Assembly (NCBI GenBank): GCA_028713995.1
Contig: JAQTNF010000017.1
Location: forward strand, 1 to 49,600
DNA from: Deltaproteobacteria bacterium
GTDB taxonomy: Bacteria; Myxococcota_A; Polyangia; JAAYKL01
Direction: 5' to 3'
Length of the DNA stretch: 49,600 nucleotides
Shown: piece after piece, positions 1 to 49,600 of the stretch
Layout: every line of letters begins with the position of its first letter
Numbering within the stretch: position 1 is the first letter of the stretch
The notes under the pieces: generated by a model
Databases searched by the model: none
What the model saw: only the letters and a program-made list of their open reading frames with translations
Told to the model about the DNA's origin: nothing
Program-made: the position numbers and the translations under genes

Positions 1-305
1 GCGGGCTCGAAGAGGAGCACGGACCAGAACCCCACGCCGTAGCGGCCCGCGCTCGCGCGCTCGCGCTCCTTGCTCGATGAATACAAGGTGAAGAGGTAGC
101 GGCGGGCGTGCGCGAAGCCCATGCCGCGCCCGTTGTCCGCGAACGATATGGCGAGCTCGCCGTTCTCGTGGGCGCAGGTCACGCGCACGCTGGTGGCGCC
201 CGCGTCCCTGGCGTTCTGGGCCAGCTCGCGCAGGAAGACCATCCGGTCCTCGCCGTACCTGCGGCCCTCGTGTCTTGCCCTCGTCTTGAAATCCGCGCCG
301 CGCAC
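1..305 (-). CDS. GHKL-family ATPase domain protein (partial, runs off window start)
   Basis: The minus strand encodes an open frame with the three hallmarks of a GHKL (Hsp90/MutL/histidine-kinase type) ATP-binding fold. An N-box reads FLRELAQNARDAGAT, a G1 box reads ADNGRGM and a G2 box reads GRYGVGFWS. The spacing resembles HtpG/HATPase_c_3 proteins more than two-component kinases. The start is uncertain: GTG at 305 leaves a normal lead-in before the N-box, whereas ATG at 242 would begin only three codons before it. The rest of the protein lies beyond base 1, so its specific role cannot be named. It is divergent from the zinc-ribbon gene. Confidence 0.72.
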   Translation of the reverse strand, partial: MRGADFKTRARHEGRRYGEDRMVFLRELAQNARDAGATSVRVTCAHENGELAISFADNGRGMGFAHARRYLFTLYSSSKERERASAGRYGVGFWSVLLFEP

Positions 306-371
306 GGCTCCGAGGATAGTCCAGGACGGGCTCCGGAAGAAGCTCCCGCGCGCTTCCGCTCCCGCGCGCCG

Positions 372-401
372 TTGACACCCGCCCCCGCAATCTGCTCTAC
401 T
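372..401 (+). promoter_or_regulatory. Candidate sigma70-type promoter for the zinc-ribbon/gatE/trpS run
   Basis: A perfect TTGACA at 372-377 is followed after 18 bases by TCTACT (396-401), which matches four of six positions of TATAAT. It lies about 45 bases upstream of the start at 447, in the divergent gap from the GHKL gene. Assigned by eye only. Confidence 0.45.
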
Positions 402-446
402 GCGCACCGGCGATCATTCGGGCGCACCAAGCGGGAGGAATGCCTG

Positions 447-833
447 ATGCAGTGCCTGCGTTGCGGAGCCGTGATGGACATCCAGATCAAGGGCGATGCC
501 GGAGAGGTCATCGAGATCGACGTGTGTCCGGAGTGCAGCGGAACGTGGCTCGATGCGCGCGAGCTCGCCAAGCTCGACGACAATTTCTTCGTCGATGTCG
601 AGGAAATCGATTTTGAGAACGTGCAGCCCACGACCATGGACGCGGAGCTCACCTGCCCGCGCTGTTGGGACACGCCGGTCCTGCGCAAGGTCCGCCCGAG
701 CGTGCACCCCGTCGTGGTCCTGGACACGTGCCCGACGTGCCACGGCTTCTGGCTCGACCGGGGCGAGATGGACAAGATCCGCCAGCTGTCCGACAAGCTG
801 CTCATCGCCTCGCTCCTGCCGCTCGACGAGTAG
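447..833 (+). CDS. Double TFIIB-type zinc-ribbon protein
   Basis: A 128-residue soluble protein made of two zf-TFIIB (PF13453-like) ribbons. The first uses Cys3, Cys6, Cys27 and Cys30 followed by GTWLDARE; the second uses Cys70, Cys73, Cys95 and Cys98 followed by GFWLDRGE. Bacterial proteins of this family are small presumed zinc-binding proteins with no settled function. The start at 447 is supported by GGGAGGA seven bases upstream and by the first Cys pair falling immediately after Met1; the frame is open further upstream but without ribbon-like sequence. It precedes gatE by 67 bases in the same direction and may share its transcript. Confidence 0.85.
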   Translation: MQCLRCGAVMDIQIKGDAGEVIEIDVCPECSGTWLDARELAKLDDNFFVDVEEIDFENVQPTTMDAELTCPRCWDTPVLRKVRPSVHPVVVLDTCPTCHGFWLDRGEMDKIRQLSDKLLIASLLPLDE

Positions 834-900
834 CCGTTTCCCTTCGCGCGGCCGCGGAAAAAAGCGGCGGGCGCGGAACAACGCCTCAAGCGGAGACCGC

Positions 901-2832
901 ATGATTACGAGTGACGTTTTCTTCAAGCACAAGGATGTGGACTGGAAGGAGCTCGGACTGCGCTGCGGCGTGGAGATCCACCAGCAGCTCCTCACCGAGC
1001 GCAAGCTCTTCTGCCGTTGTCCTGCGGGCCGCTACTCGGACCGCACCGACGCGCGGGTCGTGCGCCACATGCGCCCCACCCTGTCCGAGCTGGGCGAGTA
1101 CGACGGCACGGCGCTCATGGAGTTCAAGACCCGGAAGAACATCATGTACCTGCTCGATACGCGCACGGTGTGCACGTACGAGATGGACGATACGCCGCCC
1201 TTCGAGATCAACCGGGAGGCGGTCGACATCGCCCTCGAGGTCGCCATGGCGCTCGGCTGCCAGATCGTGGGCGAGCTGCACGTCATCCGCAAGCAGTACC
1301 TGGACGGCTCCATCCCGACCGGCTTCCAGCGCACGGCCATCGTGGGCATCGACGGCCAGATCCCGTTCCGCGGGCGCACCATCCAGATCATCCAGGTCAG
1401 CGTGGAGGAGGACGCCTGCCGCGAGGTGTCGGATCGCGGGCACGACGTCGTCTTCCGCACCGACCGGCTGTCCATGCCGCTGTGCGAGATCGTGACCGGG
1501 CCCGACATGCGCACGCCCGAGGAGGCCGCGGAAGTCGTGCGGCTGCTCGGACGCGTCATGCGCGGTACGGGCCGCGTGCGAAGGGGCGCCGGCGCCACCC
1601 GCGAGGACGTCAACGTGAGCGTGACGGGCAGCACGCGCGTGGAGATGAAGGGCGTTCCGAGCATCAGGTTCATCCCGCGGCTCGTGGGCAACGAGAGCCT
1701 GCGCCACCGCGCCCTGCTCGACGTCAAGGAGGAGCTCGAGCGCCGCGGCCTGAAGCCCGAGGACATCGAACCGCGCATGTTCGACGCGGCCGATCTCCTG
1801 GCGGGCACGGCGTTTTCGCCCATACGCGAGGCCCTCGCGCGCGGCGAGGACGTGCGGGGGGTGCGCCTTTGTGGGATGCGCGAGCTGCTCTCCCGTCCGG
1901 TGAACCCGCACCGAACGGTGTTCGACGAGCTCGCGGGCCGCGTGCGGGTCATCGCCTGCATCGACGAGGAGCCCATCCTGCTCCACAACGAGAACGTGGT
2001 CGGCCTCGGCATCGGCGTGGAGCAGATCCGGGCCGTCAGACGCAGGGCCAAGGCCAAGGCGCAGGACGCGGTCATCGTGCTGCGCGGCTCCCCCAAGGAC
2101 GTGGCGCTCGGCCTCGACGAGATCGTGGCGCGCGTCAAGGAGCTCTTCGCCGGCGTCCCGAGCGAGACGCGCCAGGTGCTGCCCACCATGGGCACCGACT
2201 TCGAACGCATCCTGCCCGGACCGGACCGCATGTACCCGGACACCGACTCACCGCCCATGTCCGTGCCCGACGGCTGGCTCGACAGCATCCGCCCGCGGCT
2301 CAAGGAGCCCGTCTGGGAGCGCGACACGCGGCTCGCGAAGCAGGGCCTGCCGCCGGACATGATCGAGATCCTCGGGCTGCACCCGCGCTTCCCGGTCTAC
2401 GATCGGGCCGTCGCCCGCGGCATGCCGCCCTTGCGCGTTGGAGAGCTCCTCACCTGGCGGTGGAACGCGCTCGCCAAGGCCGGCGTGCACCTTGGCGCCG
2501 TGCGCGACGACGTGATCTTGGATCTGTTCGCCGCGTGCGCCGAGGGCGCGGTGCTCTTCGAGAGCCTCCCCGGGCTCCTCGCGGACGCCGCCGCGGACGT
2601 CTCCGCCGGGGCGTGCGAGCTCATCTCGCGGCGCGGCCTCAAGGTGATGCGGGCGGCTGAGATCGGCCCGGCCGTGAGGAAGGCCCTGGCCTCGGCCGAG
2701 GCCCCGCGTTCGGCCGACCCGGAGGCCAGGATCCGCCACTACATGGGCGCGATCATGCCTTCTTTGCGCAGCGCGGCGCCCGGCAAGTCGGTGCGCGACG
2801 CGGTGGCAGCGTCCGTGGGGGCGGCCGCATGA
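901..2832 (+). CDS. gatE: GatE-like Glu-tRNA(Gln) amidotransferase subunit (archaeal type)
   Basis: A 643-residue protein of the GatB/GatE superfamily. GatE is the tRNA-binding kinase/transamidase subunit of the archaeal GatDE enzyme, which converts Glu-tRNA(Gln) to Gln-tRNA(Gln). Features seen: LGLRCGVEIHQQL near residue 18, KLFCRCP near 35, YLDGSIPTGFQRT near 133, VSVEEDACREV near 167 and TREDVNVSV near 231. These are the GatE forms of the catalytic cradle motifs. The length (GatE about 620-640, GatB about 480) and the extra middle segment around residues 300-420, where GatE carries its AspRS-like GAD domain, favour GatE over GatB. No gatD lies in the window. A GGAG precedes the ATG, and the stop overlaps the trpS start by four bases. 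Presence in a bacterium is unusual. Confidence 0.85.
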   Translation: MITSDVFFKHKDVDWKELGLRCGVEIHQQLLTERKLFCRCPAGRYSDRTDARVVRHMRPTLSELGEYDGTALMEFKTRKNIMYLLDTRTVCTYEMDDTPPFEINREAVDIALEVAMALGCQIVGELHVIRKQYLDGSIPTGFQRTAIVGIDGQIPFRGRTIQIIQVSVEEDACREVSDRGHDVVFRTDRLSMPLCEIVTGPDMRTPEEAAEVVRLLGRVMRGTGRVRRGAGATREDVNVSVTGSTRVEMKGVPSIRFIPRLVGNESLRHRALLDVKEELERRGLKPEDIEPRMFDAADLLAGTAFSPIREALARGEDVRGVRLCGMRELLSRPVNPHRTVFDELAGRVRVIACIDEEPILLHNENVVGLGIGVEQIRAVRRRAKAKAQDAVIVLRGSPKDVALGLDEIVARVKELFAGVPSETRQVLPTMGTDFERILPGPDRMYPDTDSPPMSVPDGWLDSIRPRLKEPVWERDTRLAKQGLPPDMIEILGLHPRFPVYDRAVARGMPPLRVGELLTWRWNALAKAGVHLGAVRDDVILDLFAACAEGAVLFESLPGLLADAAADVSAGACELISRRGLKVMRAAEIGPAVRKALASAEAPRSADPEARIRHYMGAIMPSLRSAAPGKSVRDAVAASVGAAA

Positions 2833-4070
2833 CGGCCCCCGAGGGGCGGGTCTTCAGCGGCATCCAGCCGAGCGGGGAGATCCACGTCGGAAACTACCTG
2901 GGCGCGGTCAAGAAGTGGGTCGAGCTCACGGCCACGCACGACTGCATCTACTGCGTGGTGGACGACCACGCCATGACCCAGGACTTCGATCCGGCGCTGC
3001 TCCCGCGGCTCACCTTCGACGCGGTCCTCACCACCATGGCGTGCGGCCTCGACCCGTCCCGGTGCACCATCTTCGTGCAGTCGCACGTGCCGGAGCACAC
3101 GGAGCTGTGCTGGCTGTTCAACACGGTCACGCCGCTCGGCTCCCTGTTCCGCATGACCCAGTTCAAGGAGAAGAGCCGCAACGCGCTCCACAAGGCGCTC
3201 GCCTTCGAGGGCGAGTCGCGCAGCGCGGCCATGCACCAGCTGCGCAACGCCGGTGACGGGGCGGTGAAGATGGCGCTCGAGATCGAGCCGCTGCTCGCGG
3301 AGATCCATCCCGAGGGCGAGACCGATCCCGCGGTCGCGGCGCGCTTGAACGACGCTCTCGGCAACCTGATGCAGCACCTGCAAGTGGGGCTCGGCGTCTC
3401 GGATGCGTCCACCGGGCTGTTCGACTACCCGGTGCTGATGGCCGCGGACATCCTGCTCTATAAGGCCGAGCTCGTGCCCGTGGGGGAGGACCAGGAGCAG
3501 CACCTGCAGCTCGCCCGCGAGGTGGCGGAGCGCTTCAACAAGCGCTTTTGCGAGGTGTTCCCCATGGCCCGGCGCATCCCGGGCGAAGCGCCGCGAATCC
3601 TGGGGCTCGACGGCCGGCGCAAGATGTCCAAGAGCCTCGGCAACCACATCGGCGTGCTCGATCCCTCGGACGTCGTTGAGAAGAAGCTCGCCCAGGCGTT
3701 CACCGATCCGCAGCGCCAGCGCCGCCGCGATCCGGGCCGCCCCGAGATGTGCAACGTGTTCACCCTGCACGGCCACTTCACGCCCGCCGAAAAGCGCGAC
3801 GAGCTCGCAGCCGGGTGCCGCTCGGCCGGCATCGGCTGCTTCGACTGCAAGAAGGTCCTCGCCGCCGGCGTGAACGCGGAGCTCGCGCCCATCCGGGAGC
3901 AGGCCGCGCGGCTTGCGCAGAGGCCCGACGAGGTGCTGTCCGCTCTCGACCGGGGCCGGGAGCGCTGCGGAACAATCGCCGCCGCGACGATGGACGAGGT
4001 GCGGGGCGCCATGGGGATCGGCCGCGCGGCGCTCGCGACGCGGGGCGGACGCGGATCCCAAAAAAGTTGA
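2829..4070 (+). CDS. trpS: Tryptophanyl-tRNA synthetase
   Basis: A class I aminoacyl-tRNA synthetase that charges tRNA(Trp). The HIGH-equivalent is HVGN at residues 19-22 after the typical FSGIQPSGEIH lead, and the KMSKS loop appears as RKMSKSLGN near residue 267. At 413 residues it is longer than the usual 330-350. The extra length lies mainly between the QFKEKS motif (about residue 117) and the FDYPVLMAADILLY motif (about residue 198), where an insertion of roughly 75 residues is found. A C-terminal Gln/Lys tail (GSQKS) ends the protein. The ATG sits inside the gatE stop (ATGA), implying translational coupling of two tRNA-charging functions. Confidence 0.95.
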   Translation: MTAPEGRVFSGIQPSGEIHVGNYLGAVKKWVELTATHDCIYCVVDDHAMTQDFDPALLPRLTFDAVLTTMACGLDPSRCTIFVQSHVPEHTELCWLFNTVTPLGSLFRMTQFKEKSRNALHKALAFEGESRSAAMHQLRNAGDGAVKMALEIEPLLAEIHPEGETDPAVAARLNDALGNLMQHLQVGLGVSDASTGLFDYPVLMAADILLYKAELVPVGEDQEQHLQLAREVAERFNKRFCEVFPMARRIPGEAPRILGLDGRRKMSKSLGNHIGVLDPSDVVEKKLAQAFTDPQRQRRRDPGRPEMCNVFTLHGHFTPAEKRDELAAGCRSAGIGCFDCKKVLAAGVNAELAPIREQAARLAQRPDEVLSALDRGRERCGTIAAATMDEVRGAMGIGRAALATRGGRGSQKS

Positions 4071-4147
4071 AAAAAGAGGTCCAATCGAAGATAGAATCCC
4101 TGAAGTTGCATCGGCTTTCGGGGGCGCAAAGGAAGGAGAACGTTTCG

Positions 4148-4744
4148 ATGAAGACTCACATCCTGATGGCGATCCTCGCCGCGGCGGCCTTCTCGGTGCT
4201 CTCGTGCGACGAGCCGAGCAAGCCGGCCTACGTGGAAGGTTCCATGTCCTGCGGGCCTCAGTGCGCGGGCAGCGGGAAGTTCATCGTGAAGGGCGGCGAC
4301 ATGGCGGAGGGAGGCTCGAAGTACTGGGGCTCGTGCAGCCTGTCCGACAACAAGTTCACGTTCGTCGTGGGCACGAAAGAGAAGGGCGCGGCGACCTCGG
4401 CAACTGACTTCTACGTGCTCGTGAGCGGTATCGCCGGACCTCCCGGTGAGGGCGTGTTCGAAGGGAAGGTGGTCATCAACGACAAGAGCCGCTACACCAC
4501 GTTCGAGTCCGCGCAGGTGAAGAATGTGAACGAGTGGTCCTTCACGCCCGATGACGCCTCGGATCCGAACCTCTGCGTCGTGAGGCTCTTCGCCACGCCC
4601 GCGGAGGGGGAGCTCACCCCGAGCAAGGCCACCTTCGACTACTTCGTGTGGGTGCGTTGCGACACGCTGGAGGGCGTCCTGTACCATAACACCGTCGAGC
4701 TGACCTACTTCGAGGCGCAGTTCTACTTCGCCGGGTGTGACTGA
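4148..4744 (+). CDS. Putative secreted lipoprotein of unknown function
   Basis: A 198-residue protein. The N-terminus (MKTHILMAILAAAAFSVLSC) is a lipoprotein signal peptide with lipobox LSC at about residue 20. The mature part is Cys-containing (CGPQC, GSCS, NLC, RCD, AGCD) and predicted to be beta-rich, with no family I recognise. AAGGAGAA lies just upstream of the ATG. It follows trpS by 77 bases and may or may not be on the same transcript. Probable destination: outer or inner membrane, periplasmic face. Confidence 0.75.
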   Translation: MKTHILMAILAAAAFSVLSCDEPSKPAYVEGSMSCGPQCAGSGKFIVKGGDMAEGGSKYWGSCSLSDNKFTFVVGTKEKGAATSATDFYVLVSGIAGPPGEGVFEGKVVINDKSRYTTFESAQVKNVNEWSFTPDDASDPNLCVVRLFATPAEGELTPSKATFDYFVWVRCDTLEGVLYHNTVELTYFEAQFYFAGCD

Positions 4745-4784
4745 ACCCCGCGCCTTCCGGCCGCGCCTCGCAAAGGGGCGATCG

Positions 4785-5222
4785 ATGAAGGTCCGCTTCA
4801 AGATCTGGATCGAAACCGACGACGGCGGGCTCGTCATGGGCGAGGGCAGCCTCAGGATTCTCGAGGCCATCGAGCGCAAAGGTTCGCTCAGCGCGGCGGC
4901 GCGCAGCCTGGGCATGTCGTACCGCGCCGTCTGGGGCAAGGTGAGGCGCATCGAAAAGCGGCTCGGCAAGGCGCTCGTCACGGGCAAGAGCGGCGGCTGC
5001 GACCATGGCGGGGCCGTGCTCACGCCCGAGGCCAGGCGCCTCGCGGGTGTCTTCCGGGAGCTCGATGAGCGCGCCACCGAGGCCGTCGTGCGCCTCGCGG
5101 GCGAGACGGACCTCGTCTTTGCCCGCGAGGGAAAGGCCGATCCGACGGGGGGCGCTCAGGCCCCGCGGCGGCGCAGGCGGCCCACCAGCCTTCCGAGCGC
5201 CCGGGCGCGCAACGGCCGTTGA
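4785..5222 (+). CDS. ModE N-terminal-type LysR-like winged-helix regulator
   Basis: A 145-residue protein with the stand-alone winged helix-turn-helix of ModE (molybdate regulator) N-termini. After the beta-strand opener KIWIETDDG comes SLRILEAIERKGSLSAAARS, then LGMSYRAVWGKVRRIEKRLG at about residues 45-65. It lacks the C-terminal TOBE molybdate-binding domains of full ModE, so molybdate sensing cannot be assumed. The last 25 residues are Arg/Pro-rich and poorly conserved in appearance; this tail is where the gene overlaps the convergent gene's 3' end. No molybdate transport genes are nearby. Confidence 0.82.
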   Translation: MKVRFKIWIETDDGGLVMGEGSLRILEAIERKGSLSAAARSLGMSYRAVWGKVRRIEKRLGKALVTGKSGGCDHGGAVLTPEARRLAGVFRELDERATEAVVRLAGETDLVFAREGKADPTGGAQAPRRRRRPTSLPSARARNGR

Positions 5223-5989
5223 AGCACCTCGCTCGCGCCGCATCCGAGCGCGGCCCGCTCCAGCTCCGGTGTGACCGACAGGCTCGTGGCGATGAGAGTC
5301 GCGCTGCGTGTGGATTCGTGGGAGGAGAGGGCGCGCAGCGCGGCGAACCCGTCCATGCCGATGATGAAGAGATCGAGCACGACCAGGTTGGGGCGCAGCC
5401 TGCCGGCCGCGATGAGCGCCTCCGGGCCGGTGCGTGCGACGGCGCCGGTCACGCCGGTGCCCTGGCCGGTCAGGTTCGAGAAGATCTCGGCCGTGCCCTC
5501 GTCGTCGTCCGCGAGCAGGGCCGCAAGCTCGCGTCCGCGACCCTGCTTCGCGCCCCCGCCCATGCGACGCATGCTGCGCTCGTATCGACCCGGCCCGTGG
5601 CGCACCACGCGGGCCTGCCCGCCCCGGCCGCCGGCCAACGTGAGAGATTGCCCGTCCGCGGCGAGCACGATCCGCTCCGAGAGGAAGCCGACGAGTCGGC
5701 TCTCGTCGCCGAGCACGGCGAGCGCTTCGGCCGCACCGAGCGATCCCGCCGCGACGTGTGCGAGCACCGCGACGTCCGCGTCGAGCGCGACCGAAAGGGC
5801 GAGCAGCTGCGCCGCGTCGCAGACCTCGATCTGCCCATGCTTCCAGCGGCTCGTGCGCGCGCTCTCGAAGCCCACGATGCGGCCGATCTCGGCGTCGCTC
5901 ATGCGATCCGGTGGGCCCTGGGCGTCGGCCAGGGCGCGCGCAAGGGCGAAGAGCTCCTGGCTGGCCGGAAACAGCGGGCCGGTCGACAC
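5156..5989 (-). CDS. HTH plus degenerate receiver-domain response regulator
   Basis: A 277-residue protein. The N-terminal part (about residues 25-85) resembles a lambda-repressor/XRE-type helix-turn-helix (MSDAEIGRIVGFESARTSRW). The C-terminal 120 residues form a CheY-like receiver with the acidic cluster ADDDEG and the phospho-acceptor region VVLDLFIIGMDG. The conserved receiver lysine, normally in a KP pair, is replaced (LQRPL), so phospho-signalling may be altered. GTG at 5989 is the first start after the upstream HEAT gene's stop, 11 bases after a GGAGG. Its 3' end overlaps the convergent ModE-like gene by 67 bases. Confidence 0.75.
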   Translation of the reverse strand: MSTGPLFPASQELFALARALADAQGPPDRMSDAEIGRIVGFESARTSRWKHGQIEVCDAAQLLALSVALDADVAVLAHVAAGSLGAAEALAVLGDESRLVGFLSERIVLAADGQSLTLAGGRGGQARVVRHGPGRYERSMRRMGGGAKQGRGRELAALLADDDEGTAEIFSNLTGQGTGVTGAVARTGPEALIAAGRLRPNLVVLDLFIIGMDGFAALRALSSHESTRSATLIATSLSVTPELERAALGCGASEVLQRPLRARALGRLVGRLRRRGA

Positions 5990-5993
5990 GACC

Positions 5994-6968
5994 TTAGTGG
6001 CCTCCCTTCGCGCCGGCCGGATCCGTGTCGTCGCCGCCCGTGAACTTCGTGGCGCAACGCTTGACCTCCTGCGCGAGCTTGCGCTCCTGGCCGTCGACGT
6101 CCTTGCGCTCGAGGTGCGCGTCCATGATCGACGCCAGGTCGGGCGCCTCTCCGAGAAGCGTGAGGGTGGGCTTCTCTGCGCAGTCGGCCGCCGTGAGCTT
6201 GACCCGGCCCGGGCGCATGGCCGCCACCAGGCCGGACAGTGCCGTGCGCCGCACCTCGGGCAACGGGTGTTCGAGCATGCCGATCTCGAGTCGCGTCGCA
6301 ACGCTGATGGGGCGCAGGCGCGGGCCGATGAGGCCCTCCGCCGCGGCGAGCTCAATCTTCGGATCCTTGTCCGAGAGCGCCTTCGAAAGGCCCGCCACGA
6401 CGTTCTCGCCGGCCCATCCGCCGAGCACCCTGGCCCACTCGTCGCGGTGGGGCTCGGCCGGATTGGCGAAGGACGCGAGCATCTCCGCGACGATCGTCTG
6501 ATCCGGGTTCTCGATCTTGTCGCCGACGCGTTGCAGGGCCGAGACGATCGCCAGGCGGACGAGCTCCTCCTTCTCCACCTTGAGACGGTCGACGAGGAGT
6601 CGCAACATGGATGGCCCGCCCCGGTAGGTCATCCACTGCGCGATGCGCAGGCGCACCTCCGAATCCCGGTGCGAGAGGTACGCGGGCAGGATCGTCGCCT
6701 CGTCCTTCATCCCCATGTCCATCATCCACTGGAGGACCTGCATGCGGCCGTCGCGCGGCACCGCCGGATCCTCGAGCACGGCCTTCATCTCGGGCACGTC
6801 GCGCTCGGTGAGAAGCGCGAGGTTCTTGGCGCCCACGAGGCGTCCCTCCCTCAGCTTGGCGAGCACGTACTCGGGAGTGCCCTCCTTGGGGCCGCACCCC
6901 GCGGCAACGAGCATGGTTCCGGCAAGGAACGCCCTGGCGAGGACCCGAGTGATTGACGTTCTGCGCAT
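5994..6968 (-). CDS. HEAT-repeat-like lipoprotein
   Basis: A 324-residue protein starting with a lipoprotein signal (MRRTSITRVLARAFLAG then VAAGCG, lipobox Cys at about 25). The remainder is a run of helical pairs resembling HEAT/PBS-lyase repeats, for example HRDSEVRLRIAQWM, VRLAIVSALQRVGD and LPEVRRTALSGLVAAM. Such proteins are usually scaffolds or adaptors; no enzyme motif is seen. AGGAG lies seven bases before the ATG. The downstream regulator begins five bases after its stop, suggesting a two-gene operon transcribed away from the thermonuclease gene. Confidence 0.8.
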   Translation of the reverse strand: MRRTSITRVLARAFLAGTMLVAAGCGPKEGTPEYVLAKLREGRLVGAKNLALLTERDVPEMKAVLEDPAVPRDGRMQVLQWMMDMGMKDEATILPAYLSHRDSEVRLRIAQWMTYRGGPSMLRLLVDRLKVEKEELVRLAIVSALQRVGDKIENPDQTIVAEMLASFANPAEPHRDEWARVLGGWAGENVVAGLSKALSDKDPKIELAAAEGLIGPRLRPISVATRLEIGMLEHPLPEVRRTALSGLVAAMRPGRVKLTAADCAEKPTLTLLGEAPDLASIMDAHLERKDVDGQERKLAQEVKRCATKFTGGDDTDPAGAKGGH

Positions 6969-7060
6969 ATGATCTCCTGCCCCACGCGGCCCGGGGTCGG
7001 CCTGAAACGCCTCCCTTATAGCACGATAGGGCGCGGTCCGTGGCGTGGTACAATCGCGCC

Positions 7061-7579
7061 ATGGGAAGCATGGCGCGGGCGAAGACCGGGGTCGGCCTCC
7101 TTGTCGCGGCAATGGCTGCGCTCGGGGCGACCGTGCTCGCGAGGACGTTCGCCGCGGACGCCCCGGCGGAAAGGGAGATATCCGGCGAGGTCGTGGCGGT
7201 TCTCGACGGGGACACCATCGACGTCCTCTCGCGCGGCAAGGCCACGCGCGTGCGGCTCGCGGGCATCGACTGCCCGGAGAAGAGCCAGCGTTTCGGGATG
7301 CAGGCCAAGAAGCTCGCGTCGAGCCTTTGCTTCGGCCGGAGCGTGCGCGTCCGGGCCACGGCGGTGGATCGCTATGGCCGCACCGTGGGCTTCGTGACTC
7401 TGCCGGACGGCCGCAGTCTGAACGATGAGATGCTGCGCGCGGGGCTCGCCTGGTGGTACCGCGACTATTCCAAGGACGAGCGGCTCGGCGCGCTCGAGCG
7501 CGAGGCCAGGCTCGCGCGGCGCGGACTGTGGGTCGACCCGGATCCGATGCCGCCGTGGGTGTGGAGGAGACACGAGTGA
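7061..7579 (+). CDS. Secreted thermonuclease (staphylococcal nuclease family)
   Basis: A 172-residue SNase-domain protein with an N-terminal hydrophobic export segment (VGLLVAAMAALGATVL). The family's active-site pattern is intact: DGDT near residue 49, RVRLAGIDCPE carrying the catalytic Arg, Asp and Glu near residues 63-73, and DRYGR supplying the second Arg near residue 105. The enzyme is expected to hydrolyse DNA and RNA outside the cytoplasm in a calcium-dependent way. The chosen ATG (7061) has no good ribosome site; TACAAT lies a few bases upstream and could be a promoter element, making the transcript short-leadered. ATG at 7070 is an alternative start. Divergent from the HEAT lipoprotein. 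Confidence 0.88.
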   Translation: MGSMARAKTGVGLLVAAMAALGATVLARTFAADAPAEREISGEVVAVLDGDTIDVLSRGKATRVRLAGIDCPEKSQRFGMQAKKLASSLCFGRSVRVRATAVDRYGRTVGFVTLPDGRSLNDEMLRAGLAWWYRDYSKDERLGALEREARLARRGLWVDPDPMPPWVWRRHE

Positions 7580-7593
7580 GCGTCCGCGTCACC

Positions 7594-8436
7594 TCACGGC
7601 GCGTACTCGAACCTGGCCTGGGCGATGGCCTTCTCGCCCGAGCCCGCGACCGTGACCGTGATCGCCGCGGTCCCTGGCTCCTCGAGCGTCACGCCCTCGA
7701 CCACCAGCGTGTCGCCGGGCATGACCACCTTTGCGAAGCGCGCCTCGAACGAGCGCACACGCGAGGGATCGTCGTTGCACAGCTCGCGCAGGGCCGCGCG
7801 CGCCGCGATGCCGTAGGTGCACAGCCCGTGAAGGATGGGGCGCTCGAAGCCGGCCGCGCGCGCCACATCGGGATTGGAGTGGATGGGATTCACGTCGCCG
7901 GAGAGGCGGTAGAGCAGGGCCTGGTTGCGCGCGGTGGGCACCAGGGTGCGGAAGTCGGGCTCCTTGCCCGCGGGCTGCCTCACACGCAGGAGCGCGGGCG
8001 GCCGCTCGCCGCCGAACCCGCCCTCGCCCCGCAGGAGCAGCTCCCACGTGGTTCGCGCCGTGGGCACGCCGTCCACCGCGATCTCGGTGTCCACGAGCAC
8101 GAGTGCGCCGATCTTCATGTCCCAGATGCCGCGGATGCGCGCGCGCGTCTGCGCCGTCCCGTCCGGCGGGAAGGGCCGCAACACCTCCACGCGCTCGCCG
8201 CTGTGCAGCAGGGTGACGAGGTTGCCGCCCGTGCGTTTCAAGGCCTCGAACACCGGGGCGAACCCGGGCACCACCGCGAACGTGGGCAGCACCTTCGGGC
8301 GCGGGTTTTCGAGCAGGTACGGCAGATCGCCTTCGCCGGCGCCGAGGCCGAGCGCGTAGAGCGCCGTGTCGCGCCAGTCGTAGGGATGCGAGTGGGCGGC
8401 GGTCTCGAACCCGCGCGCGCCGAGGTCCAGGGTCAT
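7594..8436 (-). CDS. (R)-specific enoyl-CoA hydratase 2 / MaoC-like dehydratase
   Basis: A 280-residue double hot-dog protein of the MFE-2 hydratase-2 type. The signature [22 protein letters not shown] near residues 176-197 contains the catalytic Asp and His of (R)-hydratases, followed by [14 protein letters not shown]. The first half (residues 10-140) is the substrate-binding, non-catalytic hot-dog. Such enzymes hydrate 2-trans-enoyl-CoA to (R)-3-hydroxyacyl-CoA in fatty-acid or side-chain degradation. The length matches stand-alone fungal/bacterial hydratase 2. The ATG overlaps the stop of the upstream lipoprotein gene by four bases. Confidence 0.88.
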
Positions 8437-9002
8437 GGGGCCTTCTCCTCTCCCGCGCCCGCGGCGCGCTGCTCGTCGTAGGCGGCCGCGTTGCGCTTCA
8501 CCTGCGCCAGGTTGTCGCCGAGGCGGATCTTGGCCGCCTCGAGCTCGTCGCGGAACACGGAGAGCCCCCAGTCGCCGCCCGCGCGCGCCATGGCGTACAG
8601 GGCCCCGCGGGTCGTCTCCACGGTGGCGGTCTTGCCGTTCGCGTCCGTCACACGCGCCACGGCGCCGAAGCCCTGCGCGAGCCTCTCGAGGCACGCGTGC
8701 TTCGCGCAGTGGATCGCGAACAGTCCGGCCGGATCCGAGGCTGCGGCCTCCTCCTGCCACGCGCCGAGCGCTGCGGCGCGCTCCCCGGCCGGGTACGAGC
8801 GCTCGGCCACGGCGCGCATCTGCGCGAGCAGCCTGAACACGGACGCGGCCGACCATTGGCTGTCCCGATCGAGCTCGCCGAAGAGGCACCTCGCGTCGGC
8901 CTCGTCCATGCACGGCGCGAGGCGCGCGAACGCCTCCTGCGGTGTTTCGCGCGTCGGCGCACAGCCCGCGACGAGCGCGATGGCGAGCACGAGCAACCTC
9001 AT
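8433..9002 (-). CDS. Putative lipoprotein of unknown function
   Basis: A 189-residue protein beginning [14 protein letters not shown], a compact lipoprotein signal with its lipobox Cys at residue 14. The mature region is helix-rich and Ala/Arg-rich, with the segments [17 protein letters not shown] and [14 protein letters not shown] that contain Cys pairs. No family is recognised. The frame is open upstream to 9038, but that start would put a charged extension before the signal peptide, so 9002 is preferred. Its stop overlaps the hydratase start (ATGA), so the two are probably co-translated despite having no obvious functional link. Confidence 0.7.
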
Positions 9003-9031
9003 GGCGCGGCCATAGCACGGCGCCCGAGCGC

Positions 9032-9060
9032 GGGACAAGGATCCGGGAAAACGCTATACT
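9032..9060 (+). promoter_or_regulatory. Candidate promoter for the cyclophilin gene
   Basis: GGGACA (9032-9037, four of six matches to TTGACA) is separated by 17 bases from TATACT (9055-9060, five of six matches to TATAAT), 45 bases before the cyclophilin ATG. Confidence 0.42.
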
Positions 9061-9104
9061 CGCCGCACCACACACGCGCGGCGCGCGCAAAGGAGGAAAG
9101 AGCC

Positions 9105-9626
9105 ATGGAGCCCGGACTGTACGCGACGTTCGATACCGACAAGGGGAAGATCGTGATCCGCCTGTTCGAGAAGGAGGCGCCCAAGACGGTGGCCAACTTC
9201 GTGGGGCTGGCCACGGGCGAGAAGCCGTGGAAGGACCCGTCCACCGGCCAGGAGGCGCGCCGGCCGTTCTACGACGGGCTCGTGTTCCACCGCGTCATCC
9301 CGGACTTCATGATCCAGGGCGGCTGCCCGCTCGGGCAGGGCACGGGCGGCCCGGGCTACAGGTTCGAGGACGAGTTCCACCCCAAGCTCCGGCACGACAA
9401 GCCGGGCGTCCTGTCCATGGCCAACTCGGGCCCAAGCACGAACGGCAGCCAGTTCTTCATCACCTGCGTGCCCACCCCGCACCTCGACAACAAGCACTCC
9501 GTGTTCGGCGTCGTGGTGGAGGGCATGAACGTGGTGACCGCCATCGTCACCGAGCCGCGCGACAACCGCGACCGCCCCCGCACCGCGATCCACATGAAGA
9601 AGGTCACGATCGACCGCGTGGGGTGA
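9105..9626 (+). CDS. Cyclophilin-type peptidyl-prolyl cis-trans isomerase
   Basis: A 173-residue single-domain cyclophilin without a signal peptide, so probably cytoplasmic. It starts with [20 protein letters not shown] and contains the active-site segments [15 protein letters not shown] (catalytic Arg near residue 65), [17 protein letters not shown] and the [10 protein letters not shown] loop. These match the PpiB-like class that catalyses proline isomerisation. A near-perfect AAAGGAGGAAA ribosome site precedes the ATG. It is monocistronic, with a GC-rich hairpin directly after the stop. Confidence 0.94.
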
Positions 9627-9642
9627 CGCGCCGAGAGGCGCG
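9627..9642. terminator. GC-rich hairpin after the cyclophilin gene
   Basis: CGCGCC (9627-9632) pairs with GGCGCG (9637-9642) around a GAGA tetraloop, starting at the base after the cyclophilin stop. There is no T-run, so it may act as a 3' stabiliser or a weak terminator between convergent genes. Confidence 0.45.
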
Positions 9643-9666
9643 GATGGACTGACGGTTGCTGAAACC

Positions 9667-10947
9667 CTATTGGATGACCGACGGGCAGCCGAACTCGGCC
9701 GACACCTTCGTGACCTCGCCGTTCTTCAGCTTGTCGCACGTCGTGGAGCAGAACTCGACCGCCGTGTGCGTGGCGTCGGTCCAGCGCCAGCCCGTGTCGG
9801 GCCCGGGCGGGCTCGTGTTGCAGTCCGGATTGAAGGGCACGATCACCCCGTCAAAATAGAAATTGACCTTGCTGGGATCGACCTCCGGATTCGAAGTATC
9901 GACGGGATAGTTGCAGCCCACGATGTTGCCCGCGATCTGGGTGAACGCGTCCTCGAGCTCGGTCTTGTTCTTGGCCGGGATGTAGTGGTCGATGCCCGAG
10001 CCGCCGTTCTGCGCAATGGCATCCAGGGTGCCGACGGGTGCGCCGGCGCCGAACCCGACCGTGAAGGTCTTGATGCCGAAGTTGTCGCGTAGGTTCGCGG
10101 CCAGATCGCCGTAGTCGGCGTCGGTGCGTGTGTCGTCGCACGTCTCATCGCCGTCTGAGATGATCATCAGATACGACGGCTCGGCCTTGTCGTGGAAATC
10201 GGGCGCCCAGGACGTGTCCGTGTAGTTGTTCATGGCGTCATAGAGCGGCGTGTTGCCTTTCGGGGAGAACTGGCCGTGGTTGTTCAGCCAGGTGATGATC
10301 TTGTCGGTCTGGACCGGGTCCGGCGAGGTGTCATACTGGAGCGTGCCGAACGCGCAGTTGTCGTCGTCCGGGAAGATGTCGAAGCCGAAGCTGATCTGCT
10401 TGCCCTTCCAGAGCTTGAGGATATCGAGCAGAGCCGCCTTGCCGTTGGTCCACTTGGCTCCCTGCATGGAGCCCGAGAAGTCCTGGAGCACCATCATCTT
10501 CACCGGCGTGACGCTGAACGTCAGCTCCTCGGCGTCGCACGCGGAGCCGGTGTCCGTCTCGTTCGGCGCCTCGTCGGTCACGCCGTCGCAATCGTCGTCG
10601 ATGCCGTTGCCCTGGATCTCGTTCGCGCCCGGATGAATGGCGGGATCGTTGTCATCGCAATCGAGCCCGGCGCACCAACTGTCGCTGTCGTTGTCCGCGC
10701 ATTGGGTTTCGGTGCTCGTGTCGCCGTCCGTGTCACCATCGGCGTCCGCGTCGCCATCGGTGTCGGCGTCGCCATCGGCGTCGGAATCACCATCCGCATC
10801 GGCGTCGCCGTCCGAGTCCGTGTCGCCGTCCGCGCCGCCGTCCGGGATGACATGGACGCTTCCGCCGCTGCTCCCGCACGCGGCGGCAAGGATCCCGATA
10901 GCCAAAGTTGCCAGCAATGTCGCGAAGATGTCGGTCGTCCGACGCAT
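9667..10947 (-). CDS. VWA-domain lipoprotein with Asp-rich repeat and MopE-like motif
   Basis: A 426-residue exported lipoprotein (lipobox LAAAC near residue 22). After the signal comes an Asp/Gly-rich repeat (DGDTDSDGDADADGD type) that looks like calcium-binding thrombospondin-3/dockerin-style loops. A MopE-type metal-binding motif follows (DCDDNDPAIHPGANEIQGNG then DDDCDG). A von Willebrand A domain follows, with MIDAS residues visible as QDFSGSM, GNTPLYDAM and ISDGDETC. A Cys-rich tail closes the protein. ATG 10947 is preferred because AGGAG lies eight bases upstream; ATG 10953 is too close to that site. Likely a cell-surface adhesion or scaffolding protein, typical of Myxococcota-like genomes. 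Confidence 0.87.
   Translation of the reverse strand: MRRTTDIFATLLATLAIGILAAACGSSGGSVHVIPDGGADGDTDSDGDADADGDSDADGDADTDGDADADGDTDGDTSTETQCADNDSDSWCAGLDCDDNDPAIHPGANEIQGNGIDDDCDGVTDEAPNETDTGSACDAEELTFSVTPVKMMVLQDFSGSMQGAKWTNGKAALLDILKLWKGKQISFGFDIFPDDDNCAFGTLQYDTSPDPVQTDKIITWLNNHGQFSPKGNTPLYDAMNNYTDTSWAPDFHDKAEPSYLMIISDGDETCDDTRTDADYGDLAANLRDNFGIKTFTVGFGAGAPVGTLDAIAQNGGSGIDHYIPAKNKTELEDAFTQIAGNIVGCNYPVDTSNPEVDPSKVNFYFDGVIVPFNPDCNTSPPGPDTGWRWTDATHTAVEFCSTTCDKLKNGEVTKVSAEFGCPSVIQ
10720..10845 (-). repeat. Imperfect GAYGGN-type tandem repeat encoding the Asp-rich segment
   Basis: Short 6-12 base units (minus-strand GACGGCGAC-like) repeat through this stretch and encode the D-G-D-x-D-x-D-G array of the VWA lipoprotein. 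The long Ser/Pro-rich frame on the opposite strand is only the antisense image of this repeat. Confidence 0.8.
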
Positions 10948-11096
10948 TGTCATTTCTCCTGACGGTCGATGAAAATCAACACCTCCCCCCAATATTACTA
11001 AGATGATCATGAATAGGAATTTTATGAAGTCGATATTCTATGCCGATCTTCGGGGAATCTTTGCATTTTCCGTGGCACGGCCCAGGCGGCTGTGGT

Positions 11097-11117
11097 AGCG
11101 TTTACTTTCTAAACGCT
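11097..11117. promoter_or_regulatory. Perfect 8-bp inverted repeat upstream of the EPS MarR-type regulator
   Basis: AGCGTTTA (11097-11104) and TAAACGCT (11110-11117) form a perfect inverted repeat with a 5-base spacer, about 80 bases before the regulator start. The size and position suit a winged-helix dimer operator, possibly autoregulatory. The rest of 10948-11199 is AT-rich near the VWA gene and otherwise featureless. Confidence 0.5.
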
Positions 11118-11199
11118 GTGCCCAGGGGGAAACAATCCGATTCGCAGCGTCGGTCCCGACTGTGACCGAAAGGGGCGGAGCCTGCCCGACGCAAGCCGC

Positions 11200-11784
11200 A
11201 TGACACCAGAAGAAACCCAGGTTCTGTCCGTGCTCGACGCCCTCGAGCGCAACAACGGGGCGTCCCAGCGCGACCTGTCCCGCGCCACCGGGTTGAACCT
11301 GGCGAAGGTCAACTTCCTCCTGCGCAAGCTGGCGGGAAAAGGGCACCTCAAGCTGCGCAACGTTTCGGCGAACCCCAACAAGCTCAGATACTTGTACATC
11401 CTCACTCCGCGCGGCATCGCCGAGAAGAGTCGGCTCACCATGAGCTTCGTGCAGCGCACCCTGACCCAGTACGGTGAGATCCTGGAGCGGCTCCGGCGCG
11501 GTCTCGAACGCCTGGCCGCGGTCGGAGGACGGCGGGTGGTGCTCCTGGGCGCGAACGACGTGGCCGACATGGTGATCGAGGCCGCGGCCGGGGTGGAGGG
11601 TATCGATATCGTGGCGATCGTGGACCCGGCGCACGACGGCAAGGAGCGGCGGGGATATCGCATCGTGGCGTCTTTCGACGGGCTCGCGTTCGACCGGATT
11701 ATCCCGTGCGACGAGGCCGGCCCATCCGTGACCGAGATCGCCGGCAGGACCGGCGTCGAAGAGGAGAGGATATGGCTGGTGTGA
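11200..11784 (+). CDS. EPS-associated MarR-type regulator with extra C-terminal Rossmann-like domain
   Basis: A 194-residue protein. Residues 1-100 form a winged helix of the EPS-associated MarR type (TIGR04176 as I recall it): a start resembling [15 protein letters not shown], recognition region [19 protein letters not shown], wing [18 protein letters not shown] and a long amphipathic helix [20 protein letters not shown]. Those proteins are normally about 105 residues. Here about 80 more residues follow, starting [20 protein letters not shown], which look like a CoA-binding or PglD_N-type Rossmann fold and could sense a nucleotide sugar. First gene of the polysaccharide locus, and its end overlaps the next start. 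Probable controller of the cluster (inference). Confidence 0.82.
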
Positions 11785-12725
11785 GGTTTCTCGTGACCGG
11801 GGCGGCCGGGTTCATCGGATCGAACCTGGTCGAACGGCTCGTGGCCGACGGCGCGGACGTGGTGGGCCTCGACAATTTTCTGACCGGCAAGCGGGAGAAC
11901 GTGGAGGCCTTCGCGGACCGCTTCGAGCTCGTGGAGGGCGACGTGCGCGATCCGGCCCTGTGCCGGCGCCTGTGCCGCGGCGCGCGCTACGTGCTGCACG
12001 AGGCGGCGCTGGCGTCCGTGCCCTGGTCCATGGAGGATCCGGCCCTGGCCCACGACCACAACGTGAACGGCACGCACAACGTGCTCGTGGCCGCGCGCGA
12101 GGCCGGGGTCGAGCGCGTGGTGTTCGCCTCGTCCGCCGCGATCTACGGCGACCCGGCCGTCATGCCCGTGCACGAAGGACTGCCGCCGGACCCGCTCTCG
12201 CCCTACGCGCTGCACAAGCTCGTGGGCGAGGAGTACATCGCCTTGTTCCATCGGGCCTTCGGACAGAAGGCCGTGGCCCTGCGCTACTTCAACGTGTTCG
12301 GCCCGCGCCAGGATCCGTCAGGGGCTTACGCGGCCGCCATCCCCCGCCTGCTCGCGCGCATCCTGTGCAAGGAACGGCCGGTCATTTTCGGCGATGGGGA
12401 GCAGACGCGCGACTTCTGCCATGTGGACAACGTGGTCGAGGCCAACCTGGCCGCGTGCCGGGCGCCGGCCGAGGCCGACGGGCGCGCGTTCAACATCGGC
12501 GCGGGCGGCCGCATCTCGCTCAACGCGCTCGTGCGCCGCATGCTCGACCTGCTCGGGAGCCCGCTCGAGCCGGAGCACGGGCCCGAACGCGCCGGCGACG
12601 TGCGCCACAGCCAGGCCGCCATCGATCTGGCCCGCCGCGCGCTCGGCTACGAGCCCAGGATCGACGCCCTCGCGGGCCTCGGGAAGGCCATCGGATGGTA
12701 CAAGGAGAACCTGGTGCGGCCATGA
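11772..12725 (+). CDS. WbpP-like NAD-dependent UDP-sugar 4-epimerase (copy 1)
   Basis: A 317-residue extended short-chain dehydrogenase. The NAD-binding [10 protein letters not shown] is at residues 10-19, the active-site Ser/Thr region is SSAAIYGD, and the YALHK (YxxxK) motif is near residue 145. [19 protein letters not shown] and [19 protein letters not shown] are typical of WbpP/Gne-like UDP-GlcNAc or UDP-GlcNAcA C4-epimerases. Substrate is not provable from sequence; UDP-GlcNAc or its uronic acid is the best guess. The ATG at 11772 lies in AGGAGAGGATATG and overlaps the regulator's end by 13 bases. A close paralogue occurs at 17351. Confidence 0.88.
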
Positions 12726-13294
12726 GCGACGTCTTCATCCATCCCACCGCGGTCGTCGACGAGCCCTGCGAAATCGGGGAGGGAGCGAAGATCTGGCACT
12801 TTTGCCACGTGATGAGCGGCGCGCGCATCGGCGCGGGCACGAGCCTGGGCCAGAACGTGTTCGTGGCCTCGGGTGTGGTCCTCGGCGGCGGCGTGAAGGT
12901 GCAGAACAACGTGTCGATTTACGAAGGCGTGACCGTGGAGGACGACGTGTTCCTCGGGCCCTCCATGGTCTTCACCAACGTGCGCACGCCGCGCGGCCAC
13001 GTGAGCCGCAAGGACGCCCTCTCGACCACGCTCGTCCGGCGCGGGGCCACCATCGGTGCCAACGCCACGGTCGTGTGCGGCGTCACCATCGGCGAGTACG
13101 CGTTCGTGGGCGCGGGCGCCGTGGTCACGAAGGACGTGCCCGCCCACGCCCTCGTGGTCGGCAACCCGGCGCGGCGCGCGGGCTGGATGTGCCGCTGCGG
13201 CGAGCGCCTCCGTCGCAACCTCGATTGCGCGGCGTGCAGCGACCGGTATCGCCTCGCGGACGGCAACGTGATCCGCATCCCAAAGAACGCATGA
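12722..13294 (+). CDS. wbpD: WbpD-like UDP-2-acetamido-3-amino-glucuronate N-acetyltransferase
   Basis: A 190-residue left-handed beta-helix (hexapeptide repeat) acetyltransferase. It starts [20 protein letters not shown], has the family motif [14 protein letters not shown] near residues 24-37 and the NVRTPRG loop near residue 86. WbpD proteins acetylate the 3-amino group of UDP-GlcNAc(3NH2)A using acetyl-CoA. A Cys-rich tail (MCRCGERL then CAAC) resembles the rubredoxin-like end seen in some WbpD homologues. It overlaps the flanking genes by four bases on both sides, between the epimerase and the WbpE-like aminotransferase, matching the pathway order. Confidence 0.88.
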
Positions 13295-14421
13295 GCGCCG
13301 CCATCCCCATGCTCGACCTGCCGCGCCTGCACCGCCCGCTCGCCACGGCGTTCCACGGGGCGCTCGACGAGCTGCTCGAAAGCGGCGCGTTCATCGGAGG
13401 CGAGGCCGTGGCGCGCTTCGAGTCGGAGCTCGCGGCGCGCGTCGGGGCCGCTCATGCGGTGGGCACGAGCTCGGGCACGGACGCGCTGCTCGCGGGCCTC
13501 ATGGCGCTTGGGCTGAAACCGGGCGACGAGATCGCGACCACGCCCTACACGTTCTTCGCCACGGCCGGAGTCATCCACAGGCAGGGCGCGAAGCCCGTGT
13601 TCGCGGACATCGATCCGGCCACGTTCAACGTGGATCCCGCCGCGCTCGAGGCCGCGATCACGCCGCGCACCGTGGGCATCGTGCCGGTGCACCTCTTCGG
13701 CCAGTGCGCGGACATGGGACGGATCCTCGACACCGCGGCGCGGCACGGGCTGTGGGTGCTCGAAGACGCGGCGCAGGCCATCGGCGCACAGCACGGCGGC
13801 AGGCAGGCCGGAACCATGGGCGCGCTCGGCGCGTTCTCGTTCTTCCCGGCCAAGAACCTGGGCGCGCTCGGCGACGGCGGCGCGGTGGTCACGAACGACG
13901 CGGCCCTGGCCGACCGCCTGCGCGTGCTGCGCGAGCATGGCGCGCGGCCCAGGTACCACCACGCGCTCGTGGGTGGGAACTTTAGGCTCGACGCGTTGCA
14001 GGCCGCGTTCCTCTCGGCCAAGCTGCCCGCGCTCGCGGGCTGGGAGGAGGGTCGAAGGCGGGTCGTCGCGCGCTACGGCGAGCTGCTCGCGGGCGTGCGG
14101 GATCTCGTGCTGCCGGACGAGATGCCGGGCAACAGACACGTTTGGAACCAGTACGTGGTTCGCACTCCGCGCCGCGAGGCGGTCGTGCGCGCCCTCGCTT
14201 CGGCGGGCGTGGGCCACGCCGTCTACTACCCCGTGCCCCTGCACCTGCAGGAGTGCTTCGCGGCGCTCGGATACGAGGCGGGCGCCTTCCCCGAGTCGGA
14301 GCGCGCCGCGCGCGAGACGCTCGCACTCCCGATCGATCCGCTGCTCGAGGCGGTCGACCAGGAGCGCGTCGCCGCGGCAGTGCGAGGAGCGTTGGAAGAC
14401 ACAAAGAAGGGAGACACATGA
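13291..14421 (+). CDS. wbpE: WbpE-like DegT/DnrJ/EryC1 aminotransferase
   Basis: A 376-residue PLP-dependent sugar aminotransferase. The start [12 protein letters not shown] is WbpE-like. [17 protein letters not shown] forms the PLP phosphate pocket, [11 protein letters not shown] carries the PLP-interacting Asp, and [16 protein letters not shown] carries the Schiff-base Lys near residue 188. WbpE transfers the Glu amino group to the 3-keto group of UDP-3-keto-GlcNAcA. With WbpB at 15394 and WbpD at 12722 this gives the central steps toward UDP-GlcNAc(3NAc)A. The UDP-GlcNAc 6-dehydrogenase (WbpA) that would start the path is not in the window. Start and stop both sit in ATGA overlaps. Confidence 0.9.
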
Positions 14422-15374
14422 AGAGCGATTCGAGAATCTACGTGGCGGGAAACCGCGGGCTCGTGGGCTCGGCAGTCGAGCGACGCCTGAAGCGCGGCGG
14501 CTTTACGAACGTCGCCACGAGCGACATCGACGACTTCGACCTCACCGACCTCTACTCGACCGACCGCTTCTTCCAGAAGCACAAGCCGGAGTACGTCTTT
14601 TTGGCCGCGGCCAAGGTGGGCGGCATCAAGGCCAACGACGCGTTCCCGGCCGACTTCATCCGCGTCAACCTCCAGGTACAGACGAACGCCATCGTCTCTG
14701 CGCACCGGCACGGCGTCACCAAGCTGCTCTTCCTCGGCAGCTCGTGCATCTACCCCAAGCTGGCGCCGCAGCCCATGAAGGAAGAGCACCTGCTCGCGGG
14801 CCCGCTCGAGCCCACCAATGACGCCTACGCCGTGGCCAAGATCGCCGGTATCTTCATGTGCAAGAGCTACAACCGGCAGCACGGCACCAACTTCATCGCG
14901 GCCATGCCCACCAACCTTTACGGACCGGGCGACAACTTCGATCTCGAGTCGAGCCACGTGATGCCCGCCATGATCCGCAAGTTCCACGAGGCCAAGATCG
15001 CGGGCAGAGCGTCGGTGGAGCTGTGGGGCACGGGCGAGCCGCGCCGCGAGCTCCTGTACGTGGACGACCTCGCCGACGCGCTCGTGTTCCTCATGGAGCG
15101 CTTCGATGCCACGAAGGAGCGTTCGTTCGTCAACGTGGGAGTGGGCGAGGACGTCTCGATCCGTGAGCTCGCCGATCTCGTCAAGCGCACGGTGGGCTAC
15201 GGCGGCGAGGTGACGTGGAACCCGGCCATGCCGGACGGCACGCCGCGCAAGCTCCTCGACGTGAGCGCCGTGACGGCCATGGGCTGGAAGGCCGCACACG
15301 GGCTCGAGGAGGGCGTGCGCAAGACGTATGAGTGGTTCTGCGCGAACGGCGGATCCGGGGACGTCCGCCGTTAG
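14418..15374 (+). CDS. fcl: GDP-L-fucose synthase-like epimerase/reductase
   Basis: A 318-residue extended SDR of the GDP-4-keto-6-deoxymannose 3,5-epimerase/4-reductase family. It opens with IYVAGNRGLVGSAVERRL, has LFLGSSCIYPKLAPQPMKEE near residue 110 and the YAVAK motif near residue 137, then PTNLYGPGDNFDLESSHVMP, all diagnostic for Fcl/WcaG. It would make GDP-L-fucose, or a related 6-deoxy sugar, from GDP-mannose after dehydration by Gmd. No gmd gene is present in the window, so the substrate must come from elsewhere or the specificity differs. ATGA overlap with the aminotransferase upstream; 19 bases to the next gene. Confidence 0.9.
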   Translation: MKSDSRIYVAGNRGLVGSAVERRLKRGGFTNVATSDIDDFDLTDLYSTDRFFQKHKPEYVFLAAAKVGGIKANDAFPADFIRVNLQVQTNAIVSAHRHGVTKLLFLGSSCIYPKLAPQPMKEEHLLAGPLEPTNDAYAVAKIAGIFMCKSYNRQHGTNFIAAMPTNLYGPGDNFDLESSHVMPAMIRKFHEAKIAGRASVELWGTGEPRRELLYVDDLADALVFLMERFDATKERSFVNVGVGEDVSIRELADLVKRTVGYGGEVTWNPAMPDGTPRKLLDVSAVTAMGWKAAHGLEEGVRKTYEWFCANGGSGDVRR

Positions 15375-15393
15375 AAGGAACGGGGACCCGAAA

Positions 15394-16343
15394 ATGGCGA
15401 ACTTCGCGCTCATCGGCTCCGCGGGCTACATCGCGCCGAGGCACCTCAAGGCCATCGCCGGCACGGGCGGGAGGCTGCTCGCGGCCACCGACCCCCACGA
15501 CTCCGTGGGCGTGCTTGACCGGCACTTCCTCGACGTGAAGTACTTCCCGGAGATCGAGCGCTTCGACCGCTTCATGGAGAAGGTGCGCCGCGGACCCGAG
15601 GAGGGCCGCGTGCACTACGTGAGCATCTGCTCGCCCAACTACCTGCACGACGCCCACATCCGGCTCGCCCTGCGCGTGGGCGCGCACGCCATCTGCGAGA
15701 AGCCCCTCGTCATCAACCCATGGAACCTCGACCCGCTCGCCCGCCTCGAGGAGGAGCACGGCTGCCGCATCTCCACGATCCTGCAACTGCGCGCCCATCC
15801 CGAGCTCATCGAGGTGAAGCGGCGCCTCGCCGAAGAGACGGCGGGACGGCGGCACGAGGTGCAGCTGACCTACGTGACCGGCCGCGGCCCGTGGTACCAC
15901 GCGTCGTGGAAGGGCAACGAGGAGCGCTCGGGGGGGCTCGCCACCAACATCGGCATCCACCTGTTCGACCTGCTCCTGTGGCTGTTCGGCCCGGCCGGCA
16001 GGGTGGAGCTGCACGTGAAGGAGCCCTCGCGCATGGCCGGCTTCGTGGAGCTCGAGCGCGCCGACGTGCGCTGGTTCCTCTCGGTCGACGTGGACGATCT
16101 GCCCTTCGAGGCCAAACCCGGCGCGAGCACCACGCACCGCTCCATCGACGTGGACGGCGCCGAGGTGGAGTTCTCCGAGGGCTTCGCCGACCTGCACACG
16201 CGCGTCTACGAGCGCATCCTCGAAGGGAAGGGCTTCGGAGTGGAGGACGCGCGGCCTTCGGTGGAGCTCGCGCACCGCATCCGCACGTCGCCGCCCGGCC
16301 GGGGCTCGGCGCCGCGGCACCCGCTCGCGGAGAAAGAGACGCG

Positions 16344-16347
<4 letters not shown>
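15394..16347 (+). CDS. wbpB: WbpB-like UDP-GlcNAcA 3-dehydrogenase (Gfo/Idh/MocA family)
   Basis: A 317-residue NAD-dependent oxidoreductase. [19 protein letters not shown] is the Rossmann start typical of Wbp[18 protein letters not shown] and [15 protein letters not shown] give the EKP motif with the conserved Lys near residue 102. [20 protein letters not shown] contains the His of the catalytic domain. WbpB oxidises the 3-hydroxyl of UDP-GlcNAcA, providing the keto sugar for the WbpE-type aminotransferase encoded just upstream. A ribosome site (AAGGAACGGGG) lies in the 19-base gap. The end overlaps the decarboxylase start (ATGA). Confidence 0.88.
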
Positions 16348-17350
<1,003 letters not shown>

Positions 17351-17354
<4 letters not shown>

Positions 17355-18295
17355 CCAGTTTTCTCGTCACCGGAGCCGCGGGCTTCATCGGCTCGAACCT
17401 CGTGGAGGCGCTCCTCGCGCGCGGCCACGACGTGGTGGGCCTCGACAGCTTCGTCACCGGAAAGCGCGGGAACATCGCGCCTTTCTCAAGCCGCATGACG
17501 TTCATCGAGGGTGACATCCGCGATCCCGCGACGTGCCGCCGCGCCTGTGACGGCGTGGACCATGTGCTGCACGAGGCCGCGCTCGGCTCGGTGCCGCGCT
17601 CGGTGGACGCCCCCTCCACCACCAACGACCACAACGTGACGGGCACGCTCAACATGCTCGTGGCCGCGCGCGACGCCAAGGTGAGGCGCTTCGTCTACGC
17701 CGCGTCGTCGTCGGCCTACGGCGACACGGTCGTCCTGCCCAAGGTGGAGACCATGGCGCCGTGCCCGCTGTCGCCCTATGCCGTGTCCAAGTACGTGGGC
17801 GAGCTGTACTGCGGCGTGTTCCACAGGTTGTACGGCCTGCCCACCGTGGCCCTGCGCTACTTCAACGTGTTCGGCCCGCGCCAGGATCCGGACGGCATGT
17901 ACGCGGCCGTGATCCCCAGGTTCGCGGCGGCGATTCTGCGTGGCGAGCGTCCGCTCATCCACGGCGACGGCGGGCAGACGCGCGACTTCTGCTTCGTGGA
18001 GAACGTCGTACAGGCCAACCTGCTCGCGTGCGAGGCGAAAGAGGAGGCCCTGGGCCAGGTCTTCAACATCGGCGCGGCCGGTCGCATCTCGCTCAATGCC
18101 CTCACGCGCCGCGTGCTCGAGCTCCTCGGCAGCGATCTTGCGCCCGACCATGGCCCGCCGCGTCCCGGCGACGTGCGCGACTCGCAGGCCGACATCGGCA
18201 AGGCGCGCCGCCTGCTCGGCTACGAGCCGAAGGTGGACGTGATGCAGGGTCTCGCGAAGGCCATCGGCTGGTACCGGAGCCAGGAAGGGTCATGA
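17351..18295 (+). CDS. WbpP-like NAD-dependent UDP-sugar 4-epimerase (copy 2)
   Basis: A 314-residue extended SDR clearly paralogous to the protein at 11772. Shared blocks include [36 protein letters not shown] and [13 protein letters not shown]. The YAVSK motif near residue 143 and ASSSAYGD supply the catalytic Tyr, Lys and Ser. Differences in the substrate loop ([20 protein letters not shown] versus [11 protein letters not shown]) suggest the two copies act on different UDP-sugars, perhaps the neutral and uronic forms. ATGA overlap with the decarboxylase. Its own stop overlaps the start of the Fic-like fragment. Confidence 0.88.
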
Positions 18296-18522
18296 CGACG
18301 GCCTACCACCCGCCCTACTCCTCCACCCCCGCCATGATCCGGCTGGTGGGCGAGATCGGCGAATCGATCGGGCGTCACGGGGCACTGGACGGGCGGGCCG
18401 ACGCGACGCCCTTCATCAGCTGCGCAGCGGCGAAGGAGTGGGATTCCCCATCATCGTCCGTCGGGGCGCAATTCATTGCGCCCGTGAAAACCCAACGCGC
18501 CCGCGAAAATCAATTCGCATAA
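18292..18522 (+). pseudogene. Fic-family N-terminal fragment (remnant)
   Basis: A 76-codon frame whose first 35 residues (AYHPPYSSTPAMIRLVGEIG, then ESIGR) resemble the N-terminus of Fic-domain AMP-transferase-like proteins, which start with a YxPPY-xTPxM-LVxEIsExiGR pattern. The rest of a Fic protein, including the HPFxxGNGR active site, is absent, and the sequence turns unrelated after about residue 38. It begins in an ATGA overlap with the epimerase. Best read as a truncated remnant at a recombination junction. I am fairly sure of the similarity and less sure that it was ever a full gene here. Confidence 0.5.
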
Positions 18523-18611
18523 AACAAATCAGCAGCTTCTTCCGATGATGAGGTCGAGTCATTTCGATCCGTAGCAGAGTCTTCAAAACCGCGGCGGTCA
18601 AATCCTCAGAG

Positions 18612-19937
18612 ATGGTCATCGTCACGGTGATCCGATTGATCAGCGTGCCGTTGTTCCTGGTCAACTGGGGAAAAGATCTCTACGGCGAGTGGCTTATTGT
18701 CACCACGTTGCTGACCTACTTCGACATGAGCAACCTCGGCTTCGCGCAGACCGCGGCCAACGATATGACGATCGCCGTAGCCAAGGGGGATCGCGAGAGT
18801 GCCCTCAGGGTGTATCAGAGCACGGCTGTTTTTCTCTTCGTCGTTATCCTGATGGTATTTGCGATTGCCTTGACTTTGCCGCCGCTCCTGCCGCTCGGTC
18901 GGTGGATGAACCTGTCGCTCATAGGCGCGGCCGATCTGCGGCTGATCATCATTATGCTGGCCGGCTCCATGGCGTTGTCTTTCTTCATGTGGCTGCTGAT
19001 GGCGGGGTACCGCTGCGAAGGGAAATACCACCGGGGGCTTCTCTTTGTTAATCTGTTCGTGATTATCGATTTCGCCGGGACAGTGGCCTTCCTCATCACA
19101 GGTTTCGGGACTGTCTATGTGGCGCTCGCCATGTTCGTGGCGCGGACGCTGGTGTGCACGATCATGGTGCTCGACATCAAGAGAGTGGCGCCCTGGATCA
19201 AGCTGGGGTACTCGAACGCCTCCCGGCGGGAGATTCGTCGGATGCTTTCGCCCTCGCTCTCGTTCATGTCCTATCCTGTGAGCATGGCGGTGATCAACCA
19301 GGGGGCGGTGCTGGCCATCGGCACCATCGTCAACCCGGCGGCGGTGGTGCTGTTCACCGCCATGAGAACCCTGACCAACATGGTCCTTCGCGTATTCGAA
19401 CTAGTGAACCAGGCGATCTACCCCGAGATCTCGATGGCATGGGGGGTCGGGAACAACGAGCTCCTCAAGAGGCTGCACCGGACGTCCTGTCAGGCATCCC
19501 TGTGGATCGGCGCGGCGGCGATCGCGTTCCTGGCTGTTCTGGGTCGATGGATCTTCGAGGCCTGGACCGGCGGAAAGGTCGAGTTCGACGCAACCCTGCT
19601 CTATGGTCTGCTCGCGATCATGGCCGTGCGCGCCGTGTGGCAAACCAGCATGGTTCTGCCCTCGGCGATCAACCGCCATCAGCGCATCGCTGTCTCGTAC
19701 CTGGTGCTCTCGATGCTCGGGCTGGCGGGATTCGTCACCCTGTTGAAGATGATTGATCTCCACTGGGCGCTCCTGGCGCTCGGGGCCCTTGAAGTGGCGA
19801 TGATCGCCGTTGTGCTGCCGACATCATTGAAGCTGAGCAGCGACAAACTGTCCGTTTTTACGTGCCAGGTGCTTCAACCGCCCAATCCTGTCGCGGTGGC
19901 GAGGATGTTCCTTAAGAAGATACCCGACGCGGCCTGA
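18612..19937 (+). CDS. Wzx-type polysaccharide flippase (MOP superfamily)
   Basis: A 441-residue integral membrane protein with about 12 hydrophobic segments, for example VFLFVVILMVFAIALTL, LLFVNLFVIIDFAGTVAFLI and ASLWIGAAAIAFLAVLG. LVNWGKDLYGEWLIVTTLLTY is the typical start of O-antigen/EPS flippases, which move lipid-linked repeat units across the inner membrane. The annotated ATG falls inside what should be the first membrane helix. The frame stays open upstream to about 18550 but contains no ATG, GTG or TTG, only ATT at 18561 and ATC at 18567. The true start may therefore be non-standard, or the N-terminus may be lost. Base composition is less GC-rich than the preceding operon. Confidence 0.8.
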   Translation: MVIVTVIRLISVPLFLVNWGKDLYGEWLIVTTLLTYFDMSNLGFAQTAANDMTIAVAKGDRESALRVYQSTAVFLFVVILMVFAIALTLPPLLPLGRWMNLSLIGAADLRLIIIMLAGSMALSFFMWLLMAGYRCEGKYHRGLLFVNLFVIIDFAGTVAFLITGFGTVYVALAMFVARTLVCTIMVLDIKRVAPWIKLGYSNASRREIRRMLSPSLSFMSYPVSMAVINQGAVLAIGTIVNPAAVVLFTAMRTLTNMVLRVFELVNQAIYPEISMAWGVGNNELLKRLHRTSCQASLWIGAAAIAFLAVLGRWIFEAWTGGKVEFDATLLYGLLAIMAVRAVWQTSMVLPSAINRHQRIAVSYLVLSMLGLAGFVTLLKMIDLHWALLALGALEVAMIAVVLPTSLKLSSDKLSVFTCQVLQPPNPVAVARMFLKKIPDAA

Positions 19938-19987
19938 AGGATCGCCGGACCGAAAAAGACCCGAGACAACCTTACCGGAGAGAAGAG

Positions 19988-21016
19988 ATGGAGTGGAAAA
20001 ACAAGAACATCCTGGTCACCGGCGGCACGGGCAGCTTCGGCAAGAAGCTCATCGAGGTGCTGCTCGGCGAACACTATCCCGGTCGCATCGTCGTGTACAG
20101 CCGCGACGAGCTCAAGCAGTTCGAGATGCAGAATGATCCGCGGTTCGCGGATGCCGAAAGGTTGCGGTTCTTCATCGGCGATGTGAGGGACAAGGATCGG
20201 ATGGCCCGCGCCTTCGACGGCATCGACGTCGTCGTTCACGCCGCGGCGCTCAAGCAGGTGCCGGCGGCGGAGTACAACCCGTTCGAGGCAATCAAAACCA
20301 ATGTTCACGGCGCGCAGAACGTCATCGATTGCGCCATCGACCGCGGGGTCAAGCGCGTCATCGCGCTTTCCACCGACAAGGCGGCGAACCCCATCAATTT
20401 GTACGGGGCGACCAAGCTCTGCTCGGACAAGCTGTTCGTGGCGGGCAACGCCTATGCCGGCGCGCGGGACGTGGCGTTCTCGGTGGTGCGGTACGGGAAC
20501 GTGGTGGGAAGCCGCGGCTCCGTGGTGCCGTTCTTCCTTGCCAAGAGGAAAGAAGGCGTGCTGCCGATCACCGATCCCCGCATGACCCGGTTCTGGATCA
20601 CCCTCGAACAGGGTGTGAGGTTCGTGATCGACTGCCTGAACAGGGCCAAGGGAGGCGAGCTTTTCGTGCCCAAGATCCCGAGCATGAAGATGCCCGACCT
20701 TGCGCGGGTGATCGCCCCGGAAGCGGAGCACAAAGTCGTTGGCATCCGACCGGGAGAAAAGCTTCACGAGGTGATGGTGACCGAGGACGACGCTCGTAAC
20801 ACGCTGGAGCTCGGTGACCGCTACGTGATTCTTCCACCGGATGGCTGGCAGCGGCACGAGGCATGGCACCGACAGGGTCGACCCTGCACAGACGGTTTCC
20901 GCTACGCCTCGGATACGAACGATCGCTGGCTCGACGAGGCCGCCCTGCGGAAGATGATTGCCGACCTCGATCTCCCCGAGGCCAGGGAGTGGGCTGCCGA
21001 GCGGGGGCTGGGATGA
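19988..21016 (+). CDS. pseB: UDP-GlcNAc 4,6-dehydratase (inverting), pseudaminic acid step 1
   Basis: A 342-residue SDR matching PseB. NILVTGGTGSFGKKLIEVLL is the NAD site, VVHAAALKQVPAAEYNPFEA is characteristic, and STDKAANPINLYGATKLCSD contains the catalytic Lys/Tyr region. GNVVGSRGSVVPFF and VGIRPGEKLHEVMVTEDDAR complete the family pattern. PseB converts UDP-GlcNAc to the 4-keto-6-deoxy-L-arabino sugar, the first committed step to pseudaminic acid. It lacks the membrane domain of the WbpM/PglF class (compare 44745). AGAGAAGAG precedes the ATG. Its stop overlaps the pseC start. Confidence 0.95.
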   Translation: MEWKNKNILVTGGTGSFGKKLIEVLLGEHYPGRIVVYSRDELKQFEMQNDPRFADAERLRFFIGDVRDKDRMARAFDGIDVVVHAAALKQVPAAEYNPFEAIKTNVHGAQNVIDCAIDRGVKRVIALSTDKAANPINLYGATKLCSDKLFVAGNAYAGARDVAFSVVRYGNVVGSRGSVVPFFLAKRKEGVLPITDPRMTRFWITLEQGVRFVIDCLNRAKGGELFVPKIPSMKMPDLARVIAPEAEHKVVGIRPGEKLHEVMVTEDDARNTLELGDRYVILPPDGWQRHEAWHRQGRPCTDGFRYASDTNDRWLDEAALRKMIADLDLPEAREWAAERGLG

Positions 21017-22173
21017 GCGGCGAGAAGATCATTCCATACGGCCGGCAATGGATCGACGAGAATGACATTGCCGCTGTGACAGATGTGCTGCGCGGCGACT
21101 GGCTGACACAGGGACCGGCGGTCGAGCGCTTCGAGCGTGCTCTTGCCGATGACTGCGGCGCGCGTCACGCCGTGGCGGTCGCCAACGGAACCGTCGCGTT
21201 GCATCTCGCCTGTCTCGCCGCGGACGCCGGGCCTGGAGACGAGGGCATCACATCGCCCATCACCTTCCTGGCCAGCGCAAACTGCCTTGTCTATTGCGGC
21301 GCGAGGCCCGTGTTCGCGGATATCGACGCCACGACCTGGAACATCGACCCCGCCGAGATCGAGAAGAAGATCACGCCCAGGACCAAGGTCGTCATCCCGG
21401 TTCATTTTGCGGGTCTTCCGTGCGACATGACCGCGATCAGAGCCATTGCGGACCGGCACGGGCTCATGGTCATCGAGGACGCGTGTCACGCTATAGGCGC
21501 CGAGTACCATGGTCGGAGGATAGGCGGCACAGGCACCGCGGACATGGTGTGCTTCTCTTTTCATCCGGTGAAGCACATCACGACCGGCGAGGGCGGCGCC
21601 GTCCTCACCAATAGCGACGAGCTGGCCGCCAAGCTGCAGATGCTGCGTCATCATGGAGTGACCAAGGATCCGGCGCTCATGGAACGCAACGACGGCCCCT
21701 GGTACTACGAGGCTTGCGCCACCGGCTTCAACGCGAGGATTACCGACTTCCAGTGCGCGCTCGGCCTATCGCAGCTCGGGAAGCTCGACCGTTTCCTGGC
21801 CCGACGCCGCGAAATCGCCGAGCGGTATCGTGCCGAACTGACGGACATTCCCGGTCTCAGCTTCCAGGCGGTGCCCGACGACAGGAGCCATGCGTACCAT
21901 CTGTTCGTTGCGCATTTCGACCCGACGCGGCACAATCGTCGAAAGATCTTCGAGAAGCTCCAGACCGGCGGCATCGCCCCGCAGGTCCACTACATCCCGA
22001 TTCACCAGCAACCGGCCATGCGTCGTGCGGCCGGCGAACAAGGACCGTTTGCGAACGCGGAGCGTTACTACGAAGGTTGCCTGTCGTTGCCGATGTTCCC
22101 GGCGCTGACTGGCGACGAGCAGGCCAAGGTCATCTGCTCGTTGCGCAGTGCGATCGCTAAAGGAAATGACTGA
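21013..22173 (+). CDS. pseC: UDP-4-amino-4,6-dideoxy-L-AltNAc transaminase
   Basis: A 386-residue DegT-family PLP aminotransferase. [20 protein letters not shown] followed by [13 protein letters not shown] is the PseC opening. [15 protein letters not shown] is the PLP phosphate loop, [13 protein letters not shown] carries the PLP Asp, and [17 protein letters not shown] carries the Schiff-base Lys near residue 184. PseC aminates C4 of the PseB product using Glu. It directly follows pseB with an ATGA overlap, and its last base is shared with the next start (TGATG), so the pse block is translationally coupled. Confidence 0.95.
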
Positions 22174-22892
22174 TGCGGACAGTGTGTATCATCCAGGCTC
22201 GGATGGGTTCGACGCGATTGCCTGGCAAGGTACTGATGGACATCGCCGGGAAGACCATGATCGAGCGCGTGGTGGAGCGTGCACGACGCATTGCTGGCGT
22301 CGACGATGTGGTGGTGGCTACCTCGTTGGGAACCGGCGATGACACCCTCGTCGATCTGTGCGTTCAGCGAGGCTATCCTTATTTTCGAGGCGATGAGAAC
22401 GACGTGCTCGACCGCTACCTCGGAGCTGCGCGACAGCACCGAGCCGAGGCTGTAGCACGTGTGACGGCAGACTGCCCGCTGCTCGATCCGGAGGTGTCTG
22501 CCACGGTCGTCCGCGAGTTTGCCGAGAAGAGCCCCGAATATGCGTCGAACACGCTTGAGCGGACCTATCCGCGAGGTCTGGACACGGAGGTGCTGCCGTT
22601 GGAGGTGCTCGAGATCGCTGGTCGCGAGGCGATGGAGAAAGCGGACCGGGAGCACGTTACGCGATTCGTCTGGCGTCAGCCGCACAGGTTCCGGCTCCTT
22701 TCCATTAGGAGAGAGGTCGATCAATCCCGTCACCGCTGGACCGTGGACACGGTCGAAGATCTGGCGCTTGTGCGTCGCCTCTACAATGAGTTCGGCAAAG
22801 ATGAATTCAATACGGATGAAGTTCTTTCCCTACTCGCTGCACACCCTGATTGGGTGTCGATTAACGCCAACGTGGAACAGAAGAAGACTTGA
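22173..22892 (+). CDS. spsF: SpsF-type cytidylyltransferase, probable CMP-nonulosonate synthetase
   Basis: A 239-residue nucleotidyltransferase of the SpsF/CMP-Kdo-synthetase-like group. The CTP-binding start is [20 protein letters not shown] rather than the PARGGSK form of canonical PseF/Neu[12 protein letters not shown] supplies the metal-binding Asp, and [18 protein letters not shown] is the conserved C-terminal block. By position between pseC and pseG it fills the slot of PseF, which activates pseudaminic acid with CTP. SpsF proteins serve this slot in several spore-coat and flagellin-glycan clusters. Sugar specificity is inferred from context. Confidence 0.85.
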
Positions 22893-24403
22893 CGGTAACG
22901 ACGATCATCCGCGCCGACGGTTCAACCCTATTGGGCTACGGGCACGTTTTTCGCACATTGGTTCTGGCCGAGGAGTTGACCATTCGCGGCTGGAAGGTCG
23001 TGTACGTCTGCCGAGATCTGGATGGGGCGCCGCTGTCGCGCATCCGCGACGCAGGCCACGGGCTGGTGCTGCTCGATGCGGACATCGACGAGCCCAAGGA
23101 CACGGAGGCCACGGCAAGAGCCGCGAGAGAAGCCGGAGCGTCGTGGATCGTGGTCGACCGCTACGCCACAGATGAGCAGGCTCATGCGCTCTGGAGAGCC
23201 GACGGTTTCAAGGTGCTGGCCATCGACGATGTCTGCGAGCACACGTTCGACGTGGACATCCTGCTGAACCAGAACACCGACGCAACCGAGCTGCCATACC
23301 GGACTCGTGCAGACACGGTGCGCCTGCTCGGCCCCCGTTACGCGCTTGTGCGACCGGCCTATCGCAAGGCTCGGCCCGCGGCGCCGCGCAAGATAGACCA
23401 AGTGAAACAGGTGATGGTGTTCATGGGTGGCGGCGATCCGGACGACGCGACCGGGAAGGTGGTAGAGGCACTGGGTTCCCTGCCACAGAAGCTCGATGTG
23501 GACGTGATCGTTGGTTCGGCGTACCGATATCTCGAACGGTTGCAGCGGTTGTCTGAGGCGAGCCCTCACCGAGTAAGGGTGTTACGCGATCTGCCGGATC
23601 TGGTGGAACCCATGTCGCGGGCCGACGTCGCAATCGCGGCCGGTGGTAGTGTCACGTGGGAGCTTTGCTGCATGGGCGTGCCGATGCTGCTTCTGCCGAT
23701 CGCTGACAACCAGGAGGGGATCGCTTGCAGCCTTCAACGACTTGGCGCGGCGAAACGGATCGGACGATCCGAGTTGATCAAGCCATCTGAACTGATAGCG
23801 GACATTGAAGGATCTCTTATCGACGCGGACGTGTTGAATCGCATGGCCCATGCATGTCTGAATGTCGTGGATGGTTACGGTTTTCTTCGCGTCATCGGAC
23901 AGCTCGGGATTCCTCCAATACTACTACGTCGCGTTCGTCCCGAGGATGGGCGACTGTTGTTTGATTGGGCCAATGATCCGGATGTGCGCCGGGCTGCGGT
24001 CAACGAACAAGAAATCGTCTGGGCAGAGCACACCGATTGGCTGAAACGGAAGCTCGTTGCGTCCGCTACGGCGATGTGGATTGGCGAGTGGGTCGACAAC
24101 GGCCCTATCGGACAGGTGCGGTTCGACGAACTCATCAAGGGGGAAGCAGAGGTCGACGTGAGCGTGGCGCGTGAATATCGTGGTCGGGGGCTTGGCGGCG
24201 CGCTGATCGCCACCGCGAGCCGCATGGCATTTGCCGAGACGAACTGGAGAGTGTTGCACGCCCACGTCAAACCCTGGAACGTTTCTTCGATGCGTTCTTT
24301 CGAAAACGCCGGTTTCCAGAACCTGGGCGTTGGTGATATGAATGGAGAGTCTATGATTCACCTGATCTTGGAACGATATCGTGGCGAAGAGAGAAAACAC
24401 TAG
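22889..24403 (+). CDS. pseG: PseG-PseH fusion: UDP-sugar hydrolase plus GNAT N-acetyltransferase
   Basis: A 504-residue two-domain protein. Residues 1-330 are PseG-like: [20 protein letters not shown] with the catalytic His, [27 protein letters not shown] and [20 protein letters not shown]. This type of glycosyltransferase-fold enzyme removes UDP from the 2,4-diacetamido altrose. Residues 343-500 are a PseH-like GNAT domain: [20 protein letters not shown], then [16 protein letters not shown] for acetyl-CoA binding. PseH acetylates the 4-amino group before PseG acts, so the fusion joins two consecutive steps. TTG start at 22889 overlaps the previous stop (TTGA). Its end overlaps the formyltransferase start by 23 bases. 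Confidence 0.92.
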
Positions 24404-25082
24404 CTACGTTGTGGCCGGTAGTCGCCCCTGGAATCGGGATTGCTTCTTGCACCATCTCGCGGATCTGCCAGGGCATTGGACATTTATTGGTGACGAGGCC
24501 GAGCTGTCGATCGTCCGCCTGCGGATGTTAAAGCCGCGGTATGTCTTTTTCCTTCATTGGTCTATGTTGGTTCCCTTGGAAATTACCCGCGAGTTCGAGT
24601 GTGTTTGCTTCCACATGACGGATGTGCCGTACGGGCGGGGGGGCAGTCCACTACAGAACCTAATTGTCCGGGGGCACCGAGAGACCAAGCTCACGGCGTT
24701 GCGCATGGTCCCGCAGCTCGACGCGGGGCCGATCTATTTCAAGGAGCCGCTCTCCTTGACAGGACGTGCACAGGACATTTACAAGCGCGCAGAAGAGCTG
24801 TCGGTGCAAATGATTCGTCGCATTATCGAGGAAGAACCCGATCCCAGCCCGCAGGTGGGAGAGCCGGTGATTTTCTCGCGACGCAAGCCGCACCAGAGCC
24901 GCATCAAGGAAGTGGAGACATTGTCCGGGTTGTACGATCGCATCCGGATGGTCGATGCCGATGGATACCCCTATGCATTCCTCGAACACGAGAACTTGCG
25001 CTTGGAATTTCGCAACGCGCGTCTTCTGGAAGACTGTGTGGTTGCCGAGGTCACGATACGAATGAAGGAGGGCGACGGATGA
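24381..25082 (+). CDS. Formyltransferase-family protein of the pseudaminic acid cluster (PseJ-like)
   Basis: A 233-residue protein with the formyl-transferase core. FHMTDVPYGRGGSPLQNLIV (about residues 76-95) corresponds to the HxSLLPxyRG-type catalytic loop of methionyl-tRNA and sugar N-formyltransferases, and PQLDAGPIYFKEP corresponds to the conserved Asp-Gly substrate loop. It is too short for a tRNA formyltransferase and lies inside the pse block. A role in N-formylating a pseudaminic acid precursor or the finished sugar is therefore likely, as described for PseJ-type proteins. The GTG start lies within the end of the PseG-PseH gene; its stop overlaps the deacetylase start. Confidence 0.82.
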   Translation: MAKRENTSYVVAGSRPWNRDCFLHHLADLPGHWTFIGDEAELSIVRLRMLKPRYVFFLHWSMLVPLEITREFECVCFHMTDVPYGRGGSPLQNLIVRGHRETKLTALRMVPQLDAGPIYFKEPLSLTGRAQDIYKRAEELSVQMIRRIIEEEPDPSPQVGEPVIFSRRKPHQSRIKEVETLSGLYDRIRMVDADGYPYAFLEHENLRLEFRNARLLEDCVVAEVTIRMKEGDG

Positions 25083-25759
25083 ATGTGTTGGTGATTGCTG
25101 GCCACCCGGACGATGAGGTGCTTGGTTGTGGCGCAACCGTTCGCCGATTGGCCGGGGAAGGGCATGAAGTTCACATCGCAATCTTCGGCGAAGGTGCAAC
25201 CTCTCGCTATGCCGATCGCGGCTCGGCCTCCGGAAGTGAGGTCGAGCTGTTGGTATCCCAGGCCCAAGAGGCCGGGCGCATTCTTGGCGCAGCCTCGGTT
25301 CGGACACTCGGTCTGCCAGACAATCGGTTTGACAGCCTTCCGATTCTGGACGTGATCAAAATGGTTGAAGCGCTGGTCGGTGAGCTGACGCCGTCGCAGG
25401 TCTTCACCCACCATCCGGGGGACCTCAACATTGACCACCGCATCCTTTTCCGGGCCACGCTCACTGCGTGCCGACCACTGGCCGGTCACCTAGTGCAGGA
25501 GCTTCTGTGTTTCGAAATACCCTCTTCCACGGAGTGGGCCTTCCAGCGCTCTGGGCCATCCTTCCAGCCAACTGTGTTCTACAACATTCGCGAGACCCTG
25601 CCTCAAAAGCTCGAAGCTATGGATGTCTATTCGGGCGAGGTGCGCCCGTTTCCTCACCCGCGCTCGCCTGAGGCGTTGACTGCCTATGCCCACAGATGGG
25701 GCAGCGTGGTCGGTGTCGACGCGGCAGAGGCGTTTGAGCTAGTCCGTGTCGTTCGCTGA
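25079..25759 (+). CDS. PIG-L/LmbE-family sugar N-deacetylase (copy 1)
   Basis: A 226-residue zinc hydrolase of the PIG-L (CE14) family. The metal motif HPDDE is at residues 9-13 and the third ligand is in GDLNIDHRI near residue 119. Family members remove acetyl groups from GlcNAc-type substrates. Its place between a formyltransferase and pseI suggests it frees an amino group on the pseudaminic acid skeleton for another acyl or formyl group. It starts inside the formyltransferase stop (ATGA) and lies 15 bases before pseI. A paralogue with the same C-terminal PHPRS and VGVDAAEAF motifs occurs at 36072. Confidence 0.85.
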   Translation: MNVLVIAGHPDDEVLGCGATVRRLAGEGHEVHIAIFGEGATSRYADRGSASGSEVELLVSQAQEAGRILGAASVRTLGLPDNRFDSLPILDVIKMVEALVGELTPSQVFTHHPGDLNIDHRILFRATLTACRPLAGHLVQELLCFEIPSSTEWAFQRSGPSFQPTVFYNIRETLPQKLEAMDVYSGEVRPFPHPRSPEALTAYAHRWGSVVGVDAAEAFELVRVVR

Positions 25760-25774
25760 CCCATGGAGCAGTCC

Positions 25775-26815
25775 ATGAAGATCAATTCACGCGATATCGG
25801 GTCTTCCCACCCTGCGTATTTCATTGCCGAGATGTCCGGAAACCACGGACACGACTTCGACCGGGCCGTTCGTCTGGTTCGGGCCGCCCAAAAAGCGGGT
25901 GCCGACGCGGTCAAGCTCCAGACCTACACCGCTGACACAATCACAATCGACTGCGACAACGAGTACTTCCACATCAGTGAAGGACCCTGGGCGGGGCGCA
26001 ATCTCCACGACCTGTACGAAGAAGCGCACACGCCGTGGGAGTGGCAGCCGAAGCTGAAAAAGCTCGGCGACGAGTTGGGAATTGAGGTGTTTTCTACGCC
26101 GTTCGACCCGACGTCCGTGGAGTTCCTCGAAACGGAAGTAGGTGTGAACGTCTACAAGGTCGCATCGTTCGAGGTGGTGGACATCCCTTTGCTCGAGAAG
26201 GTGGCATCCACGAAAAAGCCAGTGATCATGTCCACAGGGATGGCGACACTGGCCGAGATAGACCGCGCCGTGCGCACCCTGCGTGACGGCGGGGCGCCTG
26301 CGGTGGCGCTCCTGCGCTGTGTGAGCAGCTACCCGGCCACGCCCGACCAGATGAACCTGGCCACCATCCCGCACCTAGCCGAGACCTTTGGCTGCGTTGC
26401 CGGGCTGTCCGATCACACTTTGTCGCCAGCGGTCCCGGTGGCCGCGGTGGCGCTTGGCGCAAAGATCGTCGAGAAACACTTTACGCTGTCGCGCGCCGAT
26501 GGCGGGCCTGACGCCGCATTTTCGCTGGAGCCGGACGAGCTCAGGCACACGGTGGAGATGATTCGCCACGCGGAGGCGGCTGTCGGGCGGGTCACTTACG
26601 GTGCCGGCCTGGACGAGGCGGGTAGCGTCGTTTTCCGCAAGTCATTGTTCGTTGTAGAGGATGTGAAGAAGGGCGAGCAGTTCACCGCTCAGAACGTACG
26701 GGTAATCCGACCAGGGCATGGGTTGTCGCCGATAGAGCTGCCCCGAGTGTTTGGCAAAATGGCAGTCAAGGATATATGTCGAGGGACTCCGTTGAGTTGG
26801 GAGATGATTGGTTAA
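25775..26815 (+). CDS. pseI: Pseudaminic acid synthase
   Basis: A 346-residue NeuB/PseI-type synthase that condenses the 6-deoxy-AltdiNAc sugar with phosphoenolpyruvate. The TIM barrel shows FIAEMSGNHGHDFDRAVRLV, ADAVKLQTYTADTITID, EVFSTPFDPTSVEFLE, YKVASFEVVDIPLLEKVAST and the metal-binding HFTLSRADGGPDAAFSLEPD. The C-terminal 60 residues (SLFVVEDVKKGEQFTAQNVR) form the antifreeze-like SAF domain. TADTITID and the SFE motif favour PseI over NeuB. GGAG eight bases upstream supports ATG 25775 over 25763. Confidence 0.95.
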   Translation: MKINSRDIGSSHPAYFIAEMSGNHGHDFDRAVRLVRAAQKAGADAVKLQTYTADTITIDCDNEYFHISEGPWAGRNLHDLYEEAHTPWEWQPKLKKLGDELGIEVFSTPFDPTSVEFLETEVGVNVYKVASFEVVDIPLLEKVASTKKPVIMSTGMATLAEIDRAVRTLRDGGAPAVALLRCVSSYPATPDQMNLATIPHLAETFGCVAGLSDHTLSPAVPVAAVALGAKIVEKHFTLSRADGGPDAAFSLEPDELRHTVEMIRHAEAAVGRVTYGAGLDEAGSVVFRKSLFVVEDVKKGEQFTAQNVRVIRPGHGLSPIELPRVFGKMAVKDICRGTPLSWEMIG

Positions 26816-26879
26816 GAGGCATTTGTTCCAGAGCAGGGTCTAGCCCCTATTTTATAAGAAAGAAGAGAGTCAACTCCCC

Positions 26880-27491
26880 ATGTTCAAAACCGAGCAAGAA
26901 TCATTTTGGGCTGGCGCCTTTGGTGATGACTACATTGATAGAAACAAAGGAGAGAAGCTATATGCCGGAAACCTCGCCCTCTTTTCAGAAATAATCAAAA
27001 GGACAACAAATATCAGATCTGTACTAGAAATAGGTGCGAACGTTGGAATGAATTTGATGGCAATAAGTCAGCTCCTGCCCGAAGCAGAGATGTCTGGAAT
27101 AGAAATAAACGACAAAGCATCCGAAATATTGAAAGGTAAGATCAATGGGAAAGTATATTGCACGTCGATCGTGGAATATGTGGTTGACTACCAAAGAGAT
27201 CTTGTCCTGTCAAAAGGTGTGTTGATTCATATCAACCCTGATGAACTGCCGAAAACATACGATCTGATGTATGATGCTTCGCGTAAATACATTTGTATTG
27301 CGGAATATTATAATCCGAGTCCTGTCTCAATAAATTACAGAGGTCATGACAACAAGCTATTCAAAAGGGATTTCGCGGGTGATTTAATGCAGCGACACAA
27401 GGACTTGATCTTGGTTGATTATGGATTTGCATACCACAAGGACAATAATTTCTCACAAGACGATATTACATGGTTCTTGCTTAGAAAGTAA
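26880..27491 (+). CDS. Pseudaminic acid biosynthesis-associated methylase
   Basis: A 203-residue SAM-dependent methyltransferase. It begins KTEQESFWAGAFGDDYIDRN, the signature opening of the family recorded as pseudaminic acid biosynthesis-associated methylases (TIGR03587 from memory), followed by the SAM motif VLEIGANVGMNLMAI near residue 48. LVLSKGVLIHINPDELP is the other conserved block. It probably methylates a nonulosonic acid or its acyl group. The gene is strikingly AT-rich compared with pseI just upstream, with codon use to match, indicating separate acquisition. It ends the pse block. Confidence 0.88.
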   Translation: MFKTEQESFWAGAFGDDYIDRNKGEKLYAGNLALFSEIIKRTTNIRSVLEIGANVGMNLMAISQLLPEAEMSGIEINDKASEILKGKINGKVYCTSIVEYVVDYQRDLVLSKGVLIHINPDELPKTYDLMYDASRKYICIAEYYNPSPVSINYRGHDNKLFKRDFAGDLMQRHKDLILVDYGFAYHKDNNFSQDDITWFLLRK

Positions 27492-27822
27492 ACGGTCTGC
27501 ATTCTTGTCTAGTGAAGCAAGAATAACTGGCGTCGGTGACCTCCGGAACGATCTTCCAGAGTACGCGCTCATCGCTGATAGACTGGTTCCGCGCGATTTG
27601 GTGGGTGACCAGCCAGAAAACTGGGACCAACGCGCTTGGGGGGCGACCTCGGGCGGGAAGCTACCAACCTGCTCCGGTGCGGCTTGAGATCACCGGGCAA
27701 TAGTGCTATAATCCGTTTCGGGTGGAATTGAACACAGTAATGAGGGACGGGTGGATCGCAAGATCTTCCCAATTGTGCAAGGTCAAGATGCCTTTGTCCC
27801 GATCGTGTGCAGGAGAAAGCGA
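27492..27822 (+). other. Non-coding stretch with promoter; no gene recognised
   Basis: About 330 bases between the methylase and the wbuX-like gene. The first 190 bases regain high GC and read as a short open frame (segments like ARITGVGDLRNDLPEYALIA) that I cannot assign; it may be debris of a lost gene. The last 140 bases contain the promoter at 27684-27712 and the leader of the amidation operon. Confidence 0.5.
27684..27712 (+). promoter_or_regulatory. Strong sigma70-type promoter for the wbuXYZ operon
   Basis: TTGAGA (27684-27689), an exact 17-base spacer and a perfect TATAAT (27707-27712). This is the best promoter-like site I noticed in the window. It would give a leader of about 100 bases before ATG 27823. 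Confidence 0.7.
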
Positions 27823-28968
27823 ATGCGTTACTGTAACAATTGTGTGATGCCGGACACCAAACCGGATCTGAAACTGGACGAACACGGCGTGTGCAACGCT
27901 TGCCGAAGCTATGAGCGACGGCGGGAGGTTGATTGGAACCAGCGGCGAGAAGAGTTCTTGAAGATTCTTGACCGCTACCGATCCAAGGACTGTTCCCATT
28001 GGGACTGCATCGTCCCGGTCAGTGGTGGCAAAGATAGCACTTATCAGGTGATCAGGATATTGCAGCTGGGTATGAATCCGCTATGTGTGACCGCGACGAC
28101 CTGTCACTTGTCGGATATCGGGCGGCGGAACATAGAGAATTTGAAGCAACTCGGCGTGGACCACATCGACTTTTCCCCGAATCCGGTGATCCGGCGGAAG
28201 CTCAATCGGATTGGACTGATGCAAGTCGGTGACATTTCCTGGCCGGAACATGTCGGCATCTTCACCATTCCGATCCGGGTGGCGGCGCAATACAATGTGC
28301 CGTTGTTGATCTGGGGCGAAAACTCCCAGAACGAATACGGCGGCCCGGCAGCGGATAGCGAGAACAACGTCCTGACGCGGCGGTGGCTCGAGGAATTTGG
28401 CGGGCTCCTGGGCCTGAGAGTCTCGGATCTGGTCGGCCTCGAGGGGATTGAGAAGAAGCATCTCGTGCCCTATCTGTATCCGTCCGACGAAGAATTGCAG
28501 CGGACAGGGGTTACCGGCATCTTCCTCGGGTACTACGTCCCGTGGGACGGCTATACCAATTCCCTGATTTCCCAGGCTCACGGGTTCAGCACCCTGACGT
28601 CCACGGTGGAGGGCTCCTGCGTAAATTATGAGAATCTGGACAACCATCAGACCGGCATCCATGATTACTTCAAGTTCTTGAAGTTCGGCTTTGGCCGCGC
28701 CACTGACCTGGCCTGCTTGCACCTGCGACGGGGGCGGCTGTCCCGCCAGGAAGCCATCGCGATAGTGAACCGGCACGACGGCAAGTTTCCCTGGATGTAT
28801 CTCGGGAAACCGCTGTCGGAAATTCTTGCTCCGCTGGACATCGGCTTGGAGGAGTTTATCGCAATCTGCGACAAGTTCACCAACAGGAAACTATTCATGA
28901 CCGACGCGCGAGGCAGCCTGGTCAAGGACAAGCACGGGAACCTTACCAAGAGAGTCTATCCGGAATAG
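27823..28968 (+). CDS. wbuX: N-acetyl sugar amidotransferase (WbuX/WbpG family)
   Basis: A 381-residue ATP-pyrophosphatase-type enzyme. YCNNCVMPDTKPDLKLDEHG then CNACRSYE supply two CxxC zinc motifs. VPVSGGKDSTYQVI near residue 65 is the PP-loop that adenylates the acetamido group. IWGENSQNEYGG is also conserved in the family. Together with HisH- and HisF-like partners it converts an N-acetyl group to an acetamidino group using ammonia from glutamine, as in O-antigen ManNAc3NAmA or in amidinated nonulosonic acids. ATG 27823 is chosen because AGGAGA sits six bases upstream and the zinc motif starts at once; the open frame further upstream looks non-coding. Confidence 0.92.
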   Translation: MRYCNNCVMPDTKPDLKLDEHGVCNACRSYERRREVDWNQRREEFLKILDRYRSKDCSHWDCIVPVSGGKDSTYQVIRILQLGMNPLCVTATTCHLSDIGRRNIENLKQLGVDHIDFSPNPVIRRKLNRIGLMQVGDISWPEHVGIFTIPIRVAAQYNVPLLIWGENSQNEYGGPAADSENNVLTRRWLEEFGGLLGLRVSDLVGLEGIEKKHLVPYLYPSDEELQRTGVTGIFLGYYVPWDGYTNSLISQAHGFSTLTSTVEGSCVNYENLDNHQTGIHDYFKFLKFGFGRATDLACLHLRRGRLSRQEAIAIVNRHDGKFPWMYLGKPLSEILAPLDIGLEEFIAICDKFTNRKLFMTDARGSLVKDKHGNLTKRVYPE

Positions 28969-28971
28969 ATC

Positions 28972-29589
28972 ATGTTGACGGTTGTGATCGACTACGGCAT
29001 GAGCAACCTGTGTTCTCTCACCCGAGCGTTGGAGGAATGCGGCAGCAAGGTCTTGGTTTCGGAACACCCGGGCGACCTGAAGGCCGCGACCCATATTGTG
29101 TTGCCCGGAGTGGGGGCGTTCGCCGACGGGATGAAAAACCTGAATGCTTCGGGGTTTGCCTCCGCGATCCGTGAGGAAGTTCTCGGCAACGGCATCCCGC
29201 TGCTAGGCATCTGTCTGGGCATGCAACTGCTGGCAGATACCGGTGATGAAGGCGGCCCCACCGCCGGACTCGGCTTGGTTTCCGGTGCTGTAAAACGCCT
29301 GTCCTCCGGTGAACACGAGCGGATCCCGCATGTCGGCTGGAACGAAGTTTTTCCGGCTGCCGGCAGTCCGTTCTTTGCCGGCATTCCCGAGGGTACGGAT
29401 TTCTATTTCGTGCACAGCTATCACTTCGTTCCAACGGAGTCGGACAGCATCGCGGCAAGAACTCCGTATTGCGGCGGATTTGTTTCCGCGATCCGTCGGC
29501 TGCCAATCTGGGGTGTCCAGTTCCACCCCGAAAAAAGTCAACTGCCGGGGTTCAGGGTCCTACACAACTTTTTGCGGTTTCGCGGGTGA
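28972..29589 (+). CDS. wbuY: HisH-like glutaminase subunit of the sugar amidotransferase
   Basis: A 205-residue class I glutamine amidotransferase that releases ammonia. The start VVIDYGMSNLCSLTRALEE is HisH-like. The nucleophile is Cys81 in GICLGMQLL, and the His-Glu pair is in QFHPEKSQ. No other his genes are nearby and the gene sits between wbuX-like and wbuZ-like genes, so it is the second HisH copy dedicated to amidino-sugar formation rather than histidine synthesis. It starts three bases after the wbuX stop. Confidence 0.92.
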   Translation: MLTVVIDYGMSNLCSLTRALEECGSKVLVSEHPGDLKAATHIVLPGVGAFADGMKNLNASGFASAIREEVLGNGIPLLGICLGMQLLADTGDEGGPTAGLGLVSGAVKRLSSGEHERIPHVGWNEVFPAAGSPFFAGIPEGTDFYFVHSYHFVPTESDSIAARTPYCGGFVSAIRRLPIWGVQFHPEKSQLPGFRVLHNFLRFRG

Positions 29590-29592
29590 AAC

Positions 29593-30366
29593 GTGCTCAA
29601 GGTGCGAGTAATTCCGACGTTGCTTTGGAAGGATGAGACCCTGGTAAAGGGGATCAGTTTTGATAGTTGGCGTCGGGTCGGCACGCTGCTGCCGGCGATC
29701 AGGGTATACAACCTGCGGCAGGTCGATGAACTTGTCCTGCTCGACATTACCGCGACCAGCCAGGGGCGTCAGCCCGATCTCGATGCCGTCGCGGAAATTT
29801 CCGGGGAATGCTTTGTCCCGCTTACCGTTGGTGGCGGAGTAGATTCTCTGGAGGATATCAGAAACCTGTTGCGAGTGGGCGCGGACAAGGTGGCCATAAA
29901 CTCCGCAGCCTACGAGAAACCTGACCTGCTGGAAATTGCATCCGGCCGGTTCGGCGCCCAGTGCGTCGTGGTCAGCATCGACGCTCGGCGCAGGACGGAT
30001 GGAACCCATGAATGCTATAGCCATTCCGGGACCCGACCGACTGGCCGACTGATTGAAAACTGGGCACGGGAAGCGGAACGTCGTGGCGCCGGCGAGATTC
30101 TTCTGACCTCCATTGACCGGGACGGGACCATGCAAGGCTATGATCTAGAGCTGATCCGAAAAGTTACGACCGCAGTGAGGATTCCGGTGATCGCCTCTGG
30201 CGGCGCAGGCAACTTCAGTCACTGTCTTGCGGCAATCAACCGCTCAGGAGCTTCCGCTGTCGCGGCGGCAAGCATCTTCCATTTTACGGAGAAAACGCCC
30301 TTGGAGGTCAAACAATACCTGGGACGGAACGGGATTCCCGTACGGAAAGGCGACGTTTCCCTGTGA
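29593..30366 (+). CDS. wbuZ: HisF-like ammonia-channel/synthase subunit (WbuZ family)
   Basis: A 257-residue TIM barrel related to HisF. The N-terminus reads VIPTLLWKDETLVKGISFDS. The catalytic Asp of true HisF in the IPCLD motif is replaced by Leu, as expected for the WbuZ glycan-amidation branch. LTVGGGVDSLEDIRNLLRVG and TSIDRDGTMQGYD remain. It should deliver ammonia from the HisH partner to the WbuX-type enzyme. GTG start, three bases after wbuY. The 130 bases downstream contain no recognisable gene. Confidence 0.9.
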   Translation: MLKVRVIPTLLWKDETLVKGISFDSWRRVGTLLPAIRVYNLRQVDELVLLDITATSQGRQPDLDAVAEISGECFVPLTVGGGVDSLEDIRNLLRVGADKVAINSAAYEKPDLLEIASGRFGAQCVVVSIDARRRTDGTHECYSHSGTRPTGRLIENWAREAERRGAGEILLTSIDRDGTMQGYDLELIRKVTTAVRIPVIASGGAGNFSHCLAAINRSGASAVAAASIFHFTEKTPLEVKQYLGRNGIPVRKGDVSL

Positions 30367-30496
30367 GGCCAAGCGCAATTTGTTCGGATTTGCACTTGGA
30401 CCGCCGCTTCGGCGATATGCAGGCCCGCAACTTCATTCATCTCCCCCCGGAATAGTCGGAAGATGTTCGCGCTAACGACCGAAAAGTGAGCCGAAA

Positions 30497-31909
30497 ATGC
30501 CCCTACCCTTTCTTGCCAGTTGGATCATTGCATTCGTACGCCCTTGGGACATGGAGCTCTTCCGAGCGCTGGTCAACGAACTCCAGAAAGAAGCCCCGCC
30601 TCAGCAGAGACCCCGGATCCGCTACCTGACTTTCTGGAAGGAGACCGAGCAGCGGCTTCGTCAAGTTGTGAATCGCGATGACGAGGTGGTCTTTCTTCCA
30701 GAGCGGATGAGGTGCGTTTCTCTGGACCGCGCGAAGATCATCGCGCTGGAACAAAAGGAACGAAAGCTCATCGACCAGGGAATGACCCCGCTTAAAACGA
30801 TGATGGAATGCGAGAGGTTCGCGCCCACCAATGGACAGGCCGCGGAAGATTTTATGTGGCGTTCCTTCGCGGCACACGACGAACTTATTCCAGAAAATAC
30901 CATATTGCTGAGCAACGAAGTCGACCATGTATGTTACTGGATTGCCTGCGATCTGTGCAATGTCAGGAATGGCCGGTTTTTTGGGTTCGGTGTTTCTGGG
31001 CGGCCATCTGACTATACACAGGTGGTGCGAAACACTACGAACATGTGGACTTTGAATAAGCCCACGGAAGAACACTATCATGTAGTCGATCGGCAGATTC
31101 AAGAGATAGAGTCGGGCGTATTGCCCTCATATATGTACAAGACGAACCCATATCCCAAGCTGCGGAACAAGGCGGAAATTATTTTCTCACGAATGAAAGA
31201 GGCGCATGCAGGCAACTACTTCATGAAATGGCCCACAATTCTGGCGCCTGGATTGCAGAAGGCCAAAGAGCTCAAATGGAATCTGTTCGGGTCCGGCGTG
31301 AAGCACTGGAATCTAGATGAGATAGTCAGACCTTTTGTGTACTTTCCGTTGCATCTCGAGCCCGAGGCCACCACGTCGGTATACGCCCCTTACTTCAAGT
31401 ATCAGGACATCGTCATCGACTGGCTGGCCAAGTCTCTGCCTGCTGGCGTAGATCTCGTATTGAAGGAAAATCCCAAGATGTGGGGCAACCGCAGCCGGCG
31501 TTTCTATCAAAACGCAGCTCGTATTCCCGGCGTGCGATGGATCGATCCGCGAACGTCTTCGCGTGATCTCACATTGAAATCCTCGGCGGTGGTGACTATC
31601 ACCGGCACCGTTGCCATCGAAGCCTTGGCCTTGAACAAGCCAGTGGCCATTATGGGCAATCCGCCCTATGGCGACGCGCTGAAATGCATTCCACGGATGA
31701 AGAACCCGGAAGAGCTCGTTGCGGGCCTTGTCAGTCTGCTAGAATCGAAGATTGACAGAGAGGTGTTTAGAAGAGAGTATGCGACCTACATCGCGAATCT
31801 CATCAACAAACCGTTCAACAACATCAGGCGAGAGTCGAACACGCCCTATCCGGTGTATGTATTTCACAAAGAGCATGCTAAATATGTGCGAGGGATATTG
31901 AATTGGTGA
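30497..31909 (+). CDS. Capsule-type polysaccharide synthesis protein, probable glycosyltransferase
   Basis: A 470-residue soluble protein. The C-terminal half has the KpsS/LipB-like capsule synthesis pattern: FVYFPLHLEPEATTSVYAPY near residue 280, VLKENPKMWG, then DPRTSSRDLTLKSSAVVTIT and GTVAIEALALNKPV near residues 375-395, a GT-B nucleotide-sugar site. KpsS/KpsC proteins are Kdo transferases. In this cluster the donor could instead be the CMP-nonulosonate made by the pse genes, but this is only inference. Residues 1-220 are less familiar. GC is lower than in the first operon. Confidence 0.72.
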   Translation: MPLPFLASWIIAFVRPWDMELFRALVNELQKEAPPQQRPRIRYLTFWKETEQRLRQVVNRDDEVVFLPERMRCVSLDRAKIIALEQKERKLIDQGMTPLKTMMECERFAPTNGQAAEDFMWRSFAAHDELIPENTILLSNEVDHVCYWIACDLCNVRNGRFFGFGVSGRPSDYTQVVRNTTNMWTLNKPTEEHYHVVDRQIQEIESGVLPSYMYKTNPYPKLRNKAEIIFSRMKEAHAGNYFMKWPTILAPGLQKAKELKWNLFGSGVKHWNLDEIVRPFVYFPLHLEPEATTSVYAPYFKYQDIVIDWLAKSLPAGVDLVLKENPKMWGNRSRRFYQNAARIPGVRWIDPRTSSRDLTLKSSAVVTITGTVAIEALALNKPVAIMGNPPYGDALKCIPRMKNPEELVAGLVSLLESKIDREVFRREYATYIANLINKPFNNIRRESNTPYPVYVFHKEHAKYVRGILNW

Positions 31910-31975
31910 GGACGTGGCTTTCAAATTATGCGAGTCCAGCAGATTCCTATTTTACAATCATTTTCGGCCAATTAG

Positions 31976-33145
31976 ATGATGACGCACATAAAAACAAATC
32001 TCAGCGTTAAGCTTCTCATCGTCGCTTTCCTATTGTCGCTACTTTCAGGTCCTATTGGTAGTATTATGTTTTGGACACAGAAGGGTAGAGATGTTCTAGG
32101 GTTTCAATTTTTTGAAATGTTCAAGATACCAATGATAATCATGACATTAGCCGCGATCGTGTCCTTGGTCCGTTCAAGAAAGATCTATTTTAGCCGAGAA
32201 TCATATCTTTTTATTCTGTTCTTTCCTCTTGCACTAATTGTGGGAATCACAGAACATGGACTTAACTACTATTCGTTGGTTCACATATACGGAATATTGA
32301 TGCCAGTTGTGGCAATTTCCTTTGGCTATCATCTTGTCGCTTATTGGAATGGTTTCGATAGCGAACTATGGCGCAAGGTCTTTCTTGTGGCGTTGGTTGC
32401 TGTTGTGCCGGTGGTTATTTATTACTTCTTCCTGGTAAGAACAGAAGTTATTGATCGATTTGGTGTTAGTACAGATCTTTCGGTGCTTTTCGCATATTTT
32501 CTTGTAAAGAAAAAACGCATTGGAACATTTGTAGTAATGACCATGGCTCTTCTTACGGGCAAGCGTGTAACTCAGTTGTCGATTGTTGCGATATTATTGT
32601 TCTATTTCGGACAAATAGTTGCCTCGAATGTCGCAATGAAAGCCAAGAAAAATGCCATTTTGGTGATTATTCTTGCACTATTGTCCATTCCAATAGCGGA
32701 TTACTTTGATCTATTGGGAAGGTACAGAGGAATACCTGACGCTATTATTAGTGGGACAAAGAGTGCGGAGGTGTCATCTGGGCGTGACATAGATATTGAG
32801 TGTGCGAAAGATTATATAGATCGATCACTGGGTGGCTGGTGGCTTGGCGGTGGGGTTGGAAGCAGCTATGTAGTGTATATAAGTGAAATGAAGAGAGTCC
32901 TGCACTATAGCCATTTCATGCCACTAACGTATACAATGATCATGGGTGTTGTATTTGCGGTATTGCTTTATGGCTCGATGGCATATACAGCATTAAATGC
33001 TTTTCGCAGGGTCAAGGAGTCCTTTGTAACATGTGCATTTGTTGGATTGGCAGTAGCATCCTTTAGTGGGCCGAATCTATTGGTGGACCCATTTCCGTGG
33101 GTGTTGCTTGGCGGAATTGGTGCGCAGTTAAAGAATATCCACTGA
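31976..33145 (+). CDS. Wzy-like O-antigen/EPS polymerase (polytopic membrane protein)
   Basis: A 389-residue protein with about 10-11 hydrophobic segments (LLIVAFLLSLLSGPIGSIMF, YLFILFFPLALIVGI, VFLVALVAVVPVVIYYFFLV and others). A long loop around residues 245-300 contains SSGRDIDIECAKDYID and GGWWLGGGVG. This topology with one large loop is usual for Wzy polymerases, whose sequences are poorly conserved. The gene is very AT-rich relative to the window, a common trait of wzy. It is assigned by topology, composition and context between two glycosyltransferase-type genes rather than by motif. Confidence 0.68.
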   Translation: MMTHIKTNLSVKLLIVAFLLSLLSGPIGSIMFWTQKGRDVLGFQFFEMFKIPMIIMTLAAIVSLVRSRKIYFSRESYLFILFFPLALIVGITEHGLNYYSLVHIYGILMPVVAISFGYHLVAYWNGFDSELWRKVFLVALVAVVPVVIYYFFLVRTEVIDRFGVSTDLSVLFAYFLVKKKRIGTFVVMTMALLTGKRVTQLSIVAILLFYFGQIVASNVAMKAKKNAILVIILALLSIPIADYFDLLGRYRGIPDAIISGTKSAEVSSGRDIDIECAKDYIDRSLGGWWLGGGVGSSYVVYISEMKRVLHYSHFMPLTYTMIMGVVFAVLLYGSMAYTALNAFRRVKESFVTCAFVGLAVASFSGPNLLVDPFPWVLLGGIGAQLKNIH

Positions 33146-33239
33146 AAGAATATTTACTGCGCTGCAACCCAATAAGACAGGCTGTATTCCCCCTTGGGAC
33201 GCATCCGACAGCAGTGATAGTGCGAGATAAAATGAGATT

Positions 33240-34430
33240 ATGAATAGAGATATAGTATACGATTGGATCGTGCTTAACCAGAGCTTAGCGCCGACGTTCC
33301 AACGGATGTTGGAGGACCTCTCGGAACCCATTGGGGACGGTCTTCTCATGACTGGTTCATCGCATCCGGTCGGTGGCGGCCGAATGACAGTACGCGGGAT
33401 GCCGGCCTACGACCGCGGTCCCCTGTACCGGCGTGCCACCTCCTGGATGAAGTTCATGGCCCGCGCGGCTCCTTCTCTTGCACTCCAAGATGGCAAACCA
33501 TTTCTGGTCGCGGTCTCGAACCCACCGTTGAACGCGCAGCTCGCGCTTGCCCTCTCCCGGACGAGAGGAATGCCATACGGACTATTGATCTGGGACATCT
33601 ACCCGGACGCTCTCGTCCGCCTCGGCTGGCTGAGGCAGAATAGTCCGGTCGTGCGAGCGTGGCGCCGCTTCAACGCCATGGCCATGCTCGAGGCGCGAGT
33701 GGTCGTAACGCTTGGGGAACGGATGAGACGCGTGCTTGCCGAACAAGTGGGCTCGGCAGCGGATCGCGTGCGTTGGGAGGTGATACCGAACTGGGTAGAC
33801 ACGAGCGTCTTCCGGCCGCGCGAAGGGCATGAAAACCCCTTCGCCTGCGAGCAGGGATGGATAGACGGCACGACCGTTCTCTATTCAGGCAACATCGGCG
33901 CCGGGCACGGAGTAGAGATGCTGCCGGCTGCGGCTCGGCTCCTTTCGGAGAACCGCGACATTCGTTTCGCCGTGGTGGGTGACGGCCTTGGCAGGCCTGC
34001 CCTGGAGCGAGAGGTGGCCGTGCGAAATCCGCCGCGCTTCACGCTCCATCCGTACCAACCCTGGGATCGCGTTCCCGAGGTTGTCGCAACGGGAAATATC
34101 GCCGTTGTATTCCAGCGACCGGGCTTTGAGGATCTCGCCATGCCGAGCAAGACATACTCCGCCCTGGCGTCCGGATCGGCGATCCTCGCCGTGACGAGCG
34201 ACAATAGCGATCTCGCCGCGTTGGTCCGAGACCACGATGTCGGTATTGTCGTCTCCGCCAACCCAACGGCTATATCCGAGGGTTTGAAACAACTCGTTAC
34301 CAATCCACGGGCTCTACAGAAAATGAGGTGTCGTGCCCGAGCGGTAGCCGTAGCGCATTTCGACACACAGGTAATTCGTCGTAGATGGGAAACAGTGCTC
34401 TCTCCACTAATTCACGGCAGTCATGGCTGA
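33240..34430 (+). CDS. GT4-family glycosyltransferase (WbuB-like)
   Basis: A 396-residue GT-B glycosyltransferase. The N-terminal domain includes FLVAVSNPPLNAQLALALSR and LLIWDIYPDALVRLGWL, typical of WbuB/WcaI-like enzymes. The C-terminal donor domain has VIPNWVDTSVFRP, VLYSGNIGAGHGVEMLPAAA, VGDGLGRPALE and the acidic motif near FEDLAMPSKTYSALASG. These enzymes usually add an amino sugar early in repeat-unit assembly. It is followed by a GNAT gene and the initiating transferase and regains high GC after the AT-rich polymerase gene. Confidence 0.88.
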   Translation: MNRDIVYDWIVLNQSLAPTFQRMLEDLSEPIGDGLLMTGSSHPVGGGRMTVRGMPAYDRGPLYRRATSWMKFMARAAPSLALQDGKPFLVAVSNPPLNAQLALALSRTRGMPYGLLIWDIYPDALVRLGWLRQNSPVVRAWRRFNAMAMLEARVVVTLGERMRRVLAEQVGSAADRVRWEVIPNWVDTSVFRPREGHENPFACEQGWIDGTTVLYSGNIGAGHGVEMLPAAARLLSENRDIRFAVVGDGLGRPALEREVAVRNPPRFTLHPYQPWDRVPEVVATGNIAVVFQRPGFEDLAMPSKTYSALASGSAILAVTSDNSDLAALVRDHDVGIVVSANPTAISEGLKQLVTNPRALQKMRCRARAVAVAHFDTQVIRRRWETVLSPLIHGSHG

Positions 34431-34523
34431 AGAGAAAGCAAAGTGCGCGCCGCGTGCGAGTCTTGCGATCCAGACGCCACTGCGTGTGGCATACGTCAGT
34501 TGTACGGTTATGGAATCGAGCGG

Positions 34524-35456
34524 ATGATCTCCGACATCGAGTTTCGCTCCTTCCAAGAAGGCGACGAACCTGCGACCGCCGCACTGTTTGCTCGCGCGTA
34601 CCCGGGCAGGATGATGGAAGTGAGAACATGGCGGTGGCGATTTGTCGAAAACCCGGTGGGAGAGACCGTCGTCGAGCTCGCGTTTTCAGGCGATCGCCTC
34701 GTGGCCCACTACGCCGTTACTCCGGTCTCGGTCTTCATCGCCGGCCAACGCAAGCGCGCCGCGCTCTCGGGCACCACGATGACGGACCCCGAATTCTCGG
34801 GGAGAGGCCTGTTCCCCGCACTCGCTAAGCGAGCGTATGAACGTTTATCCAGTCGTCATTATGCGTTCGCCTACGGTTTCCCGAATATGAATTCCCATCG
34901 CGGATTCATCCGCGATCTCGCATGGCGTGATGTATGGGAGGTGCCGATCTTCCGACTCGACATCGCAAGTTTCCGCTCTACGCTGTCACGGTCGACGGCA
35001 TCGCGAGAGGTGGGATGGGACGACGCGCTCGCGAAGGGGTTTGAACCCGACCCAATTCAGGGTGTTGGCCTCGTGCGGGATCGCGCTTTTCTCTCTTGGC
35101 GCTACCAGCGCAACCCGTCGCAACGGTATCGGGTTCTCTCGAATGGAGACGGCGGCTTGCTCGTTTTCAAACGATACAAGGACGAGCTCCAAATCATGGA
35201 GCTTCTCAGCTCCGACCAACAGCGGTTCGATTTGGTCGACGCCCTGGTCCGGAAGGCAAAGGGCGAAGGATGCGCATCCGTGGGTATGTGGCTCAATTTG
35301 CACGACCCACTGCACCGGGAGCTGGAGCGTTGGGGCTTCGAGAATTCGATGCCGATCACCTATCTGTGCGCAAAGGCGCTGGAACCCGAGTTTCCCGCGG
35401 TGATTGCGAGCTACGCCAATTGGAACATTTCCATGGGAGATTCCGATGTCTTCTGA
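34524..35456 (+). CDS. GNAT-family acyltransferase of the polysaccharide locus
   Basis: A 310-residue protein with a GNAT fold. The N-terminal half has IEFRSFQEGDEPATAALFAR and the acetyl-CoA loop TTMTDPEFSGRGLFPALAKR near residue 89. The C-terminal half (about residues 180-300) looks like a second GNAT-like lobe, with the segments FLSWRYQRNP and GLLVFKR. Such double-GNAT proteins often sit in EPS clusters and acylate amino sugars; the substrate is unknown. ATG 34524 is chosen because the residues before it in the open frame look non-coding. Its end overlaps the sugar-transferase start by 11 bases. Confidence 0.75.
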   Translation: MISDIEFRSFQEGDEPATAALFARAYPGRMMEVRTWRWRFVENPVGETVVELAFSGDRLVAHYAVTPVSVFIAGQRKRAALSGTTMTDPEFSGRGLFPALAKRAYERLSSRHYAFAYGFPNMNSHRGFIRDLAWRDVWEVPIFRLDIASFRSTLSRSTASREVGWDDALAKGFEPDPIQGVGLVRDRAFLSWRYQRNPSQRYRVLSNGDGGLLVFKRYKDELQIMELLSSDQQRFDLVDALVRKAKGEGCASVGMWLNLHDPLHRELERWGFENSMPITYLCAKALEPEFPAVIASYANWNISMGDSDVF

Positions 35457-36057
35457 GTCGTTGCTGCGGGGGCGCGCGGCGCGGATCGTCAAGCGTCTCT
35501 TCGATGTCGGCGCGTCGACGGCCGTCCTCGGCTTCGGATGGCCGGTCATGGTCGGAGTCGCCACGGCGATTCGCGCGACCTCATCGGGGCCTGTATTCTT
35601 CATTCAAGAGCGGGCCGGGCGAGGCGGCAGGCCGTTCCGCATGTACAAGTTCCGCACGATGACCCACAGACCCGACAAGGCGCAGACTCTCGACTGGAGT
35701 TCCGAGGAGGCCGCCGCGGTGACCCCGATCGGTAGCTTCTTGCGCGACTACGGTCTCGATGAGCTGCCCCAAGTGCTCAACATACTCAAGGGTGAGATGA
35801 GCGTTATAGGGCCGCGGCCGACCTTGCCGAGGCAAGCAGAGGAATTTTGCGAGCGCGAAAAGAGAATGCTGGACATGCGCCCGGGTGTGCTGTCTTTGGC
35901 AGCGATCCGTGGACGGCGTGGGATATCCATGAGCGAAAGGTACGAACTCCATGCTCAATATGTTGATACGTGGTCCCTTCTTCTCGACTTAGAGATATTG
36001 ATCAAGTCCGCTGTTGTAGTTTTGGGGCGACAGAATGCCGTTGAAAAGACGGTTTGA
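35446..36057 (+). CDS. Initiating sugar-phosphate transferase (PglC-like, bacterial sugar transferase)
   Basis: A 203-residue membrane-associated phosphoglycosyl transferase of the small PglC class. RIVKRLFDVGASTAVLGFG is the re-entrant membrane segment. PVFFIQERAGRGGRPFRMYK followed by FRTM, and LDELPQVLNILKGEMSVIGP followed by RP, are the two catalytic blocks, the first normally carrying the Asp-Glu dyad region. It transfers a sugar-1-phosphate to undecaprenyl phosphate and so starts repeat-unit assembly. PglD- and PglE-like genes are nearby, so UDP-diNAc-bacillosamine is the likely donor. It shares 11 bases with the GNAT gene. Confidence 0.9.
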   Translation: MSSESLLRGRAARIVKRLFDVGASTAVLGFGWPVMVGVATAIRATSSGPVFFIQERAGRGGRPFRMYKFRTMTHRPDKAQTLDWSSEEAAAVTPIGSFLRDYGLDELPQVLNILKGEMSVIGPRPTLPRQAEEFCEREKRMLDMRPGVLSLAAIRGRRGISMSERYELHAQYVDTWSLLLDLEILIKSAVVVLGRQNAVEKTV

Positions 36058-36071
36058 AGGGGAATAGCGAA

Positions 36072-36734
36072 ATGACAAATGCACGAAAAGTTCTCGTTGT
36101 GTCGGCCCATCCGGATGATGAGACAATTGGTGCTGGTGGCACGATTCTGCGACACGTTGCTTTGGGAGACACGGTCAGTTGGTGCGTCGTCACAAAGGGC
36201 TACACGCCGAAGTGGTCGGAAGAGATGCTGGAGGCGGCATCGCGGCAGGTCGACGAGGTTGCGTCATTATACGGGTTCGCATCCGTTCATCGCCTCGGGC
36301 TCCCCACCGTCCGCCTTAACACAGTGCCCCATATGGAGCTTTGCGATAAGCTCAAGAACGTTGTCGATATCGTCAAGCCACTCGTCCTGTACATTCCTCC
36401 GGCTAGCGACTTGAACCAGGATCACCGACTGGTGCACGAAGCGGCGTTGGTCGCGGCAAGACCACTTCCCGGATGCTCGGTTCAACGCATCCTTTCGTAC
36501 GAGATCTCGACGACGTCCAGATATGGTTTTGGTGTGTTCGTTCCGACCGTCTATGTTGACATTTCGGAATACCTTGAAAAGAAGATGGGCATCATGGCTG
36601 TCTACAACACAGAGCTCAAAGAATGGCCTCATCCGCGATCGATCGAGGGTTTGTCGGTGATCGCCAAGGAACGTGGTCTGGCCGTAGGTGTTGATGCTGC
36701 CGAGTGTTTCGATCTCGTCAGGGAGATTATATGA
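36072..36734 (+). CDS. PIG-L/LmbE-family sugar N-deacetylase (copy 2)
   Basis: A 220-residue zinc deacetylase. HPDDE is at residues 13-17 and SDLNQDHRLVHEAAL supplies the third ligand near residue 116. It is a paralogue of the protein at 25079, sharing YEISTTS-like, WPHPRSIEG and VGVDAAECFDLVR blocks. The C-terminal end is intact. ATG 36072 has AAGGGGA nine bases upstream; an alternative TTG at 36054 overlaps the previous stop. Lying between the initiating transferase and the pglD-like gene, it may act on a different acetamido sugar from copy 1. Confidence 0.85.
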   Translation: MTNARKVLVVSAHPDDETIGAGGTILRHVALGDTVSWCVVTKGYTPKWSEEMLEAASRQVDEVASLYGFASVHRLGLPTVRLNTVPHMELCDKLKNVVDIVKPLVLYIPPASDLNQDHRLVHEAALVAARPLPGCSVQRILSYEISTTSRYGFGVFVPTVYVDISEYLEKKMGIMAVYNTELKEWPHPRSIEGLSVIAKERGLAVGVDAAECFDLVREII

Positions 36735-36862
36735 AGGTCCAGACGACCAACCGCAATGCGCTCATCTGACATGACGGTTTGGAAGGTCCTCTGCAGAGAG
36801 GGCATCAACGCAGGGGGTGAGGCAACCATGCCGGAGTTCATGGGAAGCAAGGAGAGTAGCTT

Positions 36863-37522
36863 TTGAAGAAGCGACGGGTAGCCATATACGGTGCCGGAGG
36901 ATTTGGCCGCGAGGTTGCTTGGCTCGCGGAAAGTTACGCGCGGCCTAAGGGGGGCTTCGAGGTTGTGGCTTTCATCGATGACGAATTCAGAAAGCCAGGA
37001 GAGACAATCAATGGCTTCCCCGTAGTCAGAGTGAAAGACCTTTCGTCTAGATATCCCGATACTGGCGTCGCCATCGCCATCGGAAATCCAAAGGCCAGGC
37101 AGGCGGTAGCGGAACGCTGCCTGGCTTTGGGATTGGCATTTGTGGAACTGATCCACGAGGGGGCAGAGACCTCGCGGTGGGTCGAGATTGGAGAGGGCGC
37201 GGTCATCTGCGGCGGTAATATCATCACGACCAACATCATTTTCGGAACGCAGGTCCAGATCAATCTAGACTGTACCATAGGTCACGACGTGATTATGGAT
37301 GACTACACGACATTGGCGCCAGGTGTGCATGTGTCGGGTTGTGTCCACATGGGAAAGCGCGTCTATGTTGGCACTGGCGCAGTTTTCGTGAACGGCACCC
37401 AAGATTCGCCATTGGTCATTGGTGACGACGCGGTGATTGGGGCAGGAGCGTGCGTGACCAAGTCGGTACCGTCAGGAGAAACGTGGGTCGGTATTCCCGC
37501 AAGGCCTCTGGTGCGCCCATGA
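36863..37522 (+). CDS. PglD-like sugar O/N-acetyltransferase
   Basis: A 219-residue protein with an N-terminal Rossmann-like PglD_N domain (VAIYGAGGFGREVAWLAESY) and a C-terminal left-handed beta-helix of hexapeptide repeats. The catalytic-type His is in NLDCTIGHDVIMDDYTTLAP near residue 138, and the end reads VGIPARPL. PglD acetylates the 4-amino group of UDP-4-amino-bacillosamine. TTG start preceded by AAGGAGAG. The stop overlaps an ATG that begins not the intact aminotransferase but a frameshifted copy of its 5' end. The 128 bases upstream hold nothing recognisable. Confidence 0.88.
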   Translation: MKKRRVAIYGAGGFGREVAWLAESYARPKGGFEVVAFIDDEFRKPGETINGFPVVRVKDLSSRYPDTGVAIAIGNPKARQAVAERCLALGLAFVELIHEGAETSRWVEIGEGAVICGGNIITTNIIFGTQVQINLDCTIGHDVIMDDYTTLAPGVHVSGCVHMGKRVYVGTGAVFVNGTQDSPLVIGDDAVIGAGACVTKSVPSGETWVGIPARPLVRP

Positions 37523-37601
37523 TCCGCATCTCCCTCTCCCCTCCCCACCGGGCTCCGACGAGCGGTTGCTCCTGCTCGACGCATTCGACTCCAGCTGGAT
37601 C
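37519..37601 (+). pseudogene. Truncated, frameshifted duplicate of the pglE-like 5' end
   Basis: These 83 bases align with the first 84 bases of the intact gene at 37697 with a handful of mismatches and one missing base near CACCGGGCTCC, which breaks the frame after about 11 codons. It keeps the ATGA overlap with the pglD-like gene that the intact gene has lost. A 7-bp hairpin (CGGGAAA / TTTCCCG, 37604-37623) follows directly. The remaining bases up to 37696 show nothing else. Confidence 0.75.
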
Positions 37602-37696
37602 CCCGGGAAACAGGCCTTTCCCGCAGGGGGGTGGAATGGCAACTGAGGAATCTGAAGACTGAAGGCATCCTTCTGTGAAAAATGGACAATGACCCA

Positions 37697-38863
37697 ATGA
37701 CCCGCATCTACCTCTCCCCTCCCCACATGAGCCCCGACGAGCGGTTGCTTCTGCTCGACGCATTCGACTCCAACTGGATCGCGCCGCTCGGGCCGCATGT
37801 GGACGCGTTCGAGCGCGAGATGGTGACCTACCTGATGGACGGTCAGGCGGCGGCAAGGACCGGCGGGGAGCTGCACGCCCTGGCCCTGTCGTCAGGCACG
37901 TCCGCCCTGCACCTCGCGCTCATCGAGCTCGGCGTCGGGCCGGGGGATCGGGTGCTCTGCTCGTCGCTCACCTTCTCGGCCTCGGCCAACGTCATCCGCT
38001 ACGTGGGCGCCGAGCCTGTCTTCGTGGACACGGCCTTGTCCTCGTGGAACCTCGATCCGGTCCTGGTGGCCGAGGAGCTGGAGACAGGGGCGCGGGAAGG
38101 CAAGCGATACAAGGCCGTCATCGCCGTGGACCTATATGGCGACCCGGCGGATCTCGAGCCCATCCGCGCCGACTGCCAGCGATACGGAGCCGCGCTGATC
38201 GAGGACGCGGCCGAGGCCGCGGGATCGAGCTATCGGGACCGGAAGTGCGGGACGATGGGCGATCTCTCGGTGCTCAGCTTCAACGGGAACAAGATCCTCA
38301 CCACCGCGGGCGGTGGCATGCTGCTCTCGGCGAACGAGCGGTGGATCGACCATGCCCGCAAGCTGTCCACGCAGGCTCGCGAACCGGCACCTCACTACCA
38401 GCACCAGGAGATCGGCTACAATTACCGCCTCTCCAACCTTCTCGCGGCCGTGGGCCGCGGGCAGCTGCGCTGGCTGGACGAACGGATCGCGCGCAAGTAC
38501 CGGATCCGCGCCTTTTACGAGGGCGCGCTCAGCGGCCTGCCCGGCGTCTCGTTCCTGCCGCTCCCGGCCTTTGGCCGAAGCAACTGCTGGCTAACCTGCA
38601 TCCAGGTGGATCCGGCCGCGTTCGGCGCCACGCGCGAAGACATCCGGCTCCACCTCGAGTCCCTCGACATCGAGGCGCGCCCCGTGTGGAAACCCATGCA
38701 CATGCAGCCCGTGTTTCGCGAATGCCGCGTCATCGGCGGCGCCGTGTCCGAGGATCTCTTCGAGCGCGGGCTGTGCCTGCCCTCCGGCTCCTCCCTCACC
38801 GACGCGGATCTCGATCGCGTGCTCCACGCCGTGACCGACGTGATCGCGCGACACCGAGGTTGA
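37697..38863 (+). CDS. PglE-like DegT/DnrJ/EryC1 aminotransferase
   Basis: A 388-residue PLP enzyme of the PglE/WecE-like group. It opens IYLSPPHMSPDERLLLLDAF, then has SSGTSALHLALIELGV for phosphate binding, LIEDAAEAAGSSYRDRKCG with the PLP Asp, and LSFNGNKILTTAGGGML with the Schiff-base Lys near residue 198. PglE aminates C4 of UDP-4-keto-6-deoxy-GlcNAc on the way to bacillosamine. With the PglD-, PglC- and PglF-like genes around it, this completes a putative priming-sugar module. The separation from pglD by a broken duplicate of its own start is odd. Confidence 0.9.
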   Translation: MTRIYLSPPHMSPDERLLLLDAFDSNWIAPLGPHVDAFEREMVTYLMDGQAAARTGGELHALALSSGTSALHLALIELGVGPGDRVLCSSLTFSASANVIRYVGAEPVFVDTALSSWNLDPVLVAEELETGAREGKRYKAVIAVDLYGDPADLEPIRADCQRYGAALIEDAAEAAGSSYRDRKCGTMGDLSVLSFNGNKILTTAGGGMLLSANERWIDHARKLSTQAREPAPHYQHQEIGYNYRLSNLLAAVGRGQLRWLDERIARKYRIRAFYEGALSGLPGVSFLPLPAFGRSNCWLTCIQVDPAAFGATREDIRLHLESLDIEARPVWKPMHMQPVFRECRVIGGAVSEDLFERGLCLPSGSSLTDADLDRVLHAVTDVIARHRG

Positions 38864-39044
38864 AGAACGGTCGCGCCGCTCCTTCAACCCATTCGGAAGA
38901 CACTCCGGAAAAGTATGACCCGTCCGGAACACGTTCCGACCGGACGAAAACGAAACAGCGGAACGGCGCTTCGCGTGCTAAGGTAGTCGAGGAGCCGAGG
39001 CCCGCCGCGTTTCACGGCGACGGCACGATGAAGGAGCGGAAAAC

Positions 39045-39251
39045 ATGGGCATGGTGGATGCAAAGAACATGACCCCGAGCCAGCGGGTTCTGGCCATGGA
39101 GGCGTTGTGGGAGGCGATGTGCCATGAAGGAATCGAGCTGGAGTCTCCGGATTGGCACGAAGACATTCTCAACGAACGCCGAGCGAGAATCGCGGCGGGC
39201 GAGACCGGTTTCGTCACCCTGAAGCAACTCAGAGAGCAAATCGGAAAATGA
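39045..39251 (+). CDS. Addiction-module antitoxin (PF09720-type)
   Basis: A 68-residue protein with the short helical pattern of Unstab_antitox proteins: LAMEALWEAMCHEGIELESP, then WHEDILNERRARIAAGE. These bind and neutralise ParE/RelE-type toxins. GGAG lies nine bases before the ATG. Its stop overlaps the toxin start (ATGA), the normal module arrangement. The 180 bases upstream contain only a short GC-rich inverted repeat (CGGAAC-AC-GTTCCG, 38925-38938) of unknown role. Confidence 0.85.
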   Translation: MGMVDAKNMTPSQRVLAMEALWEAMCHEGIELESPDWHEDILNERRARIAAGETGFVTLKQLREQIGK

Positions 39252-39583
39252 AGAAGAGGGATGTCGTCGTCTCCGAGGACGCCATCGTCGACATTGAGGA
39301 AGCCCCGGCTTTCTATGATCGGCAGGAAAGAGGCCTCGGAGATTACTTTATTTCCTGTCTCATGTCGGACCTCGAATCGCTGGGCTTTTTCGCCGGCATC
39401 CACTCCGTATGGTTCGGCTACCATCGAATGCTCGCCAAGCGATTTCCTTTCGCGATTTACTACGATTTGGTCGAAGAGCTGGTCGTGATCATGGCGGTGC
39501 TGGACATGAGGCGCAACCCTTCGACCATCAGGAAAAGGCTCTCGGATTCGTCCCGAGCGGCCCCCTCCCCGGCACCCCGATAA
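39248..39583 (+). CDS. RelE/ParE-family toxin
   Basis: A 111-residue protein with the ParE-like fold pattern: VVSEDAIVDIEEAPAFYDRQ, GLGDYFISCLMSDLESL, then KRFPFAIYYDLVEELVVIMA and VLDMRRNPSTIRKRL at the end. These toxins block gyrase or cleave mRNA; which applies here cannot be told. The C-terminal 15 residues (Ser/Ala/Pro-rich) look like run-on. Co-translated with the antitoxin. The 176 bases downstream are GC-rich and non-coding until the AbiE promoter. Confidence 0.85.
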   Translation: MKKRDVVVSEDAIVDIEEAPAFYDRQERGLGDYFISCLMSDLESLGFFAGIHSVWFGYHRMLAKRFPFAIYYDLVEELVVIMAVLDMRRNPSTIRKRLSDSSRAAPSPAPR

Positions 39584-39724
39584 GCGCGGGGCGGCGAACC
39601 GCTTGAACGCCCCTCGCGCCCGGCGATGAATCGCCGGGCTGAGGAGACAAAGGGCGCCGTGCGCGCCCTGCACAACAGGACCAGCCCCGCCGGGGCTTCG
39701 TCGATGGAGCCCGGGTCGTGTCCG

Positions 39725-39753
39725 TTGCCATAACATGCCAGTAATGGCATATT
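39725..39753 (+). promoter_or_regulatory. Promoter with embedded operator for abiEi-abiEii
   Basis: TTGCCA (39725-39730) and CATATT (39748-39753) are 17 bases apart. ATGCCA-GTAA-TGGCAT (39735-39750), a perfect inverted repeat, lies in the spacer just before the abiEi ATG at 39760. AbiEi antitoxins are known to bind inverted repeats at their own promoter, so autoregulation is plausible. Confidence 0.55.
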
Positions 39754-39759
39754 GACACC

Positions 39760-40401
39760 ATGGAATTCAGGGATCTGCTGCGCATCGTGGGCGACGAGCC
39801 GGTGTTCGAAACCGGCCTCTTGCTCGCCGGCGACGTCGACGCGGCCGACGTGCGGCGCCAGCTCTCCCGCTGGGCAGCTCGAGGCAAGGTCGTCGCGCTG
39901 CGAAGGGGCCTGTACGCCCTGGCCGCGCCCTACCGCAAGGTGGAGCCCCACGCGTTCCTCGTGTCCAATCGGCTCGTGAGCCCGTCCTATGTGAGCCTGC
40001 AATCAGCCCTCTCCCACCACGGCTTTATCCCCGAGGGCGTGCCGATCACGACCGCGGTGACGCCGAGGCGGCCGGGCGCGAGGAGCACCACCTTGGGGGC
40101 GTTCCTTTACCGCCACGTGGACACGGCCTTGTTGTTCGGCTTCGTCTCCGAGGAGGTGGCGCCCGGACAGCGCGCCCTCGTCGCCACGCCGGAGAAAGCG
40201 CTCCTCGATCTCGTGCACCTGACGCCGGGCGGGGACAGGCCCGAGGCGCTTGCCGCGTTGCGCCTGCAGGGGCTCGAGCGGCTCGATCGCGAACGGCTCT
40301 CGCTGCTGGCCGGACATTGGCCGGGTCACAAGGCGCGACGAGCGGCGCGGGCCGTCAAGCGGCTTGCCGACGCGCAGGCCGACGAGGAGGAGATGCTGTG
40401 A
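39760..40401 (+). CDS. abiEi: AbiEi-family antitoxin (type IV-like TA)
   Basis: A 213-residue protein with an N-terminal winged helix (LLLAGDVDAADVRRQLSRWA followed by ARGKVVALRRGLYAL) and a C-terminal domain with SNRLVSPSYVSLQSALSHHG and ATPEKALLDLVHL. This is the usual AbiEi pattern. AbiEi represses its promoter and antagonises the AbiEii nucleotidyltransferase toxin; related pairs give phage abortive infection or plasmid stabilisation. It is co-translated with abiEii through a GTGA overlap. Confidence 0.9.
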   Translation: MEFRDLLRIVGDEPVFETGLLLAGDVDAADVRRQLSRWAARGKVVALRRGLYALAAPYRKVEPHAFLVSNRLVSPSYVSLQSALSHHGFIPEGVPITTAVTPRRPGARSTTLGAFLYRHVDTALLFGFVSEEVAPGQRALVATPEKALLDLVHLTPGGDRPEALAALRLQGLERLDRERLSLLAGHWPGHKARRAARAVKRLADAQADEEEML

Positions 40402-41213
40402 AGGAAATCCTGCGCGAGCTCGTCGGGAAAAGCCCGTCGCGGGCCCACGCCGGGAACGCGGTGCGCGAGTACCTGCAGGCTCGCGTTCTCGAGGGCATCC
40501 AGCGCGCCGGCGGGATGATCCCGCTCGCGTTCCACGGCGGGACCGCGCTGCGGTTTCTGTACGGCCTGCCCCGCTTTTCCGAGGATCTGGACTTTGCCCT
40601 GGAGGGCGACCGGACGAGGTTCGATTTGCGCACCCTTGCTCGTGCGATCGGCTCCGGGCTGCGCTCCGAGGGCTACGAGGTGGTCCTCAAGATCGCGGAT
40701 CGAAAGGCCGTGCACGCGCTCTCAGTGCGGTTCGCGGGCCTGCTCCACGAGCTCGGGCTCTCGCCGCGGCAGGAGCAGGTCCTCTCGATCAAGGTCGAGG
40801 CCGACACCCGCCCGCCCGCGGGTGCCGTGTGCGAGACCACCGTGGTCAGGCGCCACCTCACCTTGCAGCTGCGGCATCACGATCGCGCCTCGCTCCTGGC
40901 CGGCAAGCTGCACGCGATCCTGCAGCGGCCGTACGCCAAGGGTCGCGACCTGTACGACCTGCTGTGGTACCTGGCGGATCCGGGCTGGCCGGAGCCCAAC
41001 CTCGAGCTGCTCGGCAACGCCCTGCGCCAGACGGGCTGGGAGGGCGCCTCGCCCACGGCGGCGAACTGGCGACGGCTCGTGGACGCGCGCCTCGCGGGGC
41101 TCGACTGGCGCCTTGTCGCGGCCGACGTGGCCCCGTTCCTCGAACCCGGTACGGATCCGGCGCTCCTGACCGAAGACAACGTACGGCGCCTGCTGAAGGG
41201 AAACACGCCATGA
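40398..41213 (+). CDS. abiEii: AbiEii/AbiGii nucleotidyltransferase toxin
   Basis: A 271-residue nucleotidyltransferase-fold protein. FHGGTALRFLYGLPRFSEDL followed by DF (residues 45-66) contains the GG(T/S) and SxDLD catalytic motifs, and SLLAGKLHAILQRPYAKGRD carries the third-motif Lys and Asp characteristic of AbiEii. The toxin transfers nucleotides to a cellular target, reported as tRNA for some relatives. GTG start overlapping the abiEi stop. The active-site residues look intact, so the module could be functional. Confidence 0.9.
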   Translation: MKEILRELVGKSPSRAHAGNAVREYLQARVLEGIQRAGGMIPLAFHGGTALRFLYGLPRFSEDLDFALEGDRTRFDLRTLARAIGSGLRSEGYEVVLKIADRKAVHALSVRFAGLLHELGLSPRQEQVLSIKVEADTRPPAGAVCETTVVRRHLTLQLRHHDRASLLAGKLHAILQRPYAKGRDLYDLLWYLADPGWPEPNLELLGNALRQTGWEGASPTAANWRRLVDARLAGLDWRLVAADVAPFLEPGTDPALLTEDNVRRLLKGNTP

Positions 41214-41235
41214 CCGATTGGATCTGGGTGAGCGG

Positions 41236-41340
41236 ATGTTCCTCAGACTGGACGACATCCGTCTCCACCTCGAATCCCTCGACATCGAGGCCCGCCTTTG
41301 CCAACAGATCGGTCATTTTTCTTTCCGAAAATCCCATTAA
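41236..41340 (+). pseudogene. Short fragment related to the pglE-like C-terminal region
   Basis: A 34-codon frame containing DDIRLHLESLDIEAR, which matches EDIRLHLESLDIEAR in the pglE-like protein. At DNA level 41251-41296 and the corresponding bases starting at 38636 differ at only four of 46 positions, three of them silent. The flanking sequence is unrelated. It looks like a remnant of a diverged second pglE copy left next to the AbiE module. Confidence 0.55.
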
Positions 41341-41361
41341 CTGGTAATAAATATTACCAGT
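41340..41361. promoter_or_regulatory. Perfect palindromic operator upstream of the AAA_14 ATPase
   Basis: ACTGGTAATA (41340-41349) and TATTACCAGT (41352-41361) form a perfect 10-bp inverted repeat with a 2-base spacer, in an AT-rich patch ending 10 bases before the ATPase ATG. It is well suited to binding a dimeric regulator and covering the promoter or ribosome site. Confidence 0.65.
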
Positions 41362-41371
41362 ACAAGAGAGC

Positions 41372-42673
41372 ATGGGATTGAGCCTGAAATCGATCATCCT
41401 GGATTTTCAAGAGGTCGCCCTGGAGACCGGGGTGCCCCGGCGTCTGGAAATCAAGACGCTCCCGGGTAAGGCGGCGGTGTGCATCGGCGTGCGCCGCGGC
41501 GGCAAATCGACGTATTTGTTTCAGATCATGGCGAAGCTCCTGTCCGAGGGGGTCTTGCGCGAGAACATTCTCTACCTCAATTTTTTCGACGATCGGCTCC
41601 ACGGCCTCCTCGGCGGCGACCTCGGCGCGATCACCGAGGCGTACTTTTCGCTCCATCCCGAGAAGAAGAACCGCGAGATGGTCTACTGCTTCTTCGACGA
41701 GATCCAGATGGTCTCAGGCTGGGAGGCGTTCATCGATCGCCTGATGCGGACGGAGAAGTGCAGGGTGTTTCTCACCGGCTCTTCGTCCCGGATGTTGTCG
41801 CGCGAGGTCGCCACGCAGATGCGTGGTCGCGCGCTTTCGTGGGAGCTGTTCCCTTTCTCGTTCCCGGAGTTTCTCGACTTCAAGGGGGTGCACGCCGCGG
41901 GCGCGCTGTCGACCCGGGCGCGCCTTCTCGTCCAAAAGGCGTTCGAGGAGTACTGGGAGACCGGCGGCTTTCCAGAGGTGGCCGGGGTCGACAGAAGGCT
42001 GCGGGTCAAGATCCACCAGGAATACTTCCACGCGACCCTGTTCCGCGATCTCGTCGAGCGCCACGACGTCTCCCACCCCAGGGCGGTGGTCGATCTGGCG
42101 CGCAGGCTCATCGACAACACGGCGTCGCTCTATACGTTGAACAGCCTCACCGGTTATCTGAAGTCGCTCGGGCACAAGGTCCCGAAAGCGTCCGTGGCGG
42201 AGTATCTTGCGTGGTTCGAAGACGCGTACTTTCTGTTCACCGTGCGGCTGTTCGACGCATCGCTCGCGCGCAGCAACGCCAACCCAAAGAAGATCTACGG
42301 CGTCGACCACGCCCTCGTCACCTCCGTGGCCTCGGGCGTGCTCGTGAACGCGGGGCACCTCCTGGAAAACCTCGTGTTCGTCGCGCTTCGGCGTCATGCG
42401 TCCGAGATTCACTACTACAGAACCCAAGGCGGCCTCGAGGTCGATTTCGTCGCGCGCACCCCCGATCGCACCCTTGAGCTCGTCCAGGTGTGCGAGACGA
42501 TGGCCGATCCGAAGACGCGCAAACGGGAGGTCGCGGCGCTTTGCGAAGCGATGGCCGAGCTCGATGTGCGCCGCGGCACGATCGTCACGCGAGGCGACGA
42601 CGAGGAGATCGCGACCGACGCCGGTGTGATCGAGGTCGTGCCGGCCTGGCGCTTCCTCTTGTCGCGAGGATGA
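41372..42673 (+). CDS. AAA_14/DUF4143 ATP-binding protein
   Basis: A 433-residue P-loop ATPase. Walker A is GVRRGGKST at residues 39-47 and Walker B is YCFFDEIQ near residue 110, followed by FLTGSSSRML and MRGRALSWELFPFSFPEF, typical of AAA_14. The C-terminal DUF4143 part includes KIYGVDHALV and YYRTQGGLEVDFVA with ELVQVCE, a PD-(D/E)xK-like pattern that may be a degenerate nuclease. Function of this widespread mobile family is unknown. Its place right after TA modules fits an accessory island. No ribosome site is clear; GAGAG precedes the ATG. Confidence 0.9.
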   Translation: MGLSLKSIILDFQEVALETGVPRRLEIKTLPGKAAVCIGVRRGGKSTYLFQIMAKLLSEGVLRENILYLNFFDDRLHGLLGGDLGAITEAYFSLHPEKKNREMVYCFFDEIQMVSGWEAFIDRLMRTEKCRVFLTGSSSRMLSREVATQMRGRALSWELFPFSFPEFLDFKGVHAAGALSTRARLLVQKAFEEYWETGGFPEVAGVDRRLRVKIHQEYFHATLFRDLVERHDVSHPRAVVDLARRLIDNTASLYTLNSLTGYLKSLGHKVPKASVAEYLAWFEDAYFLFTVRLFDASLARSNANPKKIYGVDHALVTSVASGVLVNAGHLLENLVFVALRRHASEIHYYRTQGGLEVDFVARTPDRTLELVQVCETMADPKTRKREVAALCEAMAELDVRRGTIVTRGDDEEIATDAGVIEVVPAWRFLLSRG

Positions 42674-42689
42674 GGATGTCGCCGAGAGA

Positions 42690-43535
42690 TTGACCCGCGT
42701 GAAGCCGAACCCCCAGCACGTCGTGTTGTTCCACCACTTCCGCAGGTTCCTTAAGGCCGCGGCCGAGGAGGGCATCGACGCGGCGCCGCTCAAGGGCGCC
42801 CACCTCATCACCGGCGTGTACCCCGAGGGCGAGGATCGGGGACAGCTCGCGGACGTGGATTTTCTCGTCCGGCCGCGCGACTGGGAGCGAGCGTTGCGCC
42901 TGCTCCCCAAGCTCGGTTTCGAGGAGCGGGTCCTTCCGAGCTGGCACCCGCCGGAGCGCAAAACGCACGAGGCCGGTTTCAACCTCGATCTCGGGGGCGG
43001 CAGGCGGATCCTCTTCGAGGTGCATCGCCACCTCCTTGAGCCGAGTCGTTTCCCCATCGACCACGAAGGAATCTGGGCGCGCAGCGTCGTCTCCGAGTTC
43101 GACGGGGTGCCGTGCCGCAGGCTCGCGGCCGAGGACCACTTCGTATTCGGCGCCCTGCACGAGGTCGCCCACCGCCTGCAGACCCTCGCGAAGACCGTAC
43201 GCGACCTGGAGCTTCTCGTTTCACGCGGCGGCGCCGATCTCCGCGTCGTGATCGCAAGGGCCAACGAGTGGCGCGTCCGGCGCATCATCTGGCTCTTTTT
43301 GTCCCTCATCGAGGACCGGGCTCCGCATCTCGGCGCGGGCGCGCTCACCGGGAGCGTCGCCCCGTCCCCGCCGGTGAGGATCGCGCTTCGGCTGCTCGTG
43401 CCCGACGAGCGTGGAACGCGGCTCACCTCCTTTCACCATCGGATCCAGGCGGCGCTGTTGTGGCCATGGCTCTTCGACGATATCAGGTCGGTCGTCAGGC
43501 TGGTTGCGCACCACCCCTTGTTCACCCCGCATTGA
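42690..43535 (+). CDS. NTP_transf_5-type nucleotidyltransferase family protein
   Basis: A 281-residue protein with LKGAHLITGVYPEGEDRGQL and ADVDFLVRPRDWERALRLL (about residues 34-68), the LKGxxL and DxDxLV motifs of the NTP_transf_5 family (PF14907). VHRHLL and FVFGALHEVAHR carry further conserved His residues. Members occur often in EPS/exosortase-type loci with no established reaction. TTG at 42690 is the likely start, although the frame stays open upstream and GTG 42699 is possible. It is followed by a VanZ-like gene through a TTGA overlap, which suggests these two belong to the polysaccharide locus rather than to the TA island. Confidence 0.8.
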   Translation: MTRVKPNPQHVVLFHHFRRFLKAAAEEGIDAAPLKGAHLITGVYPEGEDRGQLADVDFLVRPRDWERALRLLPKLGFEERVLPSWHPPERKTHEAGFNLDLGGGRRILFEVHRHLLEPSRFPIDHEGIWARSVVSEFDGVPCRRLAAEDHFVFGALHEVAHRLQTLAKTVRDLELLVSRGGADLRVVIARANEWRVRRIIWLFLSLIEDRAPHLGAGALTGSVAPSPPVRIALRLLVPDERGTRLTSFHHRIQAALLWPWLFDDIRSVVRLVAHHPLFTPH

Positions 43536-43930
43536 GCGTCTTGCAAAAAGGAAATCGACTCCGGATTTGTCTCGACTGGGCGCCGGCCATCGGGATCGCC
43601 GCGGGCATCTTCGCGCTGTCGTCGATTCCGGGCTCCGCGTTCCCTTCGATACGGTGGCCATACGCGGACAAGATCGCGCACGCCGCCCTCTACGGGCTTT
43701 TGGGTCTGCTCCTCGCCCTTGCGCTGCGGCGGACCGGACGCACGTGGGGGTGGGTACGCCTGATCGCGGTGGCCACGATCATCGCGGCCGCGTATGGGAT
43801 CACGGACGAGCTCCACCAGAAGCTCACGCCCTTCCGGTCGCCCGACCCTTTCGACGCCATGGCGGACGCGGTCGGGGCGCTCTTCGGAGCGGCGTTCTAC
43901 GCGATTGTCGCGCGCGCGAGGAAGCGTTGA
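43532..43930 (+). CDS. VanZ-like membrane protein
   Basis: A 132-residue protein with about four membrane segments (AIGIAAGIFALSSIPGSAFP, AALYGLLGLLLALAL, LIAVATIIAAAYGI, AVGALFGAAFYAIVARA). The VanZ family motif YADKIAHAALYGLLG is present, with YGITDELHQKLTPFRSPDPF and DAMADAVGALFG. VanZ homologues accompany EPS clusters and teicoplanin resistance; their molecular role is unclear. The TTG start at 43532 overlaps the previous stop; TTG 43541 is possible. Confidence 0.85.
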   Translation: MSVLQKGNRLRICLDWAPAIGIAAGIFALSSIPGSAFPSIRWPYADKIAHAALYGLLGLLLALALRRTGRTWGWVRLIAVATIIAAAYGITDELHQKLTPFRSPDPFDAMADAVGALFGAAFYAIVARARKR

Positions 43931-43985
43931 CCCGAACACGTGGCCTCAGCTTGACGATGTGGCCGCACGTAGCTACATTGAGCCC

Positions 43986-44276
43986 ATGATATCCGTTGGA
44001 ATCAGGGAGCTGAAGAACCGGCTGAGCGAATGTGTGCGTCGTGCCAGGGGTGGGGAGGTGGTCCTGGTGACCGACCGCGGCACCGTGGTGGCCCGGCTCA
44101 CTCGGCCTGGCGCGGGCGTCGATGGCGCTGACGACGGCGTCGCCCGTTTGGAGGCGGACGGGTTGCTGTCGAGTCGGGGCGGCAGGAACACGCCGGACCT
44201 CTATCCGGACATGAAACCTTTGCTGCCCAAGGGAGGTGCTCTCGACCTGCTCGACGACCTGCGAGGAGAGCGTTGA
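43986..44276 (+). CDS. Phd/YefM-type antitoxin
   Basis: A 96-residue protein whose first 45 residues (MISVGIRELKNRLSECVRRA, then EVVLVTDRGTVVARL) match the Phd/YefM DNA-binding fold. The C-terminal half (PDLYPDMKPLLPKGGALDLL) would wrap the PIN toxin. It shares a TTGA overlap with the toxin gene. The first 12 bases upstream of the ATG (CATTGAGC) give no ribosome site I can defend. Confidence 0.87.
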   Translation: MISVGIRELKNRLSECVRRARGGEVVLVTDRGTVVARLTRPGAGVDGADDGVARLEADGLLSSRGGRNTPDLYPDMKPLLPKGGALDLLDDLRGER

Positions 44277-44695
44277 GGCTGTACGCGGAGTCGAGCGCCG
44301 TTCTCTCGTGGCTGCTCGAGGAGAAACGAGGCGGTGAGGTGGGCGCCGTCCTCGCCCGCGCCCGCACGGTCTGCACGTCCGATCTGACCCTGGTGGAGTG
44401 CGATCGCACCCTGATTCGCGCCGTGGCGGCGGGTTCCATCCGCGAAAGGGACGCGGGCGAGCGCCGCGCCGTGCTCGACCGCGCCGTTGGCCGCTGGGTC
44501 ATGATCGCGATGGGCGCCGACATCGTCGCACGGGCGCGAAGGCGGTTCCCGGTGGAGCCCGTCAGAGCGCTCGACGCGCTCCATCTGGCCGCGGCGCTCG
44601 CCGTCTCGGCGCGAATGTCCGATCTGGCCGTGGCCAGCCTCGACTCCCGCATCCGGGACAACGCCGCGGCGCTCGGGATGCAGGTCCTGCCGTGA
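44273..44695 (+). CDS. vapC: PIN-domain (VapC-like) toxin
   Basis: A 140-residue PIN-domain ribonuclease. Candidate acidic active-site residues are Glu6 (in LYAESSAVLSWLL, where Asp is usual), Glu42 (TLVECDRTL), Asp101 (RALDALHLAAAL) and Asp124 (ASLDSRIRD). Asp-to-Glu at the first position is tolerated in part of the family, so activity is plausible but unproven. VapC toxins cleave tRNA or rRNA. TTG start inside the antitoxin stop. Confidence 0.88.
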   Translation: MRLYAESSAVLSWLLEEKRGGEVGAVLARARTVCTSDLTLVECDRTLIRAVAAGSIRERDAGERRAVLDRAVGRWVMIAMGADIVARARRRFPVEPVRALDALHLAAALAVSARMSDLAVASLDSRIRDNAAALGMQVLP

Positions 44696-44744
44696 GCCAG
44701 GGAAAATCCGGGTGCGCCACGGGATATGATATGAGTCATCGCTG

Positions 44745-46409
44745 ATGCAACGCTTCGCCGTCAGAGGCGCCCAGACCGCCGTCGATCTCCTGGTGCTCTC
44801 GATCGCCTACTGGATCGCGTTCGAGCTCAGGCTGGAGTTCGATCTCACCCTCGAGACGTACAAGCTCCTTTTCTTCACGTGGCCCTACGTGGTGCTGTTC
44901 CAGTATTTGGTGCTGGTCCTCGCCGGCGTGCCCAGCTTCTCCTGGCGGTACACCGGGCTCAAGGACATGACGCGCATCCTCGCCGCGCTCGGGGTGGCGA
45001 CCGCGGTCCTCGTGGTCGTGCGGTTCGCGGGTGCGATCTACGGCGGTTACTTCAAGTTCGTGACCATCCCGCTCGGCGTGCAGCTCATCGACTTCTTCCT
45101 GGCCTTCCTGGCCGTGGCCGGCGTGCGGGTCTTAAGGAGGATGCTCTCGGAGCGCGAGGAGCGTACGGCGCACCACTGCGAGAGGAGGCCCGGCAAGCGC
45201 ACACTGCTCATCGGCGCGGGCCGCGCGGGCGTGCTCGTGGCGCGCGAGGTGGAGCAGAACCCGGGCCTGGGCATCGTGGTCGTGGGCTTCGTCGACGACG
45301 ACCCTATGAAGGCCCGCGAGGTCATCCAGGGCATCCGGGTGCAGGGCGGTACGGACGCGCTCGCCGACCTCGCCGCGGAGCACGGGGCCGAGCAGGCCAT
45401 CATCACCATCGCCTCGGCGCCGGGCGCGGCCATCCGGCGCATCGTGGAGCTGTGCAAGGACGCCTGCCTGCCGGTCAAGATCATCCCGGGCATCTACGAG
45501 ATCCTCGACGGCAAGGTGAACCTCTCGCGCATCCGCGAGGTGACCATCGAGGATCTGCTCGGCCGCGAGTCCGTTGACCTCGACATGGAGGCCATCGGCC
45601 GCTTTCTCGCGGGCAAGCGCGTGCTCGTCACGGGCGCGGGCGGCTCGATCGGAAAGGAGCTGTGCCGCCAGGCCGCGAGGTTCTCCCCGGAGCGTCTCGT
45701 GCTCGTGGAGCAGGCCGAGAACAACCTGTTCGAGATCCACGAGGAGCTCTCGCGCGAGCGGCCCGGCGTGAAGGTGAGCCCTTGTGTGTGCGACGTGTGC
45801 GACTCCCAACGCGTCGAGGGCCTCTTCACGACGCACCGTCCCGACGTGATCTTCCACGCCGCGGCGCACAAGCACGTGCCCATGATGGAGTGGAACCCGG
45901 GCGAGGCGGTCAAGAACAACGTGTTCGGCACCAAGGTGGTGGCCGACGCGGCCGATCGGCACGGCGTGGGCGCGTTCGTCATGATCTCGACCGACAAGGC
46001 GGTGAGGCCGTCGTCGATCATGGGCGCCACCAAGCGGGCGGCCGAGATCTACGTGCAGGCCCTCGCGCAACGGTCGAAGACCAAGTTCGTGGCCGTGCGC
46101 TTCGGCAACGTGCTCGGAAGCGCGGGCTCCGTCATCCCCATCTTCAAGGAGCAGGTGCGGCGCGGCGGCCCGGTCACGGTCACGCACCCGGACATGAAGC
46201 GCTACTTCATGACCATCCCCGAGGCGTGCCAACTCGTGGTGCAGGCCGCGGCCATGGGCGAGGGCGCCGAGATCTTCGTGCTCGACATGGGAGAGCCGGT
46301 GCGCATCGTGGATCTCGCGCGCGACCTCATCCGCCTGTCCGGCTTCTCGCAGGAGGAGATCCGCATCGAGCTCACCGGCGTGCGGCCGGGCGAGAAGCTC
46401 TTCGAGTAG
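44745..46409 (+). CDS. WbpM/PglF-type UDP-GlcNAc 4,6-dehydratase, cut short by an in-frame TAG
   Basis: A 554-residue readable part of a membrane-anchored nucleotide-sugar dehydratase. Residues 10-130 hold four membrane segments. Residues 145-265 are a CoA-binding-like Rossmann domain (TLLIGAGRAGVLVAREVEQN). From about residue 285 comes the catalytic SDR with VLVTGAGGSIGKELCRQAAR, FHAAAHKHVPMMEWNP and STDKAVRPSSIMGATKRAAE, where Met replaces Tyr as in PglF/WbpM. It would make UDP-4-keto-6-deoxy-GlcNAc for the PglE-like enzyme. The frame stops at TAG (46407-46409) right after GVRPGEKLFE, where homologues continue with EEL. The same frame runs on to 46601. Confidence 0.88.
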   Translation: MQRFAVRGAQTAVDLLVLSIAYWIAFELRLEFDLTLETYKLLFFTWPYVVLFQYLVLVLAGVPSFSWRYTGLKDMTRILAALGVATAVLVVVRFAGAIYGGYFKFVTIPLGVQLIDFFLAFLAVAGVRVLRRMLSEREERTAHHCERRPGKRTLLIGAGRAGVLVAREVEQNPGLGIVVVGFVDDDPMKAREVIQGIRVQGGTDALADLAAEHGAEQAIITIASAPGAAIRRIVELCKDACLPVKIIPGIYEILDGKVNLSRIREVTIEDLLGRESVDLDMEAIGRFLAGKRVLVTGAGGSIGKELCRQAARFSPERLVLVEQAENNLFEIHEELSRERPGVKVSPCVCDVCDSQRVEGLFTTHRPDVIFHAAAHKHVPMMEWNPGEAVKNNVFGTKVVADAADRHGVGAFVMISTDKAVRPSSIMGATKRAAEIYVQALAQRSKTKFVAVRFGNVLGSAGSVIPIFKEQVRRGGPVTVTHPDMKRYFMTIPEACQLVVQAAAMGEGAEIFVLDMGEPVRIVDLARDLIRLSGFSQEEIRIELTGVRPGEKLFE

Positions 46410-46601
46410 CTCGCCACGTCGGGCGAGAATATGAAGAAGACGCGGCACCCCAAGATCTTCATCGGCAAGATCGCCCCCCACCCCTACGACCAGGTCATCT
46501 CCTGTCTCGCGGTGCTCGAGAAGGTCGCGGAGAGCACCGATCCGTCACAGGTCCGCGAGGCGCTGCGGTGCATCGTCACCGAGCTGCGCGAGCCGGACTG
46601 A
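46407..46601 (+). pseudogene. Severed C-terminal tail of the WbpM/PglF-type dehydratase
   Basis: Beginning at the TAG, the same frame encodes LATSGENMKKTRHPKIFIGK and about 44 more residues before TGA at 46599-46601. That is the normal end of this family (ELxxxGE followed by xKTxHPKI). A single base change from GAG to TAG would explain it. Without it the protein would be 618 residues, the family's usual size. An internal ATG (46431) could start a short peptide, but no ribosome site is evident. Confidence 0.8.
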
Positions 46602-46639
46602 CTTCACCCCCTGATTGGGCTCATCCGTTCTTGACTTCT

Positions 46640-46665
46640 CCTCTCCTGCGCTACCGCAGGAGAGG
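46640..46665. terminator. Bidirectional hairpin between convergent genes
   Basis: CCTCTCCTGCG (46640-46650) pairs perfectly with CGCAGGAGAGG (46655-46665) around CTAC, an 11-bp stem ending at the SWIM gene stop. There is no T-run on either strand, but the position between convergent operons suits transcription termination. Confidence 0.65.
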
Positions 46666-47664
46666 TCAGGGGTGAGGCGCCCGTGCCCCGCCCCTCCTGC
46701 GTCGACGCCCGCGCCTCTTCGGACGGGGCGCGACCGGCGTTGCCGGCGCCTCGTCGCTCCTTGTCCCATCGGCCGTCGCGACCGGCTCTTCTCCTCCGAA
46801 GGCCCGGGCCTCGGCCGCCCTCGCCATGTGCGGGTATGCCCTTGCGAGCAGGAGCGCGACGTCGGTCTTGCCGATCCTGATGCCGGACGGTCCGAGCTGG
46901 CGCAGCGTCGCATCGGGAGCGGGCGCCGCCTCGGGACGGATGCGCAGCTCCGAGAGATCGACCCCTCGTTCCCAGAACCGGCCGATATCCGCCGCGAGCG
47001 GCTCACCGTGTGGTCCGCCGTCGTGCTCCTCGATCGTCGGACCGTCCGTCTCGGTCTCGGATGCGCCCCGCATTCCGCGCAGGCGCTCGAGCAGGATCTC
47101 GCGCGTCCGGCCGCGCCATGCCAGGATGAGGAAGGGATCCTCGTCGAACCGCTCGGCCAGGATGTAGTAGGTGGCCGCGATGTGCTTGCACGGGTTGGCC
47201 CAGTCCGGGCACGAGCAGTCGGTTTCGAGATCGCGCAACGAGTCCGGGAACAGGGAGAGCCTGCACGACGAGAACGCCTCCTCGATGTCTCGCGGCATCT
47301 CCCCCGCGAGGAGCTTGGCGAGGAAGATGGCCTTTTCGGCCATGGCCTGCTCGACCCGCGACCAGTTCCTCTCCGGAAGCGTCTTCACGCCGATCCGGAC
47401 GCGGTACGGCCTTGCCCGGCTGCCCTGGACCAGGGCGGTCGCGAGCCCCGGAGCGATCTCGAGGTTCATGACCTGGCCGCTGCGGGCGTAGGAGCGTCCC
47501 CGGCCGAGGCGCGCGCCCATCTCGAACGACTCGAGCACGGCCACGAACCGCTTCGACCACCAGGTCTCGCCGATGGCGCCCTGCCGGCTCTTGGCCTTGA
47601 TGCCGCCGGCGGCCCGCCTCGGTCGCGTTTTCCCGAAACGCGGATAAGCGCCCCAGCTTCCCAT
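46666..47664 (-). CDS. SWIM zinc-finger protein
   Basis: A 332-residue protein. The SWIM motif DCSCPDWANPCKHIAATYYI (CxC then CxH) is at about residues 149-168. It is preceded by WWSKRFVAVLESFEMGARLG RGRSY-like and VRIGVKTLPERNWSRVE segments seen in bacterial SWIM proteins that partner with SNF2 helicases. The C-terminal 60 residues are Arg/Pro/Ala-rich, ending in a basic tail, possibly nucleic-acid-binding. AAGGAGG precedes the ATG, which lies 10 bases after the SNF2 stop, so the two form an operon. Confidence 0.88.
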   Translation of the reverse strand: MGSWGAYPRFGKTRPRRAAGGIKAKSRQGAIGETWWSKRFVAVLESFEMGARLGRGRSYARSGQVMNLEIAPGLATALVQGSRARPYRVRIGVKTLPERNWSRVEQAMAEKAIFLAKLLAGEMPRDIEEAFSSCRLSLFPDSLRDLETDCSCPDWANPCKHIAATYYILAERFDEDPFLILAWRGRTREILLERLRGMRGASETETDGPTIEEHDGGPHGEPLAADIGRFWERGVDLSELRIRPEAAPAPDATLRQLGPSGIRIGKTDVALLLARAYPHMARAAEARAFGGEEPVATADGTRSDEAPATPVAPRPKRRGRRRRRGGARAPHP

Positions 47665-47674
47665 GCCGCCTCCT

Positions 47675-49600
47675 TCAGCCGTCGGCCACGGCGTCGGCCG
47701 AGAGCGCGAAGACCTCGCGCAGGGCCGCGGTCGAAAGCTCGGTGATCCACGCCTCGCCCGCGCCCACCACCATCTGTGCGAGCTCCTTCTTGTCCTCGAT
47801 CATCTTGTCGATGCGCTCCTCGAGCGTGCCGGCGCAGACCAGCTTGCGCACCTGCACCCCGCGCTTCTGGCCGATGCGGAACGCCCGATCCGTGGCCTGG
47901 GCCTCCACGGCCGGGTTCCACCAGCGGTCGAAGTGGATGACGTGGTTCGCCGCCGTGAGGTTCAAGCCCGTGCCGCCGGCCTTGAGGGACAGGAGGAACG
48001 CGGCCGGCCCGCCGCCGGCCTGGAAGCCCGCCACCATGGCGTCCCGCGCCTTTCGCGGCGTGCCCCCGTGCAAGAAGAGCACCTCTACCCCGAGCTTCTC
48101 CTCGAGGTGGGGCTTGAGCATGCTCCCCATCTCGGTGAACTGCGTGAAGACGAGCGCCCTGTCGCCCGCGTCCGCAATCTCGAGGAGCAGCTCCTCGAGC
48201 CTGGCGAGCTTGCCCGAGCGGCCGTCGAGCGCCGAGCGGTCGCCGAGCAGGTGGGCCGGGTGGTTGCACACCTGCTTGAGCCTGAGCATGGTCGTGAGCA
48301 CGAGGCCCTTGCGTTCGATGCCGGACGTCTTGGCGATGCGCTTCATCATGTCGTCGAGCACGGCCTGGTACAAGGTGGCCTGCTCCCGCGTGAGGAGGCA
48401 ACGCTCCTTGACCTCGATCTTCTCGGGCAGATCCGAGATGATCGTCCTGTCGGTCTTCAGGCGGCGCAGGACGAACGGCCCGGTGAGGCGCCGCAGGATC
48501 TCGGCCTTGTCCTTGTCCCTGTACCGCTCGACCGGGACGCCGAAGCGCGTGCGGAAGTCCGCCTGGCTCCCGAGCAGGCCCGGGTTCAGGAACTGCATGA
48601 TGGACCACAGCTCGGACAGGCGGTTCTCCACGGGCGTGCCGGTCATGGCCACGCGCCTTTTCGCCTCGAGCTCGCGCACGGCTCTCGCCTGCTGGGCCGC
48701 GGGGTTCTTGATGTTCTGCGCCTCGTCGAGCACCACCCTGTGCCACGAGACCCGCGCGAGCGTCCCTTTGTCCCTGGCCGTGAGGGCGTAGGTGGTGAGC
48801 ACCAGATCCGCGCCCAAAGCCGCGTCCGCGAAGTCCTCGCCTTGCGCGCGCTCGGTCCCGTGATGCGTGATCACGCGAAGGCACGGGGCGAACCGCGCGG
48901 TCTCGGCCTGCCAGTTCCCGATCACCGACATGGGGCACACGAGCAGGGTCGGCCCGGGAAGCATGCCGCCGCGCACCTTGTTCCGCTCGTCCACGAGCAG
49001 GGCGAGGAGCTGCACGGTCTTGCCGAGGCCCATGTCGTCGGCCAGGCACGCGCCGAGCCCGGTCCTTCCCAGGAAGGCGAGCCACGAAAGGCCGCGCTCC
49101 TGGTAGGGGCGAAGCTTTCCGCCGAAGCCCTCGGGCGTGGAGCACGGCTCGATGTCCATCTCGCCGCGGACGAGATCCCCGAGCTCGCCTTCCGCCTCCA
49201 CGCCCACGAAGGGAAGGCCCGCGGGCGACGGCTCGGCGCCGAGGCCCAGCCGCATGATCTCCGGGATCGACATGCCGGTTGGCGCGCCCTTTTCGAGAAA
49301 CGCGAGCGCCTTGTCGATGTCCTCGCGCCGCACCTCGACCCACTGCCCCCGCACCTGCACGAGCGGCACCTTGAGCGCGGCCAGGCGCTTGAGCTCGTCG
49401 AGCGAAATCCGCTCGTCGCCGAGCGCCAGGATCCAGTCCACGTCCACGATCCCGTCCATGCCGAGGAGCCCGGCCTTGCCGCGGTCCTCGCGTGCGGCCG
49501 CGCGCGCCCGGGCCTTGATGCCGAGCCTGGCGGCGGGCCTGCCCCACCAGGACGGCGCGATGAGCCCGAAGCCCGCCTGCTCGAGCAGGGGCGCGGCCTC
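47675..49600 (-). CDS. SNF2-family DEAD/DEAH-like helicase (partial, runs off window end)
   Basis: The last 641 residues of a bacterial SNF2/HepA-type ATPase. Motifs visible in order are LRPYQERGLSWL, ADDMGLGKTVQLLAL (Walker A), LVCPMSVIGNW, VLDEAQNIKNP (DEAQ/DExx box), MTGTPVENRLSELWSI, FTQFTEMG, FLLSLKAGGTGLNLTAANHV and DRAFRIGQKR (motif VI). The frame continues upstream of ATG 49459 with WWGRPAARLGIKARA, resembling the SNF2-associated N-terminal region, so the true start lies outside the window. Such enzymes translocate on DNA; pairing with a SWIM protein is a recurring bacterial combination. Confidence 0.93.
   Translation of the reverse strand, partial: EAAPLLEQAGFGLIAPSWWGRPAARLGIKARARAAAREDRGKAGLLGMDGIVDVDWILALGDERISLDELKRLAALKVPLVQVRGQWVEVRREDIDKALAFLEKGAPTGMSIPEIMRLGLGAEPSPAGLPFVGVEAEGELGDLVRGEMDIEPCSTPEGFGGKLRPYQERGLSWLAFLGRTGLGACLADDMGLGKTVQLLALLVDERNKVRGGMLPGPTLLVCPMSVIGNWQAETARFAPCLRVITHHGTERAQGEDFADAALGADLVLTTYALTARDKGTLARVSWHRVVLDEAQNIKNPAAQQARAVRELEAKRRVAMTGTPVENRLSELWSIMQFLNPGLLGSQADFRTRFGVPVERYRDKDKAEILRRLTGPFVLRRLKTDRTIISDLPEKIEVKERCLLTREQATLYQAVLDDMMKRIAKTSGIERKGLVLTTMLRLKQVCNHPAHLLGDRSALDGRSGKLARLEELLLEIADAGDRALVFTQFTEMGSMLKPHLEEKLGVEVLFLHGGTPRKARDAMVAGFQAGGGPAAFLLSLKAGGTGLNLTAANHVIHFDRWWNPAVEAQATDRAFRIGQKRGVQVRKLVCAGTLEERIDKMIEDKKELAQMVVGAGEAWITELSTAALREVFALSADAVADG

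Follow-up and report, generated by a model that had tools for sequence, protein, structure and literature searches.

Reviews place the amidotransferase GatDE only in archaea (PMC9499178; PMC8007984), where it recognises the A1:U72 pair and the D loop of tRNAGln (PMC9499178; PMC8007984). The described substrate of archaeal GatDE is Glu-tRNAGln. By contrast, the GatCAB of Thermus, Deinococcus, Pseudomonas and Bdellovibrio, which provides an indirect amidation route beside GlnRS and AsnRS, is taken to serve Asn-tRNA. Acidithiobacillus ferrooxidans is not known to have a GlnRS, and uses GatCAB together with two GluRS enzymes. According to a review, its GluRS1 charges a tRNA only when the D stem is augmented and base 47 is absent (PMC9976931). 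In a published scheme, a genome with GlnRS but no GatCAB is taken to have a defunct indirect route to glutamine and a discriminating GluRS (PMC3927822).

The window, that is, the whole stretch of 49,600 nucleotides analysed here, comes from a bacterial genome assembly of 4.98 Mb in 218 contigs which is 97% complete, with contamination given as 0.88%. Near its start lies a gene for GatE, with the following features:

892 to 895, forward strand: GGAG, probable ribosome-binding site of gatE, from the sequence
901 to 2832, forward strand: gatE, subunit E of a GatDE Glu-tRNA(Gln) amidotransferase, bacterial branch, 643 aa
937 to 1755, forward strand: first part of the GatB/GatE catalytic (cradle) domain, residues 13–285 (PF02934; invariant columns in 38 homologues)
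1756 to 2154, forward strand: AspRS-like GAD insert, residues 286–418 (structure model against AspRS)
2305 to 2829, forward strand: helical and YqeY-like tRNA-binding tail, residues 469–643 (structure model)
2829 to 2832, forward strand: ATGA overlap of the gatE stop with the trpS start, from the sequence
2829 to 4070, forward strand: trpS, tryptophanyl-tRNA synthetase, 413 aa (TIGR00233, 283.6 bits, cut-off 176.75)

The gatE reading frame runs from an ATG at 901 to a TGA at 2830–2832, and its product contains all of the motifs (GVEIHQQL, KLFCRCP, DGSIPTGFQRT, EEDACREV, TREDVNVSV) from which an earlier sequence-only reading had judged it to be GatE rather than GatB. That judgement holds. The protein passes both NCBIfam equivalog models for GatE [TIGR00134, 406.6 bits, cut-off 319.55; NF003107, 496.3 bits, cut-off 456] and falls far below the cut-off of the gatB model [TIGR00133, 118.4 bits against 314.8], which together with its placement apart from GatB in the tree rules out a GatB identity. 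Phmmer aligned residues 13–635 with the GatE of P. abyssi [1.2e-100, 1zq1_C] and with that of M. thermautotrophicus [2.8e-88, 2d6f_C], and the catalytic motifs are invariant in 38 homologues. The identity of the gene as GatE is near certain, and that it is the GatE of a GatDE pair is scarcely open to doubt. Because such proteins already pass as GatE in the NCBIfam models, annotation pipelines probably assign the name and draw no attention to it.

An AlphaFold2 model of the protein built from the 38 homologues (mean pLDDT 87) resembles the archaeal subunits closely [2d6f_D, Z 37.6; 1zq1_C, Z 34.0]. The first part of the cradle domain bears the GVEIHQQL, DGSIPTGFQRT and EEDACRE motifs. The insert at residues 286–418, where the sequence-only reading had expected an AspRS-like GAD domain at about 300–420, aligns in the model to the GAD of E. 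coli AspRS over 123 residues [1c0a, Z 15.3, rmsd 2.5]; the Pfam sequence model PF02938 did not detect it. The domain is present, and the protein does not fall inside GatB. The modelled tail, residues 469–643, can be superposed on the tRNA-binding region at the N-terminus of human GlnRS (Z 9.1) as well as on YqeY (Z 7.5). The likeness to archaeal GatDE (1zq1, 2d6f) extends to both subunits, the domain order, the GAD insert, the catalytic motifs and alignment over the full length.

The earlier reading, which noted no gatD near gatE, had proposed a search of the genome for gatD, gatCAB, glnS and asnS. The gene is indeed not next to gatE in the window, but it is not missing from the genome: contig C2 encodes a full-length GatD at about 708–2090 [TIGR02153, 511.1 bits, cut-off 324], the sole asparaginase-family gene in the genome, which gives matches of about 400 bits to both solved archaeal GatD proteins. 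The suggestion that GatE works with a different partner thus finds no support, and a GatE acting alone with a new partner is an unneeded assumption. GlnRS (contig C176), one GluRS (C38), AsnRS (C131) and a bacterial AspRS (C2) were identified. No GatB was found in the genome, and because the only PF02934 (GatB_N) match is the window gatE itself, GatCAB is missing. As the genome also has GlnRS, GatDE would represent a second route to Gln-tRNA. The genome belongs to the class with GlnRS and without GatCAB, yet it has a complete GatDE, so the conclusion that the indirect route is defunct in this class can fail.

Having AsnRS and GlnRS beside an amidotransferase, this bacterium recalls Thermus, Deinococcus, Pseudomonas and Bdellovibrio, although GatB is absent here. 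The host is not an archaeon lacking GlnRS, which is where GatDE has been reported; that description concerns where the enzyme occurs, not how it is built or what it does. Unlike archaeal GatDE, the pair described here has a bacterial host, falls in a separate bacterial clade, accompanies GlnRS and meets tRNAGln with U1:A72 instead of A1:U72; moreover, in the window's lineage gatE lies apart from gatD and is coupled to trpS.

As the sequence-only reading had noted, the trpS start at 2829 overlaps the gatE stop, which ends at 2832, and trpS is probably translationally coupled to gatE. The nearest GatE relative (locus L040) also has gatE followed by trpS, without gatD nearby, and downstream of them a small lipoprotein-like gene similar to one in the window. 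In the next relative (L041) gatE and gatD are adjacent; the split and the coupling to trpS are therefore a local event common to two species. Directly upstream of the window gatE, on the same strand, is a gene for a protein with two TFIIB-type zinc ribbon domains (450–833).

GatE trees were built with GatB as outgroup in versions of 94 and 62 rows, with archaea sampled from one phylum only and one haloarchaeal GatE from a plasmid search left out. A branch with support 100 divides GatB from all GatE. The typical archaeal GatE sampled form one clade (98), except the long-branched L299. The bacterial GatE form another (96 with 94 rows, 98 with 62 rows), in which gatE and gatD are usually neighbours; together with three Thermoplasmatota groups it makes up a clade with support 100. 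An AU test did not reject the placing of the archaeal bacterial-type rows in one clade (p 0.68). The window protein lies within GatE, inside the large bacterial clade. Of the two origins that had been offered for it, the tree does not show direct acquisition from archaea by this organism and rejects a recent archaeal transfer; the other, a bacterial GatE branch, is borne out by a supported clade spanning many phyla. An old archaeal origin of this whole clade is possible. Two Thermoplasmatota genomes each carry a typical archaeal and a bacterial-type GatE (G413, L294 and L295; G404, L296 and L297).

Within the clade the window GatE pairs with L040 (99) and then L041, both from Myxococcota; the window GatD pairs with L041 (100) in a tree that does not contain the L040 GatD. 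Sharing their nearest relatives, the two subunits were probably inherited together. The window GatE stands apart from the GatE of the same-family genomes G241 and G366, to which it is only about 45% identical, and exchange between lineages is therefore likely. In these two genomes, the closest pair available, gatE and gatD are under purifying selection (dN/dS 0.13 and 0.08, respectively).

In a survey of 379 genomes of the phylum, 29 had a GatE over the cut-off and one a weaker GatE. All 30 have a GatD over the cut-off. By coordinates, gatD lies close to gatE on the same contig in 28, the exceptions being the window's genome and G084, where a contig end cuts gatD beside gatE. GlnRS accompanies GatDE in 28 of the 30 (27 over the cut-off, one in fragments), and the two genomes without it, G003 and G272, both have GatB. 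At least 582 candidate stretches encoding relatives turned up in a species-level collection of genomes. The best 80 of these came from Myxococcota, Planctomycetota, Ignavibacteriota, Aminicenantes, Calditrichota, Latescibacterota, Acidobacteriota and others; nearly all are bacterial, with three records named as archaea. Most of these 80 loci contain gatD, and among them gatE and gatD have no recurrent neighbours besides each other.

The host of this GatE is bacterial, as are the relatives, and, judged by its closest GatE relatives, probably belongs to Myxococcota. An enzyme confined to archaea in reviews has a large, little-noticed bacterial branch to which the window pair belongs. We found no paper describing bacterial GatDE in the literature searched, which mostly excluded subscription journals, and an earlier report is possible. 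In one family of loci (f28: L019, L021, L023, L025, L027, L030–L036) GatE is about 560–620 aa long and the GatE model ends near position 508–543 of 622, so that throughout the family the tail at the C-terminus has been either shortened or replaced. A very divergent GatE (L039, genome G110), 29% identical to that of the window, below the cut-off and with a branch length of 4.7, has gatD adjacent; its genome also carries GatB and GlnRS.

ARAGORN identified two tRNAGln in the window's genome, with anticodons UUG and CUG. The former is canonical, with G2:C71 and a five-base variable loop. The latter has C2:G71 in place of G2:C71, GC at 10:25, UA at 11:24, CG at 12:23, UG at 13:22 and a four-base variable loop, a pattern which lacks base 47, has an augmented D stem and matches the genome's own tRNAGlu. 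Both have U1:A72, and no dedicated A1:U72 tRNAGln was found among the two. The resemblance to Acidithiobacillus ferrooxidans lies in this kind of tRNAGln, there a reported (PMC9976931) and here a putative substrate of GluRS; the window's genome, however, has one GluRS, GlnRS and GatDE. In G241 and G366, which as close relatives count as one case, a nearly identical tRNAGln(CUG) gene is found some 120 bp away from gatE. In two archaeal loci a tRNAGln(CUG) of the A1:U72 kind adjoins a bacterial-type gatE or gatD (L048, 3692–3765; L084, 5271–5342). A further archaeal locus has a tRNAGln gene directly beside gatE or gatD (L299, 1813–1888).

With moderate confidence, we regard the following as the best explanation: in the window's family, bacterial GatDE together with GluRS provides for tRNAGln(CUG), and GlnRS for tRNAGln(UUG). 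The single GluRS would misacylate the Glu-like tRNAGln(CUG), and GatDE would correct the product, with GlnRS charging the canonical tRNAGln(UUG). The window GatE would pair with the GatD encoded on C2, which would free ammonia from glutamine or asparagine; GatE would then use ATP to phosphorylate the glutamate of Glu-tRNAGln and amidate it to Gln-tRNAGln. The predicted pair very probably amidates Glu-tRNAGln. More hesitantly, we put forward a putative role mainly in the service of tRNAGln(CUG); charging of this tRNA by GluRS and acceptance of a U1:A72 tRNA by GatDE are both plausible. It seems rather doubtful that GatDE is a standing second Gln-tRNA route beside GlnRS across many bacterial phyla and that, in the window's family, tRNAGln(CUG) is served only by GluRS and GatDE. 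Were the division of labour true, two tRNAGln isoacceptors would be charged by different enzymes. How an amidotransferase known for A1:U72 copes with U1:A72 tRNAs is now directly testable.

Several points speak against this division. Archaeal GatDE reads A1:U72 and both tRNAGln here have U1:A72, GlnRS could charge both, and the specificity of GluRS enters as well: the enzyme carries Lys where E. coli has Arg350, and the influence of this position reportedly differs from one species to another (PMC3927822); a comparison of the Arg358/350 position in the GluRS of G272 and G003 gave no clear rule. Glu-like tRNAGln also occurs in phages of Flavobacterium. The Flavobacterium hosts have GlnRS. A phage–host comparison of the two kinds of tRNAGln is suggestive only, because the canonical kind also matches alphaproteobacteria, which use GatCAB. 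Furthermore, in three GatDE genomes (G110, G198 and G035) a canonical tRNAGln(CUG) lies beside glnS, so that the division cannot be general. In the main rival, GlnRS would charge both tRNAGln while a leaky GluRS makes some Glu-tRNAGln, and GatDE, as a general clean-up enzyme, would repair it on any isoacceptor and take over the role of GatCAB in other GlnRS-bearing bacteria. In keeping with this, GatDE accompanies GlnRS in 28 of the 30 GatE genomes, also where tRNAGln(CUG) is canonical. GatB over the cut-off occurs in only 5 of 29 GatE genomes, as against 264 of 350 GatE-less genomes of the phylum in which the GatE model finds a GatB-like partial match or better, a loose count which ignores kinship and in which some matches may be the YqeY domains of GlnRS instead of GatB. 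Such a clean-up leaves unexplained the Glu-like tRNAGln(CUG) and its position beside gatE in the window's family, and we consider it rather unlikely.

Alternatively, bacterial GatDE might have switched to a different substrate, such as another Glu-tRNA or a free carboxylate, and no longer form Gln-tRNA. GlnRS or GatCAB is always also present, so that Gln-tRNA could be made without GatDE; the two tRNAGln of the genome differ from the archaeal substrate in having U1:A72, and the tail is shortened or divergent in the f28 family. The window protein nevertheless keeps its catalytic motifs, GAD and tRNA-binding tail, tRNAGln genes adjoin gatDE in several lineages and the 80 loci offer no other recurrent neighbour, all of which makes a change of substrate improbable. 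The low identity of the window GatE to that of its own family, and its different position in the tree, might also suggest mis-binned contigs or a recent non-functional import. This is very improbable indeed. Tetranucleotide use in the window's first 20 kb and in the GatD contig resembles that of the genome's remaining contigs (mean r 0.82 and 0.79), and contigs of same-family genomes show a lower correlation (0.53–0.58); GC3 is alike in gatE, trpS, gatD and glnS (0.94 to 0.98), contamination is given as 0.88%, and the gatE–trpS order is kept in L040.

At loci L154, L165 and L169, in three GatDE genomes, a tRNAGln(CUG) gene directly precedes glnS in the same orientation. Farther along the window, positions 25000–45000 hold surface polysaccharide genes (NeuB, epimerases, a glycosyltransferase and Polysacc_synt_2) with a DegT aminotransferase just before them. 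The tetranucleotide fit of this stretch to the genome is lower (mean r 0.68) than the 0.82 of the first 20 kb, and it was perhaps acquired.
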